This document shows, one piece after another, positions 1-64,000 of a stretch of 64,000 bases of DNA (within the stretch, counting starts at the first letter, position 1; each line of letters starts with the position of its first letter). The notes under the pieces are model-generated. The model was not told where the DNA came from and made no database searches. It saw nothing but the letters and a program-made list of their open reading frames with translations. Source of the DNA: a virus; the IMG/VR virus record IMGVR_UViG_3300032046_003126, positions 23,182-87,181 of that record; one strand, written 5' to 3'. A program made the position numbers and the translations under genes.

Positions 1-1059
1 TTAGCTGGAAGTAAAGCGGCAAAGTTTTTTACTTTTGAACCAATTCCTAGATTTAAAAAACGACCTGGAGATTTTGTCTTGCAAGGCAAAAATAATTCTT
101 TAATTATTTTAGGAACTGACAGAATAAATTCCATAACCTCTTCTTTGGGTGTAACTCAAGCAGGATGTATTGATATGGTCGCAGGACGTTCCAGAGTATT
201 ACCAGAGGGCGACGGGCCAAGTCAAAGTGTAACTTCACCAAATGGAACTTCTCCGTGGATTACACGCAATTCTAGAGGCCATCGCGAAGTTAATAAGTCT
301 CCATATGTTTATGAAGGAGACCAAGATGCACAAAACGAGGGCAATCCTGATTTAATTAATGATGCAGCAAGACTTCTTGTTACAATGCAATCTAATGCAG
401 ATATTAATTTTGGAATAGTAAATAATCCAAATGTAACATACGCAACAGATACATTGCCAATTATACAACCAAATCCAACTTTATCAGGTACGTTTGGAAA
501 GTCTTATGTAATTGGAAAAGCAGACAATATAAGATTTATAGCAAGAAACAATACTGATTTAAATATTTCTGGTTCTTTATTGTTAATGAGAGAAGGAACT
601 ACTGAGGATGACATTGGATATTTCTTTATTAATAACGAAGCAAATATTCAAATAATGGCTCCAAAAATTTATTTTGGTAAAGCAACAGGACAATCAACCA
701 ATAACGAACCTCCCGAACCTTATATTAAATGGACTGAATTTAAAAAAACCGTTGATCACTTGCAAAAAGAAATTGAAGATGTAAGAGCTGCTTTGCAATC
801 ACAATTAAATGCTATAAATCAAAATTTTACAATACTAGCGAATACATTAAATGGTGCATTTATGGCATCCGTGGCCGTACCTTTTACTCCAATTTCTAGT
901 TTAACAGCAGCAGCTTCAGCGGTGACACCCACAGCTACATCCATAAGTACTGCGGTTACAACAGGTGATTCGCAAGCCCAACAAGCAGTTAGTAACGGTA
1001 AATCAAATACAGATACTTCTGTAGAAGAATCTAAGTCTGAAAGGATATTCGGAGAATGA
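1..1059 (+). CDS. Virion structural protein, probable baseplate component (5' end outside window)
   Basis: The reading frame is open from base 1, so the start lies upstream and 352 codons are visible. The early segment RPGDFVLQGKNNSLIILGTD looks like a compact beta-barrel of the kind seen in baseplate hub or spike proteins. A middle part (NNEANIQIMAPKIYFG) looks like a beta-rich repeat, followed by a helical stretch (KKTVDHLQKEIEDVRAAL) and an Ala/Thr/Ser-rich tail. It overlaps the next gene by ATGA and lies directly upstream of gp25-like and gp6-like wedge genes, which supports a baseplate role. No enzymatic motif is visible. The hub/spike assignment is inference from context and fold impression only. 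Confidence 0.6.
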   Translation, partial: LAGSKAAKFFTFEPIPRFKKRPGDFVLQGKNNSLIILGTDRINSITSSLGVTQAGCIDMVAGRSRVLPEGDGPSQSVTSPNGTSPWITRNSRGHREVNKSPYVYEGDQDAQNEGNPDLINDAARLLVTMQSNADINFGIVNNPNVTYATDTLPIIQPNPTLSGTFGKSYVIGKADNIRFIARNNTDLNISGSLLLMREGTTEDDIGYFFINNEANIQIMAPKIYFGKATGQSTNNEPPEPYIKWTEFKKTVDHLQKEIEDVRAALQSQLNAINQNFTILANTLNGAFMASVAVPFTPISSLTAAASAVTPTATSISTAVTTGDSQAQQAVSNGKSNTDTSVEESKSERIFGE

Positions 1060-1283
1060 GTGATATTTTAACAAATGAATTACGCGACGCATTAATTAAA
1101 GTTGCTAAAGACACTAATGATAGAGCTGAATTATTATTGAAGGCAAAAACACCCGCAAAGGCATTAGCAGAAGCATTAATAAAATTCCAATCAGAACAAA
1201 CCGCTTCAGCCATTGCTTCCTATGTAGGAAAAAAGATTTTAAATTCAATGCAAACAAATTCTCTTCAAATTAAAAAAGTTTAA
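1056..1283 (+). CDS. Small conserved-position protein in baseplate operon
   Basis: A 75-aa protein, mostly predicted helix and rich in Ala, Lys and Leu, with no recognised domain. The ATG overlaps the upstream stop (ATGA), and a GGAG Shine-Dalgarno sits just ahead, so the start is secure. Its position between a probable hub/spike protein and the gp25-like wedge gene suggests a small structural or assembly factor. No function can be read from the sequence. Confidence 0.7.
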   Translation: MSDILTNELRDALIKVAKDTNDRAELLLKAKTPAKALAEALIKFQSEQTASAIASYVGKKILNSMQTNSLQIKKV

Positions 1284-1295
1284 TATTTAAAAAAT

Positions 1296-1769
1296 ATGTC
1301 AAAGTTAAGTTTTAAAAATGTAGGGATTAAGAAATTCTCAGTAGAAGATACTAGTTTACCTGTCAGACTTACAAAACCAATAGGAATTAAAACTCCTTTA
1401 GAATTAGATTATGACGGGCAGGGTCTCTTGGTTATGCATACAAATATTGCGGATCAGATTGATGATAACTTTAGAAATTTAATTTTAACAAATTGGGGAG
1501 AAAGAATAGGAAAGTATAATTTTGGAGCAAATTTAAGACCAATACTTTGTGATTTTTCTCACAAAGAAAATTTTGACAACGAGGCAATGATTAGAATTAA
1601 CACAGCATTAACAAAATGGATGCCATTTATCAGTCCCGATAACTATGTATCTACTATATTACACTCTGAGAAAACCACAACAGCTAGAGTGAACCTGCTA
1701 ATTGAATATAGTATACCTTCTTTACAAATTACCAATAGAAATATAGAAGTAACATTATTTACTATATAA
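1296..1769 (+). CDS. 25: Baseplate wedge protein, GPW/gp25 family
   Basis: A 157-aa protein of the gp25/GPW family, a baseplate wedge subunit that helps connect the wedge to the sheath and tail tube. The family signature is the central NWGERIGKYNFGANLRPILCD stretch (residues about 68-88), which corresponds to the conserved segment where gp25 proteins carry a Gly-(Asp/Glu)-Arg element followed by an acidic/aromatic FG motif. Family members are usually 110-150 aa, so the length fits. It is followed at once by the gp6-like gene, the same order as in many myoviruses. The domain call is strong; the lysozyme name sometimes attached to this family is not implied. Confidence 0.88.
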   Translation: MSKLSFKNVGIKKFSVEDTSLPVRLTKPIGIKTPLELDYDGQGLLVMHTNIADQIDDNFRNLILTNWGERIGKYNFGANLRPILCDFSHKENFDNEAMIRINTALTKWMPFISPDNYVSTILHSEKTTTARVNLLIEYSIPSLQITNRNIEVTLFTI

Positions 1770-1779
1770 GGAATAAATT

Positions 1780-3624
1780 ATGTCATTCGATTCAAAAAAA
1801 GATTTAATAAAATCTATTAAACAAAGAAAATTCTTAAATAAAGATTTTGAAGGATTTAAAAATGATCTTTTTGAATATGCAAGAATTCATTTTCCAGATA
1901 GAATTCAAGATTTCTCTGATGCTTCAATGGGTGGATTATTATTAGAATTAGCCGCATATGTTGGAGACGTTCAATCTTTCTACCTAGATCATCAATTTCA
2001 TGAATTGGACCCAACATCAGCCACAGAAATTAAAAACATTGAAAGGCATCTGAAAAATTCTGATATAGAAATTACTGGAATGTCACCTGCTGTAGTTGAT
2101 TTAGAATTATCTATTCAAGTACCTGCGGATTACTCTGTATCACCACCTATTCCTTTACATGAGTGTCTCCCAATTGTTCAGGCAGGCAGTGTATTTAAAT
2201 CAAATAGTGGTATAGGATTTGAATTATTAGAAAATTTAGATTTCTCGGAATTTGATAGTAATAATAACTACATTGCTTCTGTTAGAATTGGTTCAAAAGA
2301 TCCCAATAACTTGCCAACTTCTTTTATTTTGGCCAGACAAGGCACCGCTATATCGGGAAAAAGAGAAACAGAAAGTTTTAATGTTGAATCTTTTGAAAAG
2401 TTTAAAAAGTTCACACTATCAAGACCTGATTTAACGCAGATTATATCAGTAATTGATTCTAGTGGGAATGAATATTATGAAGTAAAATATCTCACACAAG
2501 ACACAGTTTACAAACCAATATTAAATTTTGGCAAAGATAATGTTCTTGTTAGAGATAATTTAATTGTAATGTCTGCTCCTTATAGATTCATAAAACAAAT
2601 GAGTATAAATACCAAATTAACAACTTTAACTTTTGGTGGCGGAAACGCAAAAGCTTTAAATGATGATATTATACCAGATCCATCCGAATATGCGCTTCCT
2701 TTATATGGTAAAAAAACCTTTTCAAGATTTTCAATAAATCCAGGTAATTTATTGGATTCTCAAACTCTTGGAGTAATTACACCAAATTCTACAATAACTG
2801 TACAATTTAGATATGGTGGTGGATTACAGCACAATGTATCCGAAAATACAATTAGAGGATTAGATTCTGTTGGAATGTCATTTCCAAATTCTCCTAGTGC
2901 TGCAAATTCACAATACGTTAGAAGATCATTAAATGTGACAAATCCTCAAAAAGCTCAAGGGGGAGAAGATGCTTTGAGTATAAACGAAATGAAGGCATTA
3001 ATACCAGCTTCTAAGGCTTCTCAAAGCAGAATAGTTACAAAAGAAGACCTTATTGCCAGAGTTTATACAATGCCAGCAAATTTTGGAAGAGTTTATAGGG
3101 CTAGTGTTCGCTCTAATTCAAACAATCCTTTAGCTACACAACTATACATAGTATCAAGAAACGCAAACAAACAACTTGTTATTTCACCAGATACTTTAAA
3201 ACAAAACATGGAAGTTTATTTAAATAATTATAGAATGATATCTGATGCAATCGATATATTAGATGCACAAATAATAAATATTAAAGTGGAATTTTCAATA
3301 GTACCACACCCAGATTATAACGCAAATTTAGTAATACAAAATATTTTATCTAGGTTAAAGAGTTTTTTTCAAACAAAAAATTTCAACATAGACCAGCCAT
3401 TAATAATATCTGATTTACACAATCTTATATATAATAATTTGGGAGTAATTTCAGTCAATTCAGTTAAAATAAAAAATATTTCAAATAATATCGGCCAAAG
3501 AAATTATAGTGATATACAGTTTGACGTGGAATCAAATATTACTAAAGGAATATTGGTTGGCCCCCCAGGTTCAATATTTGAATTACGATATCCTGATTTC
3601 GACATTGAAGGCGGGGTTATATAA
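1780..3624 (+). CDS. 6: Baseplate wedge protein, gp6 / baseplate J-like
   Basis: A 614-aa protein close in length to T4 gp6 (660 aa), the wedge subunit that dimerises to link neighbouring wedges into the baseplate ring. The N-terminus is typical: FPDRIQDFSDASMGGLLLEL followed by AAYVGDVQSFYLDHQ, which is the conserved start of gp6/J-like proteins. The middle carries beta-rich segments and the C-terminal third has the repeated alpha/beta pattern (residues about 480-600) of baseplate J-like proteins. It follows the gp25-like gene with an 11-bp gap. Function is from family knowledge and the match is clear at the N-terminus. Confidence 0.85.
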   Translation: MSFDSKKDLIKSIKQRKFLNKDFEGFKNDLFEYARIHFPDRIQDFSDASMGGLLLELAAYVGDVQSFYLDHQFHELDPTSATEIKNIERHLKNSDIEITGMSPAVVDLELSIQVPADYSVSPPIPLHECLPIVQAGSVFKSNSGIGFELLENLDFSEFDSNNNYIASVRIGSKDPNNLPTSFILARQGTAISGKRETESFNVESFEKFKKFTLSRPDLTQIISVIDSSGNEYYEVKYLTQDTVYKPILNFGKDNVLVRDNLIVMSAPYRFIKQMSINTKLTTLTFGGGNAKALNDDIIPDPSEYALPLYGKKTFSRFSINPGNLLDSQTLGVITPNSTITVQFRYGGGLQHNVSENTIRGLDSVGMSFPNSPSAANSQYVRRSLNVTNPQKAQGGEDALSINEMKALIPASKASQSRIVTKEDLIARVYTMPANFGRVYRASVRSNSNNPLATQLYIVSRNANKQLVISPDTLKQNMEVYLNNYRMISDAIDILDAQIINIKVEFSIVPHPDYNANLVIQNILSRLKSFFQTKNFNIDQPLIISDLHNLIYNNLGVISVNSVKIKNISNNIGQRNYSDIQFDVESNITKGILVGPPGSIFELRYPDFDIEGGVI

Positions 3625-3631
3625 ATAAATT

Positions 3632-5215
3632 ATGTATAGAATATTAAAATGTTTAAAAGATACGTATATAACAAATAAAGTTATTAAAAACAGCAGAAGC
3701 TTAGATTCAAATGTTGGTTCCGCTGGAACTTTAGATTTATTTAAACTTTATAATGAAAGTAATTTTTTATCTGGAACTTCTGATTTAACAGAATTAAGTA
3801 GAATTTTAATAAAGTTTGATTTAGAGCCTTTGCATCAATTGACTTCTTCAATTTTTAATCCAAGTGGTTCTAATTTTAAAACTTATATTAATTTAAAAAA
3901 TATTTATGGAGGACAAACAACTCCAACTCACTTTAATTTAAAAGTTTATCCACTGGCCAAAGACTTCAATGAGGGAACTGGTCTAGATGTCGTAGCATAC
4001 AGAGATCTCGACGCTGCAAATTGGATAACCGCGTCACATACTAGCGGAATAATTGTTCCATGGATAAGCGGAGGAGCATCTTGTTCAGGCTCTATAGGTT
4101 CAAATGTAGACTATTACACATCAGGTAATATAGGACTTGGTTCACAAAGCTTAGGGGTTACTAGTTTTTTTGAATCTGGCGATGAAGACTTGTTTATAGA
4201 CGTAACAAGTTTAGTATCAGCTTCGATATTTTCAAATATAACAAATAATGGATTTAGAATTTCATTCGCCGAATCAGAAGAAAATGATGAATATACTAGA
4301 TTTGTTAAAAGATTTGGTTCCAGGCATACAAATAATAAAAATCTGCATCCAAAATTGATAGTAAAATGGGATGGTGACACAATATCTGACGACTCTAGTT
4401 TGGCACTATTCGATCAACCAAACAAATTTTATATTTATAATACTCCGCGTTCAATTTTAACTAATTTTAATTCTTCTTCACAAGAAGTTACAGGAGCAAA
4501 TTCATTAGTTTTTGAACTTTTCGCAAGCAAATCTATTTCAATTTTAACTACATCTTATAGTCCAACTCATTTACAAAACATAACATATAAAACATCAATT
4601 TTAAGTCATTATAGCGCATCTTTCTCGGGTAGTCAACTGTCTTTCGGTAGTTTAAAACAAAACGGAATTTATTATACCGATGTAGAACTGTTAACAACAA
4701 ACCCAACGTTGTTAGATTTTATAGACGATGTAGGATATTCAGTAACTTTTCAAACCGTATGGAAGTCTTTAGATAATTCTATAGTATATTCATCTGGTTC
4801 AAATATCAAGTTCAATAAATACTCTGTATCAGATTCTTCGTTTGATTTAAAAAATTATGTTGTTAACATAATAAATTTAAAAGAATATTATAATACAAAA
4901 GAACATTCAAAATTACGTGTTTTTATTCAAGATTATAATTTTGAAGTTTTTGCATTAAAATTGCCGCGACCTTCAAAATCAAGAATATTTGAAAATATGT
5001 TTTGGAGATTAATAGATCCTTACACTAAAGATATAATAATTCCTTTCGATGACATTGGAACAAAAATGTCATCTGATGGCGAGGGAATGTATTTTGATTT
5101 TTGGTTCGAGGATTTAGATATAAATAAAGTTTATGAATTTGAATTTAAAATAATCGAAGATGATAATGTACATTTTGTGTCAAATGAAGGATTTATATTT
5201 AAGGCAACAAAATGA
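3632..5215 (+). CDS. Virion structural protein with DNRLRE-like N-terminal beta domain
   Basis: A 527-aa protein. The N-terminal ~230 residues show the pattern of DNRLRE-type beta-sandwich modules: an opening with an aromatic DTYI motif, a GSAGTLDL turn, then SRILIKFDLEPL and a closing HPKLIVKW strand. The rest is beta-rich with no recognised domain. The 3' end overlaps the next gene by ATGA. Its place directly after the gp6-like gene suggests a baseplate-attached or tail-fibre-network protein. The DNRLRE similarity was recognised by eye and should be taken as moderate. Confidence 0.65.
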   Translation: MYRILKCLKDTYITNKVIKNSRSLDSNVGSAGTLDLFKLYNESNFLSGTSDLTELSRILIKFDLEPLHQLTSSIFNPSGSNFKTYINLKNIYGGQTTPTHFNLKVYPLAKDFNEGTGLDVVAYRDLDAANWITASHTSGIIVPWISGGASCSGSIGSNVDYYTSGNIGLGSQSLGVTSFFESGDEDLFIDVTSLVSASIFSNITNNGFRISFAESEENDEYTRFVKRFGSRHTNNKNLHPKLIVKWDGDTISDDSSLALFDQPNKFYIYNTPRSILTNFNSSSQEVTGANSLVFELFASKSISILTTSYSPTHLQNITYKTSILSHYSASFSGSQLSFGSLKQNGIYYTDVELLTTNPTLLDFIDDVGYSVTFQTVWKSLDNSIVYSSGSNIKFNKYSVSDSSFDLKNYVVNIINLKEYYNTKEHSKLRVFIQDYNFEVFALKLPRPSKSRIFENMFWRLIDPYTKDIIIPFDDIGTKMSSDGEGMYFDFWFEDLDINKVYEFEFKIIEDDNVHFVSNEGFIFKATK

Positions 5216-8200
5216 GCAATGACGTAACAGATAATCTAAGAAACAATGTTCCTGCATTGTTTTCCCCAATGGTAATAAGAAATGCATTATCACCAGATAA
5301 AGGTTCTATTATTTTAACAACAAATAATTTAAATGATTATTCTAATACCGAATTAGGAAATTCTTCATCTTACAAATATGATTTATTTGGAACAGGATTA
5401 AAATCAACACAACAATTAAAAATTGATTGGAGTAAATTTGAGGAACATACCTTTTTTAACTCCGCTCAAGTAAAAACAAATATTTCATTTGATAAGATTT
5501 TCAATCAATTTCCTTTTGATGGGACAAAAAAAGAGCATGAAGCATTTCTTGATAGTTTGACTGGGTTTGAAAAATATGTTTTTGATAATTTTCCAAAACA
5601 CAAAGGTTATGCTTTCTTTTCTGGTTCTGCTGTAAATGAATCAAATGGAGGAACCTGGATTACTGTAAAAGACATTGAGGGAGTTCAATATCCAGAGCTA
5701 TCTAGAGAAATCTCAGGTAAATCAATTTTAAATGTTGGTCTTGATTCAATGACGATTGAAATGTATTTGTTTTTGCCTCCTGAACAAAATTTTGGGCAAA
5801 CGATATTGACAAAACTAAGCCAGTCAAGTGTTGGTTATGAAGGATTTAATTTAGTTGCCAGCTCTACATTAAACTCGTCTACTGCTTCTTTGTGGTTTAA
5901 TGTATCAAGTGGTTCCAAAACAAAATCAATCAATTTTGATTTTCCAAAAGGAAATTTTCATCATTTGTCTTTAATTTGGGACAGAAATCCTGTTGTAAAT
6001 AAAGTTTTTACTTATGTTGATCAAAATTTAATAGCAAGTTCTTCTGGTTTTGAATTCAAGTCAACATATTGGGATGGAATAGATTTTGTTATAGGCTCTG
6101 GTTCGTCTTTTAATACAAATGAATATTCACATACTGAACAAACTACATTGTCTGGTGCTATTGATGAATTGAGAATTTGGCATTCTATTCGTTCTGATGC
6201 TCAAAGACTCGAATATCAAAATAAAGTGGTATATACTTCTGATGATTTAAAACTTTATTTTAAGTTTAATGAGCCGCCAAATTGTGAATCTCTTGTAACA
6301 ATTGACAGTAGTGGAAAATCTCTACATGGAAAACTTAATATTTTAGGTAATTCATTAGGAGTTAGGGAGTTTCCAACTTCTTCAATTGCTGGTAGTTCTC
6401 CAATGGCATATGAAAAAGAAGAAACTTGCCCTGTTTTGTTTGGACAAATTGCCGAAGTAGAAACATTTAGAACAAATCTATTAATAAGCGCATCTAATTT
6501 TGATGAGCAAAACCCAGATTTAATTACAAAATTAATACCAAAGCATTATTTTCTAGAAGGTCAAGTACAAGATGCTTTAGAGTCTGAGGACGGTAGTATT
6601 TTAACCGAACTTGATTCGACAACCGAACCAAGAACAACAAAACTTGGTAATACACAAATTCTAATGTCACTTCTTTATGTGTGGGCCAAATATTTTGATG
6701 AATTAAAATTATTTATAGAAGCGTTCGGTAATTTAAACTATGTAGATTATGACGAAAAAAACACAATACCTGATGAGTTTTTACAATTTTTAGCAAATCA
6801 ATATGGGATAAATTTGCCCTCTCTGTTCTCAGGAGCCTCGATTGAACAATTTATAGAAAAAGAAAATATTCAAGATTCAATTTCAACAAATCAATTAAGT
6901 TTGCAAAATATACAAAATCAAATTTGGAGAAGAATTTTAACAAATTTGCAGGATATTTTAAAATCAAAAGGCACTTTGTATTCAATAAAATCTTTCATAA
7001 GAACACTTGGAATTGAACCAGATAATAATTTTAGAATTAGAGAATATGGTGGTCCAACAAAATCTAAGTTAAATTGGGTTAGAGAAAACAAATCCGAAAT
7101 AAGTACAATGATCAACTTCTTTTCAGGAGGTTTAGTAACCTCGCCTTACTTGGTCGCTCCAAGAGTAGAACCTGGATATCCTGAGCCAGAGGGTACTGTA
7201 AATGATACACTTTTAACATCTGGTTCTTTCACTATAGAAACTTGGGTGCAATTTCCTAAAAATAGAGCTTATCATGCTTCACAAAGTTTAATAAAAACAT
7301 TCATCACTGGGAATCCAGCAAGTTTACCAAATCAAACTGAAACTCTTGTGTCAAACATAGTTGCTGTACAAAATGGAAATATTTCCTTTTATTTTTCTCC
7401 TAATAATTCTTTTAATGTTCTTTCAATGAGCGGCATTGATTTGTTTGATGGTGATAAGTGGTATATGTCCTATGGTCGCCAAAGAAATGATGATAATTTA
7501 AATTCATCTGTTTCTTCATCGTATTTTTTACGAATAGGAAAGCCCATAAATGATAATAATTTTATTTTATATAAAACAAGTTCTTTTATTTTAGATACTG
7601 GAAATCAATTTTCATCTTTTCAAACACAGAATGATTCTGGTTCTTATATAGTTGTTGGTTCAAAAAGTATAGATTACAATGTTTCTTATACTAGTGTAAA
7701 TTATTTAAACAATCAATCTTTAAGTTCTACTTGCAGGGCTTCTGAATTTGAGGGAAGATTTGGTCATCTTAGATTTTGGTCAAAATATTTAGATGAATCT
7801 GAAAGCGTTGAACACATTAAGAATTTTAAATCTCTTGGAGTTCGAGACCCAAGAAATAACTTTAATTTTGTTAATTCTATGTCTGGTTCTTGGCAAAGAT
7901 TGCGCGCAGATATTTCAACAGATCAAATTGTTACTCAATCTAATATAACAGGTAATATTTTATTAACAGATTTTTCTCAAAACAATTTTGTTTTCTCGGG
8001 TTCTAATTTTTCTATAACAAGTTCTATAGTAGAACCAGAAAAATTCTTTTACTCATTGATTTCTCCAAAATTCGATGAATCCAGCACAACAAATAAAGTA
8101 AGGGCAAGAAGCTTCCAGGATTTCGATTTGGTCAATTCTAGTTCATATGCTGCCCAAGCACCTCTTTATGAATTAAGCCCCAGCGAACGCCCCACAGATA

Positions 8201-8625
8201 GCACTAAATTAACAATAGACTTCTCTGTGGTAGATGCCCTTGATCAAGATATAGTTAATATGTTTTCTACTTTAGATATTTTAGATAATATTATAGGAAA
8301 TCCTGAATTGTTATTTTCTTCTGATTATCCACAATTAGAAGTGTTACGGGATGTTTATTTTAATCGTTTAAGTGATAAAATAAATCTTAAATTGTTTTTT
8401 GAATTTTATAAATGGTTTGACACAAACATTGGTTATTTTATTTATCAATTAATTCCAAGAAAAACAAAATTTTTAGGTGTCAATTATGTTATTGAATCTC
8501 ACATGCTTGAAAGACCAAAAATGGAATATAATTTATCTGATATTTATTTAGGTGACAATAACAGACATGGATTAAAAGGTAATATAAAATTACAACTTAT
8601 CAATGGAAACTTCACAAGATATTAA
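5212..8625 (+). CDS. Large virion protein with two LamG/concanavalin-like domains
   Basis: A 1137-aa protein with two laminin-G/concanavalin-like jelly-roll domains. The first (about residues 178-330) has MTIEMYLFLPP at its start, HHLSLIWDRN in the middle and GAIDELRIWHSIRS at its end. The second (about 690-880) starts SFTIETWVQFP and closes GRFGHLRFWSKYLDESE. Such domains bind glycans or stabilise fibres. Between and after them are helical stretches, including a C-terminal segment resembling wedge-associated proteins (LKLFFEFYKWFDTNIGYF). The gene overlaps the previous stop by ATGA. It is most likely a baseplate-proximal fibre or adhesin component, by inference from domains and context. Confidence 0.75.
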   Translation: MSNDVTDNLRNNVPALFSPMVIRNALSPDKGSIILTTNNLNDYSNTELGNSSSYKYDLFGTGLKSTQQLKIDWSKFEEHTFFNSAQVKTNISFDKIFNQFPFDGTKKEHEAFLDSLTGFEKYVFDNFPKHKGYAFFSGSAVNESNGGTWITVKDIEGVQYPELSREISGKSILNVGLDSMTIEMYLFLPPEQNFGQTILTKLSQSSVGYEGFNLVASSTLNSSTASLWFNVSSGSKTKSINFDFPKGNFHHLSLIWDRNPVVNKVFTYVDQNLIASSSGFEFKSTYWDGIDFVIGSGSSFNTNEYSHTEQTTLSGAIDELRIWHSIRSDAQRLEYQNKVVYTSDDLKLYFKFNEPPNCESLVTIDSSGKSLHGKLNILGNSLGVREFPTSSIAGSSPMAYEKEETCPVLFGQIAEVETFRTNLLISASNFDEQNPDLITKLIPKHYFLEGQVQDALESEDGSILTELDSTTEPRTTKLGNTQILMSLLYVWAKYFDELKLFIEAFGNLNYVDYDEKNTIPDEFLQFLANQYGINLPSLFSGASIEQFIEKENIQDSISTNQLSLQNIQNQIWRRILTNLQDILKSKGTLYSIKSFIRTLGIEPDNNFRIREYGGPTKSKLNWVRENKSEISTMINFFSGGLVTSPYLVAPRVEPGYPEPEGTVNDTLLTSGSFTIETWVQFPKNRAYHASQSLIKTFITGNPASLPNQTETLVSNIVAVQNGNISFYFSPNNSFNVLSMSGIDLFDGDKWYMSYGRQRNDDNLNSSVSSSYFLRIGKPINDNNFILYKTSSFILDTGNQFSSFQTQNDSGSYIVVGSKSIDYNVSYTSVNYLNNQSLSSTCRASEFEGRFGHLRFWSKYLDESESVEHIKNFKSLGVRDPRNNFNFVNSMSGSWQRLRADISTDQIVTQSNITGNILLTDFSQNNFVFSGSNFSITSSIVEPEKFFYSLISPKFDESSTTNKVRARSFQDFDLVNSSSYAAQAPLYELSPSERPTDSTKLTIDFSVVDALDQDIVNMFSTLDILDNIIGNPELLFSSDYPQLEVLRDVYFNRLSDKINLKLFFEFYKWFDTNIGYFIYQLIPRKTKFLGVNYVIESHMLERPKMEYNLSDIYLGDNNRHGLKGNIKLQLINGNFTRY

Positions 8626-8682
8626 TTTTATAAAAAATTAATGTAAAAATTTATATTGTTTGTATTTACTATAAGGTACATT

Positions 8683-9543
8683 ATGGGAATTTCTACAGAA
8701 TACGGTATCATAGGAACAGAATTTACGCCATTTAATGATTTATTGCCAAATAATTACATTCCTGCCCCATTTGATGCAGGTGGTATAAATACAAGAGAAG
8801 TAGATGCCTATCGTCAAGGCGTAGAAATAATAACTGCAAGACATAGATTTGCTGGTATGCAGCCAAAAATTTGGGCAGGAAATATTAAACATTATGTAAA
8901 TGTTAATGTACTTGGTCAAGCAAGAAGTTTTACAGAATTTGAAAACGATCCAGCATTTAAAGATTTACCAATTTTTGATCCTGTTTCTTTTATAGAATTA
9001 GGAATTGATTATCCGTTTCCAATAGTATTCAATAAAGGCCCACAACAAGAAGAAGAAGCTATTATAGAACCAATTACAATACCGTTTAGAAAAAATTCAA
9101 ATGAAGGAAAAAACATAGCACACAGAGTTCATGGTTCATTGGAAGATGGTAATAATTTTCAAGATTTTAATAGAAGCGCAAACAGAATACAACAATTTAT
9201 ATCATACAAAGAATTAGAATTTAGATTTTTTCTAGATGATGGCGGGAGTTATTTTGGTACCGGCCCAATAACAGATGGAATTATTATTCCGCAATATGTT
9301 TCTACTCACGAAGGAGAACCAGAATTTTTTGATGAAACTTCTGTTGATGATTTAGTAGAGTCTATAAATACTAATGATGTTTATTTTACAAACATTTTAA
9401 AACAAATGGATTATAATATAGACGAAGACCTGAGACCAAATCAGAGCAAATCTGCAAATGCTGGTTTTTTTGTTTATGGAGGAAATTCTGCACAATATGG
9501 CACAGATTCTATAGCATATGTTGGTAGATTTAGAGGAGTTTAA
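8683..9543 (+). CDS. Virion structural protein, unknown fold
   Basis: A 286-aa protein. The ATG at 8683 is preferred over an in-frame TTG at 8656 because it has an AAGG Shine-Dalgarno at 8673-8676 and starts MGISTEYGIIG. The composition is acidic and aromatic, with no recognised domain. It ends in an ATG overlap (TAATG) with the next LamG-type gene, so the two are translationally coupled. Its position inside the tail/baseplate cluster is the only support for a structural role. Confidence 0.65.
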   Translation: MGISTEYGIIGTEFTPFNDLLPNNYIPAPFDAGGINTREVDAYRQGVEIITARHRFAGMQPKIWAGNIKHYVNVNVLGQARSFTEFENDPAFKDLPIFDPVSFIELGIDYPFPIVFNKGPQQEEEAIIEPITIPFRKNSNEGKNIAHRVHGSLEDGNNFQDFNRSANRIQQFISYKELEFRFFLDDGGSYFGTGPITDGIIIPQYVSTHEGEPEFFDETSVDDLVESINTNDVYFTNILKQMDYNIDEDLRPNQSKSANAGFFVYGGNSAQYGTDSIAYVGRFRGV

Positions 9544-12065
9544 TGTCTAGAGTAAATAAAAAAACACAAATAAAAAAACTTCCACCTATTTTACAATTGC
9601 AATTAAAGGATTCATTAACAGGAAGTTTTCCAACCGTTGTGAGATTTTCATCAGATGGAAGAACTGGTAGTTATAAAACATTTTACAATGATACAAATAC
9701 TTTAAATTTCATAGATTATTCTTTTTCTAATCCAAATCTTAAAAATTATTTATATTCTTATTATCCAATATCGGGAAGTACTATTGGTGTTGCACCTGAT
9801 AATGTTTTTCCACCTGAATATGGACTTGTTGCGTCTCTTCCTACTGGGAGTCAAGAAAATAATAAATTAATTTTTTCTTCAAATGCAATCATTTATGATA
9901 ATGACTTACCACATTTATATCATGGATATAAAAATTATTCTTTAAGGTTTATGGATGATTCGGCTTTTTTAACAACTGGTGCTAGTGATTTATATGATTT
10001 TTCTCCACATAAACCTTTTTCTATAAGTTTGTGGATAAAATATAACATAGAAAATTCCGCAAGTAATCAAGATATTCTGGCCTTCAGAACAGACAACGCA
10101 ACAAAAACAGATTATGTATTTGCAGCGGATCAAGATTTTGCTACCGTATTTATGTCACCAGGTTATCCACCGAAATTTGTTCAAAAAATATTTACCTTCC
10201 CTGATAGTAGAAATGATTTGGCTTGGCATCACTTGGTATTTACCTATAATGGACAAATAGTAAGTGGTACAAGTAGTGATTATGAAATGTTTAAAGTGTA
10301 TTATGACACACAAATAACATCAGGTACATTTCTTCAAAATTCTCTACTGTTGGAAGAAAATTTAATGGCTGGCGGCCCAATGGATTATTCTATTGGAAAT
10401 ATGGGTACTGATACTCTTGTAACTCAACATTGTATTTGGAATAAAGAATTATCTCAATTAGAAATAAACAAAATATATAATGATCAAACAAATTATTTAA
10501 TAATTGACCCTCCAACTGATATAAATCTTGGTTTGGGACTTGAAAAAGGAAATAAATTTTTAGATTCCGAAATAACTTCAAGTATTTATGGACCCGGCAG
10601 GATAATATCTGGTATCGGTGATTCTCTTATTCACTTCACTCCTGGACAAGAAGGAACAATATATAATGATAGTGGGCAGTTGGCATCTGATGGCAAAAGT
10701 TCTAATAATTCATTTTATGCTACTGGTTCATCGAATATTAATTTTGATGAACCACTATGGGCTAAACAGAAAATAGAAATAGATCTAACCCCAAACAACT
10801 CACAATCAATTGAATTAATAGATTCGGATAATTTTTTTGGTTCTATTGTTTATTGGAACAATAATTTAAAAAAATGGGAAAAAATAGGTTCTGGTGTAGA
10901 ACCAAGTACATATAGTACAGATACAGTAACTTTTGTTCAACAAACATGTTTAGCAACAACGCCATCACTACATTTTAAAAACGAAGAAGTAACAACCCAA
11001 ACTAAAAATGACGGTAATTTAATAACTAATTTTGGATTTCCTCAAAGTGACAAATATCACGCTACTTCATCCCAACAAATAAATTTATCAAATTATATTC
11101 AACAACCATTTTTAGTAGAAAAAGTAGTTTTGGTTTTTAATGGTGGAATAGAAATAATTGATTCTGGTAGTTTTTTTGGAGATTTTTCCAATTCATCAAT
11201 GACTACGTTTCTTTTAATAAATCAAAGAAATGTAGCTGACAAACAATCAATAACATTTAATACAAGTTGTTTTAATAGAAGCACAAGCGGATTCTTTCCT
11301 TCATATATTACAAATATTTCAACTGGTTCCTTTGAAACGACTTTTTCTACTATTTCATCTAGCAAAGATATAATTGGAAAAATTAATATTTTTGGTTCAA
11401 CAGACTCAACTAAAACAAGCATTACTGACGCAAATTATATTTTTACAGACAAAAATTGGACTACAGATAGTTCGATTAATATTTCTTGTTCTTTAACATC
11501 TGAACAAGATGATTCATATCCTGGTATTTTTTCTCATGTTGGTGTAACAGGTAGTGGAATAATTTCTACTATAGATGTAGGTTTTGGCAATACAATAGTG
11601 GGTGCATCAACTATTGCCACAATGAACGAAATAAATAAAACTAATAAAATCTTTAATCCAAGAAGAAATAATTTTATTGTTCCTGAAAAAGAATCTACAA
11701 GTGATTTTTTCTCAATATATGATTATATTGGTTCTTATGGAAATGAAGATATTAAAATAAATTCAAATAAACCAAATTCTATAAAGAATTCATATTTATT
11801 AATGCCAGGAGATAATTTAGTCTTCGGTTGGTGTCTTCCATATCCAGATAGATTTAATGGAAAAACCGTTTATGGTTCCATGATAAATCAATATTCTAAT
11901 ATAACAATAAATTCAGTACAACCTTTAAGATCAATAATGAATTTCAACAATCAAAGCCCATCAAAAATTATTATATACGGCTCATATATAACCGAAGGAA
12001 AAGAAAATAATAATTCAATAAACCAATTACTTTCTTCCGAAACCATTCATGAGGTTATCGAATGA
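9543..12065 (+). CDS. Large virion protein with LamG-like domain
   Basis: An 840-aa protein with one clear LamG/concanavalin-like domain at about residues 150-310. It opens HKPFSISLWIKYNIE, has LAWHHLVFTYNGQ in the core and ends with TQHCIWNKELSQLEI. The rest is Ser/Thr/Asn-rich beta structure typical of fibre proteins. The gene overlaps its neighbours on both sides (ATG inside the upstream stop; ATGA into the next gene). A carbohydrate-binding adhesin or baseplate fibre role is likely, but the ligand cannot be inferred. Confidence 0.72.
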   Translation: MSRVNKKTQIKKLPPILQLQLKDSLTGSFPTVVRFSSDGRTGSYKTFYNDTNTLNFIDYSFSNPNLKNYLYSYYPISGSTIGVAPDNVFPPEYGLVASLPTGSQENNKLIFSSNAIIYDNDLPHLYHGYKNYSLRFMDDSAFLTTGASDLYDFSPHKPFSISLWIKYNIENSASNQDILAFRTDNATKTDYVFAADQDFATVFMSPGYPPKFVQKIFTFPDSRNDLAWHHLVFTYNGQIVSGTSSDYEMFKVYYDTQITSGTFLQNSLLLEENLMAGGPMDYSIGNMGTDTLVTQHCIWNKELSQLEINKIYNDQTNYLIIDPPTDINLGLGLEKGNKFLDSEITSSIYGPGRIISGIGDSLIHFTPGQEGTIYNDSGQLASDGKSSNNSFYATGSSNINFDEPLWAKQKIEIDLTPNNSQSIELIDSDNFFGSIVYWNNNLKKWEKIGSGVEPSTYSTDTVTFVQQTCLATTPSLHFKNEEVTTQTKNDGNLITNFGFPQSDKYHATSSQQINLSNYIQQPFLVEKVVLVFNGGIEIIDSGSFFGDFSNSSMTTFLLINQRNVADKQSITFNTSCFNRSTSGFFPSYITNISTGSFETTFSTISSSKDIIGKINIFGSTDSTKTSITDANYIFTDKNWTTDSSINISCSLTSEQDDSYPGIFSHVGVTGSGIISTIDVGFGNTIVGASTIATMNEINKTNKIFNPRRNNFIVPEKESTSDFFSIYDYIGSYGNEDIKINSNKPNSIKNSYLLMPGDNLVFGWCLPYPDRFNGKTVYGSMINQYSNITINSVQPLRSIMNFNNQSPSKIIIYGSYITEGKENNNSINQLLSSETIHEVIE

Positions 12066-13693
12066 TTTATGATCAATATGAATTAGAATTTAATAGTGCC
12101 TATACTGGTTCTTATGTTAATGACATTTTTGTTCCTCCAACAAATAACACGTATGGCAATATTACACTTACAAATACCTTTCAAATAATTAATGGAAAAA
12201 CTGTTTTTAATTATAATACTTTATTTAAAGCCTTAACTGGTAGTTTGTCTCATGGTTTAACAGATAGAAATCCTTATTATACTCAAACACATGTTCCTGG
12301 TAATATTCTAGTTATAAAAGGATATAATTTAAGCGGAACATTATCAGGTCCACCAGTAACTAATTTTAATAATTCTTTTGTTTCTAATAGCAATATGTTA
12401 ACATGGGGCGATTGTTATAATTTTTTAGATAAAAATTTTAGCCCTTCTCCAAAAAGATTTCTGAAATTATTTTGTCCTGAAGAAACATTTTTTGATTCTG
12501 TAATGCCAGATCCAGAAGAAATTTATGTTTTAGGTGTAGTTGATCCAGTTAGAACTGCTCCTGTAATTTTTAAAAAACCTGGTATTCATTTTATATCAAG
12601 TTCTTATATGATGCTTGGATATAATGTGGTACCTTCTAGTTTGGCATATGTTGATTTTTATGGAATTTTCCCCCCCACCCCAATAACAAGTGTTAATCCT
12701 TTATCTGACCAGATATATTTAGGAAATTATAAGTGGCCATTACAATTTCCATTTGAAAAACAATATAAAAACATTGCAAGAAACATAATAAAACCACATG
12801 AAATTAAACACCTGACTTCATCTTTAATGCTTTTTGATTCCCTTCAATCAGGGATTGTTTTTGGAACAGATTTTTTTTATGATCCTGGTTTGAGTGTAAA
12901 TATTAGAGATTTTTTAAAAATTGAATTGCCTCCTTCTAATTTTAAAAAAACTGGAATTGGTGGAACGGTTGGGTTTCCACTTGGAATATCGTATTTAGGC
13001 ACTAATGAAAAAGACACAAAAGATATAGACTCATATGGTATTGATCCAAGTAGAACTCATTTCACAAAATCTTTAACTTCTGTTGTTGACATTAAGTTTC
13101 GTGGTGATACGATAGATTATACATATAATGATTTTATTCCACCAGATACTAAGACTTTATTATTTCATTTTTTTGGATTTGGAGACTATCTTGGTAAGTT
13201 TGTAAATGGACTCGAAACAGCTATTATGCCATCTGGTTCTTCACCTTCAATTTTAGTTAAAGAATGGAGTAATGGTTGTAGAGTGAAACATTGGAATTAT
13301 CCTGGTTACGGACATCTTATAGCAGACTCAGTTGCTAATGAATATTTCGATCCATACCAATATGAACTAGTTACTGGTTCGCTGTTGGGTTATAATTGTA
13401 GAGGATATAAATACGGTGTTTATAAACCAATACCGGAATCAACAAATATAATTTTTAGAAGAAATAAATTTGGTCAACCAAGAGACATGTTAGAACAACG
13501 TTTGTTTACAAATTTTTACAGTTTTGACACCAATACAAACCAAGGTTCAATTGTTGATATAAATTTTTCAACAACAAGTTCTTATGGTATAACTGCATCT
13601 AATCCTTTGTTGAATCCAAAAGATAGCGGCATTTATGATTTACAATATAAATGCGGACAACCATTTTTTGATGATGACTTAAGGATAATATAA
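12062..13693 (+). CDS. Virion structural protein, unknown
   Basis: A 543-aa protein rich in Tyr, Phe, Pro and Gly, with no recognised domain and no signal peptide or membrane segment. It overlaps the upstream gene by ATGA and the downstream gene by one base, so it is part of the same structural operon. It contains a run of seven C residues (12670-12676), unusual in this AT-rich sequence. A structural role is inferred only from context. Confidence 0.62.
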   Translation: MIYDQYELEFNSAYTGSYVNDIFVPPTNNTYGNITLTNTFQIINGKTVFNYNTLFKALTGSLSHGLTDRNPYYTQTHVPGNILVIKGYNLSGTLSGPPVTNFNNSFVSNSNMLTWGDCYNFLDKNFSPSPKRFLKLFCPEETFFDSVMPDPEEIYVLGVVDPVRTAPVIFKKPGIHFISSSYMMLGYNVVPSSLAYVDFYGIFPPTPITSVNPLSDQIYLGNYKWPLQFPFEKQYKNIARNIIKPHEIKHLTSSLMLFDSLQSGIVFGTDFFYDPGLSVNIRDFLKIELPPSNFKKTGIGGTVGFPLGISYLGTNEKDTKDIDSYGIDPSRTHFTKSLTSVVDIKFRGDTIDYTYNDFIPPDTKTLLFHFFGFGDYLGKFVNGLETAIMPSGSSPSILVKEWSNGCRVKHWNYPGYGHLIADSVANEYFDPYQYELVTGSLLGYNCRGYKYGVYKPIPESTNIIFRRNKFGQPRDMLEQRLFTNFYSFDTNTNQGSIVDINFSTTSSYGITASNPLLNPKDSGIYDLQYKCGQPFFDDDLRII

Positions 13694-14643
13694 TGGCAGG
13701 AATATTAAATTCAAAAGAAAGAATTCTTGATACACTTTTAACAGAAGAAGGTCGGCGGCAATTAGCAGCGGGTAATTTTCAAGCTGTATATTATAGTTTT
13801 TCTGATGGTTTATCCATATATCAGACTGATACTATCGTTTCTTCAAGTATATCTTCTGTGCCTGTTTTAGATGAAACATATCGTCTCTGTTTTGAGGCGA
13901 CTTCTTTACCACAAGACCAGGTTACATTTGAAGCCGATGATTCAGGTAAATTATTTAATCCAAAAAATTCTCCAATTGATGTTATGTCGGGACAAATTTT
14001 TTCTGGTTCTATTTTGGTTACAAGTTCACAATTCGCAAGTACAGCAGGTACATTGTTGAGTTCTTCACTAGAAAGTTTTAAAAATTTAAGAATACTATCA
14101 AGTCCTAATAATTTTCAAAATCCAAACATGGAATTTTTATTAAGTAATAAAAATATAAAATTTAATATAACAAATAATAAACCAATTCATAGCGAAGATA
14201 CACAAAAGATATCCATAGACAAAGTGGAAAGTTTTTTCATGGATAAAAGACTTTCTCATATTCCAAATTTTTCATTCTTACCACCAGTAAATTCGGCACA
14301 AACTGGCAGAACAACTTCATCCCTTGGTGATTTCAAGAATATTAATCAAGAATCTTTTGAATCATATAGTGATCTTGAAAAAGAATTAGAATATTTTTCT
14401 AAAAATGGGTTTGAAGAAATAATTGAATTTACCGAGACTACTACTCAAAATAATATATTTGCTCAGTTTTTTGAATTATCAGATAATTCTGTTGTAAAAC
14501 TTGATGTTATCGACTTTGGACAATTCACAGTTTCTAATCAAAAAGAATTTTTTATAAAACATGTATTTTTTGCGGGTAAGATATTTATAGATAATTTCGG
14601 AGCGACTACTTTTATTAATATGTTTACTTTAGTTTTTGAATAA
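13693..14643 (+). CDS. Virion structural protein, paralogous N-terminal module A
   Basis: A 316-aa protein. The first ~40 residues (KERILDTLLTEEGRRQLAAG, then FQAVYYSFSDG) form a helix-strand module that reappears at the start of the gene at 23291 (ILDAVLTSTGREFL, then IIKFAVSDD). Such modules open several tail or fibre proteins of large myoviruses. The C-terminal two-thirds is unrelated between the two copies. The start overlaps the upstream stop. The module is probably an attachment or assembly domain, by inference. Confidence 0.65.
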   Translation: MAGILNSKERILDTLLTEEGRRQLAAGNFQAVYYSFSDGLSIYQTDTIVSSSISSVPVLDETYRLCFEATSLPQDQVTFEADDSGKLFNPKNSPIDVMSGQIFSGSILVTSSQFASTAGTLLSSSLESFKNLRILSSPNNFQNPNMEFLLSNKNIKFNITNNKPIHSEDTQKISIDKVESFFMDKRLSHIPNFSFLPPVNSAQTGRTTSSLGDFKNINQESFESYSDLEKELEYFSKNGFEEIIEFTETTTQNNIFAQFFELSDNSVVKLDVIDFGQFTVSNQKEFFIKHVFFAGKIFIDNFGATTFINMFTLVFE

Positions 14644-14646
14644 AAT

Positions 14647-17022
14647 ATGAAAGCCATAATAAAAAAATATACAGATATATTGGATACCAATTCCTGTGAG
14701 GCGTTTTTATTAAAAACAACACAAGAAGAAGGTTATAATTATGAAATTTCATATAATATAGATGCAAATAAAGCATTAATACACAATGTTAATATTGTTG
14801 AAATATTAATATCTAAAAATTCATTAAGTGAAAATAATAGTCAAAATATTTTTGAAGGAAATTCAATCGAACAAATAACTCAAGAATTATTATATAAAAT
14901 TTCTAAAGAAAAAGATTTAAGTAGAACAATTGAATCAAGTGTTTTTTTAAGAATAAAGTCAGATATAACAAAAAAAATTCCTAATGATCAAATTAAATCT
15001 TTGAAAAATAACACTTCAACAACAAAAACAACTTCGCTTAATTTATTTTCATCTAACGATTTAAAAAATAAAAATATAACATATCCAATATTTGAAACAA
15101 ACATTTTTTCTAAACCCGAATATGCGGCAGATATTAAAAAAATATCAAATAATTTAATAAATGAAGCGATAGATCCGGCCCAAATTTTCGGCACGCCAAC
15201 AAATAACATAATTTCTGCAAGAAAATCCATTGCTGGCTTGGGATTGTCGGGCAAAAAAACATCTTTATATGATTTTATTTTATTATCAAACAATCCCTCA
15301 ACCAATGTTAATGTAAACAATAATTCTTTAATAAATGTCAAAACAGAACAACAATTTAAAAATTTAACATTAAAAGAAATATTTACTATACCATTTAATA
15401 CAATTACTGATTCATTTTATGTAACATATAAAGTAAAAAACAAAAATGGTATTGAGTTACAAAGAAAAAGTCTTTTAGTTCCACATTCAAAATTAATAGA
15501 ACAAGAAAATTTAATTTCACAACCTCCAATAGTTAATGTAGTAAAAGCAACACAAGCAGGTAAAAATGTTCTTTATATAAAACAAAAAGACCCAATGGCA
15601 ACAGGTATTTCTGTTTATAAGAAAAATTTAAATCTTACTTTAAAAGAATTTGAAAAAAATTATAATTTTATAGGAGATTTGGAACTTTCATACGGAGAAG
15701 ACTTTAAATCATTTATTGATTTAACAGCTAATTCAAGTGATTCAATCTATAGATGCATTCCGTATAATAATGAAAAAAAATTATCATGTGAATTTACCAG
15801 TGTTGGAGTCAAAACAAATAGCAAAATTTTAAAAAATAAAAATTTATTTAAAAACGACAATACTACAATTGTTACTACATTACAATTAGATAACATAAAA
15901 ATAGAAATTACTGACATTCCTGTTGATGCTATTAATATAGAATTGCATAGACGTAATTTAACTATAAAACAAAAAGAGTCTGATTTAATCAATACGTTCT
16001 TTATTTCAAGTGAAGGTTCAAACAAATTAACTTTTAAAGACACAACTGTTTCACAGAATCATTCTTATGAATATTTTATAAAAATATTATATAAAACTGG
16101 AACAAAAAACAAAGCTAAAACAAGTTCTTTTATTACATTTGTTAAAACTAAAAATAATATTGTAGAAACAATTATAGAAAGTCCCAATGTTATTTTTGAT
16201 ACAAATGGAATAGATGTTAAATTTAATATAGCATCAACATTTTTAGTATCAACACAAGATAAAATAAGACAATTTTTACAAGAACAGGGAATTTTAGATT
16301 TTTATTTAGATGAGATTTCTCAAGAAAAAGATAAATTTCAAAATTTAATAGCTTATGATGTAAGCAGAACAAATATTACAAATGGCGAAGTTGAAAACTT
16401 TGGAATCATTAATTCCGTAATTTTTTCAGATATAGAAGAAGGAAGAATAAAAAACGTATCACCATTAAAGAACGGAATGGAATATAAATACTCAGTAACT
16501 ACATATTTTAGAATAACAGAAACAATGTTGAAATATTTTACAAAACAAGTAACTGATAAAAACAATAGGACATATACTTTATATCCTTATAAATGGAGAC
16601 ATCCAGTTACTTTAAAAGAAGGAAATATAGTTAGTGATAATAGCCTAAAAAGAAACCACTCAGAAAATCAATTTACTTTTGGAGAAATAGCTAATTTTGT
16701 AGAAACACAAATATCTTTATCAGGTGTCATCCCTTCTATAAAAGAAGCAAGTGCTATAAAATTATCAGATAAAAAAGTTCTTGTTAAGTGGACAATACAA
16801 GGAAATTCTAATAAATTTGATCATTTTTTAATCATACTAGAAATACTTGGAATGCGAAAAATAATAGGAAAAAGCCATAATGTTACAAATTCAAATTTTT
16901 TTCAATTCGTTGATAATTTGACAGACAATGAAAAAGGAAAATTTAAATATTATGTTGTGCCTATATATTATGATTTTTCAAAAGGAACTGAAATTGAAAC
17001 AAACGAGGTAAAAGTTCAGTGA
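14647..17022 (+). CDS. Large structural protein with fibronectin-III-like segments
   Basis: A 791-aa Lys/Asn/Ile-rich protein. Several stretches show an alternating strand pattern like fibronectin type III domains, most clearly the last ~100 residues (KKVLVKWTIQG, then KFDHFLIILE, then KYYVVPIYYDFSKG). It overlaps the start of the next gene, which begins with GTG inside its stop codon. No catalytic motif is seen. It is probably a tail or baseplate structural protein, from the neighbourhood; the Fn3 call is by eye. Confidence 0.6.
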   Translation: MKAIIKKYTDILDTNSCEAFLLKTTQEEGYNYEISYNIDANKALIHNVNIVEILISKNSLSENNSQNIFEGNSIEQITQELLYKISKEKDLSRTIESSVFLRIKSDITKKIPNDQIKSLKNNTSTTKTTSLNLFSSNDLKNKNITYPIFETNIFSKPEYAADIKKISNNLINEAIDPAQIFGTPTNNIISARKSIAGLGLSGKKTSLYDFILLSNNPSTNVNVNNNSLINVKTEQQFKNLTLKEIFTIPFNTITDSFYVTYKVKNKNGIELQRKSLLVPHSKLIEQENLISQPPIVNVVKATQAGKNVLYIKQKDPMATGISVYKKNLNLTLKEFEKNYNFIGDLELSYGEDFKSFIDLTANSSDSIYRCIPYNNEKKLSCEFTSVGVKTNSKILKNKNLFKNDNTTIVTTLQLDNIKIEITDIPVDAINIELHRRNLTIKQKESDLINTFFISSEGSNKLTFKDTTVSQNHSYEYFIKILYKTGTKNKAKTSSFITFVKTKNNIVETIIESPNVIFDTNGIDVKFNIASTFLVSTQDKIRQFLQEQGILDFYLDEISQEKDKFQNLIAYDVSRTNITNGEVENFGIINSVIFSDIEEGRIKNVSPLKNGMEYKYSVTTYFRITETMLKYFTKQVTDKNNRTYTLYPYKWRHPVTLKEGNIVSDNSLKRNHSENQFTFGEIANFVETQISLSGVIPSIKEASAIKLSDKKVLVKWTIQGNSNKFDHFLIILEILGMRKIIGKSHNVTNSNFFQFVDNLTDNEKGKFKYYVVPIYYDFSKGTEIETNEVKVQ

Positions 17023-20000
17023 ATTCATTAAAAAATAGATTATTTAAAATAAGACAACGATTAGGTGCAACAGCTGTACATGTTCGTCCTCAATTTAACA
17101 GAACTGAAACACCAATCGGAACCAATGTTAATACCATAGCAAATACAACACTGGTAATAGCCACGCCCGAGATAAGAACTTTAAACCAAAACACTCTTGA
17201 CTTGACTAATCTTGCTGTGACAAACAATTCATTTGATATTGTTGAAAAAAATGGAATTTCTGTTTATAGACCAGAAATAATAAGTATAAATGAATTTAAT
17301 TCTGTTTTTGAACAAGAAACTAATAATTTAAAAGATACAGTGTCTGATACGAATCAAATTTTAGAATTGATTAATTATCAAATTCAAACAAATTCACTTA
17401 GAGAAGACACTCTTAAAAAAATGTTAACTGAGATGAATTCTTCATCTACAAATTTCAAACTTAATAAAATAAGTTCTGAGTTTAATTCAAAGTTGCTTAC
17501 CTTGCAAAAGGTAGCAACATTTTATGGATATTTAATACAACAAACAAATATAGTTAAAAATTCTCTGGAAATAAAAGATATACCTAATAGCCTATATGGA
17601 CCAGGAAATTTAAGTATAAAAGAATTCTATAACAGATATATGCAATTTTCCGAAGGAGAATATAACTCTTTCACAGAGACAAAAGTATTCAATCAATTAA
17701 TCTCAGATATGAGAAATGTTCTTGAAAGTTTCTCATATTCTTTATTTGATACTGTTGATAGTGATAGAAACGAAAATCACGAACCTTTTAAAATAGATAA
17801 AAGTTACACATTACCTAATAATTTTTCTTTCAAACCATCAATGTTAACATCAAACGGAACTGAAATAAAAAATGCATCAAACAATGCAACTTTAACAAGT
17901 TTCTTGAGTTCATTACCTCCTGAACCGTCAGATAGAATTAAAGTTCTTTGTAATTTTTTGTCTAAAGAACTTAGAGTTTCAAAGGCCCTTGGAAGACCTG
18001 ATATTAGAAATATTTTGTCAAGTAAATTTAATCAATCTGATACCAACAATCCATTTGATAATATTATAGGAGAAGTAGGAGATACAATTTTTGAAAAACC
18101 ATTAGGAGAAAATTCTTTGGCTTCTTTTTCATATGTGAGAACTGGAGATAAAGTTGTTTTGCCTTTCGAAAATACATATATAGATTCCACAGATTTAAAT
18201 ACTAGTAACATCTATATACCGGGTTCTTCTTACTTTGGTGATTCTATTTTAAATGTATCAAGTAATATTAATAATAATACTTTCAACTATGAGCCCTTTT
18301 CTAATTATGCCAACAATTTTAATGATAAATTAACTAGCGCACTCAGTGTTCTAAATAAAATGTTTGAATTTGATAATATAAATTCAAGTTTAACTCAAGA
18401 ATCAATTATAGATTTATTTTTAGTTTCATTCAAACAAGCAATAGAAAAGATGGTTGATAACACACATCCAAATAGAGATCAAATGTTTGTTCTTTCTTTG
18501 TTTAAATTAGCATCAACTAATACTAAATTAAAAAATCATTTATTTGATTTTTGTATTTTAATATTACTAGCAATATCAACGCCCGACAATGAAAGAAAAA
18601 TATTTGAACATATTAAAAGAGATATTCCTACAATAAATTCTTTATTTTCTTTTAAAGATAAAACAACAATAGTTAATTTAGAATCGGGTATTTCTTTTTT
18701 GTATCCTTATGTTATGGAATTAGCAGAAATAATAGAAGATAATGTTTTTGAAATATTATATAATAATCCAAATTTTAGAAATACAAGATTAAATGGAACA
18801 CTAGATACAAGCTCGGTATCATTTACCGGGACAACTTTTTTTCGTAATGATAGTAATAATCATATCTTACGATTCATTTATGGAGACATTAAAGATACTT
18901 TAATAAAGTTATTAAATACATCAGGTTTAGCATCAGTGTCTTTGGTGCAAGTATTTTCTGAGATTATGACCAAATTAGATGTTGCTGCCTCAGAAGGTTC
19001 AAATTCTTTATATCTTATAGAAGACAACACATATAGAACAAGATATAATTTCTTAGGGACATCCTCTATAATGTTGGTTGTTTTTGAAATTTTATGTTCT
19101 TTTACAAAATTCTTAGATATTAATTATTTTAAATCAACCGATGTATTGAATGGAAATATTAATACCAATACAACAACAAATTTAGCGATTTTTAATCATA
19201 TAAGTTTAATTTTAAGTGAAAATTCTAGAAATACAACAAATAGTATAACAACCACAAATGCCAATATTATTATACCAGGAAACTCATCAGCAACATCTTC
19301 TCTAATAACAACAGGCACTTTTAATGGAACTGTTGTATCAGTTTTAACAGGCATAGCTCCAAATGTCTCCATTACTGTTATAAGAGAAAAGCTTAAATCA
19401 GAAGATCTTTATATTAAAAATGCACTCAATATATTAAGTGTAATCAATACAAGATTAAAGGATGCATTGTCATCGGTAATTGTTTCGTTTTCAAATGAAC
19501 ACACAAGAAACTTTATTGTAGAAAATAACATTAGACCTGAAGAATTAAAGATATTAACCAATCCTTCTCAACTTAGAACCTCGTTTTGGATTTTAAATAA
19601 ATATCAAAATGCAGTATTAGACGCTAATACAAAAAATTTAGATAAAATATTAATATCTGATTCGATAAAAAAATCTGTTAAAAATGCTATGTTGTTGTTG
19701 TTAAAAGAAAGCAAGTTTCTCAAAGGAACAAAAGATATAAAACTTTTTTCAATAGGAATCCCCTCTGGATTTACCAATCAAATGGTTAATAGAATTGACA
19801 GAAACAATATAAATAATTCAACTTTTCTTTCTAAGGAATTTGATGTAATAAAGGTAAAACTTTATAAAAGAGATTTAAGATATGATGATATTATCTTTAT
19901 ACCAAAAATATTTTATTTTGATTTATCTTTATATCCAATGAATTTTTACGATATTGTTAAAATAAACGAAGTTCAAGAAATAACGTGGTCTATTTTTTCA

Positions 20001-20651
20001 AGGAATTTGTTTTTAAAAGATTATGAAAATATAAATTCGGTTAAAAATATAAACATTAACAATATAATTTCTAATGAAAAATATTCGTTTTTAACAAATG
20101 AACAAAAAATTGAAATGTTTAATAATCACTTGGAGAGTATGTTTTTAAAAATTTATGTTAATTTAACATCTGGATTTAAATTAGACGAAGATACATTTTC
20201 GAATGAAGTTGTTGATATATTGGGCAATATGAATCAAGAAGTATATGATTTGATATATGAATATATTACTAATGTAAAAAATTTACAAATGACAAAGACC
20301 GATAATTTTAAAACATTATTAAATGACCTAAATGTATCACAAATAGCAAAAGATATGATTACAACAATGTCTTTCGGTAATCTACTATTTCAGTCAGATT
20401 CAATACGAAAAAAAGTTTTATCTCAAAAAATGTTTGATCGTGTCTTTACTTTAGCAGTTGATGCAGGTAGTTTTGAAATAGATTTTAATAAAACTCTTTT
20501 AACACAATCTGGTAAATCAGCATTTACAAAAGCAAATTTGCAAAATGCAATAACAGTAAAAAATAACAGATATTATATGAAACAAAAAAACGAAACTGAT
20601 TTTATATTTGAAGATTATTTTTTAACAATTGAAAATAATTTCAATGGATAA
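17019..20651 (+). CDS. Very large structural protein, unknown (1210 aa)
   Basis: A 1210-aa protein starting with GTG that overlaps the upstream TGA, suggesting translational coupling. It is largely helical, with many Asn, Leu, Ile and Ser residues and no long Gly/Ala hydrophobic segment, so a tape-measure role is not supported even though the length would allow it. No conserved domain is recognised. It lies between two Fn3-like genes in the tail module and is probably a baseplate or tail-associated scaffold or structural component. Confidence 0.58.
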   Translation: MNSLKNRLFKIRQRLGATAVHVRPQFNRTETPIGTNVNTIANTTLVIATPEIRTLNQNTLDLTNLAVTNNSFDIVEKNGISVYRPEIISINEFNSVFEQETNNLKDTVSDTNQILELINYQIQTNSLREDTLKKMLTEMNSSSTNFKLNKISSEFNSKLLTLQKVATFYGYLIQQTNIVKNSLEIKDIPNSLYGPGNLSIKEFYNRYMQFSEGEYNSFTETKVFNQLISDMRNVLESFSYSLFDTVDSDRNENHEPFKIDKSYTLPNNFSFKPSMLTSNGTEIKNASNNATLTSFLSSLPPEPSDRIKVLCNFLSKELRVSKALGRPDIRNILSSKFNQSDTNNPFDNIIGEVGDTIFEKPLGENSLASFSYVRTGDKVVLPFENTYIDSTDLNTSNIYIPGSSYFGDSILNVSSNINNNTFNYEPFSNYANNFNDKLTSALSVLNKMFEFDNINSSLTQESIIDLFLVSFKQAIEKMVDNTHPNRDQMFVLSLFKLASTNTKLKNHLFDFCILILLAISTPDNERKIFEHIKRDIPTINSLFSFKDKTTIVNLESGISFLYPYVMELAEIIEDNVFEILYNNPNFRNTRLNGTLDTSSVSFTGTTFFRNDSNNHILRFIYGDIKDTLIKLLNTSGLASVSLVQVFSEIMTKLDVAASEGSNSLYLIEDNTYRTRYNFLGTSSIMLVVFEILCSFTKFLDINYFKSTDVLNGNINTNTTTNLAIFNHISLILSENSRNTTNSITTTNANIIIPGNSSATSSLITTGTFNGTVVSVLTGIAPNVSITVIREKLKSEDLYIKNALNILSVINTRLKDALSSVIVSFSNEHTRNFIVENNIRPEELKILTNPSQLRTSFWILNKYQNAVLDANTKNLDKILISDSIKKSVKNAMLLLLKESKFLKGTKDIKLFSIGIPSGFTNQMVNRIDRNNINNSTFLSKEFDVIKVKLYKRDLRYDDIIFIPKIFYFDLSLYPMNFYDIVKINEVQEITWSIFSRNLFLKDYENINSVKNININNIISNEKYSFLTNEQKIEMFNNHLESMFLKIYVNLTSGFKLDEDTFSNEVVDILGNMNQEVYDLIYEYITNVKNLQMTKTDNFKTLLNDLNVSQIAKDMITTMSFGNLLFQSDSIRKKVLSQKMFDRVFTLAVDAGSFEIDFNKTLLTQSGKSAFTKANLQNAITVKNNRYYMKQKNETDFIFEDYFLTIENNFNG

Positions 20652-20660
20652 ATATATTAT

Positions 20661-22475
20661 ATGGCAATTTCACTACCCTCAAAAAAAATATTAATAGCAG
20701 ACGTACCAGAAGTAGAAAATTTTAACTCTGAGTTTTCGTATAATTTTTTTATTGAGGACGAACAAACAAACGACACTGGAAAATCCCCTTTTTCATTTAT
20801 TGAAAACATAAATGATAATACTAGTGATTCTAAATTTATTAATAGTAAAAATTTTCAAAACAAAATACCAAGGGCAATTAAATTTACCTGGAAACCCATT
20901 GTGTTAAACACTGATTCTAATGTTGTGACAAAATATTATAACGATATTAAAGTAGCAAATAAAGTATCAATAAAAAATAATTTATCAAAAATAAAATATG
21001 AAAATGAATTTATTCAAAAAAGCTTCACTTCTATAGAAACACAAGATATTGAAAAAGATAAGAAATTAAATTTCTTTATTGAAAGAGCTTTAAGCGAATT
21101 TAAAATTAGAAACAATGGTTCTTTGTTGGATGTTTCAAAAGAGTTAAATGAAAAATTATCCACCGATGTATCAAGTGATTATATATCTAATATTTTAAAT
21201 AATTTAAGTAATAATGGAATAAATTTTACAAATACTAATAAAAAAGAAATAGTCTCCAAAACCATTATAGATAAAATAAAAAATATTAAATTAAACAATG
21301 TGATAAATAATAAAGTTTTAACTCATTTAATAAATTCTTCAATTGAAAATATAACAAATGTTTATCAAACTGACACTTCACAATTTATTGAAAGAATCAA
21401 CCAGATACAAAATCATGCCATCAAAACGGATTATTCTTCTCTAATCTCGGAAGGAGAATATGATTTATTTATTGATGATTATTTGGTTGTAAAAAAAGTA
21501 GATAATAATTTTGATTCTATTATGATTCCAATTGGATATGTAATTGAAAAATATGAAATATTAAAAGATAATTCCAAAATAAAAAAAGAATCTATAATAA
21601 TAGAAAATCCAGCTACTTCTGTAGCTTATGATACTCAAATAAAATATGGATCAAAATATTCATATAATATAAAAACAATTTGTTATATCGAAACATCTGC
21701 AATAGAACAAGAAACCGGGGAAATAATATCTTTATCGTTTTTGTTATCTTCAAAAAATTCAGAAGAAAAAAGTGTTATTTGTACTGAAATGGTGGCTCCT
21801 CCTAGTCCTGCTGATTTTGTATGTCATTGGGATTATGTAAAACAAAACTTAACAATAATGTGGAGTTTTCCACCAAATCAACAAAGAGATATAAAATATT
21901 TTCAAGTATTTCGCAGACGAACAATAACTGAACCATTTGAACTTATCAAAATGTATGATTTTGATAATAGTGAAATTTTATCAACTAAATTTGAAACTCC
22001 TGAAAAATACTTAGTAGAAAAACTTACTAATCCAAAAACATATTATACAGATTTAGATTTTAAAAAAGAATCCAAATTTATATATTCTATTTGTTCTTTA
22101 GATGCCCACGGCTTGACTTCGAATTATTCAATTCAATATGAAATTTCTTTTGATAAATTCAAAAATAAAATAAACAAAAAACTAGTCTCATTATCAGGAG
22201 CACCAAAATCATATCCTAATATGTATCTAAATCAAGATACTTTTGTTGATGTTATTAAAGATTCAAATCACAAAAGATTAAAAATATATTTTAACCCAGA
22301 ATACTTAGAGGTAATTGATAACAATTATAATGATTTAAAATTACTAAGAACAAAAACAGATGCTTTATATAAATTACAAATTATCAATATAGATTTACAA
22401 CAAGAACAAGATGTTATTATAAAATTAGAAGACAGAAGAACGACAAGGGAAACTGATATACTTAAAATAATATGA
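20661..22475 (+). CDS. Structural protein with fibronectin-III-like domain
   Basis: A 604-aa protein. The N-terminal half is helical and Lys/Asn-rich. A fibronectin-III-like domain is visible at about residues 375-490: PPSPADFVCHWDY, LTIMWSFPP, IKYFQVFRRR, then FIYSICSLDAHG. The stop overlaps the start of the homing endonuclease gene (ATGA), so the endonuclease gene sits directly on its 3' end. A tail or fibre role is inferred from position and domain. Confidence 0.62.
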   Translation: MAISLPSKKILIADVPEVENFNSEFSYNFFIEDEQTNDTGKSPFSFIENINDNTSDSKFINSKNFQNKIPRAIKFTWKPIVLNTDSNVVTKYYNDIKVANKVSIKNNLSKIKYENEFIQKSFTSIETQDIEKDKKLNFFIERALSEFKIRNNGSLLDVSKELNEKLSTDVSSDYISNILNNLSNNGINFTNTNKKEIVSKTIIDKIKNIKLNNVINNKVLTHLINSSIENITNVYQTDTSQFIERINQIQNHAIKTDYSSLISEGEYDLFIDDYLVVKKVDNNFDSIMIPIGYVIEKYEILKDNSKIKKESIIIENPATSVAYDTQIKYGSKYSYNIKTICYIETSAIEQETGEIISLSFLLSSKNSEEKSVICTEMVAPPSPADFVCHWDYVKQNLTIMWSFPPNQQRDIKYFQVFRRRTITEPFELIKMYDFDNSEILSTKFETPEKYLVEKLTNPKTYYTDLDFKKESKFIYSICSLDAHGLTSNYSIQYEISFDKFKNKINKKLVSLSGAPKSYPNMYLNQDTFVDVIKDSNHKRLKIYFNPEYLEVIDNNYNDLKLLRTKTDALYKLQIINIDLQQEQDVIIKLEDRRTTRETDILKII

Positions 22476-23266
22476 CTATATTAAAAATAAAAAAAGGTAA
22501 CAATGGTGGAAAAATTTTTTTATTAACTTGTAATAATTGTTTAAAACATTTTGAAAGAAAATATAAAAAAACAATTAACAAACAATATCATTATTGCAAT
22601 GTTTCTTGTTCAATTAAAGCCAGGCATCAAATTTTTAAACAAAACAATATTAGTTTAATTGAAAAAGCTCATAAAACATATTTAGAAATGTGTATCTCTG
22701 ATCCTACTTTAAGGAAAAAAGTAACAAAAAAAGCTTTGAAAACTGTAAATGAAAAATATAAAGTATCAAATGTTTCTTTGCTTGATGACGTAAAGAATAA
22801 AAAAATATCTTCTTATAGAAAAAACTTTGGCGTTGATCATCCGATGTATTTGGATATAATAAAATCTAAAGTATATGATACTATGAAAAAAAACGGAACT
22901 TATAAAAAAATATCAAAACCAGAAATGTTGTTTAAATTATACATTGAAGAAAATTATGGACAACATAATATTGAATGTCAAAAACGTATAAACAATTGGA
23001 ACATAGATTTTTATATTAATACTCTAAATACATACATTCAAATAGACGGTATTTATTGGCACGGCATTGGAAAATCAGACGAAGAAATTACAAACAATTT
23101 TAATAAAAGAAATAAATCTATACTAAATACAAAAAATATTGATAAAAAACAAAATTTTTGGTTTGAAAAAAATAATTTGAGATTAATTAGAATAACAGAT
23201 GTTGGGTTATTACAAAATATCAAGCAAGGGTGTTTTAACAAGATATCTAAAACTCTAGAAACGTGA
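22472..23266 (+). CDS. Free-standing homing endonuclease, Vsr-like (EDxHD-type) catalytic fold
   Basis: A 264-aa selfish endonuclease. The N-terminus has a Cys-pair zinc-binding segment (CNNCLKHF, then HYCNVSC). A short DNA-binding repeat follows (NFGVDHPMYLDIIKSKVYDT), matching the YGVxHPM repeats of the larger endonuclease at 35465. The C-terminal half is a restriction-like domain: SKPEMLFKLY, NIDFYI, then IQIDGIYWHG and FEKNNLRLIRITD, the layout of the Vsr-related family that includes I-Bth0305I and enzymes found in fractured intein genes. It lacks the GNAT-like C-terminal domain of the larger copy. It is inserted between two structural genes, overlapping the upstream stop. Confidence 0.78.
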   Translation: MTILKIKKGNNGGKIFLLTCNNCLKHFERKYKKTINKQYHYCNVSCSIKARHQIFKQNNISLIEKAHKTYLEMCISDPTLRKKVTKKALKTVNEKYKVSNVSLLDDVKNKKISSYRKNFGVDHPMYLDIIKSKVYDTMKKNGTYKKISKPEMLFKLYIEENYGQHNIECQKRINNWNIDFYINTLNTYIQIDGIYWHGIGKSDEEITNNFNKRNKSILNTKNIDKKQNFWFEKNNLRLIRITDVGLLQNIKQGCFNKISKTLET

Positions 23267-23290
23267 AAAATAGGCTGAAAAAGGTGAAAA

Positions 23291-24004
23291 ATGGGATTCC
23301 TACAGAATGATTCAAATAATATTATACTCGACGCAGTGTTAACAAGCACTGGCAGAGAATTTTTATCTAGAAATGATGGAAGTTTTAGTATTATAAAATT
23401 TGCAGTATCCGATGATGAAATTGATTATGGTATTATAAAAAAATTCGGTAGAACGGTTGGGCAAGAAAAAATTGAAAAGAATACACCAATTTTTGAAGCT
23501 CTAACTAATGGAAATTTGGCTCAAAAATACAGATGTTTGTCTGTATCTAATCCTAATTTAATTAGATTACCAAGTATGTCTTTGGTTGGTGAAGGTGTTG
23601 ATAGTAATAACAATATTGTAGCTATAGGAAACACGACAATTAAAAGGCGCACCCTCAACGTATCACAAACCATACAAGACGAACAAACCATAGATGTAGA
23701 ACTTAGAGATCAGGCTTTTGTTGTAGAGATGTCAAATCTATTTTTACAGGTGCTAGGATCGGCACCAGACAACATTGATGCTCAACAGAGAGCAACATAT
23801 ATCCTAATAAGAGATGCCTCGGAAACGTCTCTGGGTGGCTCTAAAGTAACCTTTACAATTTCTACAAAAGCAATCAGTTTAAAAGAATTTCAAATATATG
23901 GCACAACTTACAATAAAAGTCTTATTAGTACATTTGTAAAAATATATGGAATTCAATCTGGTACAGTTACAGAATTTGAAGTACAAATAAATAAAGATTC
24001 GTGA
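23291..24004 (+). CDS. Virion structural protein, paralogous N-terminal module A
   Basis: A 237-aa protein whose opening (IILDAVLTSTGREFLSRND, then IIKFAVSDDEIDYG) resembles the start of the protein at 13693, so the two share an N-terminal module. The remainder is beta-rich, with no recognised domain. It directly follows the homing endonuclease gene but begins as a complete protein, so it is not the 3' piece of an interrupted gene. A tail or fibre assembly role is inferred from the shared module and location. Confidence 0.65.
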   Translation: MGFLQNDSNNIILDAVLTSTGREFLSRNDGSFSIIKFAVSDDEIDYGIIKKFGRTVGQEKIEKNTPIFEALTNGNLAQKYRCLSVSNPNLIRLPSMSLVGEGVDSNNNIVAIGNTTIKRRTLNVSQTIQDEQTIDVELRDQAFVVEMSNLFLQVLGSAPDNIDAQQRATYILIRDASETSLGGSKVTFTISTKAISLKEFQIYGTTYNKSLISTFVKIYGIQSGTVTEFEVQINKDS

Positions 24005-24050
24005 TAATTACAAAAACATAAAAATACAAAAGGCATAACGGTATAAGAAC

Positions 24051-25247
24051 ATGGCAATATTTAAAGAGTTTTCTGGAGAAGATATTAAAAGCAATAGGTC
24101 GTTTTTAAATCAGTTAGTCGATATAGTGAATGACGATATTTCTGGTTCCAACACAAGAAAACAATATCAGGTGTATGTAACCGGAGGGGTCGGTCCTGGT
24201 GTTACATCTTCTTTGTTCCAAACTACATTCGATCAGGACTTTACACTACAAACAGCAAATCCAGTGTTTGATATGACATTTGGATTCTTTAGTGCTTCAA
24301 ATATTGTCACTAACTTAAATCCAACAATTGATTTAAATGGTAAATATATTTTTCCTTCTCAGTCGTTAATGATGAGAGAAAAAATGGATATTTATAGATT
24401 GTTTGCACAAAATTTACTTGGTAGTGCCGATAAATCATTTGAATATACTTCAACTACAAACAAAATAGACAATGCTTTATTTATTTCTTTCAAGAGATTA
24501 TTTGCCAGAGATCAAATAAAAAGAGAAACCTTTGCTATAAAATTATCACCATCTGCCGCTTATGCAAAATATAATCTTGAAGTTAATTCTACAGGTCCAC
24601 CTAAAATTTTATCTGATATAGGTTCGACTGCAAATATTGGATATTCTTTTGGCGGCCAGGTTTCGTCAATTGTTGATTCCTCAAATACCTCAAACGAATT
24701 AGGGCTTTTATATATTGATAAAGGAATCGCAGTTCTAGATATAGATAAAGTTTTTGATCAAGTTACAAAAATCTCTGGTACGATTAAAGCTATGTCTCCA
24801 AGTGGATATAATTTTGTAAGTGCATCATTTAATGAGTTTCTCACGTCAGCATCAATAGATCAAGCCCTTGATCATATTTGTAGTACAAGATTTACAGGTT
24901 CTTCTGCAACATCAATCACATTCCAAAATACAACAAATATTAATTCTACATTGTTTTTCTGTAGATTAGGAGCAGATGAGTTCAATTATTCTTCTAATCC
25001 AACATTTACAGATGAAAATAACAGAATTGTTGTTATTGATCAAGGACAAGAAACAACACAAAGAACATTTACATTCGTATCAACAATTGGTTTATATGAT
25101 GCGAACGATAATTTGCTTGGTGTTGGTAAGTTGTCTAGGCCAGTGCTAAAAGACGACGAGCGCGATTTAACTCTAAAAGTTCGAATCGATTATATCTCAC
25201 ATAGTACTACATCAATAAATAATAAAAAGAAAATTAAAATATCTTAG
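24051..25247 (+). CDS. Virion structural protein with shared C-terminal beta module
   Basis: A 398-aa protein without a recognised enzyme domain. Its last ~45 residues (IGLYDANDNLLGVGKLSRPV, then LTLKVRIDY) resemble the C-terminus of the protein at 25770 (LYIHDENMNVIAKTNLAQPV, then IKFNWKMDF), so the two share a C-terminal strand module, perhaps an oligomerisation or attachment tip. The middle part is beta-rich and Ser/Thr-rich. Context places it among tail and fibre proteins. Confidence 0.65.
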   Translation: MAIFKEFSGEDIKSNRSFLNQLVDIVNDDISGSNTRKQYQVYVTGGVGPGVTSSLFQTTFDQDFTLQTANPVFDMTFGFFSASNIVTNLNPTIDLNGKYIFPSQSLMMREKMDIYRLFAQNLLGSADKSFEYTSTTNKIDNALFISFKRLFARDQIKRETFAIKLSPSAAYAKYNLEVNSTGPPKILSDIGSTANIGYSFGGQVSSIVDSSNTSNELGLLYIDKGIAVLDIDKVFDQVTKISGTIKAMSPSGYNFVSASFNEFLTSASIDQALDHICSTRFTGSSATSITFQNTTNINSTLFFCRLGADEFNYSSNPTFTDENNRIVVIDQGQETTQRTFTFVSTIGLYDANDNLLGVGKLSRPVLKDDERDLTLKVRIDYISHSTTSINNKKKIKIS

Positions 25248-25307
25248 TTTAAACATTAAATCTTTATTGTTATCCTTGTAGTTAATTCTATAAGGATAAT
25301 TTGTTTT

Positions 25308-25409
25308 ATGAAAGAAAATAATATAAAATTTGAGATATGGAAAAAGGATGAGGTTCAAAATTATTATAAACAATTCTATAATAGTAATATAGGTTTAAAA
25401 AATGAATAA
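25308..25409 (+). CDS. Possible small protein (33 aa)
   Basis: A short open frame beginning MKENNIKFEIWKKDEVQNYY, with an AAGGAT Shine-Dalgarno-like sequence about 11 bases ahead of the ATG. It overlaps the start of the next gene by eight bases, the usual spacing of this genome. Composition is charged and plausible for a real protein, but length and lack of similarity make it uncertain. It could be a leader peptide coupling translation to the metallopeptidase-like gene. Confidence 0.4.
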   Translation: MKENNIKFEIWKKDEVQNYYKQFYNSNIGLKNE

Positions 25410-25740
25410 TTATCCAATAAAAATAGGTGGAAAAAAATATAAATTATCTTTAACCGATCACAAAACTGATGAAATTTTTAAAGACAATGAAGAAGCTAAT
25501 GGGTATATAAAATACGATTTAAGCGAAATAAACATTCGTTCATCTAATTCTAGTGATGTAATTAAAGAATCTATTATACACGAGTTGTTGCACGCTCTTT
25601 TAGATGATTCTGGTGTTGATGATTTAAACACAGAAAAACTAGTTAAAATACTAACACCTAGACTTAATGCTTTATTAGAAGATAATCCTGAATTTATTAT
25701 GAAGTTTATTAAAAATGATTTTACATTTGATCATATTTAA
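25402..25740 (+). CDS. Small zincin-like metallopeptidase-fold protein (HELLH)
   Basis: A 112-aa protein with a HExxH zinc-binding motif in IIHELLHALLDD (about residues 59-70), preceded by a strand (YDLSEINIRSS) as in ImmA/IrrE- or SprT-like mini-zincins. The third ligand is not clear; a C-terminal helix (LNTEKLVKILTPRLNALLED) follows. It could be a minimal protease or a zinc-stabilised structural factor. It sits between virion genes, so a role in processing a structural protein or clearing a host factor is possible, but this is inference. Confidence 0.65.
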   Translation: MNNYPIKIGGKKYKLSLTDHKTDEIFKDNEEANGYIKYDLSEINIRSSNSSDVIKESIIHELLHALLDDSGVDDLNTEKLVKILTPRLNALLEDNPEFIMKFIKNDFTFDHI

Positions 25741-25769
25741 CATAAAATGTTAGTAGAGTATTATTGTAA

Positions 25770-28097
25770 ATGTCATTATTCAAAATAAACGAAGACGATA
25801 GAGATTTCTTTACATTAGAGACGCATCCCAAAAGGAGTTATTTAAGTTCCTCTTCAGGAATTACTGGTTCTGTTTATATCTATGCCCGTCACTCTGCACT
25901 AGAGAAAGAAGCTCAACCTCTTTCTATGTTTAGTTCATCATTATTTAATGATGTGAATTTAAATGAATTATTAAATAATTGTAAATTATATTCTGTTGTT
26001 TCTGGAAATAACTACGGACAAGTCTCAGGGTATTTATCTAAAGTATTTGAACAACAACCATCGGCCCGAAAACAACAAAAATTAGATATAATAAGATTCA
26101 CTCCTCCATTTGTGTATAATACAAATACAGGTAGAAAATTAGCTACAATAAATTCTTTGATGCCTTTTTATCGTTCGCAAAATTCAAATTATAATTACAA
26201 TGTGTCAAATTATTTTTGTTTGAATTTTTTTACTTCAAGTGATAATCATAATGATGCAGTTTTATTGTATCCAAATCAACCAACGACCCAATATCCTTAT
26301 GGACAATATTGCCCAAATAATGGATGGTCTTTTGATTTTAGAATAAATCCAAAATATACTACCGATACAGTAAATTCGGATTTTAAAACAGGCACAATCT
26401 TTCATTTATCTGGGGTATATGCAGTTTCTCTTTTAACTGGTTCTTCAAGAGATTTAAACGGATATCCAGATGCATTTAGAATAATGCTTCAGGTTTCTTC
26501 TAGTGCAAACATTAAACCAAGTGAAGCAACACCTGACGAATTCACATTTTTATCAGATGACAATTCTATTAAAAGAAATGAATGGAGCCAAGTAACAATA
26601 AGACATGGTGGAAATTCCCCAGTTTATGATTTCGGAACAGGGTCTTTTGTTATAAACGATATCGAAAAAGGAATTTTTGTTTTAACTACAAGTTTAGCTA
26701 CAGGCTCTTTTGGTGCGACTTCAGGACCACAAGTATTGGCTGTGGGGAATTATTATGAAGGAGACAATACCGGAACTTCTCAAATGGTTTATTTTTTCGC
26801 AAACAATACCACAATAAGAGAAGGATTATTTGAGTTGAATTCGGCTATAGTTGACAATCCTGCGGAATTTTTATTTGATCATCCTTTAAATGCTGAGGTT
26901 CATGAACTTAAAATATTTAACAAATATCTTACAGATTATGATCTATCTCTTTTAAGAAACGAATCTCCATCTTCTATAAAAGATTTATTATTTTACTTAC
27001 CTCCATATTTTACTTATGAATCTCCATCCAGATCTTTTCATTTGGGCGCAGGCGGAATACCAGTTACACCATTCCAAACAAAAGATGGATCAACTAACGA
27101 CTTGTTTAATGTAACAATGTCTTTTAGTATAGGTGGACAATTCATTAATTTAGAAAATTACACAAAAGACTTTGCAACAAATAATTTTCCAAAATTATTA
27201 AATCTAACGTCATCTATAATAAATGAAACAACTGATGTTTTATCTGCTAATGAGTTTATATTTGCGACAGCTTCAAATCGTTATAGACAATACATTGTCA
27301 TGCCATGTGATGATGGAAATTTTTATCCAAATTACATTTTTCTTTCAACCGGGTCATTAGATAAATTTAAAAATGATCTAGGAAATACTAGTGTAAATAA
27401 AGTGACATTGAGAAATTTGGTTGGTGGTTTTGATAAAGCATCTGCGTTAACAAGATTATCTGGGTCATTAACAGATGAATTTATTGGTCCATCTCCAGAT
27501 AATGTGTCTGGTTCTTATACAGATTCTTTGGCAATTTATCATAGAACAAGAGATAATAGTTCAAATCAATGTGTTATTTTTGACATATCCAATATATTTT
27601 ATGGACAAAATATAACCCCAGGAAGTGTTGTGTTAACAGATACAAGCTTGTCAGGTTCGGGAAATAAAATCTCAACAACCCTAAAAGACGATGGAATGGG
27701 TGGTTTATATAGAGCAGATTGTTTCTCTAAACAAGCTACTTGGTCTAATATAGGAAATGTATTTTATAATGAAGGTATAATTTTAATAAAATCCCCCCAG
27801 CTTTTCTTTTTCGGGGAACAGGCTTTTGAGTTAGAATTCAAGGGCGAACAAAACATATATGTTATGAAGCTAAATTTAACTGTATTTCCAAAAACGGCCA
27901 CATCTTCTTCAAATCCATCTTATATTTCAACTCCTGCATCTTCTTTAGCGAATGATACCGATAAAGACTTTGTTTGGTTAACCACTTTATATATTCATGA
28001 TGAAAATATGAACGTTATTGCAAAAACAAACTTAGCACAACCTGTAATGAAACGAGACGGAGATAAAATTAAATTTAATTGGAAAATGGATTTTTAA
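25770..28097 (+). CDS. Large virion protein with LamG-like domain
   Basis: A 775-aa protein. A LamG/concanavalin-like domain spans about residues 185-405: NNGWSFDFRINPKYTTD at the start, RNEWSQVTIRHGG in the core and NAEVHELKIFNKYLTDYDLS at the end. Its last ~40 residues match the C-terminal module of the protein at 24051. It is the last gene of the large structural block and probably a fibre or baseplate adhesin component; the glycan partner is unknown. Confidence 0.7.
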   Translation: MSLFKINEDDRDFFTLETHPKRSYLSSSSGITGSVYIYARHSALEKEAQPLSMFSSSLFNDVNLNELLNNCKLYSVVSGNNYGQVSGYLSKVFEQQPSARKQQKLDIIRFTPPFVYNTNTGRKLATINSLMPFYRSQNSNYNYNVSNYFCLNFFTSSDNHNDAVLLYPNQPTTQYPYGQYCPNNGWSFDFRINPKYTTDTVNSDFKTGTIFHLSGVYAVSLLTGSSRDLNGYPDAFRIMLQVSSSANIKPSEATPDEFTFLSDDNSIKRNEWSQVTIRHGGNSPVYDFGTGSFVINDIEKGIFVLTTSLATGSFGATSGPQVLAVGNYYEGDNTGTSQMVYFFANNTTIREGLFELNSAIVDNPAEFLFDHPLNAEVHELKIFNKYLTDYDLSLLRNESPSSIKDLLFYLPPYFTYESPSRSFHLGAGGIPVTPFQTKDGSTNDLFNVTMSFSIGGQFINLENYTKDFATNNFPKLLNLTSSIINETTDVLSANEFIFATASNRYRQYIVMPCDDGNFYPNYIFLSTGSLDKFKNDLGNTSVNKVTLRNLVGGFDKASALTRLSGSLTDEFIGPSPDNVSGSYTDSLAIYHRTRDNSSNQCVIFDISNIFYGQNITPGSVVLTDTSLSGSGNKISTTLKDDGMGGLYRADCFSKQATWSNIGNVFYNEGIILIKSPQLFFFGEQAFELEFKGEQNIYVMKLNLTVFPKTATSSSNPSYISTPASSLANDTDKDFVWLTTLYIHDENMNVIAKTNLAQPVMKRDGDKIKFNWKMDF

Positions 28098-28115
28098 TAA
28101 TTTTATACAATTAAA

Positions 28116-28682
28116 ATGTTCTTATTCTATTTATCTTATGGTCATCTTCCACAAAAAATGAATAAAATAAAAAAATTTACAAAACCCAGAGTAAGAAAAA
28201 AATCAAGATATAAAACTGGGATTCATGTTAGTGCGAAAAGCAATTTGCCAATCAAGTATCGTTCTGGTTGGGAAATGTTTGTTTGTTTATATTTTGATCA
28301 AGAACCCAGTATAATAAAATATTATTACGAACAAATAAAAATACCTTATGTGGCTAATATCAAAACCGGGAAAGTAAGAACGTATTATCCAGATTTTTTA
28401 GTTATTTATTCTGATGGCACTAAAAAGTTAATAGAGGTTAAAAGGCAAAATCTACTTGATAATATAAAAGTTCAAAAGAAAGCCGAAGCTGCTAAAACAT
28501 GGTGCGAAAAAAATCAAATAATTTACGAGTTTCTAACGGACGCAAAAGTAAAGGAAATTCAAAAAATGTTCAAACACCTGATGCCAGTTGCGAAAAAGAA
28601 AAAGAAAAAAACAACAACAGCAAAGAAAACATTGTTGGCTCCAACAACAACAACGACGGCGGCAGACCTAAAAAAGAAGTAG
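28116..28682 (+). CDS. 4: Head-completion nuclease, T4 gp4-like (TnsA-like fold)
   Basis: A 188-aa protein matching T4 gp4, the head-completion protein with a TnsA-like PD-(D/E)xK nuclease fold. The core is YRSGWEMFVCLYFDQ, IPYVANIKTGKVRTYYPDF and KKLIEVKRQ, giving the catalytic D...ExK set (about residues 94-110). The C-terminal ~35 residues are Lys- and Thr-rich and read through the start of the RuvC-like gene in another frame. The first ATG is given; an in-frame ATG at 28158 (MNKIKKF) is an equally good start since neither has a clear Shine-Dalgarno. Confidence 0.82.
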   Translation: MFLFYLSYGHLPQKMNKIKKFTKPRVRKKSRYKTGIHVSAKSNLPIKYRSGWEMFVCLYFDQEPSIIKYYYEQIKIPYVANIKTGKVRTYYPDFLVIYSDGTKKLIEVKRQNLLDNIKVQKKAEAAKTWCEKNQIIYEFLTDAKVKEIQKMFKHLMPVAKKKKKKTTTAKKTLLAPTTTTTAADLKKK

Positions 28683-29227
28683 ATGTTGGTTTAGATATTT
28701 CTTCTAGTTGTATTGGAGTTTGCATTCTTGAACACAAGAAAGACGTTTTAGTAGAAATCTTCAAAATAAAACTAACAAGTACAAAGTTTGAAGATTTAAT
28801 CGATAAAGCAGTTGAAGTAAAAAAGCATTTTTCCAGGCTCTCTAAATACTCTATAAAAAACGTTTACGTAGAAGACATAGCCTTGAAGTTTACTAGCGGT
28901 AAAAGCTCTGCACACACCATTGTAACGCTGGCAAAAATGAATGCGCTGACTTGTTACGAAATGTACTCTCAGTATAATATAAAACCAGAATTTGTTAATG
29001 TCAGAACTTGTAGAAAAAAATTAGGCATTAGTATAAACACAAAAGATAAAACTAAATCAACAAAAGAAAAAGTTTTTGATATAGTTCGTGTTATGAAAAA
29101 AGATTTTCCTTGGGAAACACACTTAGCTAAAACAGGGAAGTATAAAGATCAACTTGTATATGATAAGACAAATCAGGATATGGCTGATGCTTACATTGTT
29201 TGCGCTAGTGGCCAACTTATTAAATGA
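28499..29227 (+). CDS. RuvC-like Holliday junction resolvase (RNase H fold)
   Basis: A 242-aa reading frame whose residues 62 onward are a RuvC/RNase H-fold resolvase: VDVGLDISSSCIGVCIL carries the first catalytic Asp, VYVEDIAL the Glu, and NQDMADAYIVC the C-terminal acidic pair. It would cleave branched replication DNA before packaging, as T4 gp49 does. The first ~60 residues are a Lys/Asn-rich linker encoded by the region that overlaps the gp4-like gene by 184 bases in a -1 frame, and the only ATG is at the far 5' end with no good ribosome site. Either the linker is genuine, an unusual start is used, or the protein is made as a -1 frameshift fusion. Confidence 0.78.
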   Translation: MVRKKSNNLRVSNGRKSKGNSKNVQTPDASCEKEKEKNNNSKENIVGSNNNNDGGRPKKEVDVGLDISSSCIGVCILEHKKDVLVEIFKIKLTSTKFEDLIDKAVEVKKHFSRLSKYSIKNVYVEDIALKFTSGKSSAHTIVTLAKMNALTCYEMYSQYNIKPEFVNVRTCRKKLGISINTKDKTKSTKEKVFDIVRVMKKDFPWETHLAKTGKYKDQLVYDKTNQDMADAYIVCASGQLIK

Positions 29228-30228
29228 TTTTTACTCAAGGACAATTTATTGATTTTATAGAAACCGTATTTGGTAAAGGTATTTTATCAAATGGAGGGAA
29301 AAATATATCTGTTGTTTGTCCGGTTTGTACCAGAGAAAAAGGAACACAGTATAATAAAAAAAAGTTAGTCATTAGAACAGACAATGGAATTAATCATTGT
29401 TGGGTTTGTTCTTATAAATCTAAAAATCTATTAGCATTAATAAAAATAACTAATCCTGAATTTCTTGAAGAATACAAAACAACATTTAACAATATCACCA
29501 CAAACAGTAGATGTTTTATTTTAGATATAGATGATGTTGAAAGAACAACAACTTCAACGGATTTTGAAGACATTCTTTTTTTGCCTAAAAAAACAATGCT
29601 TTTAGCAGACAATTATAAAACATATCATGGAAATAAATATTTTAACTACCTTAGAAAAAGGGGAATTACAGAGATAGAAGACTTATGGTATTGGAAGTTT
29701 TTATATACGGTATTTGACGAAGACTATAAAGATAGAATAATAATACCTTCTTTTGATTCGACGGGCACATTGAATTATTTTACAGCAAGAAGTTTGTTTG
29801 ATGGGGCTTATGTTAAAAGATATAAAAATCCTATAAAATCAAGAGAATCAATTATATTCAATGATATAAATATAGATTGGCAAAATCCACTTACTCTAGT
29901 TGAAGGTCCGTTTGATTTAGTTAAATGCAATCAAAATGCAACATGTCTATTGGGTTCAGTTATTAATATAAAATATGAATTATTTCAAAATATTATAATA
30001 AATAATACTCCAATAATACTTGGGTTGGATGAAGACGCAACAAACAAGGCTATAAAAATAGCAGAAAATTTATTACGGTACGATATTGATGTCAGTATGA
30101 TTACGCCTCCAACAAATAAAGATGTTGGAGATTTATCCAAAGAAGAGTTTAATGATTTATATCAACAAACTCATGTTTTAACAAAAAAAGATTTACTTCT
30201 TTACAAAATAAGGAATATTCAATTATAA
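29224..30228 (+). CDS. DNA primase (zinc finger plus Toprim)
   Basis: A 334-aa primase. The N-terminal zinc finger has the pairs CPVC and CWVC (about residues 32-62). The Toprim core shows LVEGPFDLVK (about 226-235, catalytic Glu) and LGLDEDATNKA (about 265-276, acidic pair). The overall layout matches DnaG-type and phage primases that make primers for lagging-strand synthesis. It overlaps the RuvC-like gene by ATGA and abuts the SbcDC fusion, forming a replication/recombination operon. The helicase partner is not in this window. Confidence 0.85.
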   Translation: MIFTQGQFIDFIETVFGKGILSNGGKNISVVCPVCTREKGTQYNKKKLVIRTDNGINHCWVCSYKSKNLLALIKITNPEFLEEYKTTFNNITTNSRCFILDIDDVERTTTSTDFEDILFLPKKTMLLADNYKTYHGNKYFNYLRKRGITEIEDLWYWKFLYTVFDEDYKDRIIIPSFDSTGTLNYFTARSLFDGAYVKRYKNPIKSRESIIFNDINIDWQNPLTLVEGPFDLVKCNQNATCLLGSVINIKYELFQNIIINNTPIILGLDEDATNKAIKIAENLLRYDIDVSMITPPTNKDVGDLSKEEFNDLYQQTHVLTKKDLLLYKIRNIQL

Positions 30229-33200
30229 TGAAAAAAGAAATTAAAATAATACAAATAAGTGATTTACACTGGCGCGGAAATACACGTCATGAAGAATATA
30301 CAAAATCTTTTGAGTTGTTGTTTGAACAGTTAAAAGAAATTAAACCAGATTTTATTGTTTGTACAGGAGATGTATTTCATACTAAAACCCAAGGACTCAC
30401 AAATGAGGTTGTTGAACGTATGGCATGGATGTTTAGAAGCTTGGACAAGATAGCTCCCGTTAGGACAATACTTGGAAATCACGACGGAAACCTTAAGAAC
30501 GAACAAAGACAAGACGCTGTTACGCCTATTTTTGAAGCAATTGGTTCTGAACCAAGAAATATTTTATATAAAAAATCTGGAAACTATATCGAGCAATTCG
30601 ATGATAGAATTAATTGGTGTGTATTTTCTTGTTTTGACAAAGAAAATTGGAATTTGGTATCTCCACAAAAAGACAAAATCAATATAGCACTATACCACGG
30701 AAGTATTTCGGGTTGCGTTGTAGGAAGCAATCACTCTTTAGAACATGGAGAAGAAAGTATTTCCAAGTTTACCAAATATGATTTTGGTTTATTTGGGGAT
30801 ATTCACAAAACTCAATTTCTTTCTTACAGAAAAGACAAAAACAAAAAAGATAAACCATGGGCCGGGTATCCTGGTTCTTTAATTCAACAAAATCATGGAG
30901 AAGAAGAACAAAAGGGATTTCTTTTATGGACAATAAGAGATACCAAAGATTGGGATGTGAACTTCATTGAAGTAGAGAATGAACGACCATTTTTTACATC
31001 TGAATGGAACACCTCAGTAAAAGGTACTGTTGATTTAATTTTAGAAAAAAGAAAGATAATTAAACAAAATTCTAGAATAAGAATTTTTTCTAATAAAAAA
31101 ATATCGGCTATAGAAGTAAAACAATTAACCGAAATATTAAAAAAAGATTATCAAGCCGAAGAAGTATCTTTTAAAATAGATACAAAGGAAAAAATAGATA
31201 AAATAAAAACAGGAAACGTAGAAGCATCAAAAGATAATTTGAGAACAAACACCGAGGTCATTGTTGATTTATATAGAGAATTTGTTGATAAAAATAAAAA
31301 GAAAAATTCATTATCTGAAGAAAATATGCTAATAGCCGAAGAAACAATCAAGGCTTATATTAAAAAAATCGAAGAGGACAACCCAGACGAATCGGCCAAA
31401 AATGTTGTTTGGGATTTGAAAAAAATTGAATTTGATAATGTTTTTAGATATGGCGAAGGTAATTGTATAAATTTCGATAACTTAAGTGGGATTGTTGGTA
31501 TTTTTGGTCCTAATAGAATAGGTAAGAGTTCAATACCAGGAGCTTTAATGTATGGATTGTTCAATACAACCGATCGTGGCCCAATGAAAAATGGCCACAT
31601 GATTAAAGAAGGAACCAGAGAGTGTAAAGCAAAAGTACAATTCCAAGTAAATGAAGAAATGTTTTTCGTAGAACGATCTTCGGCATTAGAAGAATCAAAA
31701 AAGAAAACAATAGATGATTCATATAAAACAAGTACAGATTTAAATTTTTATAAAATTGACAAGGAAGACAATATTGTTTCTCTTAATTTAGACGATCGTG
31801 ACAATACAGATAAAAACATAAGAAAAACAATAGGAACAGCAGAAGATTTTCTCATGACATCTTTTTCATCTCAAGGTGACATTAATAGATTTATCAATGA
31901 AGGTTCTACAAAAAGAAAAGAATTGTTGTCAAAATTTCTAAATTTAGATATTTTCAAAACTCTATCGGTTATTGCCAAAGAAGATTTAAATTCTTACAAT
32001 GCAATAGCTAAAAAATATATTAGTATAAATTTCGACCAAGATATTAAAGATTTAGGAAATCAAATAAGTGAAAATAATTCTTTATTAGAATTATATGAGA
32101 ATAAAATTCTTGAAACAGAAAACAAATTACAAGATATAAAAACACAATTGTTAATTTATGAACAAAAATTTGATTTTGATTCCTTAAGAACTCTTGAAAG
32201 AGATTTGGAACAAAAAGAAAAAGAATATCAAACAATAAAAAATCTAAAAGAAGAAACTGAAACTAATATAACCAATGTTAGAAAACAAGAAATAAATCTA
32301 AAAAAACAACTGGATTCTTTAGATATACAAAGCCTGGAAGAGAAGATTGAGAAGATGCAGTCTTTAAGGGCTCTAGCAGCCGACATACAGGCTTCTTTTA
32401 AGATAGAGACTAATACATTAGAGCAACAAGAGAAAACGCTTAAAAAGCTAACTGTGGTGCCTTGTGGTGATTCATATCCAACTTGCACCTATATCAAGGA
32501 TGCACATGAAAATAAAACACTGATCGTAGAACAACAAAGCAAAGTCTCGGAGTTAAAAAATAAGTTAAAAGACTTTGAGTTAATAGCAAAAGAATTTATA
32601 GAACAAAAAATTGCAGAAAAATATAAAGAAAGTAAATTGTTAACAGAACAATTAACACAGTTTAAAAATAAATCAGATGTTTTAAATGAAAGATTTAATA
32701 ATATTAATTTATCTAAAATAATAGAAGAAAAAAATAAAATTAATGATAAATTAAATAAAACAAAACAAAAAATAAATTCTGATGATTTAGGAAAAAAAGA
32801 AGATTTGCAAGAATCACACAAGGTTTTATCTTCACAAATGAGAGAATTTATTAATAATAAAAACGAATCTCTAATTTCTGTAGGTTCTTTGAATCAAAAA
32901 ATGCAGACTGCCGTTCTTCAAAAGAAAGAATTGGCAGATTTAATAGAAAAAACAAATATCCAACAAACTGTATATAATGCGTTTTCTAAAACAGGTATAC
33001 CAACCATGGTCCTAGAATCACAACTTCCTGCTATAAATCAAGAATTGCAAAAAATTCTAGCAGGAGTATCTGATTTTCAAATTGAAATAGTGGCTTCATC
33101 TACTTCAAATGCAATGGATGTTTATATTATCAACGGAACATCAAGAAGAATAATCGAAACTGCATCAGGGATGGAAAAAATGTTATGCTCTCTTGCTCTA

Positions 33201-33434
33201 CGTGTTGCCTTGAATAACTTATCTTCTATGCCTAAATCAAATATATTTATCATAGATGAAGGATTTGGAGTATTAGATGAACAAAATATTAGCTTATGTT
33301 TACAAATGTTAAATACTTTAAAAACTTATTATAAAACAATTTTAATCATAACTCATATATCTGAAGTAAAAGAAATTGTGGATAACATTATCGAAATTAA
33401 AGATTTCAACGGAGAATCTTATGTCTATATCTGA
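30228..33434 (+). CDS. Fused SbcD-SbcC (gp47-gp46) exonuclease/ATPase
   Basis: A 1068-aa fusion. Residues 1-~340 are an Mre11/SbcD metallophosphatase with the usual motifs SDLHWRG, GDVFH, GNHDGN, YHGS and GDIHKT. Residues ~395-1068 are an SbcC/Rad50 ATPase: Walker A GPNRIGKSS (about 426), long coiled coils, a hook with Cys pair PCGDSYPTC (about 744-752), a signature SGMEK (about 978) and Walker B IFIIDEGFGVLDE (about 1004). T4 encodes these as gp47 and gp46 for recombination-dependent replication and host DNA degradation; here both are one chain. The hook (C-x6-C) and signature (SGMEK, not SGGE) are non-canonical. Confidence 0.9.
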   Translation: MKKEIKIIQISDLHWRGNTRHEEYTKSFELLFEQLKEIKPDFIVCTGDVFHTKTQGLTNEVVERMAWMFRSLDKIAPVRTILGNHDGNLKNEQRQDAVTPIFEAIGSEPRNILYKKSGNYIEQFDDRINWCVFSCFDKENWNLVSPQKDKINIALYHGSISGCVVGSNHSLEHGEESISKFTKYDFGLFGDIHKTQFLSYRKDKNKKDKPWAGYPGSLIQQNHGEEEQKGFLLWTIRDTKDWDVNFIEVENERPFFTSEWNTSVKGTVDLILEKRKIIKQNSRIRIFSNKKISAIEVKQLTEILKKDYQAEEVSFKIDTKEKIDKIKTGNVEASKDNLRTNTEVIVDLYREFVDKNKKKNSLSEENMLIAEETIKAYIKKIEEDNPDESAKNVVWDLKKIEFDNVFRYGEGNCINFDNLSGIVGIFGPNRIGKSSIPGALMYGLFNTTDRGPMKNGHMIKEGTRECKAKVQFQVNEEMFFVERSSALEESKKKTIDDSYKTSTDLNFYKIDKEDNIVSLNLDDRDNTDKNIRKTIGTAEDFLMTSFSSQGDINRFINEGSTKRKELLSKFLNLDIFKTLSVIAKEDLNSYNAIAKKYISINFDQDIKDLGNQISENNSLLELYENKILETENKLQDIKTQLLIYEQKFDFDSLRTLERDLEQKEKEYQTIKNLKEETETNITNVRKQEINLKKQLDSLDIQSLEEKIEKMQSLRALAADIQASFKIETNTLEQQEKTLKKLTVVPCGDSYPTCTYIKDAHENKTLIVEQQSKVSELKNKLKDFELIAKEFIEQKIAEKYKESKLLTEQLTQFKNKSDVLNERFNNINLSKIIEEKNKINDKLNKTKQKINSDDLGKKEDLQESHKVLSSQMREFINNKNESLISVGSLNQKMQTAVLQKKELADLIEKTNIQQTVYNAFSKTGIPTMVLESQLPAINQELQKILAGVSDFQIEIVASSTSNAMDVYIINGTSRRIIETASGMEKMLCSLALRVALNNLSSMPKSNIFIIDEGFGVLDEQNISLCLQMLNTLKTYYKTILIITHISEVKEIVDNIIEIKDFNGESYVYI

Positions 33435-33723
33435 AAATAAAATAAAAACACTATGTGGTGGAAAAATCGTAGTAATAATTCCTGAGACCCAAGACCAAAC
33501 AGTCCCTTTGTTTTGTGACCTGTGTTTATTTCCTATGAAAACACTAGAAGATTCACTTTCTTATAAAAAAAACAAGTGTTGTTCTATTTGTGAAATGAAG
33601 TGGTCTAAAACAATTTTTGGTAATTGGGACGAAGGTTGGAGGCCAACAAAAGAAGTACAAGGTTGGAATGAATATTTAGAAGAAAGAAAATTACTTAATA
33701 GACCAGTATTTAATTTAAGGTAA
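33421..33723 (+). CDS. Small zinc-binding protein (CxxC...CxxC)
   Basis: A 100-aa protein. The ATG at 33421 is preferred over an earlier in-frame codon because GGAG lies at the right distance and it overlaps the SbcDC stop by 14 bases. Two Cys pairs (CDLC and CSIC, with an extra adjacent Cys) form a probable zinc ribbon. The C-terminal half is Trp-rich (FGNWDEGWRPTKEVQGW). No known family is recognised. Co-expression with primase and SbcDC suggests a DNA-associated role. Confidence 0.7.
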   Translation: MSISENKIKTLCGGKIVVIIPETQDQTVPLFCDLCLFPMKTLEDSLSYKKNKCCSICEMKWSKTIFGNWDEGWRPTKEVQGWNEYLEERKLLNRPVFNLR

Positions 33724-33730
33724 AATAAAA

Positions 33731-34132
33731 ATGACTGTAAAAAATTACAACAAGTATCTAGAACTTTCAAAAGTATTCAACGAAACCTTTGGAGCAAAAA
33801 ATAAAATGGATAATACCGTATTCACAGATATGGTAAGAACAAGACTTATTGATGAAACAAAAGTTAGTGTCATGTACATCACTGTTGTAAATCTTCAAAG
33901 AGAAGACCAGTGGCTCGAATTATCAAATAAATTCACCAGTGATGCCGTAGAAATAATAAGAAATTATCTTAAAAAAGCAACAGAGGAATATAAAAAAAAT
34001 ACGGATGATAAAATTAAGTTTACAATAGATTCAAAGTCTGTTAAGTTCGATGTAGAGTTTCTAAACTACAATATATTAAGGACAAACAGGAATGCATACT
34101 TCAGAGTTTATTGCGACGCCGAAATCGACTAA
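33731..34132 (+). CDS. Unknown protein upstream of terminase genes
   Basis: A 133-aa protein, helical at the N-terminus and strand-rich at the C-terminus, starting after an AAGG Shine-Dalgarno that overlaps the upstream stop. It overlaps the start of the terminase-like ATPase gene. No domain is recognised. The position would suit a small packaging or neck factor, and a small-terminase role cannot be excluded, but nothing in the sequence shows it. Confidence 0.65.
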   Translation: MTVKNYNKYLELSKVFNETFGAKNKMDNTVFTDMVRTRLIDETKVSVMYITVVNLQREDQWLELSNKFTSDAVEIIRNYLKKATEEYKKNTDDKIKFTIDSKSVKFDVEFLNYNILRTNRNAYFRVYCDAEID

Positions 34133-34796
34133 AGAAATAATTTTATTGTCTGTTTTGAACGAATATCCTTTTAATCCTCTTGAAAAAGATAAAGAATATT
34201 TAGGATTAAATTATTGCCAAAAAACAATATTTGAATTAGATTTTAAAAAAGAAAAAATAATTTTTTTAAAAGAAAGACAAAAAGGTTGTACGGTCGCTCT
34301 GTTAGCTCATGCGGTGGAATCGTTAAAACAAAATAAAAATTATTCTATTTTGTTTTTAACAGAATCATCAATGATTGAGTTATATAAGACTTATTGTTTG
34401 TTTCTCATGGGCGACAAGAATAACACAAAACACATAAAAAATAAAATAAAAATAAATAATTCTTCTATTGAATTTAGTAGTGGAAAACATATCAATAATA
34501 ATTTCTTTCATGGCAAAACATATGATCTTGTTGTTTGGGATGAAATTCGTATAAAAGAATTTTTACTTCTTAAATCAAATTTTAATAAAAATTTCATTGG
34601 AACAAGTACCATCTTAGATAATAATATTAAAATTATCCCTGACAGATATTGTAATTTACATATTTTTAAAGATTTATGGAATATAAATGAACCAAATTTA
34701 AACGTTTTGCCTGTATATTTACAATTACTACCAGATCTAACACAAGAATCTGAATTCGTAGGTAAAAGTTTAATAGAAAATTATGGCAGATTCTAA
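34092..34796 (+). CDS. Terminase-like ATPase-domain paralogue lacking nuclease domain
   Basis: A 234-aa protein whose layout copies the terminase ATPase domain that follows it. KIIFLKERQKGCTVALLAHA aligns with the terminase Walker A region (VITNKSRQLGLSTISAAYA). The following strand SILFLTESSMIELYK aligns with NIIVIATKLETAKEF, and YDLVVWDEIRIKEF aligns with the Walker B IIIIDE. The Walker A Lys/Gly pattern is degenerate and there is no nuclease domain. The ATG has an AAGGA Shine-Dalgarno. It overlaps the terminase start by 14 bases. It may regulate the terminase or be a decaying copy; the similarity was found by eye. Confidence 0.65.
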   Translation: MHTSEFIATPKSTKEIILLSVLNEYPFNPLEKDKEYLGLNYCQKTIFELDFKKEKIIFLKERQKGCTVALLAHAVESLKQNKNYSILFLTESSMIELYKTYCLFLMGDKNNTKHIKNKIKINNSSIEFSSGKHINNNFFHGKTYDLVVWDEIRIKEFLLLKSNFNKNFIGTSTILDNNIKIIPDRYCNLHIFKDLWNINEPNLNVLPVYLQLLPDLTQESEFVGKSLIENYGRF

Positions 34797-35379
34797 TAAA
34801 AAAATTCAACGTAAACAAGATCAAATTGAAGAAATAATAAAATGCGGAAAAGAACCTTCTTATTTTATTAAAAACTATGTTAAAATACCTCATCCAATGA
34901 GAGGACTTGTTCCTTTTGAGACATTCCCATATCAGGACGATTGTTTGGAAATGTTTCAATCTCACAGACTCGTTATCACTAATAAGTCTCGTCAGTTAGG
35001 GTTATCCACAATATCTGCCGCATATGCCCTGTGGATGTCTTTGTTTTATAAAGAAAAAAACATAATAGTAATTGCAACAAAATTGGAAACAGCAAAAGAA
35101 TTTATCGTTAAAGTTAAAACAATGCTTGATTCCCTACCACCATGGTTAGTTCTACCAAAACTAACAGGAGAGTCTGTTAGATATCTTAATTTTTCTAATG
35201 GTTCTAAAATAAAAGCAATGTCTACATCAAAAGACGCAGGCCGTTCTCAGGCCGCATCCATAATTATTATAGATGAGTGTTTGGATGCTACTAGTAAGAT
35301 AACTCTACGAAATAAACTGACAGGCGAAATGAAAGAAATTTCAATTGTCGATTTGTTTAATGAAGAAATATATGAATAA
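34783..35379 (+). CDS. 17: Large terminase N-terminal precursor with split-intein N-fragment
   Basis: A 198-aa precursor carrying the first 165 residues of a gp17-like large terminase: adenine-binding FPYQDDCLEMF, Walker A SRQLGLSTIS (about 68-77), and Walker B SIIIIDE ending at residue 165. At residue 166 the sequence leaves the terminase pattern and becomes an intein N-terminus starting with Cys (CLDATSKITL), then stops after 33 residues. In T4 gp17 the Walker B is followed by CAFIPNF; that segment is found instead at 37749 in the C-terminal precursor. The two must be joined by trans-splicing to give the ATPase. Confidence 0.93.
   Translation: MADSNKKIQRKQDQIEEIIKCGKEPSYFIKNYVKIPHPMRGLVPFETFPYQDDCLEMFQSHRLVITNKSRQLGLSTISAAYALWMSLFYKEKNIIVIATKLETAKEFIVKVKTMLDSLPPWLVLPKLTGESVRYLNFSNGSKIKAMSTSKDAGRSQAASIIIIDECLDATSKITLRNKLTGEMKEISIVDLFNEEIYE
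35278..35376 (+). other. Split-intein N-fragment (IntN, 33 aa) in terminase
   Basis: It begins at Cys166 of the precursor, right after the Walker B Asp-Glu. CLDATSKITLRNK followed by KEISIVDLF matches intein block A. At 33 residues it is far shorter than the ~100-residue N-fragments of DnaE-type split inteins, and comparable to the atypically split AceL-TerL intein known from metagenomic terminase genes. Confidence 0.9.
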
Positions 35380-35464
35380 AAAAATATATGTCTGTATGTT
35401 CTTTATAAGAAATTTTGTTATGTTAACATTCTCACATGAATATTAAAATTATAGATGGAGAATT

Positions 35465-37429
35465 ATGACCAAACAAAGAGAAATTTTATCAAACGGAATT
35501 CTTTTTAATTGTGAGTTATGTGATAAAAAAGATATGAAATCAACAGGGTTTTCGAATCATGTTAATAGTATGCATGTGAAAAAAGAAAATATTTCTTCTT
35601 TAGAAGAATATTATAAGTTATATATAAATTTAAAATGGGGCAATTCAAATAATTTATGTAAATTTTGTAATAAAGAAACAAAGTTTATGTCAATTTTCGA
35701 AGGATACTCAGAGTTTTGCTCGCATCAGTGTTCGGTGTCTACTACTGAACATAAAGAATTAATTAAAGTAAATTATAAAATTTCTATGTTGGAAAAATAC
35801 GGAGTAGAACATTCAAGTAAACTTTCTGGATTTGGTGATAAGGTTAAAGCTACTAAGCTAAAAAAACATGGGGATGAAAATTTTAACAATATTGAAAAAG
35901 CAAAATTAACTAATCTGGGTCGCTATGGTGTAGAAAATTATGCTAAATCTAATGAATATGTTGAAAAAACAAAAGCAACATCACTGGAAAAATATGGTGT
36001 AGAACACTTTACACAAAACGAAGAAGTTAAAAACAAAACAAAACTAACTAATTTAGATCGTTATGGTTTTGAAAATCCAATGAAAAACGTTGAAATATAT
36101 AATAAATCAAAAGAAACTAATTTAAAAAGATATGGCGTAAAACATGCTACTCAATATGAATTTTTTAGAAATAAAACAAAAAAAACTTTAATGGAAAAAT
36201 ATGGAGTTGACAGTCCTTTAAAATTATTTCATACAAGATTAAAATCAAAAACATCTATAAGAAAAAAGTTTGAAGATAATTTTAATTTTTTAGAACAAAC
36301 TAAATTAAAACTATTAGATTCAAATGAATTAAAATTTAAATGTCTTGTTTGTAACAATGATTTTATTTTTGAACCCGAAGGGGAATATAAATATTTATCT
36401 TCTAATTCTTCTACACCTTCAAGGTTTCCTCATTGTAAAATATGCAATCCCGTTGGAGCACGAGATGGTTCATCAATTCAAAAAGAAATTTATTCTTATA
36501 TTTGTTCTTTTTTTGATAAAGAGAAAATTAAAATAAACGATAAAAGTATATTAAAAAACATAAACAAACAAGTTGATATTTATATAGAAAATAAAAATAT
36601 TTCTTTTGAAATAAATGGTTTATATTGGCATTCTGAGATTGGCGGCAACAAAGGAAAAACATATCATGTTAATAAAACAAATTTATCAGAAGCAAAAAAT
36701 ATTAAATTAATTCATATTTTTGAAGATGAAATTAATGATAAAAATAAAATAATTAAATCAAAATTAGATTATCTATTAAATAATACAAAAAATTCTAAAT
36801 CAATAGGCGCAAGAAAATGTGTTATTAAAAAAACAAATAAAAAAGAATACTTTGATTTTTATGAAAACAATCACTTACAAGGGAAAGTTATAGGAGGAAA
36901 TATTTCATATGGTGCATTTTATAATAATGAACTTGTTGCCTGTATGACGTTTGGCCAAGAAAGAATTTCTTTAGGCAGCAAGAATCATACAAACAAAAAC
37001 GAGTTTGAGTTGCTTAGATTTTGTACAAAAATAGGATATGTAATTCCTGGTGTAGCGAGCAGGTTATTTAGTCGTTTTATAAAAGAAAATAATCCCAATA
37101 AAATCATATCTTATGCTGATAGAAGATGGAGTAGTTCTATTAATAAAGACACCGTTTATCAAAAACTTGGTTTTACAGAGGTTCATAAATCTGAACCAAA
37201 TTACTTTTATTTGCTTAAAGAAGATAATTATAGGAAAAGACATAACAGATATAAATTTAGAAAATCAGAACTAAATAGGTTATTATCTATATACGACCCA
37301 GCGTTATCAGAGTGGGAAAATATGAAAAATAATGGACACGATAGAATCTGGGATTGTGGGACAATAAAATATGAGTGGAAAAACAAAACCGTACAAGAAA
37401 ATATCGAATTGGGAAGTTCTAACTCCTAA
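35465..37429 (+). CDS. Homing endonuclease inside the fractured terminase gene (Vsr-like)
   Basis: A 654-aa endonuclease with its own GGAG Shine-Dalgarno. In order: a C2H2-like finger (CELCDKKDMKSTGFSNHVNSMH), a second Cys-rich finger, about six EKYGVEH/NLxRYGVxN DNA-binding repeats (about residues 100-265), a third finger (CLVC...CKIC), and a Vsr-like nuclease domain (VDIYIENKNISFEINGLYWH, then LIHIFEDE). A C-terminal GNAT-like domain of phage homing enzymes follows (FYENNHLQG, LLRFCTKIG, ISYADRRWS, RIWDCG). It lies between the two intein halves and overlaps the C-terminal precursor start by 59 bases. It is the mobility enzyme expected to spread this fractured locus. Confidence 0.92.
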   Translation: MTKQREILSNGILFNCELCDKKDMKSTGFSNHVNSMHVKKENISSLEEYYKLYINLKWGNSNNLCKFCNKETKFMSIFEGYSEFCSHQCSVSTTEHKELIKVNYKISMLEKYGVEHSSKLSGFGDKVKATKLKKHGDENFNNIEKAKLTNLGRYGVENYAKSNEYVEKTKATSLEKYGVEHFTQNEEVKNKTKLTNLDRYGFENPMKNVEIYNKSKETNLKRYGVKHATQYEFFRNKTKKTLMEKYGVDSPLKLFHTRLKSKTSIRKKFEDNFNFLEQTKLKLLDSNELKFKCLVCNNDFIFEPEGEYKYLSSNSSTPSRFPHCKICNPVGARDGSSIQKEIYSYICSFFDKEKIKINDKSILKNINKQVDIYIENKNISFEINGLYWHSEIGGNKGKTYHVNKTNLSEAKNIKLIHIFEDEINDKNKIIKSKLDYLLNNTKNSKSIGARKCVIKKTNKKEYFDFYENNHLQGKVIGGNISYGAFYNNELVACMTFGQERISLGSKNHTNKNEFELLRFCTKIGYVIPGVASRLFSRFIKENNPNKIISYADRRWSSSINKDTVYQKLGFTEVHKSEPNYFYLLKEDNYRKRHNRYKFRKSELNRLLSIYDPALSEWENMKNNGHDRIWDCGTIKYEWKNKTVQENIELGSSNS

Positions 37430-37748
37430 AGGCTTTAAGTCATTTTCGGGTATTAAAAAAGTAAACAAAGAATATTCTTTAAAATTCACAACAGAATTTG
37501 ACAAAGAAATAACCTGTTCTGGTGGTCATCAACTTTATGTAAAAAGAGAACTAGAAGGTCAAGAGTCTGAGGAAATGTTTTGTTTTGCTGATATGATTGA
37601 GCCTTATACAGATAAAATAAAAAACAAAGTTGGAGAATATGAAACTGTTATTGAGATAGAAAAAACAGAAAAAGAAATTGATTTATTTGATCTTGTTGAT
37701 GTAGAAGATGGATATGAGTATTACGCCAATGATTTATTAAGTCATAAT
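37371..37748 (+). other. Split-intein C-fragment (IntC, 126 aa)
   Basis: WEVLTPKGFKSFSGIKKV near the start resembles the opening of the AceL-TerL C-fragment. A block B-like segment (SGGHQLYV) follows, then block F/G DLVDVEDGYEYYANDLLSHN with the terminal Asn, and Cys as the first extein residue. All chemistry needed for trans-splicing (Cys1 on IntN, terminal His-Asn, Cys+1) is present. Confidence 0.92.
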
Positions 37749-39719
37749 TGTGCTCACATTGAGAACTTTTCTGAGTTGTGGACCGGCCTTCAGCCCACAA
37801 TATCTTGTGTGACTGGTGATACATTAATATTAACAGATAATGGATTTGAAAAAATAGAAGATTTTCATAAAACACATAATGTTGGAGATTATTTTAAACT
37901 AGAAATACCAATTTATGGAAAAAATGGAATGGAAAAAACGTCTCACGGATATGTTTCACCTGAATCAGATACCATTATTATAAGAACCAAACATGGACAT
38001 GAAATAGAATGTACTCTAAAACATCCATTGTTTGTGTATCAAAATGGTAAAAATGATGGAGTGATGATCGAATCTCGAAATATTACGATAGGTAATAAGT
38101 TGAGAATTCAAACAGGAATGAAGTGTTATGGAACCAATACTAAAAACATAACATTATTGGAGGCCAAAAACACAGCATTAAAATATTCCAAGTCATTAAT
38201 TTTTGATGAAAATTTGGATTTAGATAGTGATATCTTGACCGCAAATGAAATATTTGTAAAAAATTATTTAAAAGAACTTATCAAAATCTGTTGTGTGGAA
38301 ACAATAGAAACCATAAATAAAAAAATATTTAAAATAGAAATTAAAAGTAAAGGTTTTATAAAAAAACTTAATTTACTTTTTCATAACGATGGATATAAAT
38401 CATATATTTTAAAAGAAAAAGAAAAAATCTTTCTTTGTGTTCCATTTGAAGAAACGAAAGATAATTTTTATTGGGATGAAATTGTTTCTATTGATAAATC
38501 TAAAAATAAAACATATGATTTTACAGTTCCAAAAACACATACTTTTTTACAAAACGGAATTTTAGGAAGCAACACAGGAGGCTCTGCTATTTTAATTTCT
38601 ACTCCTTTGGGAATTGGAAATCAATTCCATAGCATATGGGCAAAAGCAACAGATAAAAACTTTGACCCGGCCAATATTAAAACAAACGAAGAGGGTTCAA
38701 ATAAGTTTTATGCGATAGAATTACCATGGACAGTACATCCCGAAAGAGATCAAGAATGGTATGAATCGCAGTGTTCCGAGTTGGGAAATGATCCTCGTCG
38801 TATTTCCCAGGAACTTTTATGTGCTTTTAATTCATCTGGTAACAATTTCATTGACAGTAAAATATTAGAATATTTAAAAACACAACTTAAAACTCCAATT
38901 GCGAGATATGGCAATGGCAACGATATGAATATATGGGAATATGCAAAACCAGGCCATAAATATATAATCTCAGCTGACGTAGCTCGTGGAGATTCGGAAG
39001 ATTTTTCAACAGCTTGGATTATAGATGCAGACACTAATATCTGTGTAGCTGATTTTAAAAGCAAAATACCTCCTGATAGATTTGCAGAATTTTTAGTTGA
39101 TATTGGAGAAAAATACAACAAAGCATTTATTGTCAACGAGATTAATAGTGTCGGGGTAGCTACTTCTTTTGCGTTGAAGACATTAAAATATCAAAATTTA
39201 TATTTTGAAAAACTCTTTAATGGTTCAATTGAAAACAACTATACACAAGATATGATAGGAGACTTAATCCCAGGATTTAATACTAATGTTAAATCCAGAG
39301 TAGAAATAATGACAAAATTTGAGGCTGCAATAAGAAATAAAGAAATACAAGTATATTCTGATAGGCTTATTAAAGAACTCGAAACATTTATTTGGGATGG
39401 GAAAAAAGCAAAGGCTTTAAAAGGCTACAATGACGACTTAATAATGGCGTTAGCAATAGGAGTTAACTTTATCAATTGGGGGGCCGCTAGAAGCACGTAT
39501 GACGATGGTGCAAGTATAATGGCTATGATTCAAGGAATGTCAAAGAACTCTAGAACTCTAGAACAATTAACCAAACAACAATCAGAGCCCAATACAGTAG
39601 ATTGGGGTAATATTGGCTTTGATCTGCCATCCAAGGGAAGTATTTATTCTAATTCTAATACTAAAAATAATATTTTTGTAGGAGGAACAAGAATTCCAAG
39701 TTGGATTAAACAAAGTTAA
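37371..39719 (+). CDS. 17: Large terminase C-terminal precursor with IntC and a second intein
   Basis: A 782-aa precursor. Residues 1-126 are the split-intein C-fragment. Residues 127-145 are terminase extein CAHIENFSELWTGLQPTIS, matching T4 gp17 just after Walker B. Residues 146-401 are a second, contiguous intein. Residues 402-782 are the terminase remainder: coupling motif AILISTPLGIGNQFHSIW, then the RNase H-like nuclease with SADVARGDSED (Asp ~535), VNEINSVG (Glu ~589) and YNDDLIMA (Asp ~688). After both splicing events the mature protein would be 565 aa, close to T4 gp17 (610 aa). It starts inside the endonuclease gene. Confidence 0.93.
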   Translation: MSGKTKPYKKISNWEVLTPKGFKSFSGIKKVNKEYSLKFTTEFDKEITCSGGHQLYVKRELEGQESEEMFCFADMIEPYTDKIKNKVGEYETVIEIEKTEKEIDLFDLVDVEDGYEYYANDLLSHNCAHIENFSELWTGLQPTISCVTGDTLILTDNGFEKIEDFHKTHNVGDYFKLEIPIYGKNGMEKTSHGYVSPESDTIIIRTKHGHEIECTLKHPLFVYQNGKNDGVMIESRNITIGNKLRIQTGMKCYGTNTKNITLLEAKNTALKYSKSLIFDENLDLDSDILTANEIFVKNYLKELIKICCVETIETINKKIFKIEIKSKGFIKKLNLLFHNDGYKSYILKEKEKIFLCVPFEETKDNFYWDEIVSIDKSKNKTYDFTVPKTHTFLQNGILGSNTGGSAILISTPLGIGNQFHSIWAKATDKNFDPANIKTNEEGSNKFYAIELPWTVHPERDQEWYESQCSELGNDPRRISQELLCAFNSSGNNFIDSKILEYLKTQLKTPIARYGNGNDMNIWEYAKPGHKYIISADVARGDSEDFSTAWIIDADTNICVADFKSKIPPDRFAEFLVDIGEKYNKAFIVNEINSVGVATSFALKTLKYQNLYFEKLFNGSIENNYTQDMIGDLIPGFNTNVKSRVEIMTKFEAAIRNKEIQVYSDRLIKELETFIWDGKKAKALKGYNDDLIMALAIGVNFINWGAARSTYDDGASIMAMIQGMSKNSRTLEQLTKQQSEPNTVDWGNIGFDLPSKGSIYSNSNTKNNIFVGGTRIPSWIKQS
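37806..38573 (+). other. Second terminase intein (256 aa), endonuclease degenerate
   Basis: It begins CVTGDTLILTDNGFEKIEDF (block A), has block B TLKHPLFVY, and ends with block F/G YDFTVPKTHTFLQNGILGSN before Thr+1. The penultimate residue is Ser instead of the usual His. The middle ~130 residues include IFVKNYLKELI and IEIKSKGFIKKLNLLFHNDG, which resemble one half of a LAGLIDADG domain without the catalytic acidic residue, so it is probably a mini-intein with an endonuclease relic. Confidence 0.9.
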
Positions 39720-39749
39720 AAACAAACATGGTCTTGTAAAAGATTTTCG

Positions 39750-39778
39750 TTTACAACCTTGTGTTGGCGTGTTATACT
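39750..39778 (+). promoter_or_regulatory. Sigma70-type promoter, TSS predicted at the start codon
   Basis: TTTACA (39750-39755), a 17-base spacer and TATACT (39773-39778) with a TG two bases ahead (extended -10). The predicted start of transcription falls at or next to the ATG at 39785, which would make the ATP-grasp mRNA leaderless. Confidence 0.55.
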
Positions 39779-39784
39779 TTGGAT

Positions 39785-40627
39785 ATGAAAAATCCAGTCA
39801 TTTTAATGAGAGCTTCACTCGCAGAAGAAAAAGAATTACTCATAGCAAAAAAATATTTTGATGTGTATGAAAATCGATGTTCAATACCAGAAAATTCTCT
39901 AGTAATTCCTAGATTTTCATATCTTCCATTTCCAAAAGAATTTGAAGAAGACATGAAATATAAAAATTGTGATGTTATAAACACATACAGACAACATCGT
40001 TATATAGCAGATTTATCTAACTGGTATCAAGACCTTGAAGACATAACTCCAAAAACATGGTTTAGATTTGAAGATGTGCCCAAACACTGTGGGCCTGTTG
40101 TTTTAAAGGGAGAAACAAATAGTAAAAAGTATTTTTGGCATACTCACATGTATGCTGAGAATTGGGATGCTGCAAATAAAGTATTTAGTAATTTAATGAT
40201 GGATAGTTTAATTGGAGCACAGAATATCTACATTAGAGAGTATGTGCCACTAAAAACATTTGATTATGATGTGACCGGCATTCCTATCACAGAAGAATAT
40301 AGATTTTTCATATTAGATGGAAAAGTTGTAACGTCAGGATTTTATTGGTCTTCACATTGTGAATTATTAGAAAATAAGGAACTGAATATAAATCCTGATA
40401 ATGTTCCGAAAGAATTCATTCGGGATATTATCGACAGAGTTGGAAAAAATTCAAGATTTTTCGTTGTTGATGTAGCCAGAGCACAAACTCCTTATAATCC
40501 TTTATATAATCAACATGGTTTAGGAGAATGGATTGTTGTGGAGTTAAACGACGGCATGATGTCAGGAATATCAGAAAATGATCCAAATGTGTTGTATTCA
40601 AACATGAAAGATGTTTTAACAAAATGA
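39785..40627 (+). CDS. ATP-grasp domain protein, R2K/DUF4343-like clade (copy 1)
   Basis: A 280-aa protein of the ATP-grasp amide-ligase fold. The second half is diagnostic: VVLKGETNSKKYFW (ATP-binding Lys region), EEYRFFILDGKVVTSGFYW and VVELNDGMMSG near the end, the Asp/Glu-Asn magnesium-binding motif. ATG 39785 is chosen because an upstream GTG has no ribosome site. A second R2K-type protein is encoded at 41393. R2K proteins are predicted to ligate amino acids or modify peptides; the substrate here is unknown. It stops with ATGA into the next gene. Confidence 0.75.
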   Translation: MKNPVILMRASLAEEKELLIAKKYFDVYENRCSIPENSLVIPRFSYLPFPKEFEEDMKYKNCDVINTYRQHRYIADLSNWYQDLEDITPKTWFRFEDVPKHCGPVVLKGETNSKKYFWHTHMYAENWDAANKVFSNLMMDSLIGAQNIYIREYVPLKTFDYDVTGIPITEEYRFFILDGKVVTSGFYWSSHCELLENKELNINPDNVPKEFIRDIIDRVGKNSRFFVVDVARAQTPYNPLYNQHGLGEWIVVELNDGMMSGISENDPNVLYSNMKDVLTK

Positions 40628-40869
40628 TAGGAAAAACACTAGATAAAGTTAATATAAAAGATATTCAAATTGGAATGAAAATAAAAGAAATAAAAACAAA
40701 TAGAAAAGGTCTTATAACAAATAAAATAAGACCTTGTGATAGTTTTTGTGGAGGATGGGAAATAGGAATTGTGTTTGAATATGAACCCGAGAAACCCAAG
40801 AAGATTAAATCAATAGGTTTTTTCTATGACGAAAAAAATAAATTAAAGAATTTTATTTTAATTAAATAA
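40624..40869 (+). CDS. Small protein between the ATP-grasp genes
   Basis: An 81-aa Lys-rich protein coupled to the ATP-grasp gene by an ATGA overlap. A central GGWEIGIVFEYEPE strand suggests a small beta fold. No family is recognised. Its tight coupling suggests it acts with the ATP-grasp enzymes, perhaps as a substrate or partner; that is inference. Confidence 0.65.
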   Translation: MIGKTLDKVNIKDIQIGMKIKEIKTNRKGLITNKIRPCDSFCGGWEIGIVFEYEPEKPKKIKSIGFFYDEKNKLKNFILIK

Positions 40870-40883
40870 AACAAGGAAATAAC

Positions 40884-41396
40884 ATGAAAATTAAAGCTAT
40901 AATAACAGCTTGTGGATATGTTGAAACTAATAGAATAGCTTCAAATTTATGGTGTCCATATGCTGATTCCGAAGAAATGACTGTAAATGACGCTATAACA
41001 AAATTAGCTTTTGATTTCTTAAGAACATATCAAGAATCAGCCACATTTGATTATTTCTCAGAAGATGATTTTAAACAATATATTATTAATTCTTGTTATG
41101 GTGAAATAAACGATTGTTTTTGGATTGATGATGAGCACACTACTTTTACTCCATATAATAGTTTTACTGAATTGTTTTTTATAGAAAAATTTGAGACAAT
41201 TTTTATTGATTCGGATTTTGAGAAAATAATTCTTTCATTTATTAACGAAGAGATGTTAAAGGCTGTTTTTGGCACAGATATAAAATATGATTTAAATGAA
41301 TTTAACTACACAAATTCTAAATGTATAATTTACAATCAAGATGATGAGTATTTTAAAATAGAATTTGATTATAAGAAATTGTATGAAAAAAAATGA
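40884..41396 (+). CDS. Unknown acidic protein in ATP-grasp operon
   Basis: A 170-aa acidic, Phe/Tyr-rich protein with an AAGGA Shine-Dalgarno. No domain is recognised. It overlaps the second ATP-grasp gene by four bases, so it belongs to the same operon. Its acidity (many Asp/Glu and Phe) fits a small binding protein, but no function can be assigned. Confidence 0.65.
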   Translation: MKIKAIITACGYVETNRIASNLWCPYADSEEMTVNDAITKLAFDFLRTYQESATFDYFSEDDFKQYIINSCYGEINDCFWIDDEHTTFTPYNSFTELFFIEKFETIFIDSDFEKIILSFINEEMLKAVFGTDIKYDLNEFNYTNSKCIIYNQDDEYFKIEFDYKKLYEKK

Positions 41397-42151
41397 AAGT
41401 ATTTGCACAAAAAAACAAAGATGGCGAATGGGCTAGTGTGCCTGTTTCTAATTCTGTTAGAGGTTTTGATTTCAAGGGATATGAAATAATTCCATATCTA
41501 TACGAAAACATTGACTCTATTGGTATAGAAAAAGAAGATATTATAGTCGGAGGAATTCCATGTGTGAGAGCAATATTAAATAAATTTGATTTTCAGGTTC
41601 CAAATTTATCAATTCCTCATGATGGCCTACTTCAGTTTTGTGAAAGAAAGTTTAACTTAATAACAATTAGAGAATTAAACAATATAGTAAATAAAGAAAA
41701 ATTTGATAAGTTTTTTATCAAGCCATATAAAGAGCATAAACTTTTCACTGGACATATTGTTAGCTCGTTTAAAGATTTATTCAAATCAATGCATGTACCC
41801 GAAGACACTGAAATAGTATCATCAGACTATGTTGAATTTATAAGCGAATATAGAATATTTGTAACAAATGGAGAAATAAGAGGAATGAGTCATTATGGTG
41901 GCGATTTTCTTGTGTTTCCAAACAAATTTGTTATAAAAATGTTAGTTAAAAAAGCATATGAAATATATGGTTTAAATGGATTTTCTGTAGACATAGGGAT
42001 TACACGAGATAATAAAACTTTATTGGTTGAGTTGAATGATGGTTTTTCTCTGGGTTGTTATGGTCTAAACTATCTTGAGTATACCAATTTAATAGAAGCA
42101 AGATGGAAACAATTAAATGAAACAAGTATTAATAATAAGAAAAGATCTTAA
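41393..42151 (+). CDS. ATP-grasp domain protein, R2K/DUF4343-like clade (copy 2)
   Basis: A 252-aa ATP-grasp protein related to the one at 39785: KFFIKPYKEHKLFTG carries the Lys of the ATP pocket, SEYRIFVTNGEIRGMSHYGG aligns with EEYRFFILDGKVV in copy 1, and LLVELNDGFSLGCYG carries the metal-binding acidic/Asn motif. Two distinct R2K members in one operon suggest successive ligations or two substrates. It overlaps the Pth2 gene by 35 bases. Confidence 0.78.
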   Translation: MKVFAQKNKDGEWASVPVSNSVRGFDFKGYEIIPYLYENIDSIGIEKEDIIVGGIPCVRAILNKFDFQVPNLSIPHDGLLQFCERKFNLITIRELNNIVNKEKFDKFFIKPYKEHKLFTGHIVSSFKDLFKSMHVPEDTEIVSSDYVEFISEYRIFVTNGEIRGMSHYGGDFLVFPNKFVIKMLVKKAYEIYGLNGFSVDIGITRDNKTLLVELNDGFSLGCYGLNYLEYTNLIEARWKQLNETSINNKKRS

Positions 42152-42458
42152 TATGAGAAAAGGAAAAATGTGCGCGATGGCTAGCCACGCTGCCATTGAT
42201 GCATATTTGAATTCATCTAAAGAAGATATCGAAGCCTGGAATCTAGATGGGCATAAAAAGATTTGTGTGTCATGTGATTCAGAACAAGAACTTATTGATT
42301 TGTATCAAAAGGCCAAAGATGAAAATTTACCTTGTTCTATTGTTGTTGATATGGGACTTACTGAATTTCATGGTATTCCAACAAAAACAGCGGTAGCAAT
42401 AGGACCAGCAATACATGAGTCAATTGATAAAATTACAGGACATTTAAAGTTATTATGA
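42117..42458 (+). CDS. Peptidyl-tRNA hydrolase, Pth2 family
   Basis: A 113-aa protein of the Pth2 (archaeal/eukaryotic-type) family, which recycles tRNA from stalled peptidyl-tRNA. The family order is intact: QVLIIRKDLNMRKGKMCAM (with the catalytic Lys region), SHAAIDAY, KKICVSCDSEQEL, LPCSIVVDMGLTEF and TAVAIGPA. Length fits (usually 113-120 aa). It begins inside the ATP-grasp gene and overlaps the exonuclease gene by ATGA. With the tRNAs and IF-1 it adds to a phage translation-support set. Confidence 0.85.
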   Translation: MKQVLIIRKDLNMRKGKMCAMASHAAIDAYLNSSKEDIEAWNLDGHKKICVSCDSEQELIDLYQKAKDENLPCSIVVDMGLTEFHGIPTKTAVAIGPAIHESIDKITGHLKLL

Positions 42459-43282
42459 ATAAAAATAAATATATAGTTTTCGACACCGAAACAACTGGTT
42501 TAAATGTAGAAACCGATAGAATTGTAGAATTTGCTAGCATAACAAAATCATTAGTTGATAACGAGTTTCATGAAGAAATTAATCATTTCTTAGACCCTGA
42601 GATGGTAATTTCTGAGGGTGCTACAAAAAAACATAATATAAAAAATGAAGATGTTGCTGGCAAACAAAAGTTTAGAGATATATCAAAACAATTAGTTGAT
42701 GTTTTTAACAGTCATATTAAAGATAATGATTGTTATTATTTGGGTTATAATGTTTTACAATATGATATTCCTTTATTAGAAAGCGAATTCTCAAGAAATG
42801 GTTTTGACGGTTTTAAGATAGATGAGGCAAGAACAATAGATTTGTTGATTTTTGTTCAGTATTATTTTAGAAATTTCGAATCAAATAGATTGGATGATGT
42901 CTACAAGTCATTATTTGAAAAAGAACCCGAAAATGCACATCAAGCACTTGATGATACAAAAACAACATGGCAAATATTTTCCGCTTTAATTGACACAGAA
43001 CTATTGCCTCGTAATGTTAATAAACTATTAAAACAACAAGAACTTTTTAAAGAGTTTCTTAGCCGTGAAAGAAAAACTTATGGATATTGGCTTTATTGTG
43101 ACAGACAAGATAAAAATATTCTAAGAATAGGTGCCGGTAAACATCGAGGCGCACTTTTAAGCGAAGTACCAACTTCATATTTAAAATATATTTACGAAGA
43201 TCCAAAATTTAATTTAACCTCGAAAACAAAAAAAGAATTTGAAAATATTATATTCAAAACCAAGAATTTGGTTGACAATTAA
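42455..43282 (+). CDS. DnaQ-like 3'-5' exonuclease with DUF3820-like C-terminus
   Basis: A 275-aa protein. Residues 1-~180 are a DEDDh exonuclease: YIVFDTETTGL (Exo I, Asp and Glu), GYNVLQYDIPLLES (Exo II) and AHQALDDTKTTW (Exo III, His and Asp). Residues ~215-265 (RIGAGKHRGALLSEVPTSYLKYI) resemble the small DUF3820 domain that follows exonuclease domains in some phages. It could proofread or trim DNA or RNA. The tRNA promoter -35 box lies inside its 3' end. Confidence 0.82.
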   Translation: MNKNKYIVFDTETTGLNVETDRIVEFASITKSLVDNEFHEEINHFLDPEMVISEGATKKHNIKNEDVAGKQKFRDISKQLVDVFNSHIKDNDCYYLGYNVLQYDIPLLESEFSRNGFDGFKIDEARTIDLLIFVQYYFRNFESNRLDDVYKSLFEKEPENAHQALDDTKTTWQIFSALIDTELLPRNVNKLLKQQELFKEFLSRERKTYGYWLYCDRQDKNILRIGAGKHRGALLSEVPTSYLKYIYEDPKFNLTSKTKKEFENIIFKTKNLVDN

Positions 43283-43300
43283 ATTATTATAACGTATAGT
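43272..43300 (+). promoter_or_regulatory. Strong sigma70-type promoter upstream of tRNAs
   Basis: A perfect -35 TTGACA (43272-43277), a 17-base spacer and TATAGT (43295-43300). It lies at the end of the exonuclease gene and directly upstream of the tRNA remnant and tRNA-Thr, so it should drive the tRNA cluster by host RNA polymerase. Confidence 0.7.
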
Positions 43301-43310
43301 TAATATACTC

Positions 43311-43354
43311 GCGGTTATAACTCAATTGTTACGGGTTAGAGCCCCGTTAACCGC
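43311..43354 (+). pseudogene. tRNA remnant lacking the anticodon arm (44 nt)
   Basis: A 7-bp acceptor stem (GCGGTTA with TAACCGC) encloses a D-arm-like TAACTCAATTG and a complete T-arm-like hairpin (ACGGG, seven-base loop, CCCGT). There is no anticodon arm and no CCA. It looks like a tRNA gene that lost its 3' D-arm, anticodon arm and variable loop. Confidence 0.6.
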
Positions 43355-43359
43355 TTATT

Positions 43360-43435
43360 GCTAACATAGCTCAATTGGCAGAGCAAAACTCTTGTAAGGT
43401 TTAGGTTTTCGGTTCGATTCCGAATGTTAGCTCCA
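43360..43435 (+). tRNA. tRNA-Thr (anticodon TGT)
   Basis: A full cloverleaf: acceptor GCTAACA/TGTTAGC, D-arm GCTC...GAGC, anticodon loop CTTGTAA with anticodon TGT (reads ACA), T-arm TTCGG/CCGAA with loop TTCGATT, discriminator T and encoded CCA. The ACA codon is common in this AT-rich genome. Confidence 0.95.
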
Positions 43436-43439
43436 TTTT

Positions 43440-43754
43440 ATGACAAAAATTGTTAATTTATACAAGGAAAAATATGATGTATATATTGGTCGCCCTGGAA
43501 AGGGAAGAAGCGGCTACTATGGAAATCCTATAAATAAATCCGAACAGTGTTGTGTGTGTAATAATATTCATAATGAAAGCGGTTCCACTTTAGAATGTTA
43601 TAAGACATATTTTCATTTTAGATTAGAAAATGATGAAGAATTCAAAAAAAATATTTTATCTTTAAAAGGAAAAGTATTAGGTTGTTTTTGTAAGCCCAAA
43701 CCATGCCACGGAGATATAATTGTTGAATTTTTAGAAGGAAAAGTAATACAGTGA
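43440..43754 (+). CDS. DUF4326 domain protein
   Basis: A 104-aa protein with the DUF4326 signature: VYIGRPGKGRSGYYGNP at the start and KGKVLGCFCKPKPCHGDIIV at the end, the latter a Cys/His-rich segment. The family is common in phages and its biochemical role is unknown to me. It starts five bases after tRNA-Thr and may share its transcript. Confidence 0.8.
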   Translation: MTKIVNLYKEKYDVYIGRPGKGRSGYYGNPINKSEQCCVCNNIHNESGSTLECYKTYFHFRLENDEEFKKNILSLKGKVLGCFCKPKPCHGDIIVEFLEGKVIQ

Positions 43755-43772
43755 AACGTATTTTTATTAAAA

Positions 43773-43874
43773 ATGGCCACAGCAGATGCTTATGGAATGG
43801 AGGTTTGGGTTATTTCTACAATTTATTATGATTTTAAATTTAGGTTCACAAAATATACAAAACTCTATTTATAA
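43773..43874 (+). CDS. Possible small protein (33 aa)
   Basis: A short frame starting MATADAYGMEVWVISTIYYD and ending in an aromatic/basic tail. There is no strong Shine-Dalgarno, and competing short frames overlap here, so this is uncertain. It fills the gap between DUF4326 and the zincin-like gene. Confidence 0.25.
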   Translation: MATADAYGMEVWVISTIYYDFKFRFTKYTKLYL

Positions 43875-43887
43875 TAGAGTATATACT

Positions 43888-44556
43888 ATGCGAGCAGAAA
43901 AGATAAGTAAATTACCTGTTATACATTTCTCAGCCGACACACAAAAAGAATTGACGACTGCGTTTGTTAGAGTATCAGAATTTTATGAATCCCCCTATGG
44001 AGAGATTCATGGAAAATATTTTGATTTAAAAGAATATAAAAAACTTTATGCTAAAGATCATGAAGGTAGATTTACCTATTATAGTGATTGGACTGGATTT
44101 AATATACCATCTAGCTCTTTTAAAAAATTCTGTGAGTTATTTTCTGATTCATTTACGAAAAAAGAACAATATGTTTTTAATGAAGTTGAAAAAATAATAG
44201 GAGATGTTTTTACTCGTAAAAAATATTATTTAATAGGAACTTATAAAGGTCCAAGTCAAAGGTCAACTTTTGAGCATGAAATCGCACATTCTCTATATTC
44301 TTTAAAAAGAAATTATAAAAAAGTTTGTGACGAAACCTATAAAAAAATACCAGAAAAAACTATTGAAAAAATAGTATTGGCCCTAAAAGGATTAGGTTAC
44401 GATGAAGAATCATTGCGTGATGAAATTCAAGCTTATTCTTCTACTGATAGTTTGGCCATTTTCAAAGATAGATTTTCATTAGATTTCAATGAAATTCCAA
44501 TTGAAGCAATTTATGATTACCAAAACAATTTTTATAAATTTCATAAGTTAGAATAG
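43888..44556 (+). CDS. Zincin-like metallopeptidase-fold protein (HEIAH)
   Basis: A 222-aa protein with a HExxH motif, FEHEIAHSLYSLK (about residues 129-141), preceded by the strand YYLIGTYKGPSQRST. A downstream Glu helix (SLRDEIQAYSSTD) could supply the third zinc ligand as in gluzincins. The ATG at 43888 is chosen because it starts a compact domain and follows a small hairpin (CTCTAT/ATAGAG, 43863-43879); an upstream in-frame ATG at 43786 is possible. Substrate unknown; it lies next to the endolysin gene. Confidence 0.6.
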   Translation: MRAEKISKLPVIHFSADTQKELTTAFVRVSEFYESPYGEIHGKYFDLKEYKKLYAKDHEGRFTYYSDWTGFNIPSSSFKKFCELFSDSFTKKEQYVFNEVEKIIGDVFTRKKYYLIGTYKGPSQRSTFEHEIAHSLYSLKRNYKKVCDETYKKIPEKTIEKIVLALKGLGYDEESLRDEIQAYSSTDSLAIFKDRFSLDFNEIPIEAIYDYQNNFYKFHKLE

Positions 44557-44574
44557 TAATTCTTTTCTGTTTAT

Positions 44575-44600
44575 CCTCATATTTAGTAAAATATGAGGTG
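44575..44600 (+). promoter_or_regulatory. Hairpin burying the endolysin Shine-Dalgarno
   Basis: CCTCATATTT (44575-44584) pairs perfectly with AAATATGAGG (44589-44598) around the loop AGTA. The right arm contains the GAGG of GAGGTG, the ribosome site for ATG 44605. Reads through from upstream would hide the start, as described for T4 lysozyme gene e. Confidence 0.6.
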
Positions 44601-44604
44601 ATAC

Positions 44605-45270
44605 ATGAATGCTACAGGATTAATCATTGATGGAAAAGTTGTTGCTTGTTCAAAGCCAGTATATAACTGGAATGACCATGGGATGAAATTTAATGTTCCA
44701 AAAGGTGCTAGACCTAGAACAAAAAAAATAAACTTAATTGCTTTACATTGGACTGCTGGTACTGGTGATGGCAAAGCGGTCTATAATGTTTTAACACAGA
44801 GAAAATTAGGTATAGATTTTCATATACATAGTGATGGTACAATATATCAATTTAGTGATCCAACAGTAAATGTTACTTTTGGACAAGGTGCCATAAATGA
44901 TTTTTCTGTAGGTATTGAATGTACAAATTTTGGATTTTTGAGTGATGGTCAAAAAAACCCTGATACAAAAAGAAAAATTGTCGAACAAATAATAAAAAGA
45001 AGAAAAATAAAAGTAGCTTCGTTTTATCCAGAACAATTAAGTTCTATATTAGCCGTATGTGATTCTTTGTGCGTTGCCTTACAAATACCCAAAACAGTCC
45101 CAGGCGATAATGGAATGTTTTATTCAAATCAACTAACAGATAAACAAATTTTGGAACATAAAGGAGTTTGCGGACATTTAAATGTACCAAAAACTACAAA
45201 AGTCGATCCTGGCAATGAACCATTTGAATTTCTAATTAAAAATGGCTTTGGACTACAACAGATTAAATAA
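44605..45270 (+). CDS. Endolysin, N-acetylmuramoyl-L-alanine amidase (Amidase_2)
   Basis: A 221-aa Amidase_2 family endolysin that cuts the amide bond between muramic acid and the peptide of peptidoglycan. Zinc ligands are visible in LIALHWTAG (His) and in CGHLNVPKTTKVDPG (His, Asp), and the core has IDFHIHSDGTIYQF and SVGIECTNFG. There is no signal peptide, so it should need a holin, which is not recognised in the window. It starts behind a hairpin covering its ribosome site. Confidence 0.85.
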   Translation: MNATGLIIDGKVVACSKPVYNWNDHGMKFNVPKGARPRTKKINLIALHWTAGTGDGKAVYNVLTQRKLGIDFHIHSDGTIYQFSDPTVNVTFGQGAINDFSVGIECTNFGFLSDGQKNPDTKRKIVEQIIKRRKIKVASFYPEQLSSILAVCDSLCVALQIPKTVPGDNGMFYSNQLTDKQILEHKGVCGHLNVPKTTKVDPGNEPFEFLIKNGFGLQQIK

Positions 45271-45384
45271 AAATCTCATTTTATAGGTAATGTTCGTGGT
45301 TGACTAGGTTGTGGTTCCTGATACACTCTGGATATGTCTCGAACACATCACTAGATTGTGTCAGAAATTAAATTTTAGCATCTT

Positions 45385-45466
45385 TGTATTTTGTCTTAGT
45401 TTGCGTTTCTTCCTTATGTGCCGTTGTTGTTGTTGTTTGCCAAACTAAGATAAAATACATTTTTTT
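45385..45466 (+). other. 19-bp stem hairpin followed by T7, before tRNA-Gln
   Basis: TGTATTTTGTCTTAGTTTG (45385-45403) pairs with CAAACTAAGATAAAATACA (45441-45459), with one G-U pair, around a 37-base loop and directly followed by seven T residues. It could be a terminator of the endolysin transcript or an RNase III site maturing the tRNA-Gln precursor. The preceding stretch 45271-45384 has no convincing gene and contains only weaker pairings. Confidence 0.55.
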
Positions 45467-45541
45467 CGGGAGTAGATTAATTGGTAGATCATCTGACTTT
45501 GAATCAGATCGTTGTAGGTTCGAGCCCTACCTCCCGATCCA
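45466..45541 (+). tRNA. tRNA-Gln (anticodon TTG)
   Basis: A full cloverleaf: acceptor TCGGGAG/CTCCCGA, D-arm GATT...GATC, anticodon loop CTTTGAA with anticodon TTG (reads CAA), T-arm GTAGG/CCTAC with loop TTCGAGC, discriminator T and encoded CCA. Confidence 0.95.
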
Positions 45542-45558
45542 ATTTTTAAGCAAAAAAT

Positions 45559-46389
45559 ATGAAACAATACCATCATTTATTAAAAAACATATTAGAGAAT
45601 GGAATAAAAACGCCAGATAGAACTGGCACTGGGATTTTGTTTTGTGACAATGCTCCAGTGATGGAATTTGATTTACAAGATGGATTTCCTTTAGTTACAA
45701 CAAAAAAAATGTTTACAACAGGAATAATAGACGAACTTCTATGGTTTATTAAAGGTTCAACAAATGCTTTAGAATTACCAGAACGTACACAAAAATGGTG
45801 GACGCCTTGGATGAAACCAGACGGAGAACTTGGTCCTATCTATGGTAAACAACTAAGAAATCAAGAGAAGATATTTAAAGACGGAACAGTTAAAATTGTT
45901 GATCAACTTCAAAATATAATTGATTCAATAAAGAACGATCCATGGTCGCGAAGGCATATAATATCTTTGTGGAGTTCTCTTGACTTAGAAGAACAACAAT
46001 TGCCTTGTTGTCATGGTAGTATAATTCAGTTTTTTGTTAAGCCGGACGAAAACGGTAATCCAAAATTTTTATCTTGTAAAATGTATCAACGATCAGGTGA
46101 TGTGTTTATAGGAGTACCTGTTAATATCGCTTCTTATTCTATGTTTCTAATGATGATTGCCCAAGTAACAAATTTAATACCCGAAAAGTATATTCACGTT
46201 CTTGGCAATGCTCACATATATTCAAATCATATCGAACAAGTAAAAATACAATTATTAAGAGAACAGATGCCACTACCAAAAATGATTTTAAATTCAAATA
46301 TTAAAAATATAAATGAATTTACTTTTGAAGATTTTAAATTGGAAAATTACAATTCACACCCTGTTATAAAAGGAGATTTGGCTATATGA
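45559..46389 (+). CDS. thyA: Thymidylate synthase
   Basis: A 276-aa ThyA-type thymidylate synthase that methylates dUMP to dTMP with methylene-tetrahydrofolate. Motifs: RTGTG phosphate loop near the start, GFPLVTTKK, ELLWFIKGSTN, catalytic Cys in LPCCHGS (about residue 152), GDVFIGVPVNIASYS and IYSNHIEQ. Length and order match the family (E. coli 264 aa). With the DHFR gene two genes on it forms a dTMP-making pair, as in T4. It starts 17 bases after tRNA-Gln. Confidence 0.95.
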   Translation: MKQYHHLLKNILENGIKTPDRTGTGILFCDNAPVMEFDLQDGFPLVTTKKMFTTGIIDELLWFIKGSTNALELPERTQKWWTPWMKPDGELGPIYGKQLRNQEKIFKDGTVKIVDQLQNIIDSIKNDPWSRRHIISLWSSLDLEEQQLPCCHGSIIQFFVKPDENGNPKFLSCKMYQRSGDVFIGVPVNIASYSMFLMMIAQVTNLIPEKYIHVLGNAHIYSNHIEQVKIQLLREQMPLPKMILNSNIKNINEFTFEDFKLENYNSHPVIKGDLAI

Positions 46390-46694
46390 ATAATGACAAC
46401 AAAGAAGAAGATGTGAGTGAATTTTTCACATGCGAATGTCATTCTTTAGAACACAGTTTTGTTTTTTCTGATATGTGTGACTATCATGGTTCTTATGACG
46501 AATCAGGGCCATATATTCATATCTTTTTAAAAGAAGCTGTTTGGTACAAAAGAATTTTTCCTGCCATTAAATATATTTTTGGTTTTAAGACAAAATATGG
46601 ACACTATGATGAAATCATATTAAAACCAAAAGATATCATTAGATTGAAAAACTTACTAGAAACATCTGCAAAAAATAGAAAAATAAATGAATAA
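46386..46694 (+). CDS. Unknown small protein between thyA and DHFR genes
   Basis: A 102-aa protein coupled to thyA by ATGA and overlapping the DHFR gene by eight bases. The N-terminal part has several Cys and His residues (CECHSLEHSFVFSDMCDYH) that could bind zinc; the C-terminus is a basic helix. No family is recognised. Confidence 0.68.
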   Translation: MNNDNKEEDVSEFFTCECHSLEHSFVFSDMCDYHGSYDESGPYIHIFLKEAVWYKRIFPAIKYIFGFKTKYGHYDEIILKPKDIIRLKNLLETSAKNRKINE

Positions 46695-47193
46695 AAATCT
46701 CAATTATATAGTTGCCATGTCTAACAATGGAGTTATTGGCCATGACAACAAACTATTGTGGAATTATTCCGAGGATATGAAGTTTTTTAAAGCAACGACT
46801 AGCGGTCATGCAATAATAATGGGAAGAAAAACTTATGAATCTATTGGTAGATCATTGCCCAATAGAACAAATATTATCTTGACACGAGAATCAGGCTTTA
46901 AGGCAAGTGGATGTGTTGTGGTTGCATCAACCCAAGGAGCTTTGGAAGAAGCCTATAAGGTAGACCAAGAGCCGTTTATAATAGGTGGTGGAGTAGTGTA
47001 CGAGATGTACAAACACCTAGCAACTAAAATATTTGTTACACTTGTTGACAAGCCATATCAGGGCGATATTAAATTCCCTAAATCTTGGCTAGATAGTGAC
47101 TGGACCTGTATAAAAGGAACACAATCTTTAAATAGCGAAACACCAGAACTATGGTTCCTTGAATATATTAAAAATACGGAGAATAAAAAATGA
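46687..47193 (+). CDS. folA: Dihydrofolate reductase
   Basis: A 168-aa DHFR that regenerates tetrahydrofolate used by ThyA. Motifs: NYIVAMSNNGVIGHDNKLLW at the N-terminus with the folate-binding acidic residue in NYSEDM, IIMGRKTYESIGRSLPNRTN, IILTRE and the NADPH loop IIGGGVVYEMY. Length matches the family (about 160 aa). Confidence 0.95.
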   Translation: MNKNLNYIVAMSNNGVIGHDNKLLWNYSEDMKFFKATTSGHAIIMGRKTYESIGRSLPNRTNIILTRESGFKASGCVVVASTQGALEEAYKVDQEPFIIGGGVVYEMYKHLATKIFVTLVDKPYQGDIKFPKSWLDSDWTCIKGTQSLNSETPELWFLEYIKNTENKK

Positions 47194-47378
47194 ATCCAAT
47201 TATGAATTGTAAAAACTGTCAAAAATACGTAGGTAAAATAAACGAAGAACATTTCTTATATTGTTGTGTTGAATGCAAAGTACAACATACGGCTGATATA
47301 AAAGCAAGATTATTTGCATCCAGAGAAACACACGAATTATATAATTACAGCAGAAGAAAACAAGATAAAGATACTTGA
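47190..47378 (+). CDS. Small zinc-ribbon-like protein
   Basis: A 62-aa protein with Cys pairs (CKNC, then CCVEC), probably binding one zinc, followed by a basic helix. It overlaps the DHFR gene by ATGA and has no recognised family. Confidence 0.65.
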   Translation: MNPIMNCKNCQKYVGKINEEHFLYCCVECKVQHTADIKARLFASRETHELYNYSRRKQDKDT

Positions 47379-47405
47379 AAAGGTATTGATAACTCCAAAG
47401 AAAAA

Positions 47406-47741
47406 TTATAATTCTGTTGTATTTAGGTGACTTATTTTTCTTATCTCTTCATCTAAAATAGAATAAAGAACAATATAATTCTTACTATTTTTTGTTTTCT
47501 GACAGGCAATTTCGTAAATTACTATTGGTCCTTCAATCCTAATACGTTCAATAATTCCATCAATGTAACCACGAAGAATATCTTCTTCCAAGAGACGACA
47601 AAAAGTATATTGAACTTCTGATTGTATTCCAAATTCTCTAGGAGTCTTAAGATAAAATCTAACATTGTCTCCAGGTAAAATTTCTTTTATTGGGGTTGGT
47701 TTTTTTTTAAATTTAAATAATGTTTTTAATTTTTGAAACAT
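47406..47741 (-). CDS. Unknown basic protein on minus strand
   Basis: A 111-aa protein, the only minus-strand gene between 1 and 50 kb. The N-terminus is Lys-rich (FQKLKTLFKFKKKPTP); then strand-rich segments (DNVRFYLKTP, GPIVIYEIAC). No Shine-Dalgarno is clear, but the composition is protein-like and it fits the space exactly. Function unknown. Confidence 0.55.
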   Translation of the reverse strand: MFQKLKTLFKFKKKPTPIKEILPGDNVRFYLKTPREFGIQSEVQYTFCRLLEEDILRGYIDGIIERIRIEGPIVIYEIACQKTKNSKNYIVLYSILDEEIRKISHLNTTEL

Positions 47742-47779
47742 TGGATTGATTAATTATAGTATAAGATAAAGAGGAAAAT

Positions 47780-48619
47780 ATGACTGACTATTCGAAATTA
47801 AATGAAATTGGTGTGTGGCTCGATGATGCTTTTTCAAAAGTAAATTCTGATTATATTGCTTTGTTAAAAAAGGCAAACATTAACAGTGTTTCTATTATGG
47901 CAAATAAAAGTAATACAAAACCAGAAGATAAATTGTGGGAACTTAGATATAAAAAAGAAGATTTTCAAAAATTATCAAAAACGTTAAATGATGCTGGTAT
48001 TAAAGTTGGTTTAACTTGTTGGCCACAGCCTTCTAAAACACAAATAGATTTAATGATGAAAGATATGGCTGTATTATTAGATATAACAGGAGCTAGTAAT
48101 TTTATGGTTGATACTGAAAGCAACTGGCATCCAAACTTTTTGAAAAAAGAAGAGTTAAAAACAATGCAAGATGCTTCAAAATATTTAGTTGATAACATGA
48201 AAGATGCAGGAGTTAAACATAAAGTTAAAATAGAACTGACTACTTTTCCATATCATAAAGAAAATAGCAAAGATGCTTTGGTAGCACCACACATGGATGC
48301 ATTATTTCCACAAGCATATAGTGTGGCCAACAGAGACAACGGGGTTATTCCATGGGATGACCGTTTAGGGCCTGGTAAAATGCAAGAACTCTCGTTAAAA
48401 AGAACAAAACAAATTAAAGATTTTAAAGGAGAATTTGCAATTGGCTTAGCTGCATATGACCAAGTTTTTGATGGTCATACTGGTCAAGAAGCCATGAAAA
48501 AATCTCTAGACAAGTCAATAGAACTCGGTGTGACTAAAGTTTTTTATTGGAGTTCAAAATGGGTAGTCGGTTCAGTAAAGACAAAATATGGTATAGATTT
48601 CTTAAGTAAATTAAAATAA
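47780..48619 (+). CDS. TIM-barrel-like protein, possible glycosidase-type domain
   Basis: A 279-aa protein with the strand-helix periodicity of a TIM barrel: IGVWLDDAF, NINSVSIMAN, IKVGLTCWPQP, NFMVDTESNWH, KVKIELTTFPYH, ALFPQAYSVA, FAIGLAAYDQV and TKVFYWSSKW. Acidic residues at strand ends (MVDTESNW) and aromatic residues suit a glycoside-hydrolase-like barrel, perhaps acting on cell-wall or capsule sugars. It follows the lysis and nucleotide genes and carries no signal peptide. The enzyme class cannot be named from the sequence. Confidence 0.6.
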   Translation: MTDYSKLNEIGVWLDDAFSKVNSDYIALLKKANINSVSIMANKSNTKPEDKLWELRYKKEDFQKLSKTLNDAGIKVGLTCWPQPSKTQIDLMMKDMAVLLDITGASNFMVDTESNWHPNFLKKEELKTMQDASKYLVDNMKDAGVKHKVKIELTTFPYHKENSKDALVAPHMDALFPQAYSVANRDNGVIPWDDRLGPGKMQELSLKRTKQIKDFKGEFAIGLAAYDQVFDGHTGQEAMKKSLDKSIELGVTKVFYWSSKWVVGSVKTKYGIDFLSKLK

Positions 48620-48642
48620 ACTTATAATACCTATTTAAGTTT

Positions 48643-49488
48643 ATGTCAAAAGAACTTATTAAACAATTAATAAAGGAGTTATTAAAAGAAACTCCAATAG
48701 AAGATATTACTAGAATAGGCGACTTTAGTAAAAGACATTCAATTGTTAATCCAGTAGACAGAGCTTTGTTGTCTTCTCCAAAAGCAGAAGTTAAAATAAG
48801 AAAAATTTGGGAAAATACACCTGGAATATTTAATCTTGTTTTCATAAACGATCCAAGAGTAAAAGGTGAAGAGTTTAAAGAAGTTGGAGAAGTTTCGGAA
48901 AATTTCATTAGAACCAAGATGAAAATATCTGAAGAAGAACTTCACATAGACCCTGAAGCTTGTACCATCATATACACTAATAATCGTGGAGATGAAAGAG
49001 TAATGGCAACTGGATGGATTTTAGCACATAGACTTTCTCATAGCCTTTCTAGGGGAAATCCAAGTTATTGGTCAAGTTTCTCAACTCACTTAACAAACAT
49101 TTTTAAAAATTTACTTAATGATGTTTACGGCATACAAATGAGTACAAGCTCCATTGTTCCAAGAGATGAACAACTTTTAATGAAGTTGGCAGCACAACAA
49201 ATAGGAACAATGAAGTCGGCGAGAGATTCTAATTTAAGAAATTGGTATGAATTTGGTCACGAATTGTTTGCTCAATATTTACTCACAGGTTCGATTAAAT
49301 TTAACAAATTGCCTGACTCCTTGGTTACTGATGTACAGGCGTTTGGAAGAAAAAGAAACACTAAAGTATTCGATACAGATACACAAGAAACTTACAATAG
49401 ACATGACCTTGAATATTTCGCTAGTATTATAGAATCAGAGATTGAGTCTATTGTTGAATCTATTCAAGGTAAAATATTTGTGATGTAG
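48643..49488 (+). CDS. Tagged protein with degenerate zincin motif (HRLSH)
   Basis: A 281-aa protein. It starts with MSKELIKQLIKELLKE, one of six helical tags of this kind in the region. The body has a zincin-like layout in which HExxH is replaced by HRLSH (WILAHRLSHSLSRG, about residues 124-137). A later segment FGHELFAQYLLTG resembles the third-ligand helix. Either the catalytic Glu was lost or a variant zinc site is used. The tag suggests packaging in the virion. Confidence 0.6.
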   Translation: MSKELIKQLIKELLKETPIEDITRIGDFSKRHSIVNPVDRALLSSPKAEVKIRKIWENTPGIFNLVFINDPRVKGEEFKEVGEVSENFIRTKMKISEEELHIDPEACTIIYTNNRGDERVMATGWILAHRLSHSLSRGNPSYWSSFSTHLTNIFKNLLNDVYGIQMSTSSIVPRDEQLLMKLAAQQIGTMKSARDSNLRNWYEFGHELFAQYLLTGSIKFNKLPDSLVTDVQAFGRKRNTKVFDTDTQETYNRHDLEYFASIIESEIESIVESIQGKIFVM

Positions 49489-49511
49489 TTTTTTAATTAA
49501 TTCTGAATTAC

Positions 49512-49530
49512 ACAAATATTTAATATTTGT
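49512..49530. repeat. 19-bp palindrome, copy 1
   Basis: ACAAATATTTAATATTTGT: two 9-base arms around one central T, 25 bases upstream of ATG 49556. The identical sequence lies 24 bases upstream of the minus-strand ATG at 50727. It is an operator or 5'-UTR hairpin candidate. Confidence 0.65.
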
Positions 49531-49555
49531 AAAAAGGTTTTTAGAGAGAAATTTT

Positions 49556-49942
49556 ATGAAAATTACAGTTAAACAACTTAGAAAAATTATTAAAGAAGAA
49601 TTATCAAAACATTCATTTAATTCTATTGATGACATATCAGATGAAAACGACATAAACCAACAAAGTGATTTTGAGAAATCCTTAAACGTAGAAGATTTCT
49701 CAGTATACGACACAATTTTATCAAAAATACGAAAATCACCAGAAATGAAACAAAGATTTTTATCTAAACAACCAGCAGAGATTGCGCGTGAATATAAGCT
49801 TGATACAAGTCAACGTTTGCTTTACCTTATTTCTAATTTACAGCAACAAGTAATAGAAGATGATTTTGATTCAGACAACCCCTACAGACACCCTGAAGGG
49901 ACTTATCGTCTGTCTAAAGATGACGAATGGGTAGAAGTCTAA
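49556..49942 (+). CDS. Tagged unknown protein
   Basis: A 128-aa protein opening MKITVKQLRKIIKEELSK, nearly identical to the start of the minus-strand gene ending at 50218. The rest is acidic, with no recognised domain; the C-terminus has NPYRHPEGTYRLSKDDEW. The Shine-Dalgarno is AGAGAG-like. It is preceded by palindrome copy 1. The shared tag suggests a common fate, such as head packaging and cleavage after IKE. Confidence 0.65.
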   Translation: MKITVKQLRKIIKEELSKHSFNSIDDISDENDINQQSDFEKSLNVEDFSVYDTILSKIRKSPEMKQRFLSKQPAEIAREYKLDTSQRLLYLISNLQQQVIEDDFDSDNPYRHPEGTYRLSKDDEWVEV

Positions 49943-50040
49943 TAGACTGTCTATTTTAGCTACTATTGGTAGGTGTTTATGATTACAATCACAATAGGTA
50001 CTCACCTAAAAGAATATTACGTTTTAATAGATTAAAACAA

Positions 50041-50074
50041 AAAAAGATTCCCTTTTTAAGAGGAATCTTTTTTT
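50041..50074. terminator. Bidirectional rho-independent terminator
   Basis: AAAAAGATTCC (50041-50051) pairs with GGAATCTTTTT (50062-50072) around a 10-base loop, followed by T on the + strand and preceded by A-rich sequence, so it can terminate both strands. It separates the + gene ending at 49942 from the convergent minus gene ending at 50218. The rest of 49943-50217 has no gene. Confidence 0.8.
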
Positions 50075-50217
50075 ATTATATTTTTTCCTAAAGTAGTTTT
50101 AGGCTGCCATTGCATATTCTTGCCCTGCCGGGATCCAATTGTCAAAATTAATTATATCTTAACAAACTAAAAGTTTAAACTGTTGAGTTAAAATTATTTA
50201 TATATTAACCAGAAATT

Positions 50218-50727
50218 TTATCTAATTTTTCTTACTGCTTGTAAATATTCTTGCTCGGAATATTCTTCCCCATTCAAAAACCAATATTTTTTGCCATTGC
50301 TATGTTCAAGTGCTGGACCATCAAGCCTATGACGTTTTCCATTCAACCACCACTGTTTTGTTCCATTATCATAAATTGCCGGGCCGTCTTCTCTGTGCAG
50401 TTTTCCATTCAAATACCATTGGTTATTTCCATCTGCCCATTCTCTTGCTGGACCATCTTCTCTGTGATATTTGTCATTCAAATACCACTCTTTATATCCA
50501 TTTGCCCATTCAACAGCCGGACCATCTTCTCTGTGAAGTTTTCCATTTAAATACCACTGTTTTGTTCCATCTGCCCATTCAATTGCCGGACCATCTTCTC
50601 TGTGAAGTTTGTTATTCAAATACCATCCTGTGACTAAAGCACCATTTCCATCACGAGTTGGTTTCTGAATTGGTTTTGATAATTCTTCTTTAATAATCTG
50701 TCTAAGTTGTGACTTTGTAATTTTCAT
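50218..50727 (-). CDS. Tagged protein with ~23-residue MORN/YwqK-like repeats
   Basis: A 169-aa protein. ATG at 50727 is preferred, giving MKITKSQLRQIIKEELSK, nearly the same tag as at 49556. The rest is about six copies of a ~23-residue repeat of the form GxxxWYLNxKLHREDGPAxEW, similar to MORN-like or YwqK-type antitoxin repeat proteins. The repeats are also near-identical in DNA (about 69 bases each, 50260-50640), a likely site of copy-number change. The protein probably forms a beta-ribbon binding surface. Confidence 0.75.
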   Translation of the reverse strand: MKITKSQLRQIIKEELSKPIQKPTRDGNGALVTGWYLNNKLHREDGPAIEWADGTKQWYLNGKLHREDGPAVEWANGYKEWYLNDKYHREDGPAREWADGNNQWYLNGKLHREDGPAIYDNGTKQWWLNGKRHRLDGPALEHSNGKKYWFLNGEEYSEQEYLQAVRKIR

Positions 50728-50746
50728 AATTTTTTTTCCAGGCAAT

Positions 50747-50775
50747 ATTTCACAAATATTAAATATTTGTGAAAT
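50747..50775. repeat. Extended palindrome between divergent genes (copy 2 of the 19-bp element)
   Basis: Arms of 14 bases (ATTTCACAAATATT / AATATTTGTGAAAT) around one central A, containing the 19-base core found at 49512 (reverse orientation, 50752-50770). It lies between the minus gene starting at 50727 and the plus gene at 50821, the typical place for a shared operator. Confidence 0.68.
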
Positions 50776-50820
50776 TTAGAATTATCATTTTTTATTAACA
50801 TCGTAAATATAGTTACTTTT

Positions 50821-51261
50821 ATGTTAATAAAAGAATATATAAAGTTGTTAATAAAAGAAGAACTTAACAAAACAGATAAGACAGAAAAAGATTTAGAATT
50901 GTTTTTAAAAACTGTTGTACCTAATTTAATACAACACTGTATGATTAGAACAAATTCTGTAAAAGTCTGTGGATATATTTCGGAAGATTTTAACAAACTT
51001 GCATTAGATGCCGGGTTTGATAGTAGAGTAATGTCAAATTCTAGACATTTTACTAATTTAGTAAGATTAGTAGATGGCGACTATGAAGTTGACCTATCTA
51101 ATATTCAATTCCAATTCTCTGAGGATAATGTAGAAAAATACAACGACGAAGCCGGGAAAGATATATATTCGTATCACGGCGAAACAATGGAGACTCAGAG
51201 ACTTTTGGATATTGTTAAAACCGATCCATTTAAAGCAATAAAAGTAACCAAGTTAGTTTAA
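50821..51261 (+). CDS. Tagged unknown protein
   Basis: A 146-aa protein starting MLIKEYIKLLIKEELNK, another helical tag with an IKE site. The body has no recognised domain; it contains strands VKVCGYISEDF and NLVRLVDGDYEVDLS. It is transcribed divergently from the repeat protein and lies upstream of the PilX-like gene. Confidence 0.65.
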   Translation: MLIKEYIKLLIKEELNKTDKTEKDLELFLKTVVPNLIQHCMIRTNSVKVCGYISEDFNKLALDAGFDSRVMSNSRHFTNLVRLVDGDYEVDLSNIQFQFSEDNVEKYNDEAGKDIYSYHGETMETQRLLDIVKTDPFKAIKVTKLV

Positions 51262-51270
51262 ATTTCTTTT

Positions 51271-51299
51271 TTGCAAATTTGACAGCTTTATATTATGAT
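51271..51299 (+). promoter_or_regulatory. Possible promoter for pilX-pilY1
   Basis: TTGCAA (51271-51276), a 17-base spacer and TATGAT (51294-51299). It lies directly upstream of the PilX-like gene. An overlapping TTGACA at 51279-51284 has no well-spaced -10. Confidence 0.4.
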
Positions 51300-51341
51300 G
51301 TGAACATAGTTCAACATTTATTACAAACTATATTTATACTC

Positions 51342-51965
51342 ATGAAAATAAAAATAAACAAAAAAGAAGAAGGCGCAGTAATGATGATCGTTGTGTTGTT
51401 GTTGATGATTGTAACTGCATCTGGGGTTTATGCCGTTCACGCGACAACCTCAGAGCTTCGTGGATCTGGTGCAACAAGAAATGCATATCAAGCTGAAATC
51501 GCCGCTTCATCAATAACAGAAGCCGCAATTGATTTGACAAACAGGATTGGTCCTGGCAATCTATATAGACGAGCAATTAATAATTCCCCCTTGAATCTCT
51601 CAGGAGTAGAAAATCCATCAAGTCTGTCTTCGGGAATGATTGGAACCCGATTATATGAAACAGATATCAATAATAATTTACCAATTAATATTATTGGTTC
51701 AAATAGCTTAAACAATGGTGTACCACAAACTATTCAAGGAGTTGTTGATGTTTATGATATGTATAGGTTTACTGGTTCTATTGCTGGAAATAGGTCCGAT
51801 GGGCAAGGTCATCTTTCTTATTTAAAAGCAACATATACGGGCCGCACAAGAGTTACCTTGCCAATTCTAGAAGGAAACTCTGTTTCTCCACAAGAAATTC
51901 GAGAACAACAGACTACAACATCTACGACTAGACTCATAGCAACATCTGGTCCATTCAATTTTTAA
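51342..51965 (+). CDS. PilX-like minor pilin assembly protein
   Basis: A 207-aa protein with a class III (prepilin-type) N-terminus: a short basic leader ending KKEEG, then AVMMIVVLLLMIVTASGVYA, and a following segment SELRGSGATRNAYQAEIAAS as in PilX minor pilins (ERMAGN...AFQAAEAAL pattern). PilX proteins help start type IV pili and deliver PilY1 to the tip. The gene is more GC-rich than its neighbours and is followed by the PilY1-like gene, the usual cellular pairing. No ribosome site is strong; an upstream in-frame GTG at 51300 is possible. Confidence 0.82.
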   Translation: MKIKINKKEEGAVMMIVVLLLMIVTASGVYAVHATTSELRGSGATRNAYQAEIAASSITEAAIDLTNRIGPGNLYRRAINNSPLNLSGVENPSSLSSGMIGTRLYETDINNNLPINIIGSNSLNNGVPQTIQGVVDVYDMYRFTGSIAGNRSDGQGHLSYLKATYTGRTRVTLPILEGNSVSPQEIREQQTTTSTTRLIATSGPFNF

Positions 51966-51998
51966 TTCTCTTTATATGTAACACAAGGTTCCACTATT

Positions 51999-54900
51999 AT
52001 GAAAAACAATTCCGCCATTAATATAATTTTCTATTCATTTCTTTTATTTGTTTTATCATTGACGGCAATCAACAAAGCACAAGGACAAATAACAACACCT
52101 GATGCTAGAAATATTGCTCCTGCTGTTATGTTATTATTGGATAGTTCTGGTTCTATGGAACGAGTGAACAATTGCATTTGTACGACGAGTAATTGTAACG
52201 AATGCTTGCCTACTTGCTCAAATACAAATACTGGAGTCAATCAACAGAATCGTTGGTCTGTTATTGTTCAGGCACTTGGTGGAGATTATTCACCTTTCAA
52301 ATGTTTACAAACCACTCGTCCTCTTTCTACTCCAGATTTTGGTTATAATATTCCATTTTATTCTTTTACTGGTTCCCAATCAGTTACTAATGGAATTTTA
52401 GATACATATGGAATAAGAGTTAGGTTTGGTTTAATGACATTTGATAATACACCAATGGTTGTTGGTGCATCTTCTTTGTATACATCTTCAAATTATCTTG
52501 CAAATAATACTACGACAAATTGGCAAGGAGACTTTTCTTATGGGCCAAATCGAGTTTTTTCTTTACCTGGAATCATGTTTGCATACATGATTAATAATGG
52601 TGCAAGAAGTGAAAATGCCTTAAATCCAACTTATGGAAGATTGTTTTCTACAGGCTCAAATTCTACAACCTCTCAATCAAGAGCTGCACTTGTAAAAGCA
52701 GAACTTCCTCTTATTCGTCCATATGGCGGTAGACCAATTGCCGCAATGTTACATGATTATGAATATTATCTAAATAATCATGTAGATGTTGTTGATGACC
52801 CATATAATGATTGTAGACAACAAATCGCAATTCTTATTGTTAATGGATATCCGAATAGTGATATGCGTGGAAGTCCTTATTTTTGTGAAGATACATCTTC
52901 AGGTGGCGTTTGTCCATATGATGAACCTGAGATAATCGCTGCAAGAATTTCTAATTCATCTAATAGAAAAGTTTATGTTATTGGACTTGGAAATGAAGTT
53001 GTTTCTGACCCAACACTTGTTTCAAAATTAAACTTTATTGCTCAATACAGCGGTACAAACAATGCATTGTTTGCAAACAATGCCTCTACACTAAGAACAC
53101 AAATAGCCTATATATTAGATATAACCGCCACAGGAACAACATCTCGTTCCATTCCAACAATTAGTTCTACAGCGGCTTTGATAAACAATAGTTCACCTGT
53201 TCAATCTCAATATAATTCAGGATTTACTCTTGGAACAAATGGTGGACCATATAACGGCATTCTCGAAAGACACAGAACACATTGTGTTAATACAACTCCC
53301 ATTGCTCAAACAATTGATAATACTGATAGATTTCATATGATTTTGAATCAAAGAATTTCTAGTAGAACACTTTATACAATTGTACCACGAAGTGCAACAA
53401 ACACAACAGGATATCTAATCGGCATAGGAAATGCCATTCCGCCTCTTAGTTCTACTTCTGGTGGTGGTGGTAATAGCTCAAATCAAACACATGGAAATGG
53501 TGGAAGTAGTTGCAGAACTCCAGGACCAGGAAATACTAATCAAAATAATTCTTCTGTTAGTCCAACTGCTTCTGAAAGTGGCCTAGTTTTAACAGCATTT
53601 AATTCAAACAATGTTACTGCTGCGCATCTTGGATTAACTTCTGGTTCTTCTGCTGTAAGAAATGCTGAAAGGGATAGAATTGTAAATTGGATTCATGGAG
53701 CAAACAATATTAGAGGCACTCTTGTTTCAAGACTTGGAGACATATATCACTCTTCTCCAATTGTTGTTGGCAGACCTCAGTTTAGTATTCCAGATGAATC
53801 ATATAATGAATTCAAACAATTGCCGGTTGTAGCAAACAGACCTTCTGTTTTATATGTTGCATCAAATGATGGAGTTTTACATGCATTTATAGCAGAAACT
53901 ATTACTGTAACTGCTGGTCCATATGCCGGTAGGACATTCACAGCCGGTGAAGAATTATGGGGATTTATTCCACCATATGTTTTACCAAAACTTCAAAGTG
54001 CAACATCGGTACATACTTGGACAGTAGACGGAACTCCATATGTCAGAGAAGTATTTTACAGAAAACTTCCTGGGCAAGCTGCCGATGCAAACATATATCA
54101 TACTGTTTTAATTGTTCCTTTGGGAAAAGGCGGTGGAGCATATATTGCTCTTGATATAACTAATCCATTAGTCCCAATATTTTTATGGCAATTTACTTCT
54201 AATAACATGGGTACAACTATGGGAGCACCTGCAATCGCTCAAGTGTTAATTTCCGTTAACGGAAATCTTGAAGAAAGAGCTATGGCAATATTGCCTTCTG
54301 GATATAAAGATCCTATTGACCCAAATACTTGTGGTCCAACAATTAATGGAGATTCTTGGAGTCAGCCACTTGGTTGTAGTTCAAACGGAATTGGTACACC
54401 TCCTCTAAATGCCGGAACACAAAACGCTGTGAATCATCATAGATGTTGGAACGTTGATGGAAGACAGGTATACTTTATTGATCCTTCAACTGGTCAACTT
54501 ATTAAGTCAATTGGAGATACTGTTTTCAATGCTCCAATGACTGGTGGTATTGGTTTATATTCAGGAGATACAGGAACTATTACCACAAGAGCATTTATGA
54601 CAGATGCAGATGGGTTCCTTTGGAGATTTGATTTGTCTAGTTCTAATCCTTCCAATTGGTCTGCTCTGCAATTTGCTGATCTGTTTGTTGATTTGCATAA
54701 TCAATATCCGAATGTTGGACAACCAAGTTATTTTGCTCCAGTAATAAGTACAAATGCTGCTGGTGAACTTGTTGTTATTCAAGGAACTGGAAATATTGAT
54801 TATCTTGATGGAACTGCTCCAAATAGAATTGGTTCATTTACAGAAACAATGAATGGTAATACTGTTGGAATTAGAACAAATTGGACTATTGCTTTACCTT

Positions 54901-55376
54901 CAGGCGAACAAATGACCGGACCAATTCAACTTTATGACAGTACAGCTTATTTTACAACCTTTTCTTCTACTGGAACTTCTACAAATACTTGTCAATTAGG
55001 TACAAGTTATATTTGGGGAGTTGACTTCACAGAAGCTTCTAGTGGTTCACCAACACCACGATTACAAACATCTGCATCAACATACGCTCAAAAGGTTTCA
55101 GCGGGGAATAACGTGCTTCTTGGAGCAGCACTTGCACAAGAACTTAGTTGCACAACAACAACTCCTATTGTTACCTATGATTCATACGTTGGAGGAAATA
55201 TATCTGGATATAATATAACTGGTTCTGGTGGAGGAGGCTATAGAATGTTTGGATTAGTTGGAGGCATTTCTTCTTCAGCTATTACAAATGGAAGTTCTAT
55301 TGGTGAATTTAATAGAACTTTAGAGAGTCCAGCAAACTATACGAGAATAGATGGATATGTTGGCAGGGCCGAATAA
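51999..55376 (+). CDS. PilY1-like type IV pilus tip adhesin
   Basis: A 1125-aa protein with a signal peptide (residues 1-~30, cut near KAQG), a von Willebrand A domain with a MIDAS motif VMLLLDSSGSME (about 43-54), and a Cys-rich insert (NNCICTTSNCNECLPTC). The C-terminal PilY1 propeller (about residues 580-1090) has GDIYHSSPIVVGRP, VLYVASNDGVLHAF, WGFIPPYVLP and TDADGFLWRFDLSS. In bacteria it sits at the pilus tip for adhesion and retraction control. In a phage it could change host pili, block pilus-using competitors, or serve in the virion; this is open. Confidence 0.88.
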   Translation: MKNNSAINIIFYSFLLFVLSLTAINKAQGQITTPDARNIAPAVMLLLDSSGSMERVNNCICTTSNCNECLPTCSNTNTGVNQQNRWSVIVQALGGDYSPFKCLQTTRPLSTPDFGYNIPFYSFTGSQSVTNGILDTYGIRVRFGLMTFDNTPMVVGASSLYTSSNYLANNTTTNWQGDFSYGPNRVFSLPGIMFAYMINNGARSENALNPTYGRLFSTGSNSTTSQSRAALVKAELPLIRPYGGRPIAAMLHDYEYYLNNHVDVVDDPYNDCRQQIAILIVNGYPNSDMRGSPYFCEDTSSGGVCPYDEPEIIAARISNSSNRKVYVIGLGNEVVSDPTLVSKLNFIAQYSGTNNALFANNASTLRTQIAYILDITATGTTSRSIPTISSTAALINNSSPVQSQYNSGFTLGTNGGPYNGILERHRTHCVNTTPIAQTIDNTDRFHMILNQRISSRTLYTIVPRSATNTTGYLIGIGNAIPPLSSTSGGGGNSSNQTHGNGGSSCRTPGPGNTNQNNSSVSPTASESGLVLTAFNSNNVTAAHLGLTSGSSAVRNAERDRIVNWIHGANNIRGTLVSRLGDIYHSSPIVVGRPQFSIPDESYNEFKQLPVVANRPSVLYVASNDGVLHAFIAETITVTAGPYAGRTFTAGEELWGFIPPYVLPKLQSATSVHTWTVDGTPYVREVFYRKLPGQAADANIYHTVLIVPLGKGGGAYIALDITNPLVPIFLWQFTSNNMGTTMGAPAIAQVLISVNGNLEERAMAILPSGYKDPIDPNTCGPTINGDSWSQPLGCSSNGIGTPPLNAGTQNAVNHHRCWNVDGRQVYFIDPSTGQLIKSIGDTVFNAPMTGGIGLYSGDTGTITTRAFMTDADGFLWRFDLSSSNPSNWSALQFADLFVDLHNQYPNVGQPSYFAPVISTNAAGELVVIQGTGNIDYLDGTAPNRIGSFTETMNGNTVGIRTNWTIALPSGEQMTGPIQLYDSTAYFTTFSSTGTSTNTCQLGTSYIWGVDFTEASSGSPTPRLQTSASTYAQKVSAGNNVLLGAALAQELSCTTTTPIVTYDSYVGGNISGYNITGSGGGGYRMFGLVGGISSSAITNGSSIGEFNRTLESPANYTRIDGYVGRAE

Positions 55377-55407
55377 TTGTTCTTGCGTCTACTATTGGTA
55401 TAGAATA

Positions 55408-56796
55408 TTATTTGTTTCTAGGTTTTTTCTTTTTTGTGCCAAGTTTTTTCTGTCCTGGTGCTGTACTCATACCAAGTGGTAAAGTATATCCAACAATTGC
55501 ACCGCCGCCGACAGCACTAAATTCTTTTAGTTCTTCTTCAACCATTTCTTCAATTATTTGTTTTAAAGCTTTCTTTGATTCATCAATCATACCAAGACCC
55601 ATCATTGGCTTATCTTGATTAAGATTATCTGCCACTTTTTTAACAACTTTTTTAGAATGTTCTGTGTTGGGGTCGTTTTTATCAATATACACTTTATCTA
55701 AGCCTGGTAATGCATTTTTTCTTATTTTATTTGTTGCCAGAGTATGACCAAGTTTGTCTGCTATGTTTTTTTCGCTCATAATTTCTCTTTCTAGTGATTC
55801 GTTTTTAAAAGACTTGTCAGTCCATTCTTCTTGTTCTTCGGCTTTTTCTGGGTCTATTTGACTTTGTATTGATAAATACGTTGCAGGTATTGTTCCTTGA
55901 TAACCCAGTGAATCATATGTGGATAATACTGAGGTATAAAAATTTGGAACTTCTGTGTCTACATATCCATAAGAAATAGAACCATCATACTCGTTACGCA
56001 AAACATCTTCGTCTATTACTAATTTCGAGTAATCTTTTAATGCCGAGCCTTCTACTTTAATCACAATAGTTCTTTCTTCAAAACGATTTGCTAATTCATC
56101 TGCTATTTGTTCGGCATAAGATAAATTTGATGTCAAATAGACAGCATTTCTTAACTTAAGATTAAATTGTGTCCACCCTTCACCTTGTTCTTGTTTTGCT
56201 TCTTTGGAAGGTAATAAGCCTTTAGTTTTTATTGAGGACCAGTTGGAATATCTAGTAGCATGGTACCATGGCATTTGAGTTATAGGTTTTAAGACTTTAA
56301 CTTTGAAAGACTCGTATTCATCAACACCCGAAGTTCTTTCTTTTTTAAATTTGCCTTTAACATTTTTGACATTTTTAATCAAGTTGTTTGCTTGGCCAAT
56401 TGGTTCATATGTTTTTTCCCAAGAATTTTCATCAGTATTTTCAATAACTACTGTTGCATTTAATAATTCAGGTATTTGTTCAATGGCAGATTGAATAGAA
56501 ATTGCTGTTCTTGGGTCAAGTAAAGAACGCTCATTTGGCAAAATTATTGTATGATTTGTTTTATCATAAACAAATAAAGCATCTTTAAAATTAATACTCT
56601 GTGAAGGATCAAAACCACCAACAGTCTTATTTCCTTTTTCTGGCACAAGACTATTTGGATTATACTTGATATAAGGTGTATTGTTTTTTTTCAAATAACT
56701 ATAAAATAATTCTTTAGAATATTCGGGATGTAATTTATAATCTATAGTAGATTTAATTTCCTCAAGAATAAGTTCTTTTAGTTTTAATAATTTCAT
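55408..56796 (-). CDS. Tagged protein with ADP-ribosyltransferase/KptA-like domain
   Basis: A 462-aa protein starting MKLLKLKELILEEIKS (tag with an ILE site). The middle (about residues 176-255) looks like the ADP-ribosyltransferase/RNA 2'-phosphotransferase fold: MPWYHATRYSNWSSIKTKGL opening strand-helix, AVYLTSNLSYAEQIADELA and RTIVIKVEG. The C-terminus has a second tag-like helix (LKQIIEEMVEEELKEF), a Gly-rich AVGGGAIVGYTLPLG and a Lys tail. T4 packages ADP-ribosyltransferases such as Alt in its head and injects them; the tag makes a similar role likely here. Confidence 0.7.
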   Translation of the reverse strand: MKLLKLKELILEEIKSTIDYKLHPEYSKELFYSYLKKNNTPYIKYNPNSLVPEKGNKTVGGFDPSQSINFKDALFVYDKTNHTIILPNERSLLDPRTAISIQSAIEQIPELLNATVVIENTDENSWEKTYEPIGQANNLIKNVKNVKGKFKKERTSGVDEYESFKVKVLKPITQMPWYHATRYSNWSSIKTKGLLPSKEAKQEQGEGWTQFNLKLRNAVYLTSNLSYAEQIADELANRFEERTIVIKVEGSALKDYSKLVIDEDVLRNEYDGSISYGYVDTEVPNFYTSVLSTYDSLGYQGTIPATYLSIQSQIDPEKAEEQEEWTDKSFKNESLEREIMSEKNIADKLGHTLATNKIRKNALPGLDKVYIDKNDPNTEHSKKVVKKVADNLNQDKPMMGLGMIDESKKALKQIIEEMVEEELKEFSAVGGGAIVGYTLPLGMSTAPGQKKLGTKKKKPRNK

Positions 56797-56797
56797 A

Positions 56798-57493
56798 TCA
56801 ACTATTATTTCTTTGAGAATTAATATTCGTTATTACTTTTTGTAATTCTTGTAATGAAGTTGTTGCACTTGTATGTAAAATTCCAATTCCACCAGCATTT
56901 ATAAATGGATTAACATATTTTTCTCTATCATCAATTAAAACTGCACCAGGTTTAGCATATTGGCTTTTATTTTTAGTACAATGGAAAGAAGAAAATTTTC
57001 CTGCAAAGTTATTATTCATCCATTGAAGTTTTTCTTTTTCACATATTTCCATGCTGCCATCAATTGGCGCAGTTAATATACCTGGCAAATTACCAGTCAT
57101 TGAAATAACTCCGTCAACAAGTTGTGAAGCATCAGGCATTTGCTGTAGATTAAGAAAAAAACCAGGTTCTCCCGCAACTAGATATTTTTTTGACTTAAAT
57201 TCATTCCATGAATTTTTTAATGCTTTTAATCCTGGGTCTGTTTGAACGCCAGCTAGTGATTTTTTTATTTGTTCATCAGAAAGATTTTTGAACTCTTCAT
57301 TAGAAGACAAGATTTTTTCATATTCTTCTTTATTTTTCTTTAATTGAGCATTATCATAAAAAGAAGTTTCTATATCTGCCAATACACCATCCATGTCAAG
57401 ATATACAACTATTTTTGGAGGATTAGGATATTGAACATTATACAGTTCATTTTCTACTAATATTTTTATATAATTTTTTAATTGCTGTGTCAT
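56798..57493 (-). CDS. Tagged HAD-superfamily phosphatase, 5'(3')-deoxyribonucleotidase-like
   Basis: A 231-aa protein. The first ~17 residues (MTQQLKNYIKILVENEL) are a tag-like helix. A HAD fold follows: VVYLDMDGVLAD (catalytic Asp pair, about 29-40), SMTGNLPG, and the C-terminal acidic motif GAVLIDDREKYVNPFINAGG typical of NT5C-like phosphatases and nucleotidases. Substrate not determinable. It abuts the ART-like gene on the same strand (one-base gap), so the two are co-transcribed. Confidence 0.75.
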   Translation of the reverse strand: MTQQLKNYIKILVENELYNVQYPNPPKIVVYLDMDGVLADIETSFYDNAQLKKNKEEYEKILSSNEEFKNLSDEQIKKSLAGVQTDPGLKALKNSWNEFKSKKYLVAGEPGFFLNLQQMPDASQLVDGVISMTGNLPGILTAPIDGSMEICEKEKLQWMNNNFAGKFSSFHCTKNKSQYAKPGAVLIDDREKYVNPFINAGGIGILHTSATTSLQELQKVITNINSQRNNS

Positions 57494-57527
57494 TAGACTC
57501 TTTCAAATATAGATTAAATATTACTCT

Positions 57528-59459
57528 TCATTCATATAAAACTTTTTGTTTTATATTGTTTTTTCTTTCAACAGACTCCAACATTTTCATTTCAATGGAA
57601 TCATTAGCGATCAAGTGATGAACATGTGTCTCGTTTTTTTGCCCAATTCTAGATATTCTGGCAATACGTTGTTTTGTTTGAGCAGGATTCCAGCCAACTT
57701 CTAAAAGAATGGCTATGTTGCTTGCTTGCTGCAAACCGTCCAAGCCAACTCCACCCGCACCAGATAGAAAGATTATTTTACAATCTGGATTATTTGTGAA
57801 CTCTGATACTGCCTTTACTCTTTGTTTTGCGTTCTGTTCACCAGTAAATAAAACCGAATTTATATTATGTTTTTTAACAGTTTCTTCTTGAAAAATTTTC
57901 AAGACTTCAACAAAATCAGAAAAAACAACAATTTTTTTATTTTCTTCAACACAGTACTTGTCAACAAGTTCTATAAATCTATCTAGTTTAGCTGAAGAAC
58001 CTGTGTAGTAGTCATCAAACAATTTTCTAGAAATTGTGCTTTGTCTTGCCTTCAACATAAATGCTTGTAGTTTTATTTTTTCTATTGGGCTTAGAGGCTT
58101 TGACATTCCCTTTGATTGTAATATTTTTGCTTGCTCATAATTGTCATCATGAATAGCTTTTTCTTCTTTTGTTAATTCAACCATTTCGTCATGTTCTATT
58201 AGTGGAGGCAGCGAAAGATTATCGAAAGAAAATATACTACATTTCAATTTATCTTTTAATTTATCTACGTTTTTAACGCCGCCATATATTATGTGGTGTT
58301 CATTAAATGTTAAGATATTTTGAAATTGTGAATCAAATTTCCATTTTGGACCAAGAAATTTTGGATTAATAATGTTCATCACATTGTATAAGTCATCTAG
58401 TTTGTTTTCTATTATTGTACCACTTAATCCAAGCATATATTCTGTTTTAAGCTTAGATATTGCTTTCCATGCAAGTGTTTGTTTGTTTTTAACATATTGC
58501 ATTTCATCACAAATAATCATATCATATTGAATATGTTTTATTGAATCCACTGATTTTGCTAGAAGCTGATATGTTATTATTCCTATGTTTGGTTTAGAGG
58601 AAGTATAATCGACTATATCTTTTTGATTATCTAACAACACACTATCTCTGTTAGTTCTCACAGCAAATTCTTTTTTCCATTGCGCTTTCAGTGACTTTGG
58701 GCAAATGATCAATAATTTTAGATCTTTTTCTAGGATTTTGGTAAGACTTTCATAAGAAGCTATGGCACAAATCGTCTTCCCAGCCCCCATCTGCATGGAC
58801 ATAATTGCTTTTTTTGCCGCAATCATTTTTTTAAAAATGTCTTCTTGGTAGTCATATAAATTTGTATTGATTAATAATCCATTAGAATTAATGCCTAAAT
58901 CTATCAAGGCATCTAATCTTTCTTTATATTCTTCTTCGAAATTTTTATTTTTATAATGATTTATATTTATTGATTCTTTTACAGAGTCACCTTCGCCAAC
59001 AACAATAAGTTTTTGATTTTTTGGGTCAAATATTTTTAGTTTGTTACCGACATATTCTTCTATTGTTTCCGGTAGGAGTAATCTTTTAGAAGAGAATAAA
59101 TCAATCCATGTTTTGTTAAGAGTTTTTATTTCATTGTCTCTTAATATTCTATTAAACACAGCTACATGATCACAATAGTTTAGTTGAGAATCATTAAATA
59201 AAGAACAACTACAAACAATAAGAGACATTTTTTTTGTAAAGATCTGAACTACATTTCTTTTTTTTGCACCATCTACTATTTGTATTTCTAAAAAACTCTT
59301 TTCGGATTCGTTTATTTTTAATTCATATTTTTTATTAAATGAATAATACAAATATTTTCTTAATTCCAACTGAACAGGATTATTTATTACAGGGAAAACT
59401 TCCTTTATAATCTTGTTTGTTTTTTCTTTAGAAGTTTCATTTAATTTTAGGACAGTCAT
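57528..59459 (-). CDS. SNF2-family helicase/ATPase with SWIM zinc finger
   Basis: A 643-aa protein. The N-terminus has a SWIM-type finger (VCSCSLF, then YCDHVAVF, about residues 92-112). Then helicase motifs: Walker A SMQMGAGKTICA (about 223), LLIICPKSLKAQW, Walker B IICDEMQYVKN, LSGTIIENKLDDL (motif III), IFLSGAGGVGLDGLQQA (V) and QRIARISRIGQ (VI). SNF2 enzymes move along duplex DNA and remodel bound proteins; in phages they may assist replication, repair or transcription switching. The first codon ATG at 59459 opens the frame. Confidence 0.9.
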   Translation of the reverse strand: MTVLKLNETSKEKTNKIIKEVFPVINNPVQLELRKYLYYSFNKKYELKINESEKSFLEIQIVDGAKKRNVVQIFTKKMSLIVCSCSLFNDSQLNYCDHVAVFNRILRDNEIKTLNKTWIDLFSSKRLLLPETIEEYVGNKLKIFDPKNQKLIVVGEGDSVKESININHYKNKNFEEEYKERLDALIDLGINSNGLLINTNLYDYQEDIFKKMIAAKKAIMSMQMGAGKTICAIASYESLTKILEKDLKLLIICPKSLKAQWKKEFAVRTNRDSVLLDNQKDIVDYTSSKPNIGIITYQLLAKSVDSIKHIQYDMIICDEMQYVKNKQTLAWKAISKLKTEYMLGLSGTIIENKLDDLYNVMNIINPKFLGPKWKFDSQFQNILTFNEHHIIYGGVKNVDKLKDKLKCSIFSFDNLSLPPLIEHDEMVELTKEEKAIHDDNYEQAKILQSKGMSKPLSPIEKIKLQAFMLKARQSTISRKLFDDYYTGSSAKLDRFIELVDKYCVEENKKIVVFSDFVEVLKIFQEETVKKHNINSVLFTGEQNAKQRVKAVSEFTNNPDCKIIFLSGAGGVGLDGLQQASNIAILLEVGWNPAQTKQRIARISRIGQKNETHVHHLIANDSIEMKMLESVERKNNIKQKVLYE

Positions 59460-59522
59460 TAATATAATTTATCATAAATTAAGCAGTTTTAAACAGGTTT
59501 GAATGTTCTTTAAAATTTTCGT

Positions 59523-59550
59523 TTGAAAGTTGTTTTGAGTGTGCTATAGT
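59523..59550 (+). promoter_or_regulatory. Extended -10 sigma70-type promoter for IF-1 operon
   Basis: TTGAAA (59523-59528), a 16-base spacer and TATAGT (59545-59550) preceded by TGC (extended -10). It lies in the 176-base intergenic region between the divergent SNF2 and IF-1 genes and should drive IF-1, tRNA-Ser and the following small genes early. Confidence 0.62.
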
Positions 59551-59635
59551 AGTAACTGAGCAACAAAGTTAATTATATTATACGGATAAATTATATTTGT
59601 GTTGATTTAATACATTATATTAAAAAGGAGAAATA

Positions 59636-59854
59636 ATGTCAAAAGAAGAAATGAAACATGTTGAAATGATTGGTGTTGTTGTAGAATCTAATTCTGGTAT
59701 TTTTAAAGTAAAACTAGAAGGCGGCAATATAATTACTGCGAGGCCATGTGGTAAGATTAGAAAAAATAAAATAAACGTGGTTGTAGGAGATAGAGTAAAA
59801 GTTTCTTTGTCGCCGTATGATCTAACTAATGGAATGATTAAAGTTAGATTATAA
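59636..59854 (+). CDS. infA: Translation initiation factor IF-1 homologue
   Basis: A 72-aa protein with the S1/OB fold of IF-1 and the same length as E. coli IF-1 (72 aa). HVEMIGVVVESNSGIFKVKL is followed by GKIRKNKINVVVGDRVKVSL and SPYDLTNGMIKVRL, which align along the whole of bacterial IF-1 (GTVLE...FRVEL, GKMRKN, GDKVTVEL, TPYDLSKGRI). The ribosome site GGAG is strong. A phage-encoded IF-1 may bias host ribosomes toward phage mRNAs. It is followed by tRNA-Ser. Confidence 0.92.
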   Translation: MSKEEMKHVEMIGVVVESNSGIFKVKLEGGNIITARPCGKIRKNKINVVVGDRVKVSLSPYDLTNGMIKVRL

Positions 59855-59863
59855 ATAAATTTA

Positions 59864-59954
59864 GGAAAATTGTGTGAGTGGTCCAAACAATCTGTTTGCT
59901 AAACAGAAGGTCGTTTAAAAAAACGACCCAAAGGTTCGAATCCTTTATTTTCCG
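59864..59954 (+). tRNA. tRNA-Ser (anticodon GCT)
   Basis: Acceptor GGAAAAT/ATTTTCC, D-arm TGT...ACA, anticodon stem TCTGT/ACAGA with loop TTGCTAA (anticodon GCT, reads AGC/AGT), a long variable arm GGTCGTTT/AAACGACC typical of serine tRNAs, T-arm AAAGG/CCTTT with loop TTCGAAT, discriminator G. CCA is not encoded (CAA follows). Confidence 0.95.
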
Positions 59955-59979
59955 CAATAATTAAGTCGTAAGGTTTTTC

Positions 59980-60237
59980 ATGATAAAAATAAATTCAAAT
60001 AGTTCATTTAAAAGAAAATTCTCCAAAGGAGAGGTTCTTAATATAAAGCCTGGTTATTATTATTCTTGGATAACTTGGATGTTGGAAAAAGGACTTAGTA
60101 ATCAACAAAAACCATTACTTGTTAATGAAAAAACATTATGCAAGTTTGTTAAAAACAGCCCTGAAGGACCATCTTTTAAGATTGTGGAACTTCCTACTGG
60201 AGAACAAATAGAAGTGCCCACAGCGCATATCAAATAA
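59980..60237 (+). CDS. Unknown small protein
   Basis: An 85-aa basic protein with an AAGG ribosome site. It contains GYYYSWITWMLEKGL and a closing strand pair LPTGEQIEVPTAHI; it may be a small beta-barrel or SH3-like fold. No family is recognised. It is in the IF-1/tRNA-Ser operon. Confidence 0.65.
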   Translation: MIKINSNSSFKRKFSKGEVLNIKPGYYYSWITWMLEKGLSNQQKPLLVNEKTLCKFVKNSPEGPSFKIVELPTGEQIEVPTAHIK

Positions 60238-60268
60238 TTAAAATATACTTACTGATAAGAGGTCTAAA

Positions 60269-60622
60269 ATGTCAGTAAAGTATTTTAAGGAAGGAACTAG
60301 ATGTTTTGTGGTTTATGACAACAATGTAATAGACATTACAGATATTATTGAAGAAGAAATCCAAACTAGAGAAAATGTTAATAAATTATTAAAAGAATAT
60401 TTTAAAGATTTTTCTAATGAACAGATGCATGATTTCTATACCTTAAAAGTTAGACATAATACAATGAAAAAATATTATGTTGATATTATTAATAAATCAG
60501 AAAAATTTTCTAATGAATGGTTTAAAGGTTCCAATTGTCATGGTTCTGCTTTGACATTAAAAAATAGTTTGATTATATCTAAAAAATGGTTAGAACAATT
60601 AGATAAAGAACAAAAAAAATAA
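60269..60622 (+). CDS. Unknown protein
   Basis: A 117-aa protein with a GAGG ribosome site. It opens with a strand-rich MSVKYFKEGTRCFVVYDNNV and is helical after residue 25. No family is recognised. Confidence 0.65.
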   Translation: MSVKYFKEGTRCFVVYDNNVIDITDIIEEEIQTRENVNKLLKEYFKDFSNEQMHDFYTLKVRHNTMKKYYVDIINKSEKFSNEWFKGSNCHGSALTLKNSLIISKKWLEQLDKEQKK

Positions 60623-60657
60623 ACATTTTTATAAATTAAATTTAATAATATTAAAAG

Positions 60658-61056
60658 ATGAATATAAAAGATAACTGCAATGAGTACGCATCTGATATTA
60701 TTGACGATATTAAGTTAAGAATTTTTACATATAAAAAAATAGTTGATGAGATTAATAAAATATTAAATTCTTCATCAACAATAGATAATATAAAAGACGA
60801 AGACAATCTTATTGCTATTGCTCCTTATATTAACAATGAATATAAAATATTAAATCAAGAAAAAGAAGAACATAATTTCTTGTATGTTCTTGAACAATAT
60901 GAAGAATGGCTTAATGTAATTTGTTTTTGTGTTGTAACAAATCAAAAAGATATTTCTATTAATAAAAAACTAAAACAACACTGGATCTCGAACTGCGAGA
61001 TTTGTTTGACAATTTATAAACCAATACTTGAGTTTTTCAAACAAAAACAAAATTAG
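60658..61056 (+). CDS. Unknown helical protein
   Basis: A 132-aa protein, almost entirely predicted helix, acidic. No ribosome site is strong, so the start is tentative. It converges with the minus-strand gene ending at 61061. No family is recognised. Confidence 0.6.
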   Translation: MNIKDNCNEYASDIIDDIKLRIFTYKKIVDEINKILNSSSTIDNIKDEDNLIAIAPYINNEYKILNQEKEEHNFLYVLEQYEEWLNVICFCVVTNQKDISINKKLKQHWISNCEICLTIYKPILEFFKQKQN

Positions 61057-61060
61057 TTCA

Positions 61061-61489
61061 TCATCCTAGACCAGAGCCACTACCTGGAGTGCTAGGTAAT
61101 CCATAGGAAAGCTCTAGAGAGCCACTAGCAGCCGAGCCGGTGAGTGTTGGATATGAGACGTATTCAATTCCAGTCAGGCCCGCTAGCAAACTGTAAGCAG
61201 CTGTTCCGCCTACCCCCATAACAAATAATTTATTTGTTTTTATATTTATATCAATAGCCTTGGTTGTTGGCAACTCATATCTATTTGTTCCCAGTGTTCC
61301 ATTTCTTGTAAATCCAAATACTAATGTATTTCCGCTGTTATTTTGCAAATATATATGCGAAGTAACATAAGGAAAACTTATTAATTGTGGTGTTGTGATT
61401 GGCGCAACAGAAGCAGTAACCCAAGGCCAACCTGCTGCTTGATACTCTGCTACATTTCCTATTCCTGATTTACTGTTGTTGAAGGTCAT
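61061..61489 (-). CDS. Small beta-rich, Gly/Ser-rich protein, probable virion decoration protein
   Basis: A 142-aa protein with a GGAG ribosome site on the minus strand. It is beta-rich (HIYLQNNSGNTLVFGFTRNG, YELPTTKAIDINI) with a Gly/Ser-rich tail, like compact capsid or fibre decoration proteins. It is more GC-rich than its neighbours. No exact family is recognised; the decoration role is inference. Confidence 0.6.
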   Translation of the reverse strand: MTFNNSKSGIGNVAEYQAAGWPWVTASVAPITTPQLISFPYVTSHIYLQNNSGNTLVFGFTRNGTLGTNRYELPTTKAIDINIKTNKLFVMGVGGTAAYSLLAGLTGIEYVSYPTLTGSAASGSLELSYGLPSTPGSGSGLG

Positions 61490-61504
61490 TTATAAACTCC
61501 GATA

Positions 61505-61521
61505 ATACTTATGTTAAGTAT
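61505..61521. promoter_or_regulatory. Small palindrome between divergent genes
   Basis: ATACTTA (61505-61511) and TAAGTAT (61515-61521) around TGT lie between the minus gene at 61489 and the Dps-like gene at 61542, a possible operator for both. Confidence 0.4.
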
Positions 61522-61541
61522 CACCGTAAGGCAAAAAATAT

Positions 61542-62060
61542 ATGTTAGAAATCACAAACAACATTCAAACTGATAGATTGTTTAATAATTTAAGAGATTT
61601 GTTTCAATCAAGCAAATATAGCGAACTAGGTATAATCTTATCTTCAATACATGGTTTATCACTACTTCACCATAGCCATCACTGGAAAACAAAAGGAACT
61701 ATATTTTTTTCCGATCATCTTTTATTTGAAAGATTATATACTTCTGTTGAAGAAGATTTTGATGGAATTGCAGAGCGTATCCTTGGGCTTGATGACCAAG
61801 GAGGCACTGATATAGTTGATATGACAAAAATTCTCTCCGGTGCTTATAAATTCAATAAGCTTATAAGAGAATATGCTTTTAGTGATGAATATGCTGTTGT
61901 TTCCTTAGAAGCAGAGAAATTCTTCTTAGACTGCTTGGAAGTTTGTATGGACAGTCTTGAACAAAAAGGTTTATTAAGTCGTGGATTAGAGCAAATGTTG
62001 GGAAACATTGCTGATAAACATGAAGGACTAATTTATTTGTTAAAACAAAGAATCAAATGA
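61542..62060 (+). CDS. Dps-like ferritin-family protein
   Basis: A 172-aa four-helix protein of the Dps/ferritin type: SLLHHSHHWKTKG on helix A, FFSDHLLFERLYTSVEEDF with FDGIAERILG on helix B (ferroxidase-type His/Asp/Glu residues), and two further helices. Dps proteins bind DNA and sequester iron with peroxide protection. In a phage it may protect DNA during infection or pack the chromosome. It converges with the minus-strand gene ending at 62053. Confidence 0.8.
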   Translation: MLEITNNIQTDRLFNNLRDLFQSSKYSELGIILSSIHGLSLLHHSHHWKTKGTIFFSDHLLFERLYTSVEEDFDGIAERILGLDDQGGTDIVDMTKILSGAYKFNKLIREYAFSDEYAVVSLEAEKFFLDCLEVCMDSLEQKGLLSRGLEQMLGNIADKHEGLIYLLKQRIK

Positions 62061-62397
62061 TTTTTAGTGCGTCGCCTAATAACCATGCGGTTCCTTGATA
62101 TTGGTCAAGTTGTACCGGATATACATTAATTAAATCTGTTCCAAGTGGCGCAGGCATGTCTTTGTATTCAACAAATTGAACACGATTTCCTCTAACCGAT
62201 GGTCCTATCATTGTGCCGGTAGAACCAGATTTTACTCCTCCTACACGTTCAAATAATGCTCCACCATTTGACTCTAATATAAATTGTCCATGTTGGTCTG
62301 TTTTTGGTCTATATACAATAATCATATCTTGACCGTGATGTTGTTCAAACAACGTGCTTCCATTTACTGGTTTTACTAAAATTCTCTGATTAATCAT
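62053..62397 (-). CDS. Unknown small beta-rich protein downstream of the chaperonin gene
   Basis: A 114-aa protein starting at ATG 62397, with a GAGGA ribosome site; an earlier in-frame codon is not supported. Length is like T4 gp31 (111 aa), and the position downstream of GroEL suggests a cochaperonin. The residues, however, do not show a GroES mobile loop or the GroES family signature, and SGSTGTMIGPSVRGNRVQF looks more like an SH3-like barrel. It is left as unknown. Confidence 0.6.
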   Translation of the reverse strand: MINQRILVKPVNGSTLFEQHHGQDMIIVYRPKTDQHGQFILESNGGALFERVGGVKSGSTGTMIGPSVRGNRVQFVEYKDMPAPLGTDLINVYPVQLDQYQGTAWLLGDALKII

Positions 62398-62399
62398 TA

Positions 62400-64000
62400 T
62401 TATTCCTCGTTTGTTATTACGCAATTACATGTTAACATAAGACCAACAACAGAAACAGCGTGTTCCAAGGCTAGTCTTGTGACTTTTACCGGATCAATAA
62501 CGCCTGTCTGAATGAGATTTTCATAAACATGACTATAAGCGTTATATCCTATTATTTTTCTAAAATAATGTTCTTTGGAAAATGGATTTTCCCAATGAAA
62601 AGATTTACCTTTAAAATCAGAAAATTTCATTTTAACAAAAGTTTCCTTATATGTTTTACTATTTTCTAAATTTAAATAATTTATAACAACATCTGATGAT
62701 TTACCTGTATTGTTTATAATTGTTTTAAGTGGTTGAGCACATGCATCAATTACGATTTGTATTCCTGCAACTTGATCTTGTGTAAGTTGATTAAAATAAT
62801 TTTTCTTTAATAACTCGGTCAAGTGATATGAAGCAAAATACAAAGCAGTTCCTCCACCTGGAACTATTCCTTCTTGTATAGCAGCAATAGTAGCATTTAA
62901 AGCATCATCTACTCGATCTTTTTTTTCTAAAATTTCTACCTCGGTACTGCCACCAACTTTTATAACAGCTATTCCTCCGCTTAATTTTGCTAATCTTTCT
63001 CTATAACGATTAATGTGTAATTCATCTAATGTTTTATCGTTTTCTAATAAACTTCTTAGATTATCAATTTTACTATTAACAGCATTGTTTTTTTCACTGT
63101 CCTTGTTGCCAATGATTGTTGTGCTGTTTCTTCCTATTATAACCTTTTTACAAGAACCAATATGATTTGGTTTTAAACTTTTAAGGGAGGCGTCTGATGA
63201 TGAGCCAATTACTTCTCCACCAGTTATTGTACATATATCTTGTAAAATATCAACCCTATGTTCTCCATAACTTGGAGCTTTTATTACACAAACATTTACA
63301 ACACCTTTCATTTTATTTACTATACAAGTATGAAGTGCCTCTGCTTCAATATCATCGCAAATAATTAATAATGGTTTATTTGCTTTTTGTGATATTTCGA
63401 GAGCAGGAACTATGTCTGAGATTGATGTTACCTTTTGAGTTGTTAGTAACACAAAAGGATCTAGATATTCACAAGTTAACTTTTCGCCATTTGTTACAAA
63501 ATAAGGAGAAACGTAGCCACTAGAAAGTTGCATTCCTTCCATTATTTCAAGAGATGTCTTAACGCTTTTTGCTGGTTCAACTGTTATAATGCCATCTTTG
63601 CCGACAGCTTGAATTGCTTTATTTATCAATTCTCCTATCTCTTTATCTCCGTTTGAAGATATTGTTCCGATATTAATAATATCTTCGTTTTTTTCAATAG
63701 GCACACATCCTTTTTTTAAAAAGGATAAAACCATTTCTTTGGCTAAATCCATGCCATATTTTATTTCTATAGCAGAACGACCAGTCATAATCATCTTAAT
63801 GCCGCTACTAAGCAATTCGTAACCTAATACGGTAGCCGTAGTTGTACCGTCTCCCGCTAATTCGTTTGTTTTACTAGCTACTTCTTTTATTAATTCTGCG
63901 CCAACAGCAGGAAGTTTTTCTCTTAAATTAATAGAACGAGCAACTGTTACCCCGTCTTTTGTTATGATTGGCGAACTTTGCCCAGAGTCTATTATTACAT
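62400..64000 (-). CDS. groEL: Chaperonin GroEL homologue (5' end outside window)
   Basis: The frame stays open to the right edge, so the true start lies beyond 64000; about 533 codons are visible. Sequence read on the minus strand includes SPIITKDGVTVARS, then GDGTTTATVLGYELL (nucleotide-binding), VGTISSN-like IGTISSNGD, PLLIICDDIEAEALHT, and RVDDALNATIAA with the catalytic Asp of group I chaperonins, ending with the equatorial VVGLMLTCNCVITNEE. The Gly-Met tail is absent, and the equatorial part carries about 30 extra residues near KGKSFHWENPFSKEHYF. Confidence 0.93.
   Translation of the reverse strand, partial: VIIDSGQSSPIITKDGVTVARSINLREKLPAVGAELIKEVASKTNELAGDGTTTATVLGYELLSSGIKMIMTGRSAIEIKYGMDLAKEMVLSFLKKGCVPIEKNEDIINIGTISSNGDKEIGELINKAIQAVGKDGIITVEPAKSVKTSLEIMEGMQLSSGYVSPYFVTNGEKLTCEYLDPFVLLTTQKVTSISDIVPALEISQKANKPLLIICDDIEAEALHTCIVNKMKGVVNVCVIKAPSYGEHRVDILQDICTITGGEVIGSSSDASLKSLKPNHIGSCKKVIIGRNSTTIIGNKDSEKNNAVNSKIDNLRSLLENDKTLDELHINRYRERLAKLSGGIAVIKVGGSTEVEILEKKDRVDDALNATIAAIQEGIVPGGGTALYFASYHLTELLKKNYFNQLTQDQVAGIQIVIDACAQPLKTIINNTGKSSDVVINYLNLENSKTYKETFVKMKFSDFKGKSFHWENPFSKEHYFRKIIGYNAYSHVYENLIQTGVIDPVKVTRLALEHAVSVVGLMLTCNCVITNEE

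Follow-up and report, generated by a model that had tools for sequence, protein, structure and literature searches.

The presence of two neighbouring genes of the bacterial type IV pilus in a phage genome raises the question of where such a pair came from, how long it has been kept and what a phage might do with it. We address this question for a window of DNA, by which we mean the whole stretch of 64,000 nucleotides that was analysed, comprising the final 64 kb of the 87,181-bp virus record IMGVR_UViG_3300032046_003126. A sequence-only reading of the window had proposed that a PilX and a PilY1 of 1125 amino acids, the latter with a signal peptide, a VWA domain and a propeller, are encoded back to back with no other pilus genes nearby, that their raised GC content suggests transfer from a host and that they might alter host pilus tips, exclude competing pilus phages or change the adhesion of the host surface. 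The open reading frames, a match to the Pfam family PilX_N and similarity to the PDB entry 3HX6 confirm the pair itself, and its coordinates are collected in Table 1.

Table 1. The pilX-pilY1 pair and adjoining phage genes, in positions of the window.
Feature	Position	Strand	Observation
Terminase large subunit (TerL) with intein domain	37371..39719	+	Marks the contig as phage
Four phage genes with a common leader at the protein starts (such as MKITVKQLRKIIKEEL)	48643..51261		Adjoin the pair upstream; outside pilus function
pilX-like gene (P0001), 207 aa	51342..51965	+	Prepilin leader, Pfam PilX_N, homology to Polyangia PilX
pilY1 gene (P0002), 1125 aa	51999..55376	+	Signal-type N-terminus, VWA domain, C-terminal PilY1 propeller
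First MIDAS motif of the VWA domain, DSSGS (DxSxS), residues 48-52	52140..52154	+	Kept; alignment columns 48, 50 and 52
MIDAS Thr position	52731..52733	+	Arg245 in P0002; Thr in 25 of 28 others
Last MIDAS Asp position	52842..52844	+	Asn282 in P0002; Asp in 25 of 25 others
phrog_11974, 5'-deoxyribonucleotidase and SNF2-type helicase genes	55408..59459	-	Phage genes; adjoin the pair downstream

The record comes from a large tailed phage and probably covers only a fragment of it. A terminase and other hallmark genes share the contig with the pair: upstream lie a weak baseplate-J match, large structural-type genes, an SbcC-like nuclease, TerL, a thymidylate synthase and an amidase, and downstream a 5'-deoxyribonucleotidase, an SNF2-type helicase and GroEL. 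The nearest deposited relative of TerL, at 28.6% identity, belongs to Salicola phage SCTP-2, a phage of 440 kb. Of the bacterial minor-pilin cluster fimU-pilV-pilW-pilX-pilY1, the 87-kb record holds pilX and pilY1 only. A search of all 87,181 bp for further pilus genes returned the one PilX_N match and zero N_methyl matches, as the sequence-only reading had supposed for the window, and, because the record is probably a fragment, this absence holds for these 87 kb only. The sequence CTACTATTGGTA, with exact copies at 49960 and 55389, was considered as a shared regulatory motif around the pair and rejected, tolerant matches being only about twice the number expected by chance; sigma-70-like sites are fewer than the chance expectation.

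The smaller gene encodes a protein with the leader and the PilX_N domain of the PilX family, and with full-length homology to PilX proteins that are encoded upstream of pilY1. Its prepilin leader reads MKIKINKKEEG/AVMMIVVLLLMIV, where '/' marks cleavage after Gly11, and the Glu at +5 is absent. PilX_N matched the protein alone with an E-value of 6.5e-5 and 23.3 bits, slightly under the cut-off of 25.5, and in the search of the genome with 25.5 bits, which is at the Pfam cut-off. The AlphaFold2 model (pLDDT 77.7) has an N-terminal helix of 63 residues and then a beta-sheet head, a pilin-like layout, and yielded no significant match in a fold search of the PDB. Alignment with Polyangia PilX proteins, at approximately 32-41% identity, covers nearly the whole length and reaches the C-terminus (for example VVDVYDMYRFTGSIAGNRSDG against VVDVNDSYRFTGIIAGHRSDG), where an SGPF-type end is common to both; the match to the PilX of L006 has 36% identity and an E-value of 1.8e-27.

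The pilY1 gene follows after an intergenic gap of 33 bp. Its product begins with a hydrophobic signal-type segment with an AQGQ-type end and carries the C-terminal beta-propeller of the PilY1 family, recognised through 3HX6, the C-terminal domain of P. aeruginosa PilY1, by both sequence and fold. This entry is the sole match below E 1 in a sequence search of the PDB (E 1.8e-8) and by far the best fold match (E 2.5e-13, probability 1.00) of an AlphaFold2 model built on an alignment of 31 sequences (mean pLDDT 78.4), in which an alpha/beta region of VWA type lies ahead of the propeller. The proposed identification as PilY1 stands, and the signal segment is a reading by eye. The PilY1 propeller model PF05567 is reached by 28 of the 31 members of the alignment and not by the phage protein itself, and a library of viral structures returned generic propeller-type matches only.

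The VWA domain departs from its relatives at the MIDAS (DxSxS, T, D), which is incomplete in the phage protein, two of the five metal ligands being changed (Table 1). This loss is seen in the one sequence alone; other phage copies keep the residues concerned. A complete MIDAS is typical of one subset of PilY1 proteins and does not define the family, and its presence varies among the PilY1 proteins of myxobacteria (PMC13190605). Since two of the ligands are lost, a tip bearing this protein probably binds differently or poorly, so that altered or lost adhesion is likely.

The bacterial relatives of the pair point to its origin. PilY1 was sought in one genome per species of 84,980 bacterial and archaeal species, and the near-full-length relatives are mainly Myxococcota, the first three having 42%, 34% and 33% identity. 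The best hit belongs to a class that we take to be Polyangia (Myxococcota) because it contains a Sorangium genome (G008); in this class, 127 of 318 genomes encode a PilY1 relative at E 1e-30 or better, with identity of up to 45% over nearly the whole protein. PilX independently gave the same answer, with relatives at E 1e-6 or better in 44 of these 318 genomes. Both genes lie on the same contig in every one of the 18 genomes whose PilX falls below E 1e-20, and the bacterial PilX stands just upstream of the PilY1 match wherever coordinates were inspected. The bacterial cluster of L007 has extra prepilin-type genes upstream; the phage has the final two genes only. The host from which transfer had been supposed can thus be named at the level of a group, for the homology of both PilY1 and PilX points to Polyangia, relatives of the predatory myxobacteria. 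From this donor we infer a Polyangia-type host for the phage, against which a mismatch in base composition weighs, the phage having 29% GC and Polyangia mostly 60-73%. Large phages can differ in GC content from their host.

Base composition also bears on the age of the transfer. The pair is indeed richer in GC, with 0.364 and 0.377 for its two genes against 0.294 for the window, and its bacterial origin stands; what does not stand is the use of the one as the reason for the other. The excess is confined to codon positions 1 and 2, the GC of pilY1 at positions 1, 2 and 3 being 0.440, 0.494 and 0.158, whereas the third positions are AT-rich like those of the phage's own genes, and GC was accordingly rejected as a sign of recent transfer. 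The excess results from amino-acid composition, PilY1 being rich in Ser, Thr, Asn, Gly, Pro and Ala; across the pair, S/T/N/G/P/Q/A account for over 50% of residues and Lys for 1-2% (1% in PilY1). The closest bacterial homologues have a GC3 of 0.73-0.98, so the phage-like value of pilY1 implies an old transfer followed by long residence with the frames open. If the donor resembled these bacteria, the genes have spent a long stay in an AT-rich genome and most of their synonymous sites have changed. We take the two genes to be old, ameliorated residents of the phage, which speaks against a recent transfer and makes a chimera with such bacteria unlikely.

Nor is this phage alone in carrying pilY1. 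Scans of 2.9 million viral contigs, which were alignment-based, used short peptide patterns and can miss members, found PilY1 on seven further viral records: G001 (54.6 kb, L085), G002 (361 kb, L086), G003 (L087), G004 (L088), G005 (328 kb, L089), G324 (L115) and G325 (L116). Terminase matches are present in G002 and G005, and GroEL-like genes in G001, G004, G324 and G325. The jumbo record G005 has PilX too (E 1e-13), with some 22 kb between it and PilY1; G001-G004 gave no PilX_N match, and most of the other phage contigs, many of which are fragments, have PilY1 with no detected PilX. In the phage records searched there is neither an N_methyl minor pilin nor a major pilin. PilX sequences vary too much in alignment to yield a peptide pattern for such scans. 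Single-protein searches for viral kin, with PilY1, the helicase and the gene at 55408-56796, gave no relatives, and alignment queries did succeed; an alignment of proteobacterial PilY1 found no viral relative, and 50,697 deposited phages gave no match to three PilY1 queries and one PilX query. Chimerism of G001 had been suspected from its GC-rich left part and was not supported: that part too reads as phage-type genes, and the GC3 of its pilY1, 0.52 against 0.92 in the nearest bacterium, counts against it, as does the right part of G001, which holds a DUF444-, SpoVR- and PrkA-like block, identified by eye, that is common to another PilY1-bearing phage record.

The history of these viral copies was examined in quick tree searches with support by SH-aLRT only. 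For 40 PilY1 proteins the tree requires five or more changes between bacterial and viral labels, and a tree of the Polyangia-type proteins alone needs four. In the latter tree, neither a single viral clade (p-AU 3.2e-14) nor a clade of the present phage with L085 (p 4e-5) passes the AU test, which rejects both. As read from these trees, large phages appear to have captured PilY1 at least four separate times, within the Polyangia-type proteins. Viral copies of pilY1 are under constraint: dN/dS is 0.08-0.11 in a clade of four phage PilY1 proteins (about 1415 codons, dS 0.4-2.5), with pN/pS low in each block of 150 codons, and, of 132 columns with at least 90% conservation in its relatives, the PilY1 of the window retains 123 (93%), which is within the range of the bacterial members.

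What the phage might gain is suggested by the role of these proteins in bacteria. In M. xanthus the priming complex of FimU, PilV, PilW, PilX and PilY1 starts the pilus and is found in it, probably at the tip, and PilX and PilY1 interact within this complex and reach the pilus tip (PMC7541494). It has been proposed that different PilY1 proteins fit pilus tips with different modules (PMC9109919), and in another myxobacterial pilus the minor-pilin tips can be exchanged for one another (PMC12075869). We propose, with a probability of roughly 0.55, that the pair gives the phage a replacement tip of its own for the type IVa pilus of the host, competing with the host's PilX-PilY1. We favour this because both proteins are homologous over nearly their full length to one bacterial tip pair and because viral PilY1 has multiple origins, a low dN/dS and, in G005 as well, the company of PilX. 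Weighing against it are the gap in GC between the phage and Polyangia, the lack of a detected PilX on most of the other phage contigs, the restriction of the MIDAS loss to this one copy and the failure of the PilX model to match a known structure significantly.

During infection of a Polyangia-type host, the phage PilX would mature through the host prepilin peptidase and the phage PilY1 would leave through the host Sec system, and both would join the host pilus machine as a priming and tip pair, displacing or competing with that of the host. FimU, PilV, PilW, PilA and the motors would be provided by the host, whose parts would be needed because the phage records searched encode no N_methyl minor or major pilin. 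The pili of infected cells would then end in a tip specified by the phage, which would change the adhesion of the host and take away the native tip that pilus-dependent phages may need. PilY1 alone, too, could suffice to exchange the functional end of the host pilus, all else being borrowed. The benefit may be that a new or blocked tip protects the cell against other phages that depend on pili, as is done in Pseudomonas by small phage inhibitors of the pilus motor (PMC11656802). All three of the functions first proposed are reasonable, and the data favour substitution of the tip; between altered adhesion and exclusion of pilus phages, as possible consequences, they do not separate. We hold more tentatively, at somewhat short of even odds, the wider view that large Polyangia phages have repeatedly taken the tip adhesin of their hosts and re-tip the pili of infected cells, with changed sticking, recognition and entry.

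The main rival is that the pair enters the pilus machine and blocks extension, leaving cells that are functionally non-piliated and resist pilus-dependent superinfection. It holds this place because in M. xanthus a PilY1.3 that lacks the VWA domain or bears a bulky tag is still incorporated and yet does not support pili (PMC7541494); the two changed MIDAS ligands would agree with such a block, as would the precedent of the phage proteins Tip, Aqs1 and Zip, which disable type IV pili for exclusion (PMC11656802). However, the MIDAS is intact in the other phage copies, and strong constraint acts on these from end to end, VWA domain included, which is a better fit to a working replacement tip, and we consider a poisoned pilus unlikely. 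PilY1 might alternatively form part of the phage particle and bind the host surface or pili through its VWA domain and propeller. Phage tail proteins do use similar adhesive folds, the propeller has weak, generic matches to viral proteins, and pilY1 in L115 and L116 sits among glycine-rich, structural-looking genes. Unlike virion parts, however, those phage PilY1 proteins whose N-terminus was read start with an export-type signal segment, and the copy in the window is paired with a membrane prepilin and lies about 23 kb past the structural-type genes, among genes of accessory function and nucleotide metabolism; we regard a place in the virion as improbable. Host-derived genes are numerous in large phages, and the pair could be a chance pick-up of host DNA with no role, but frames that are open after near-complete change of the third positions, retention of 93% of the highly conserved columns, a dN/dS close to 0.1 in related copies from other phages and capture on several independent occasions make this quite implausible. 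An assembly chimera of a phage contig and a bacterial contig, which the sequence-only reading had named as its own undoing, is scarcely credible given phage genes on both sides, a GC3 equal to that of the phage but remote from the values of every bacterial homologue, and further, independent virus records that carry PilY1 inside a phage context.

The PilX and PilY1 families are already known; what would be new is a structural tip pair as a phage tool on host pili. The papers searched, all from outside subscription journals, contain no report of a phage-encoded PilY1, and phages are absent from the text of a 2026 survey of myxobacterial PilY1 proteins. From repeated capture together with strong purifying selection we argue that the pilus tip serves as a control point when such phages infect. 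The phage inhibitors of type IV pili described so far are small inhibitors of the motor, and a structural tip pair would represent a different mode of control. Furthermore, the pair offers a natural experiment for tracing adhesion, the priming of the pilus and the entry of phages each to the part of the tip that determines it, and it suggests Polyangia hosts for large phages that are otherwise unassigned. To our knowledge, few phages have been described for Polyangia.

The PilX-PilY1 pairs of myxobacteria (the putative clade 1.4a of Polyangiales, PMC13190605, and clusters 1-3 of M. xanthus, PMC7541494) are homologous to that of the phage and have the same order. Like them, the phage pair combines a PilY1 of VWA domain and propeller with a Pfam PilX_N prepilin directly upstream; unlike them, it is phage-borne, lacks fimU, pilV and pilW, has AT-rich codons and has two changed MIDAS ligands. 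The P. aeruginosa PilY1 (3HX6) matches the phage protein in sequence and in propeller fold, with 17% identity over the structural match, and its calcium loop is not evident at the aligned position of the phage protein, as read from the alignment. Like Tip, Aqs1 and Zip, the pair would act on the type IV pilus of the host, possibly in superinfection exclusion; those proteins, however, are small and cytoplasmic and act on PilB or PilZ (PMC11656802), whereas the phage pair would be a structural tip outside the inner membrane. The Kil (Tad) tips of M. xanthus differ from the phage pair in being chromosomal and of Tad type, with three minor pilins and no PilY1, and resemble it as alternative tip complexes that retarget one pilus (PMC12075869).

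A Ser/Gly/Thr-rich protein connects the phage of the window with the phages of two other PilY1-bearing viral records, G324 and G325: relatives of the window's protein flank pilY1 on both sides in these records (E about 1e-14). The three-gene block found in L088, a locus of another viral record, and in L118, a stretch of viral record G001, reads like a putative DUF444 (YeaH)-SpoVR-PrkA stress kinase system; the viral records with this block also bear PilY1.

Features of the window and, where stated, of other viral records
Feature	Position	Strand	Remarks
SbcC-type protein	30228-33434		single protein, 1068 aa; calcineurin-like phosphoesterase N-terminal, SbcC part C-terminal
Two R2K-clade ATP-grasp genes	39761-40627; 41393-42151		near one another
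Four adjoining genes, common N-terminal leader	48643-51261	three +, one -	leaders e.g. MKITVKQLRKIIKEEL or MKITKSQLRQIIKEEL
Inverted repeat	49498-50784		around divergent starts of two leader-bearing genes; arms 62 nt (85%) and 37 nt (92%)
Repeat protein behind common leader	50218-50727	-	~23-residue repeats, NGKLHREDGPAxEW type
Ser/Gly/Thr-rich protein	61061-61489	-	142 aa; relatives in G324, G325
GroEL-like ORF	62400-63815	-	close to contig end
DUF444 (YeaH)-SpoVR-PrkA, putative	L088 14617-19061; L118 1322-5853		three genes; read by eye

Elsewhere in the window, the SbcC-type protein looks, from its domain order, as if it were an SbcD-SbcC fusion. The family match of the GroEL-like ORF starts only at about residue 75-100, and this ORF may be a truncated gene or an assembly edge.

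Within the leader-bearing block upstream of the pilX-like and pilY1 pair, a palindromic ACAAATATTAAATATTTGT element forms part of the inverted repeat, and the DNA of the repeat-protein gene is built of 69-nt repeats that match those of the protein. Similar leaders are also present in L088 and in L085, a locus of G001, both with PilY1. The internal proteins of T4 bear capsid-targeting leaders and, since the leaders in the window resemble these T4 leaders, they may mark their proteins for packaging in the phage head.
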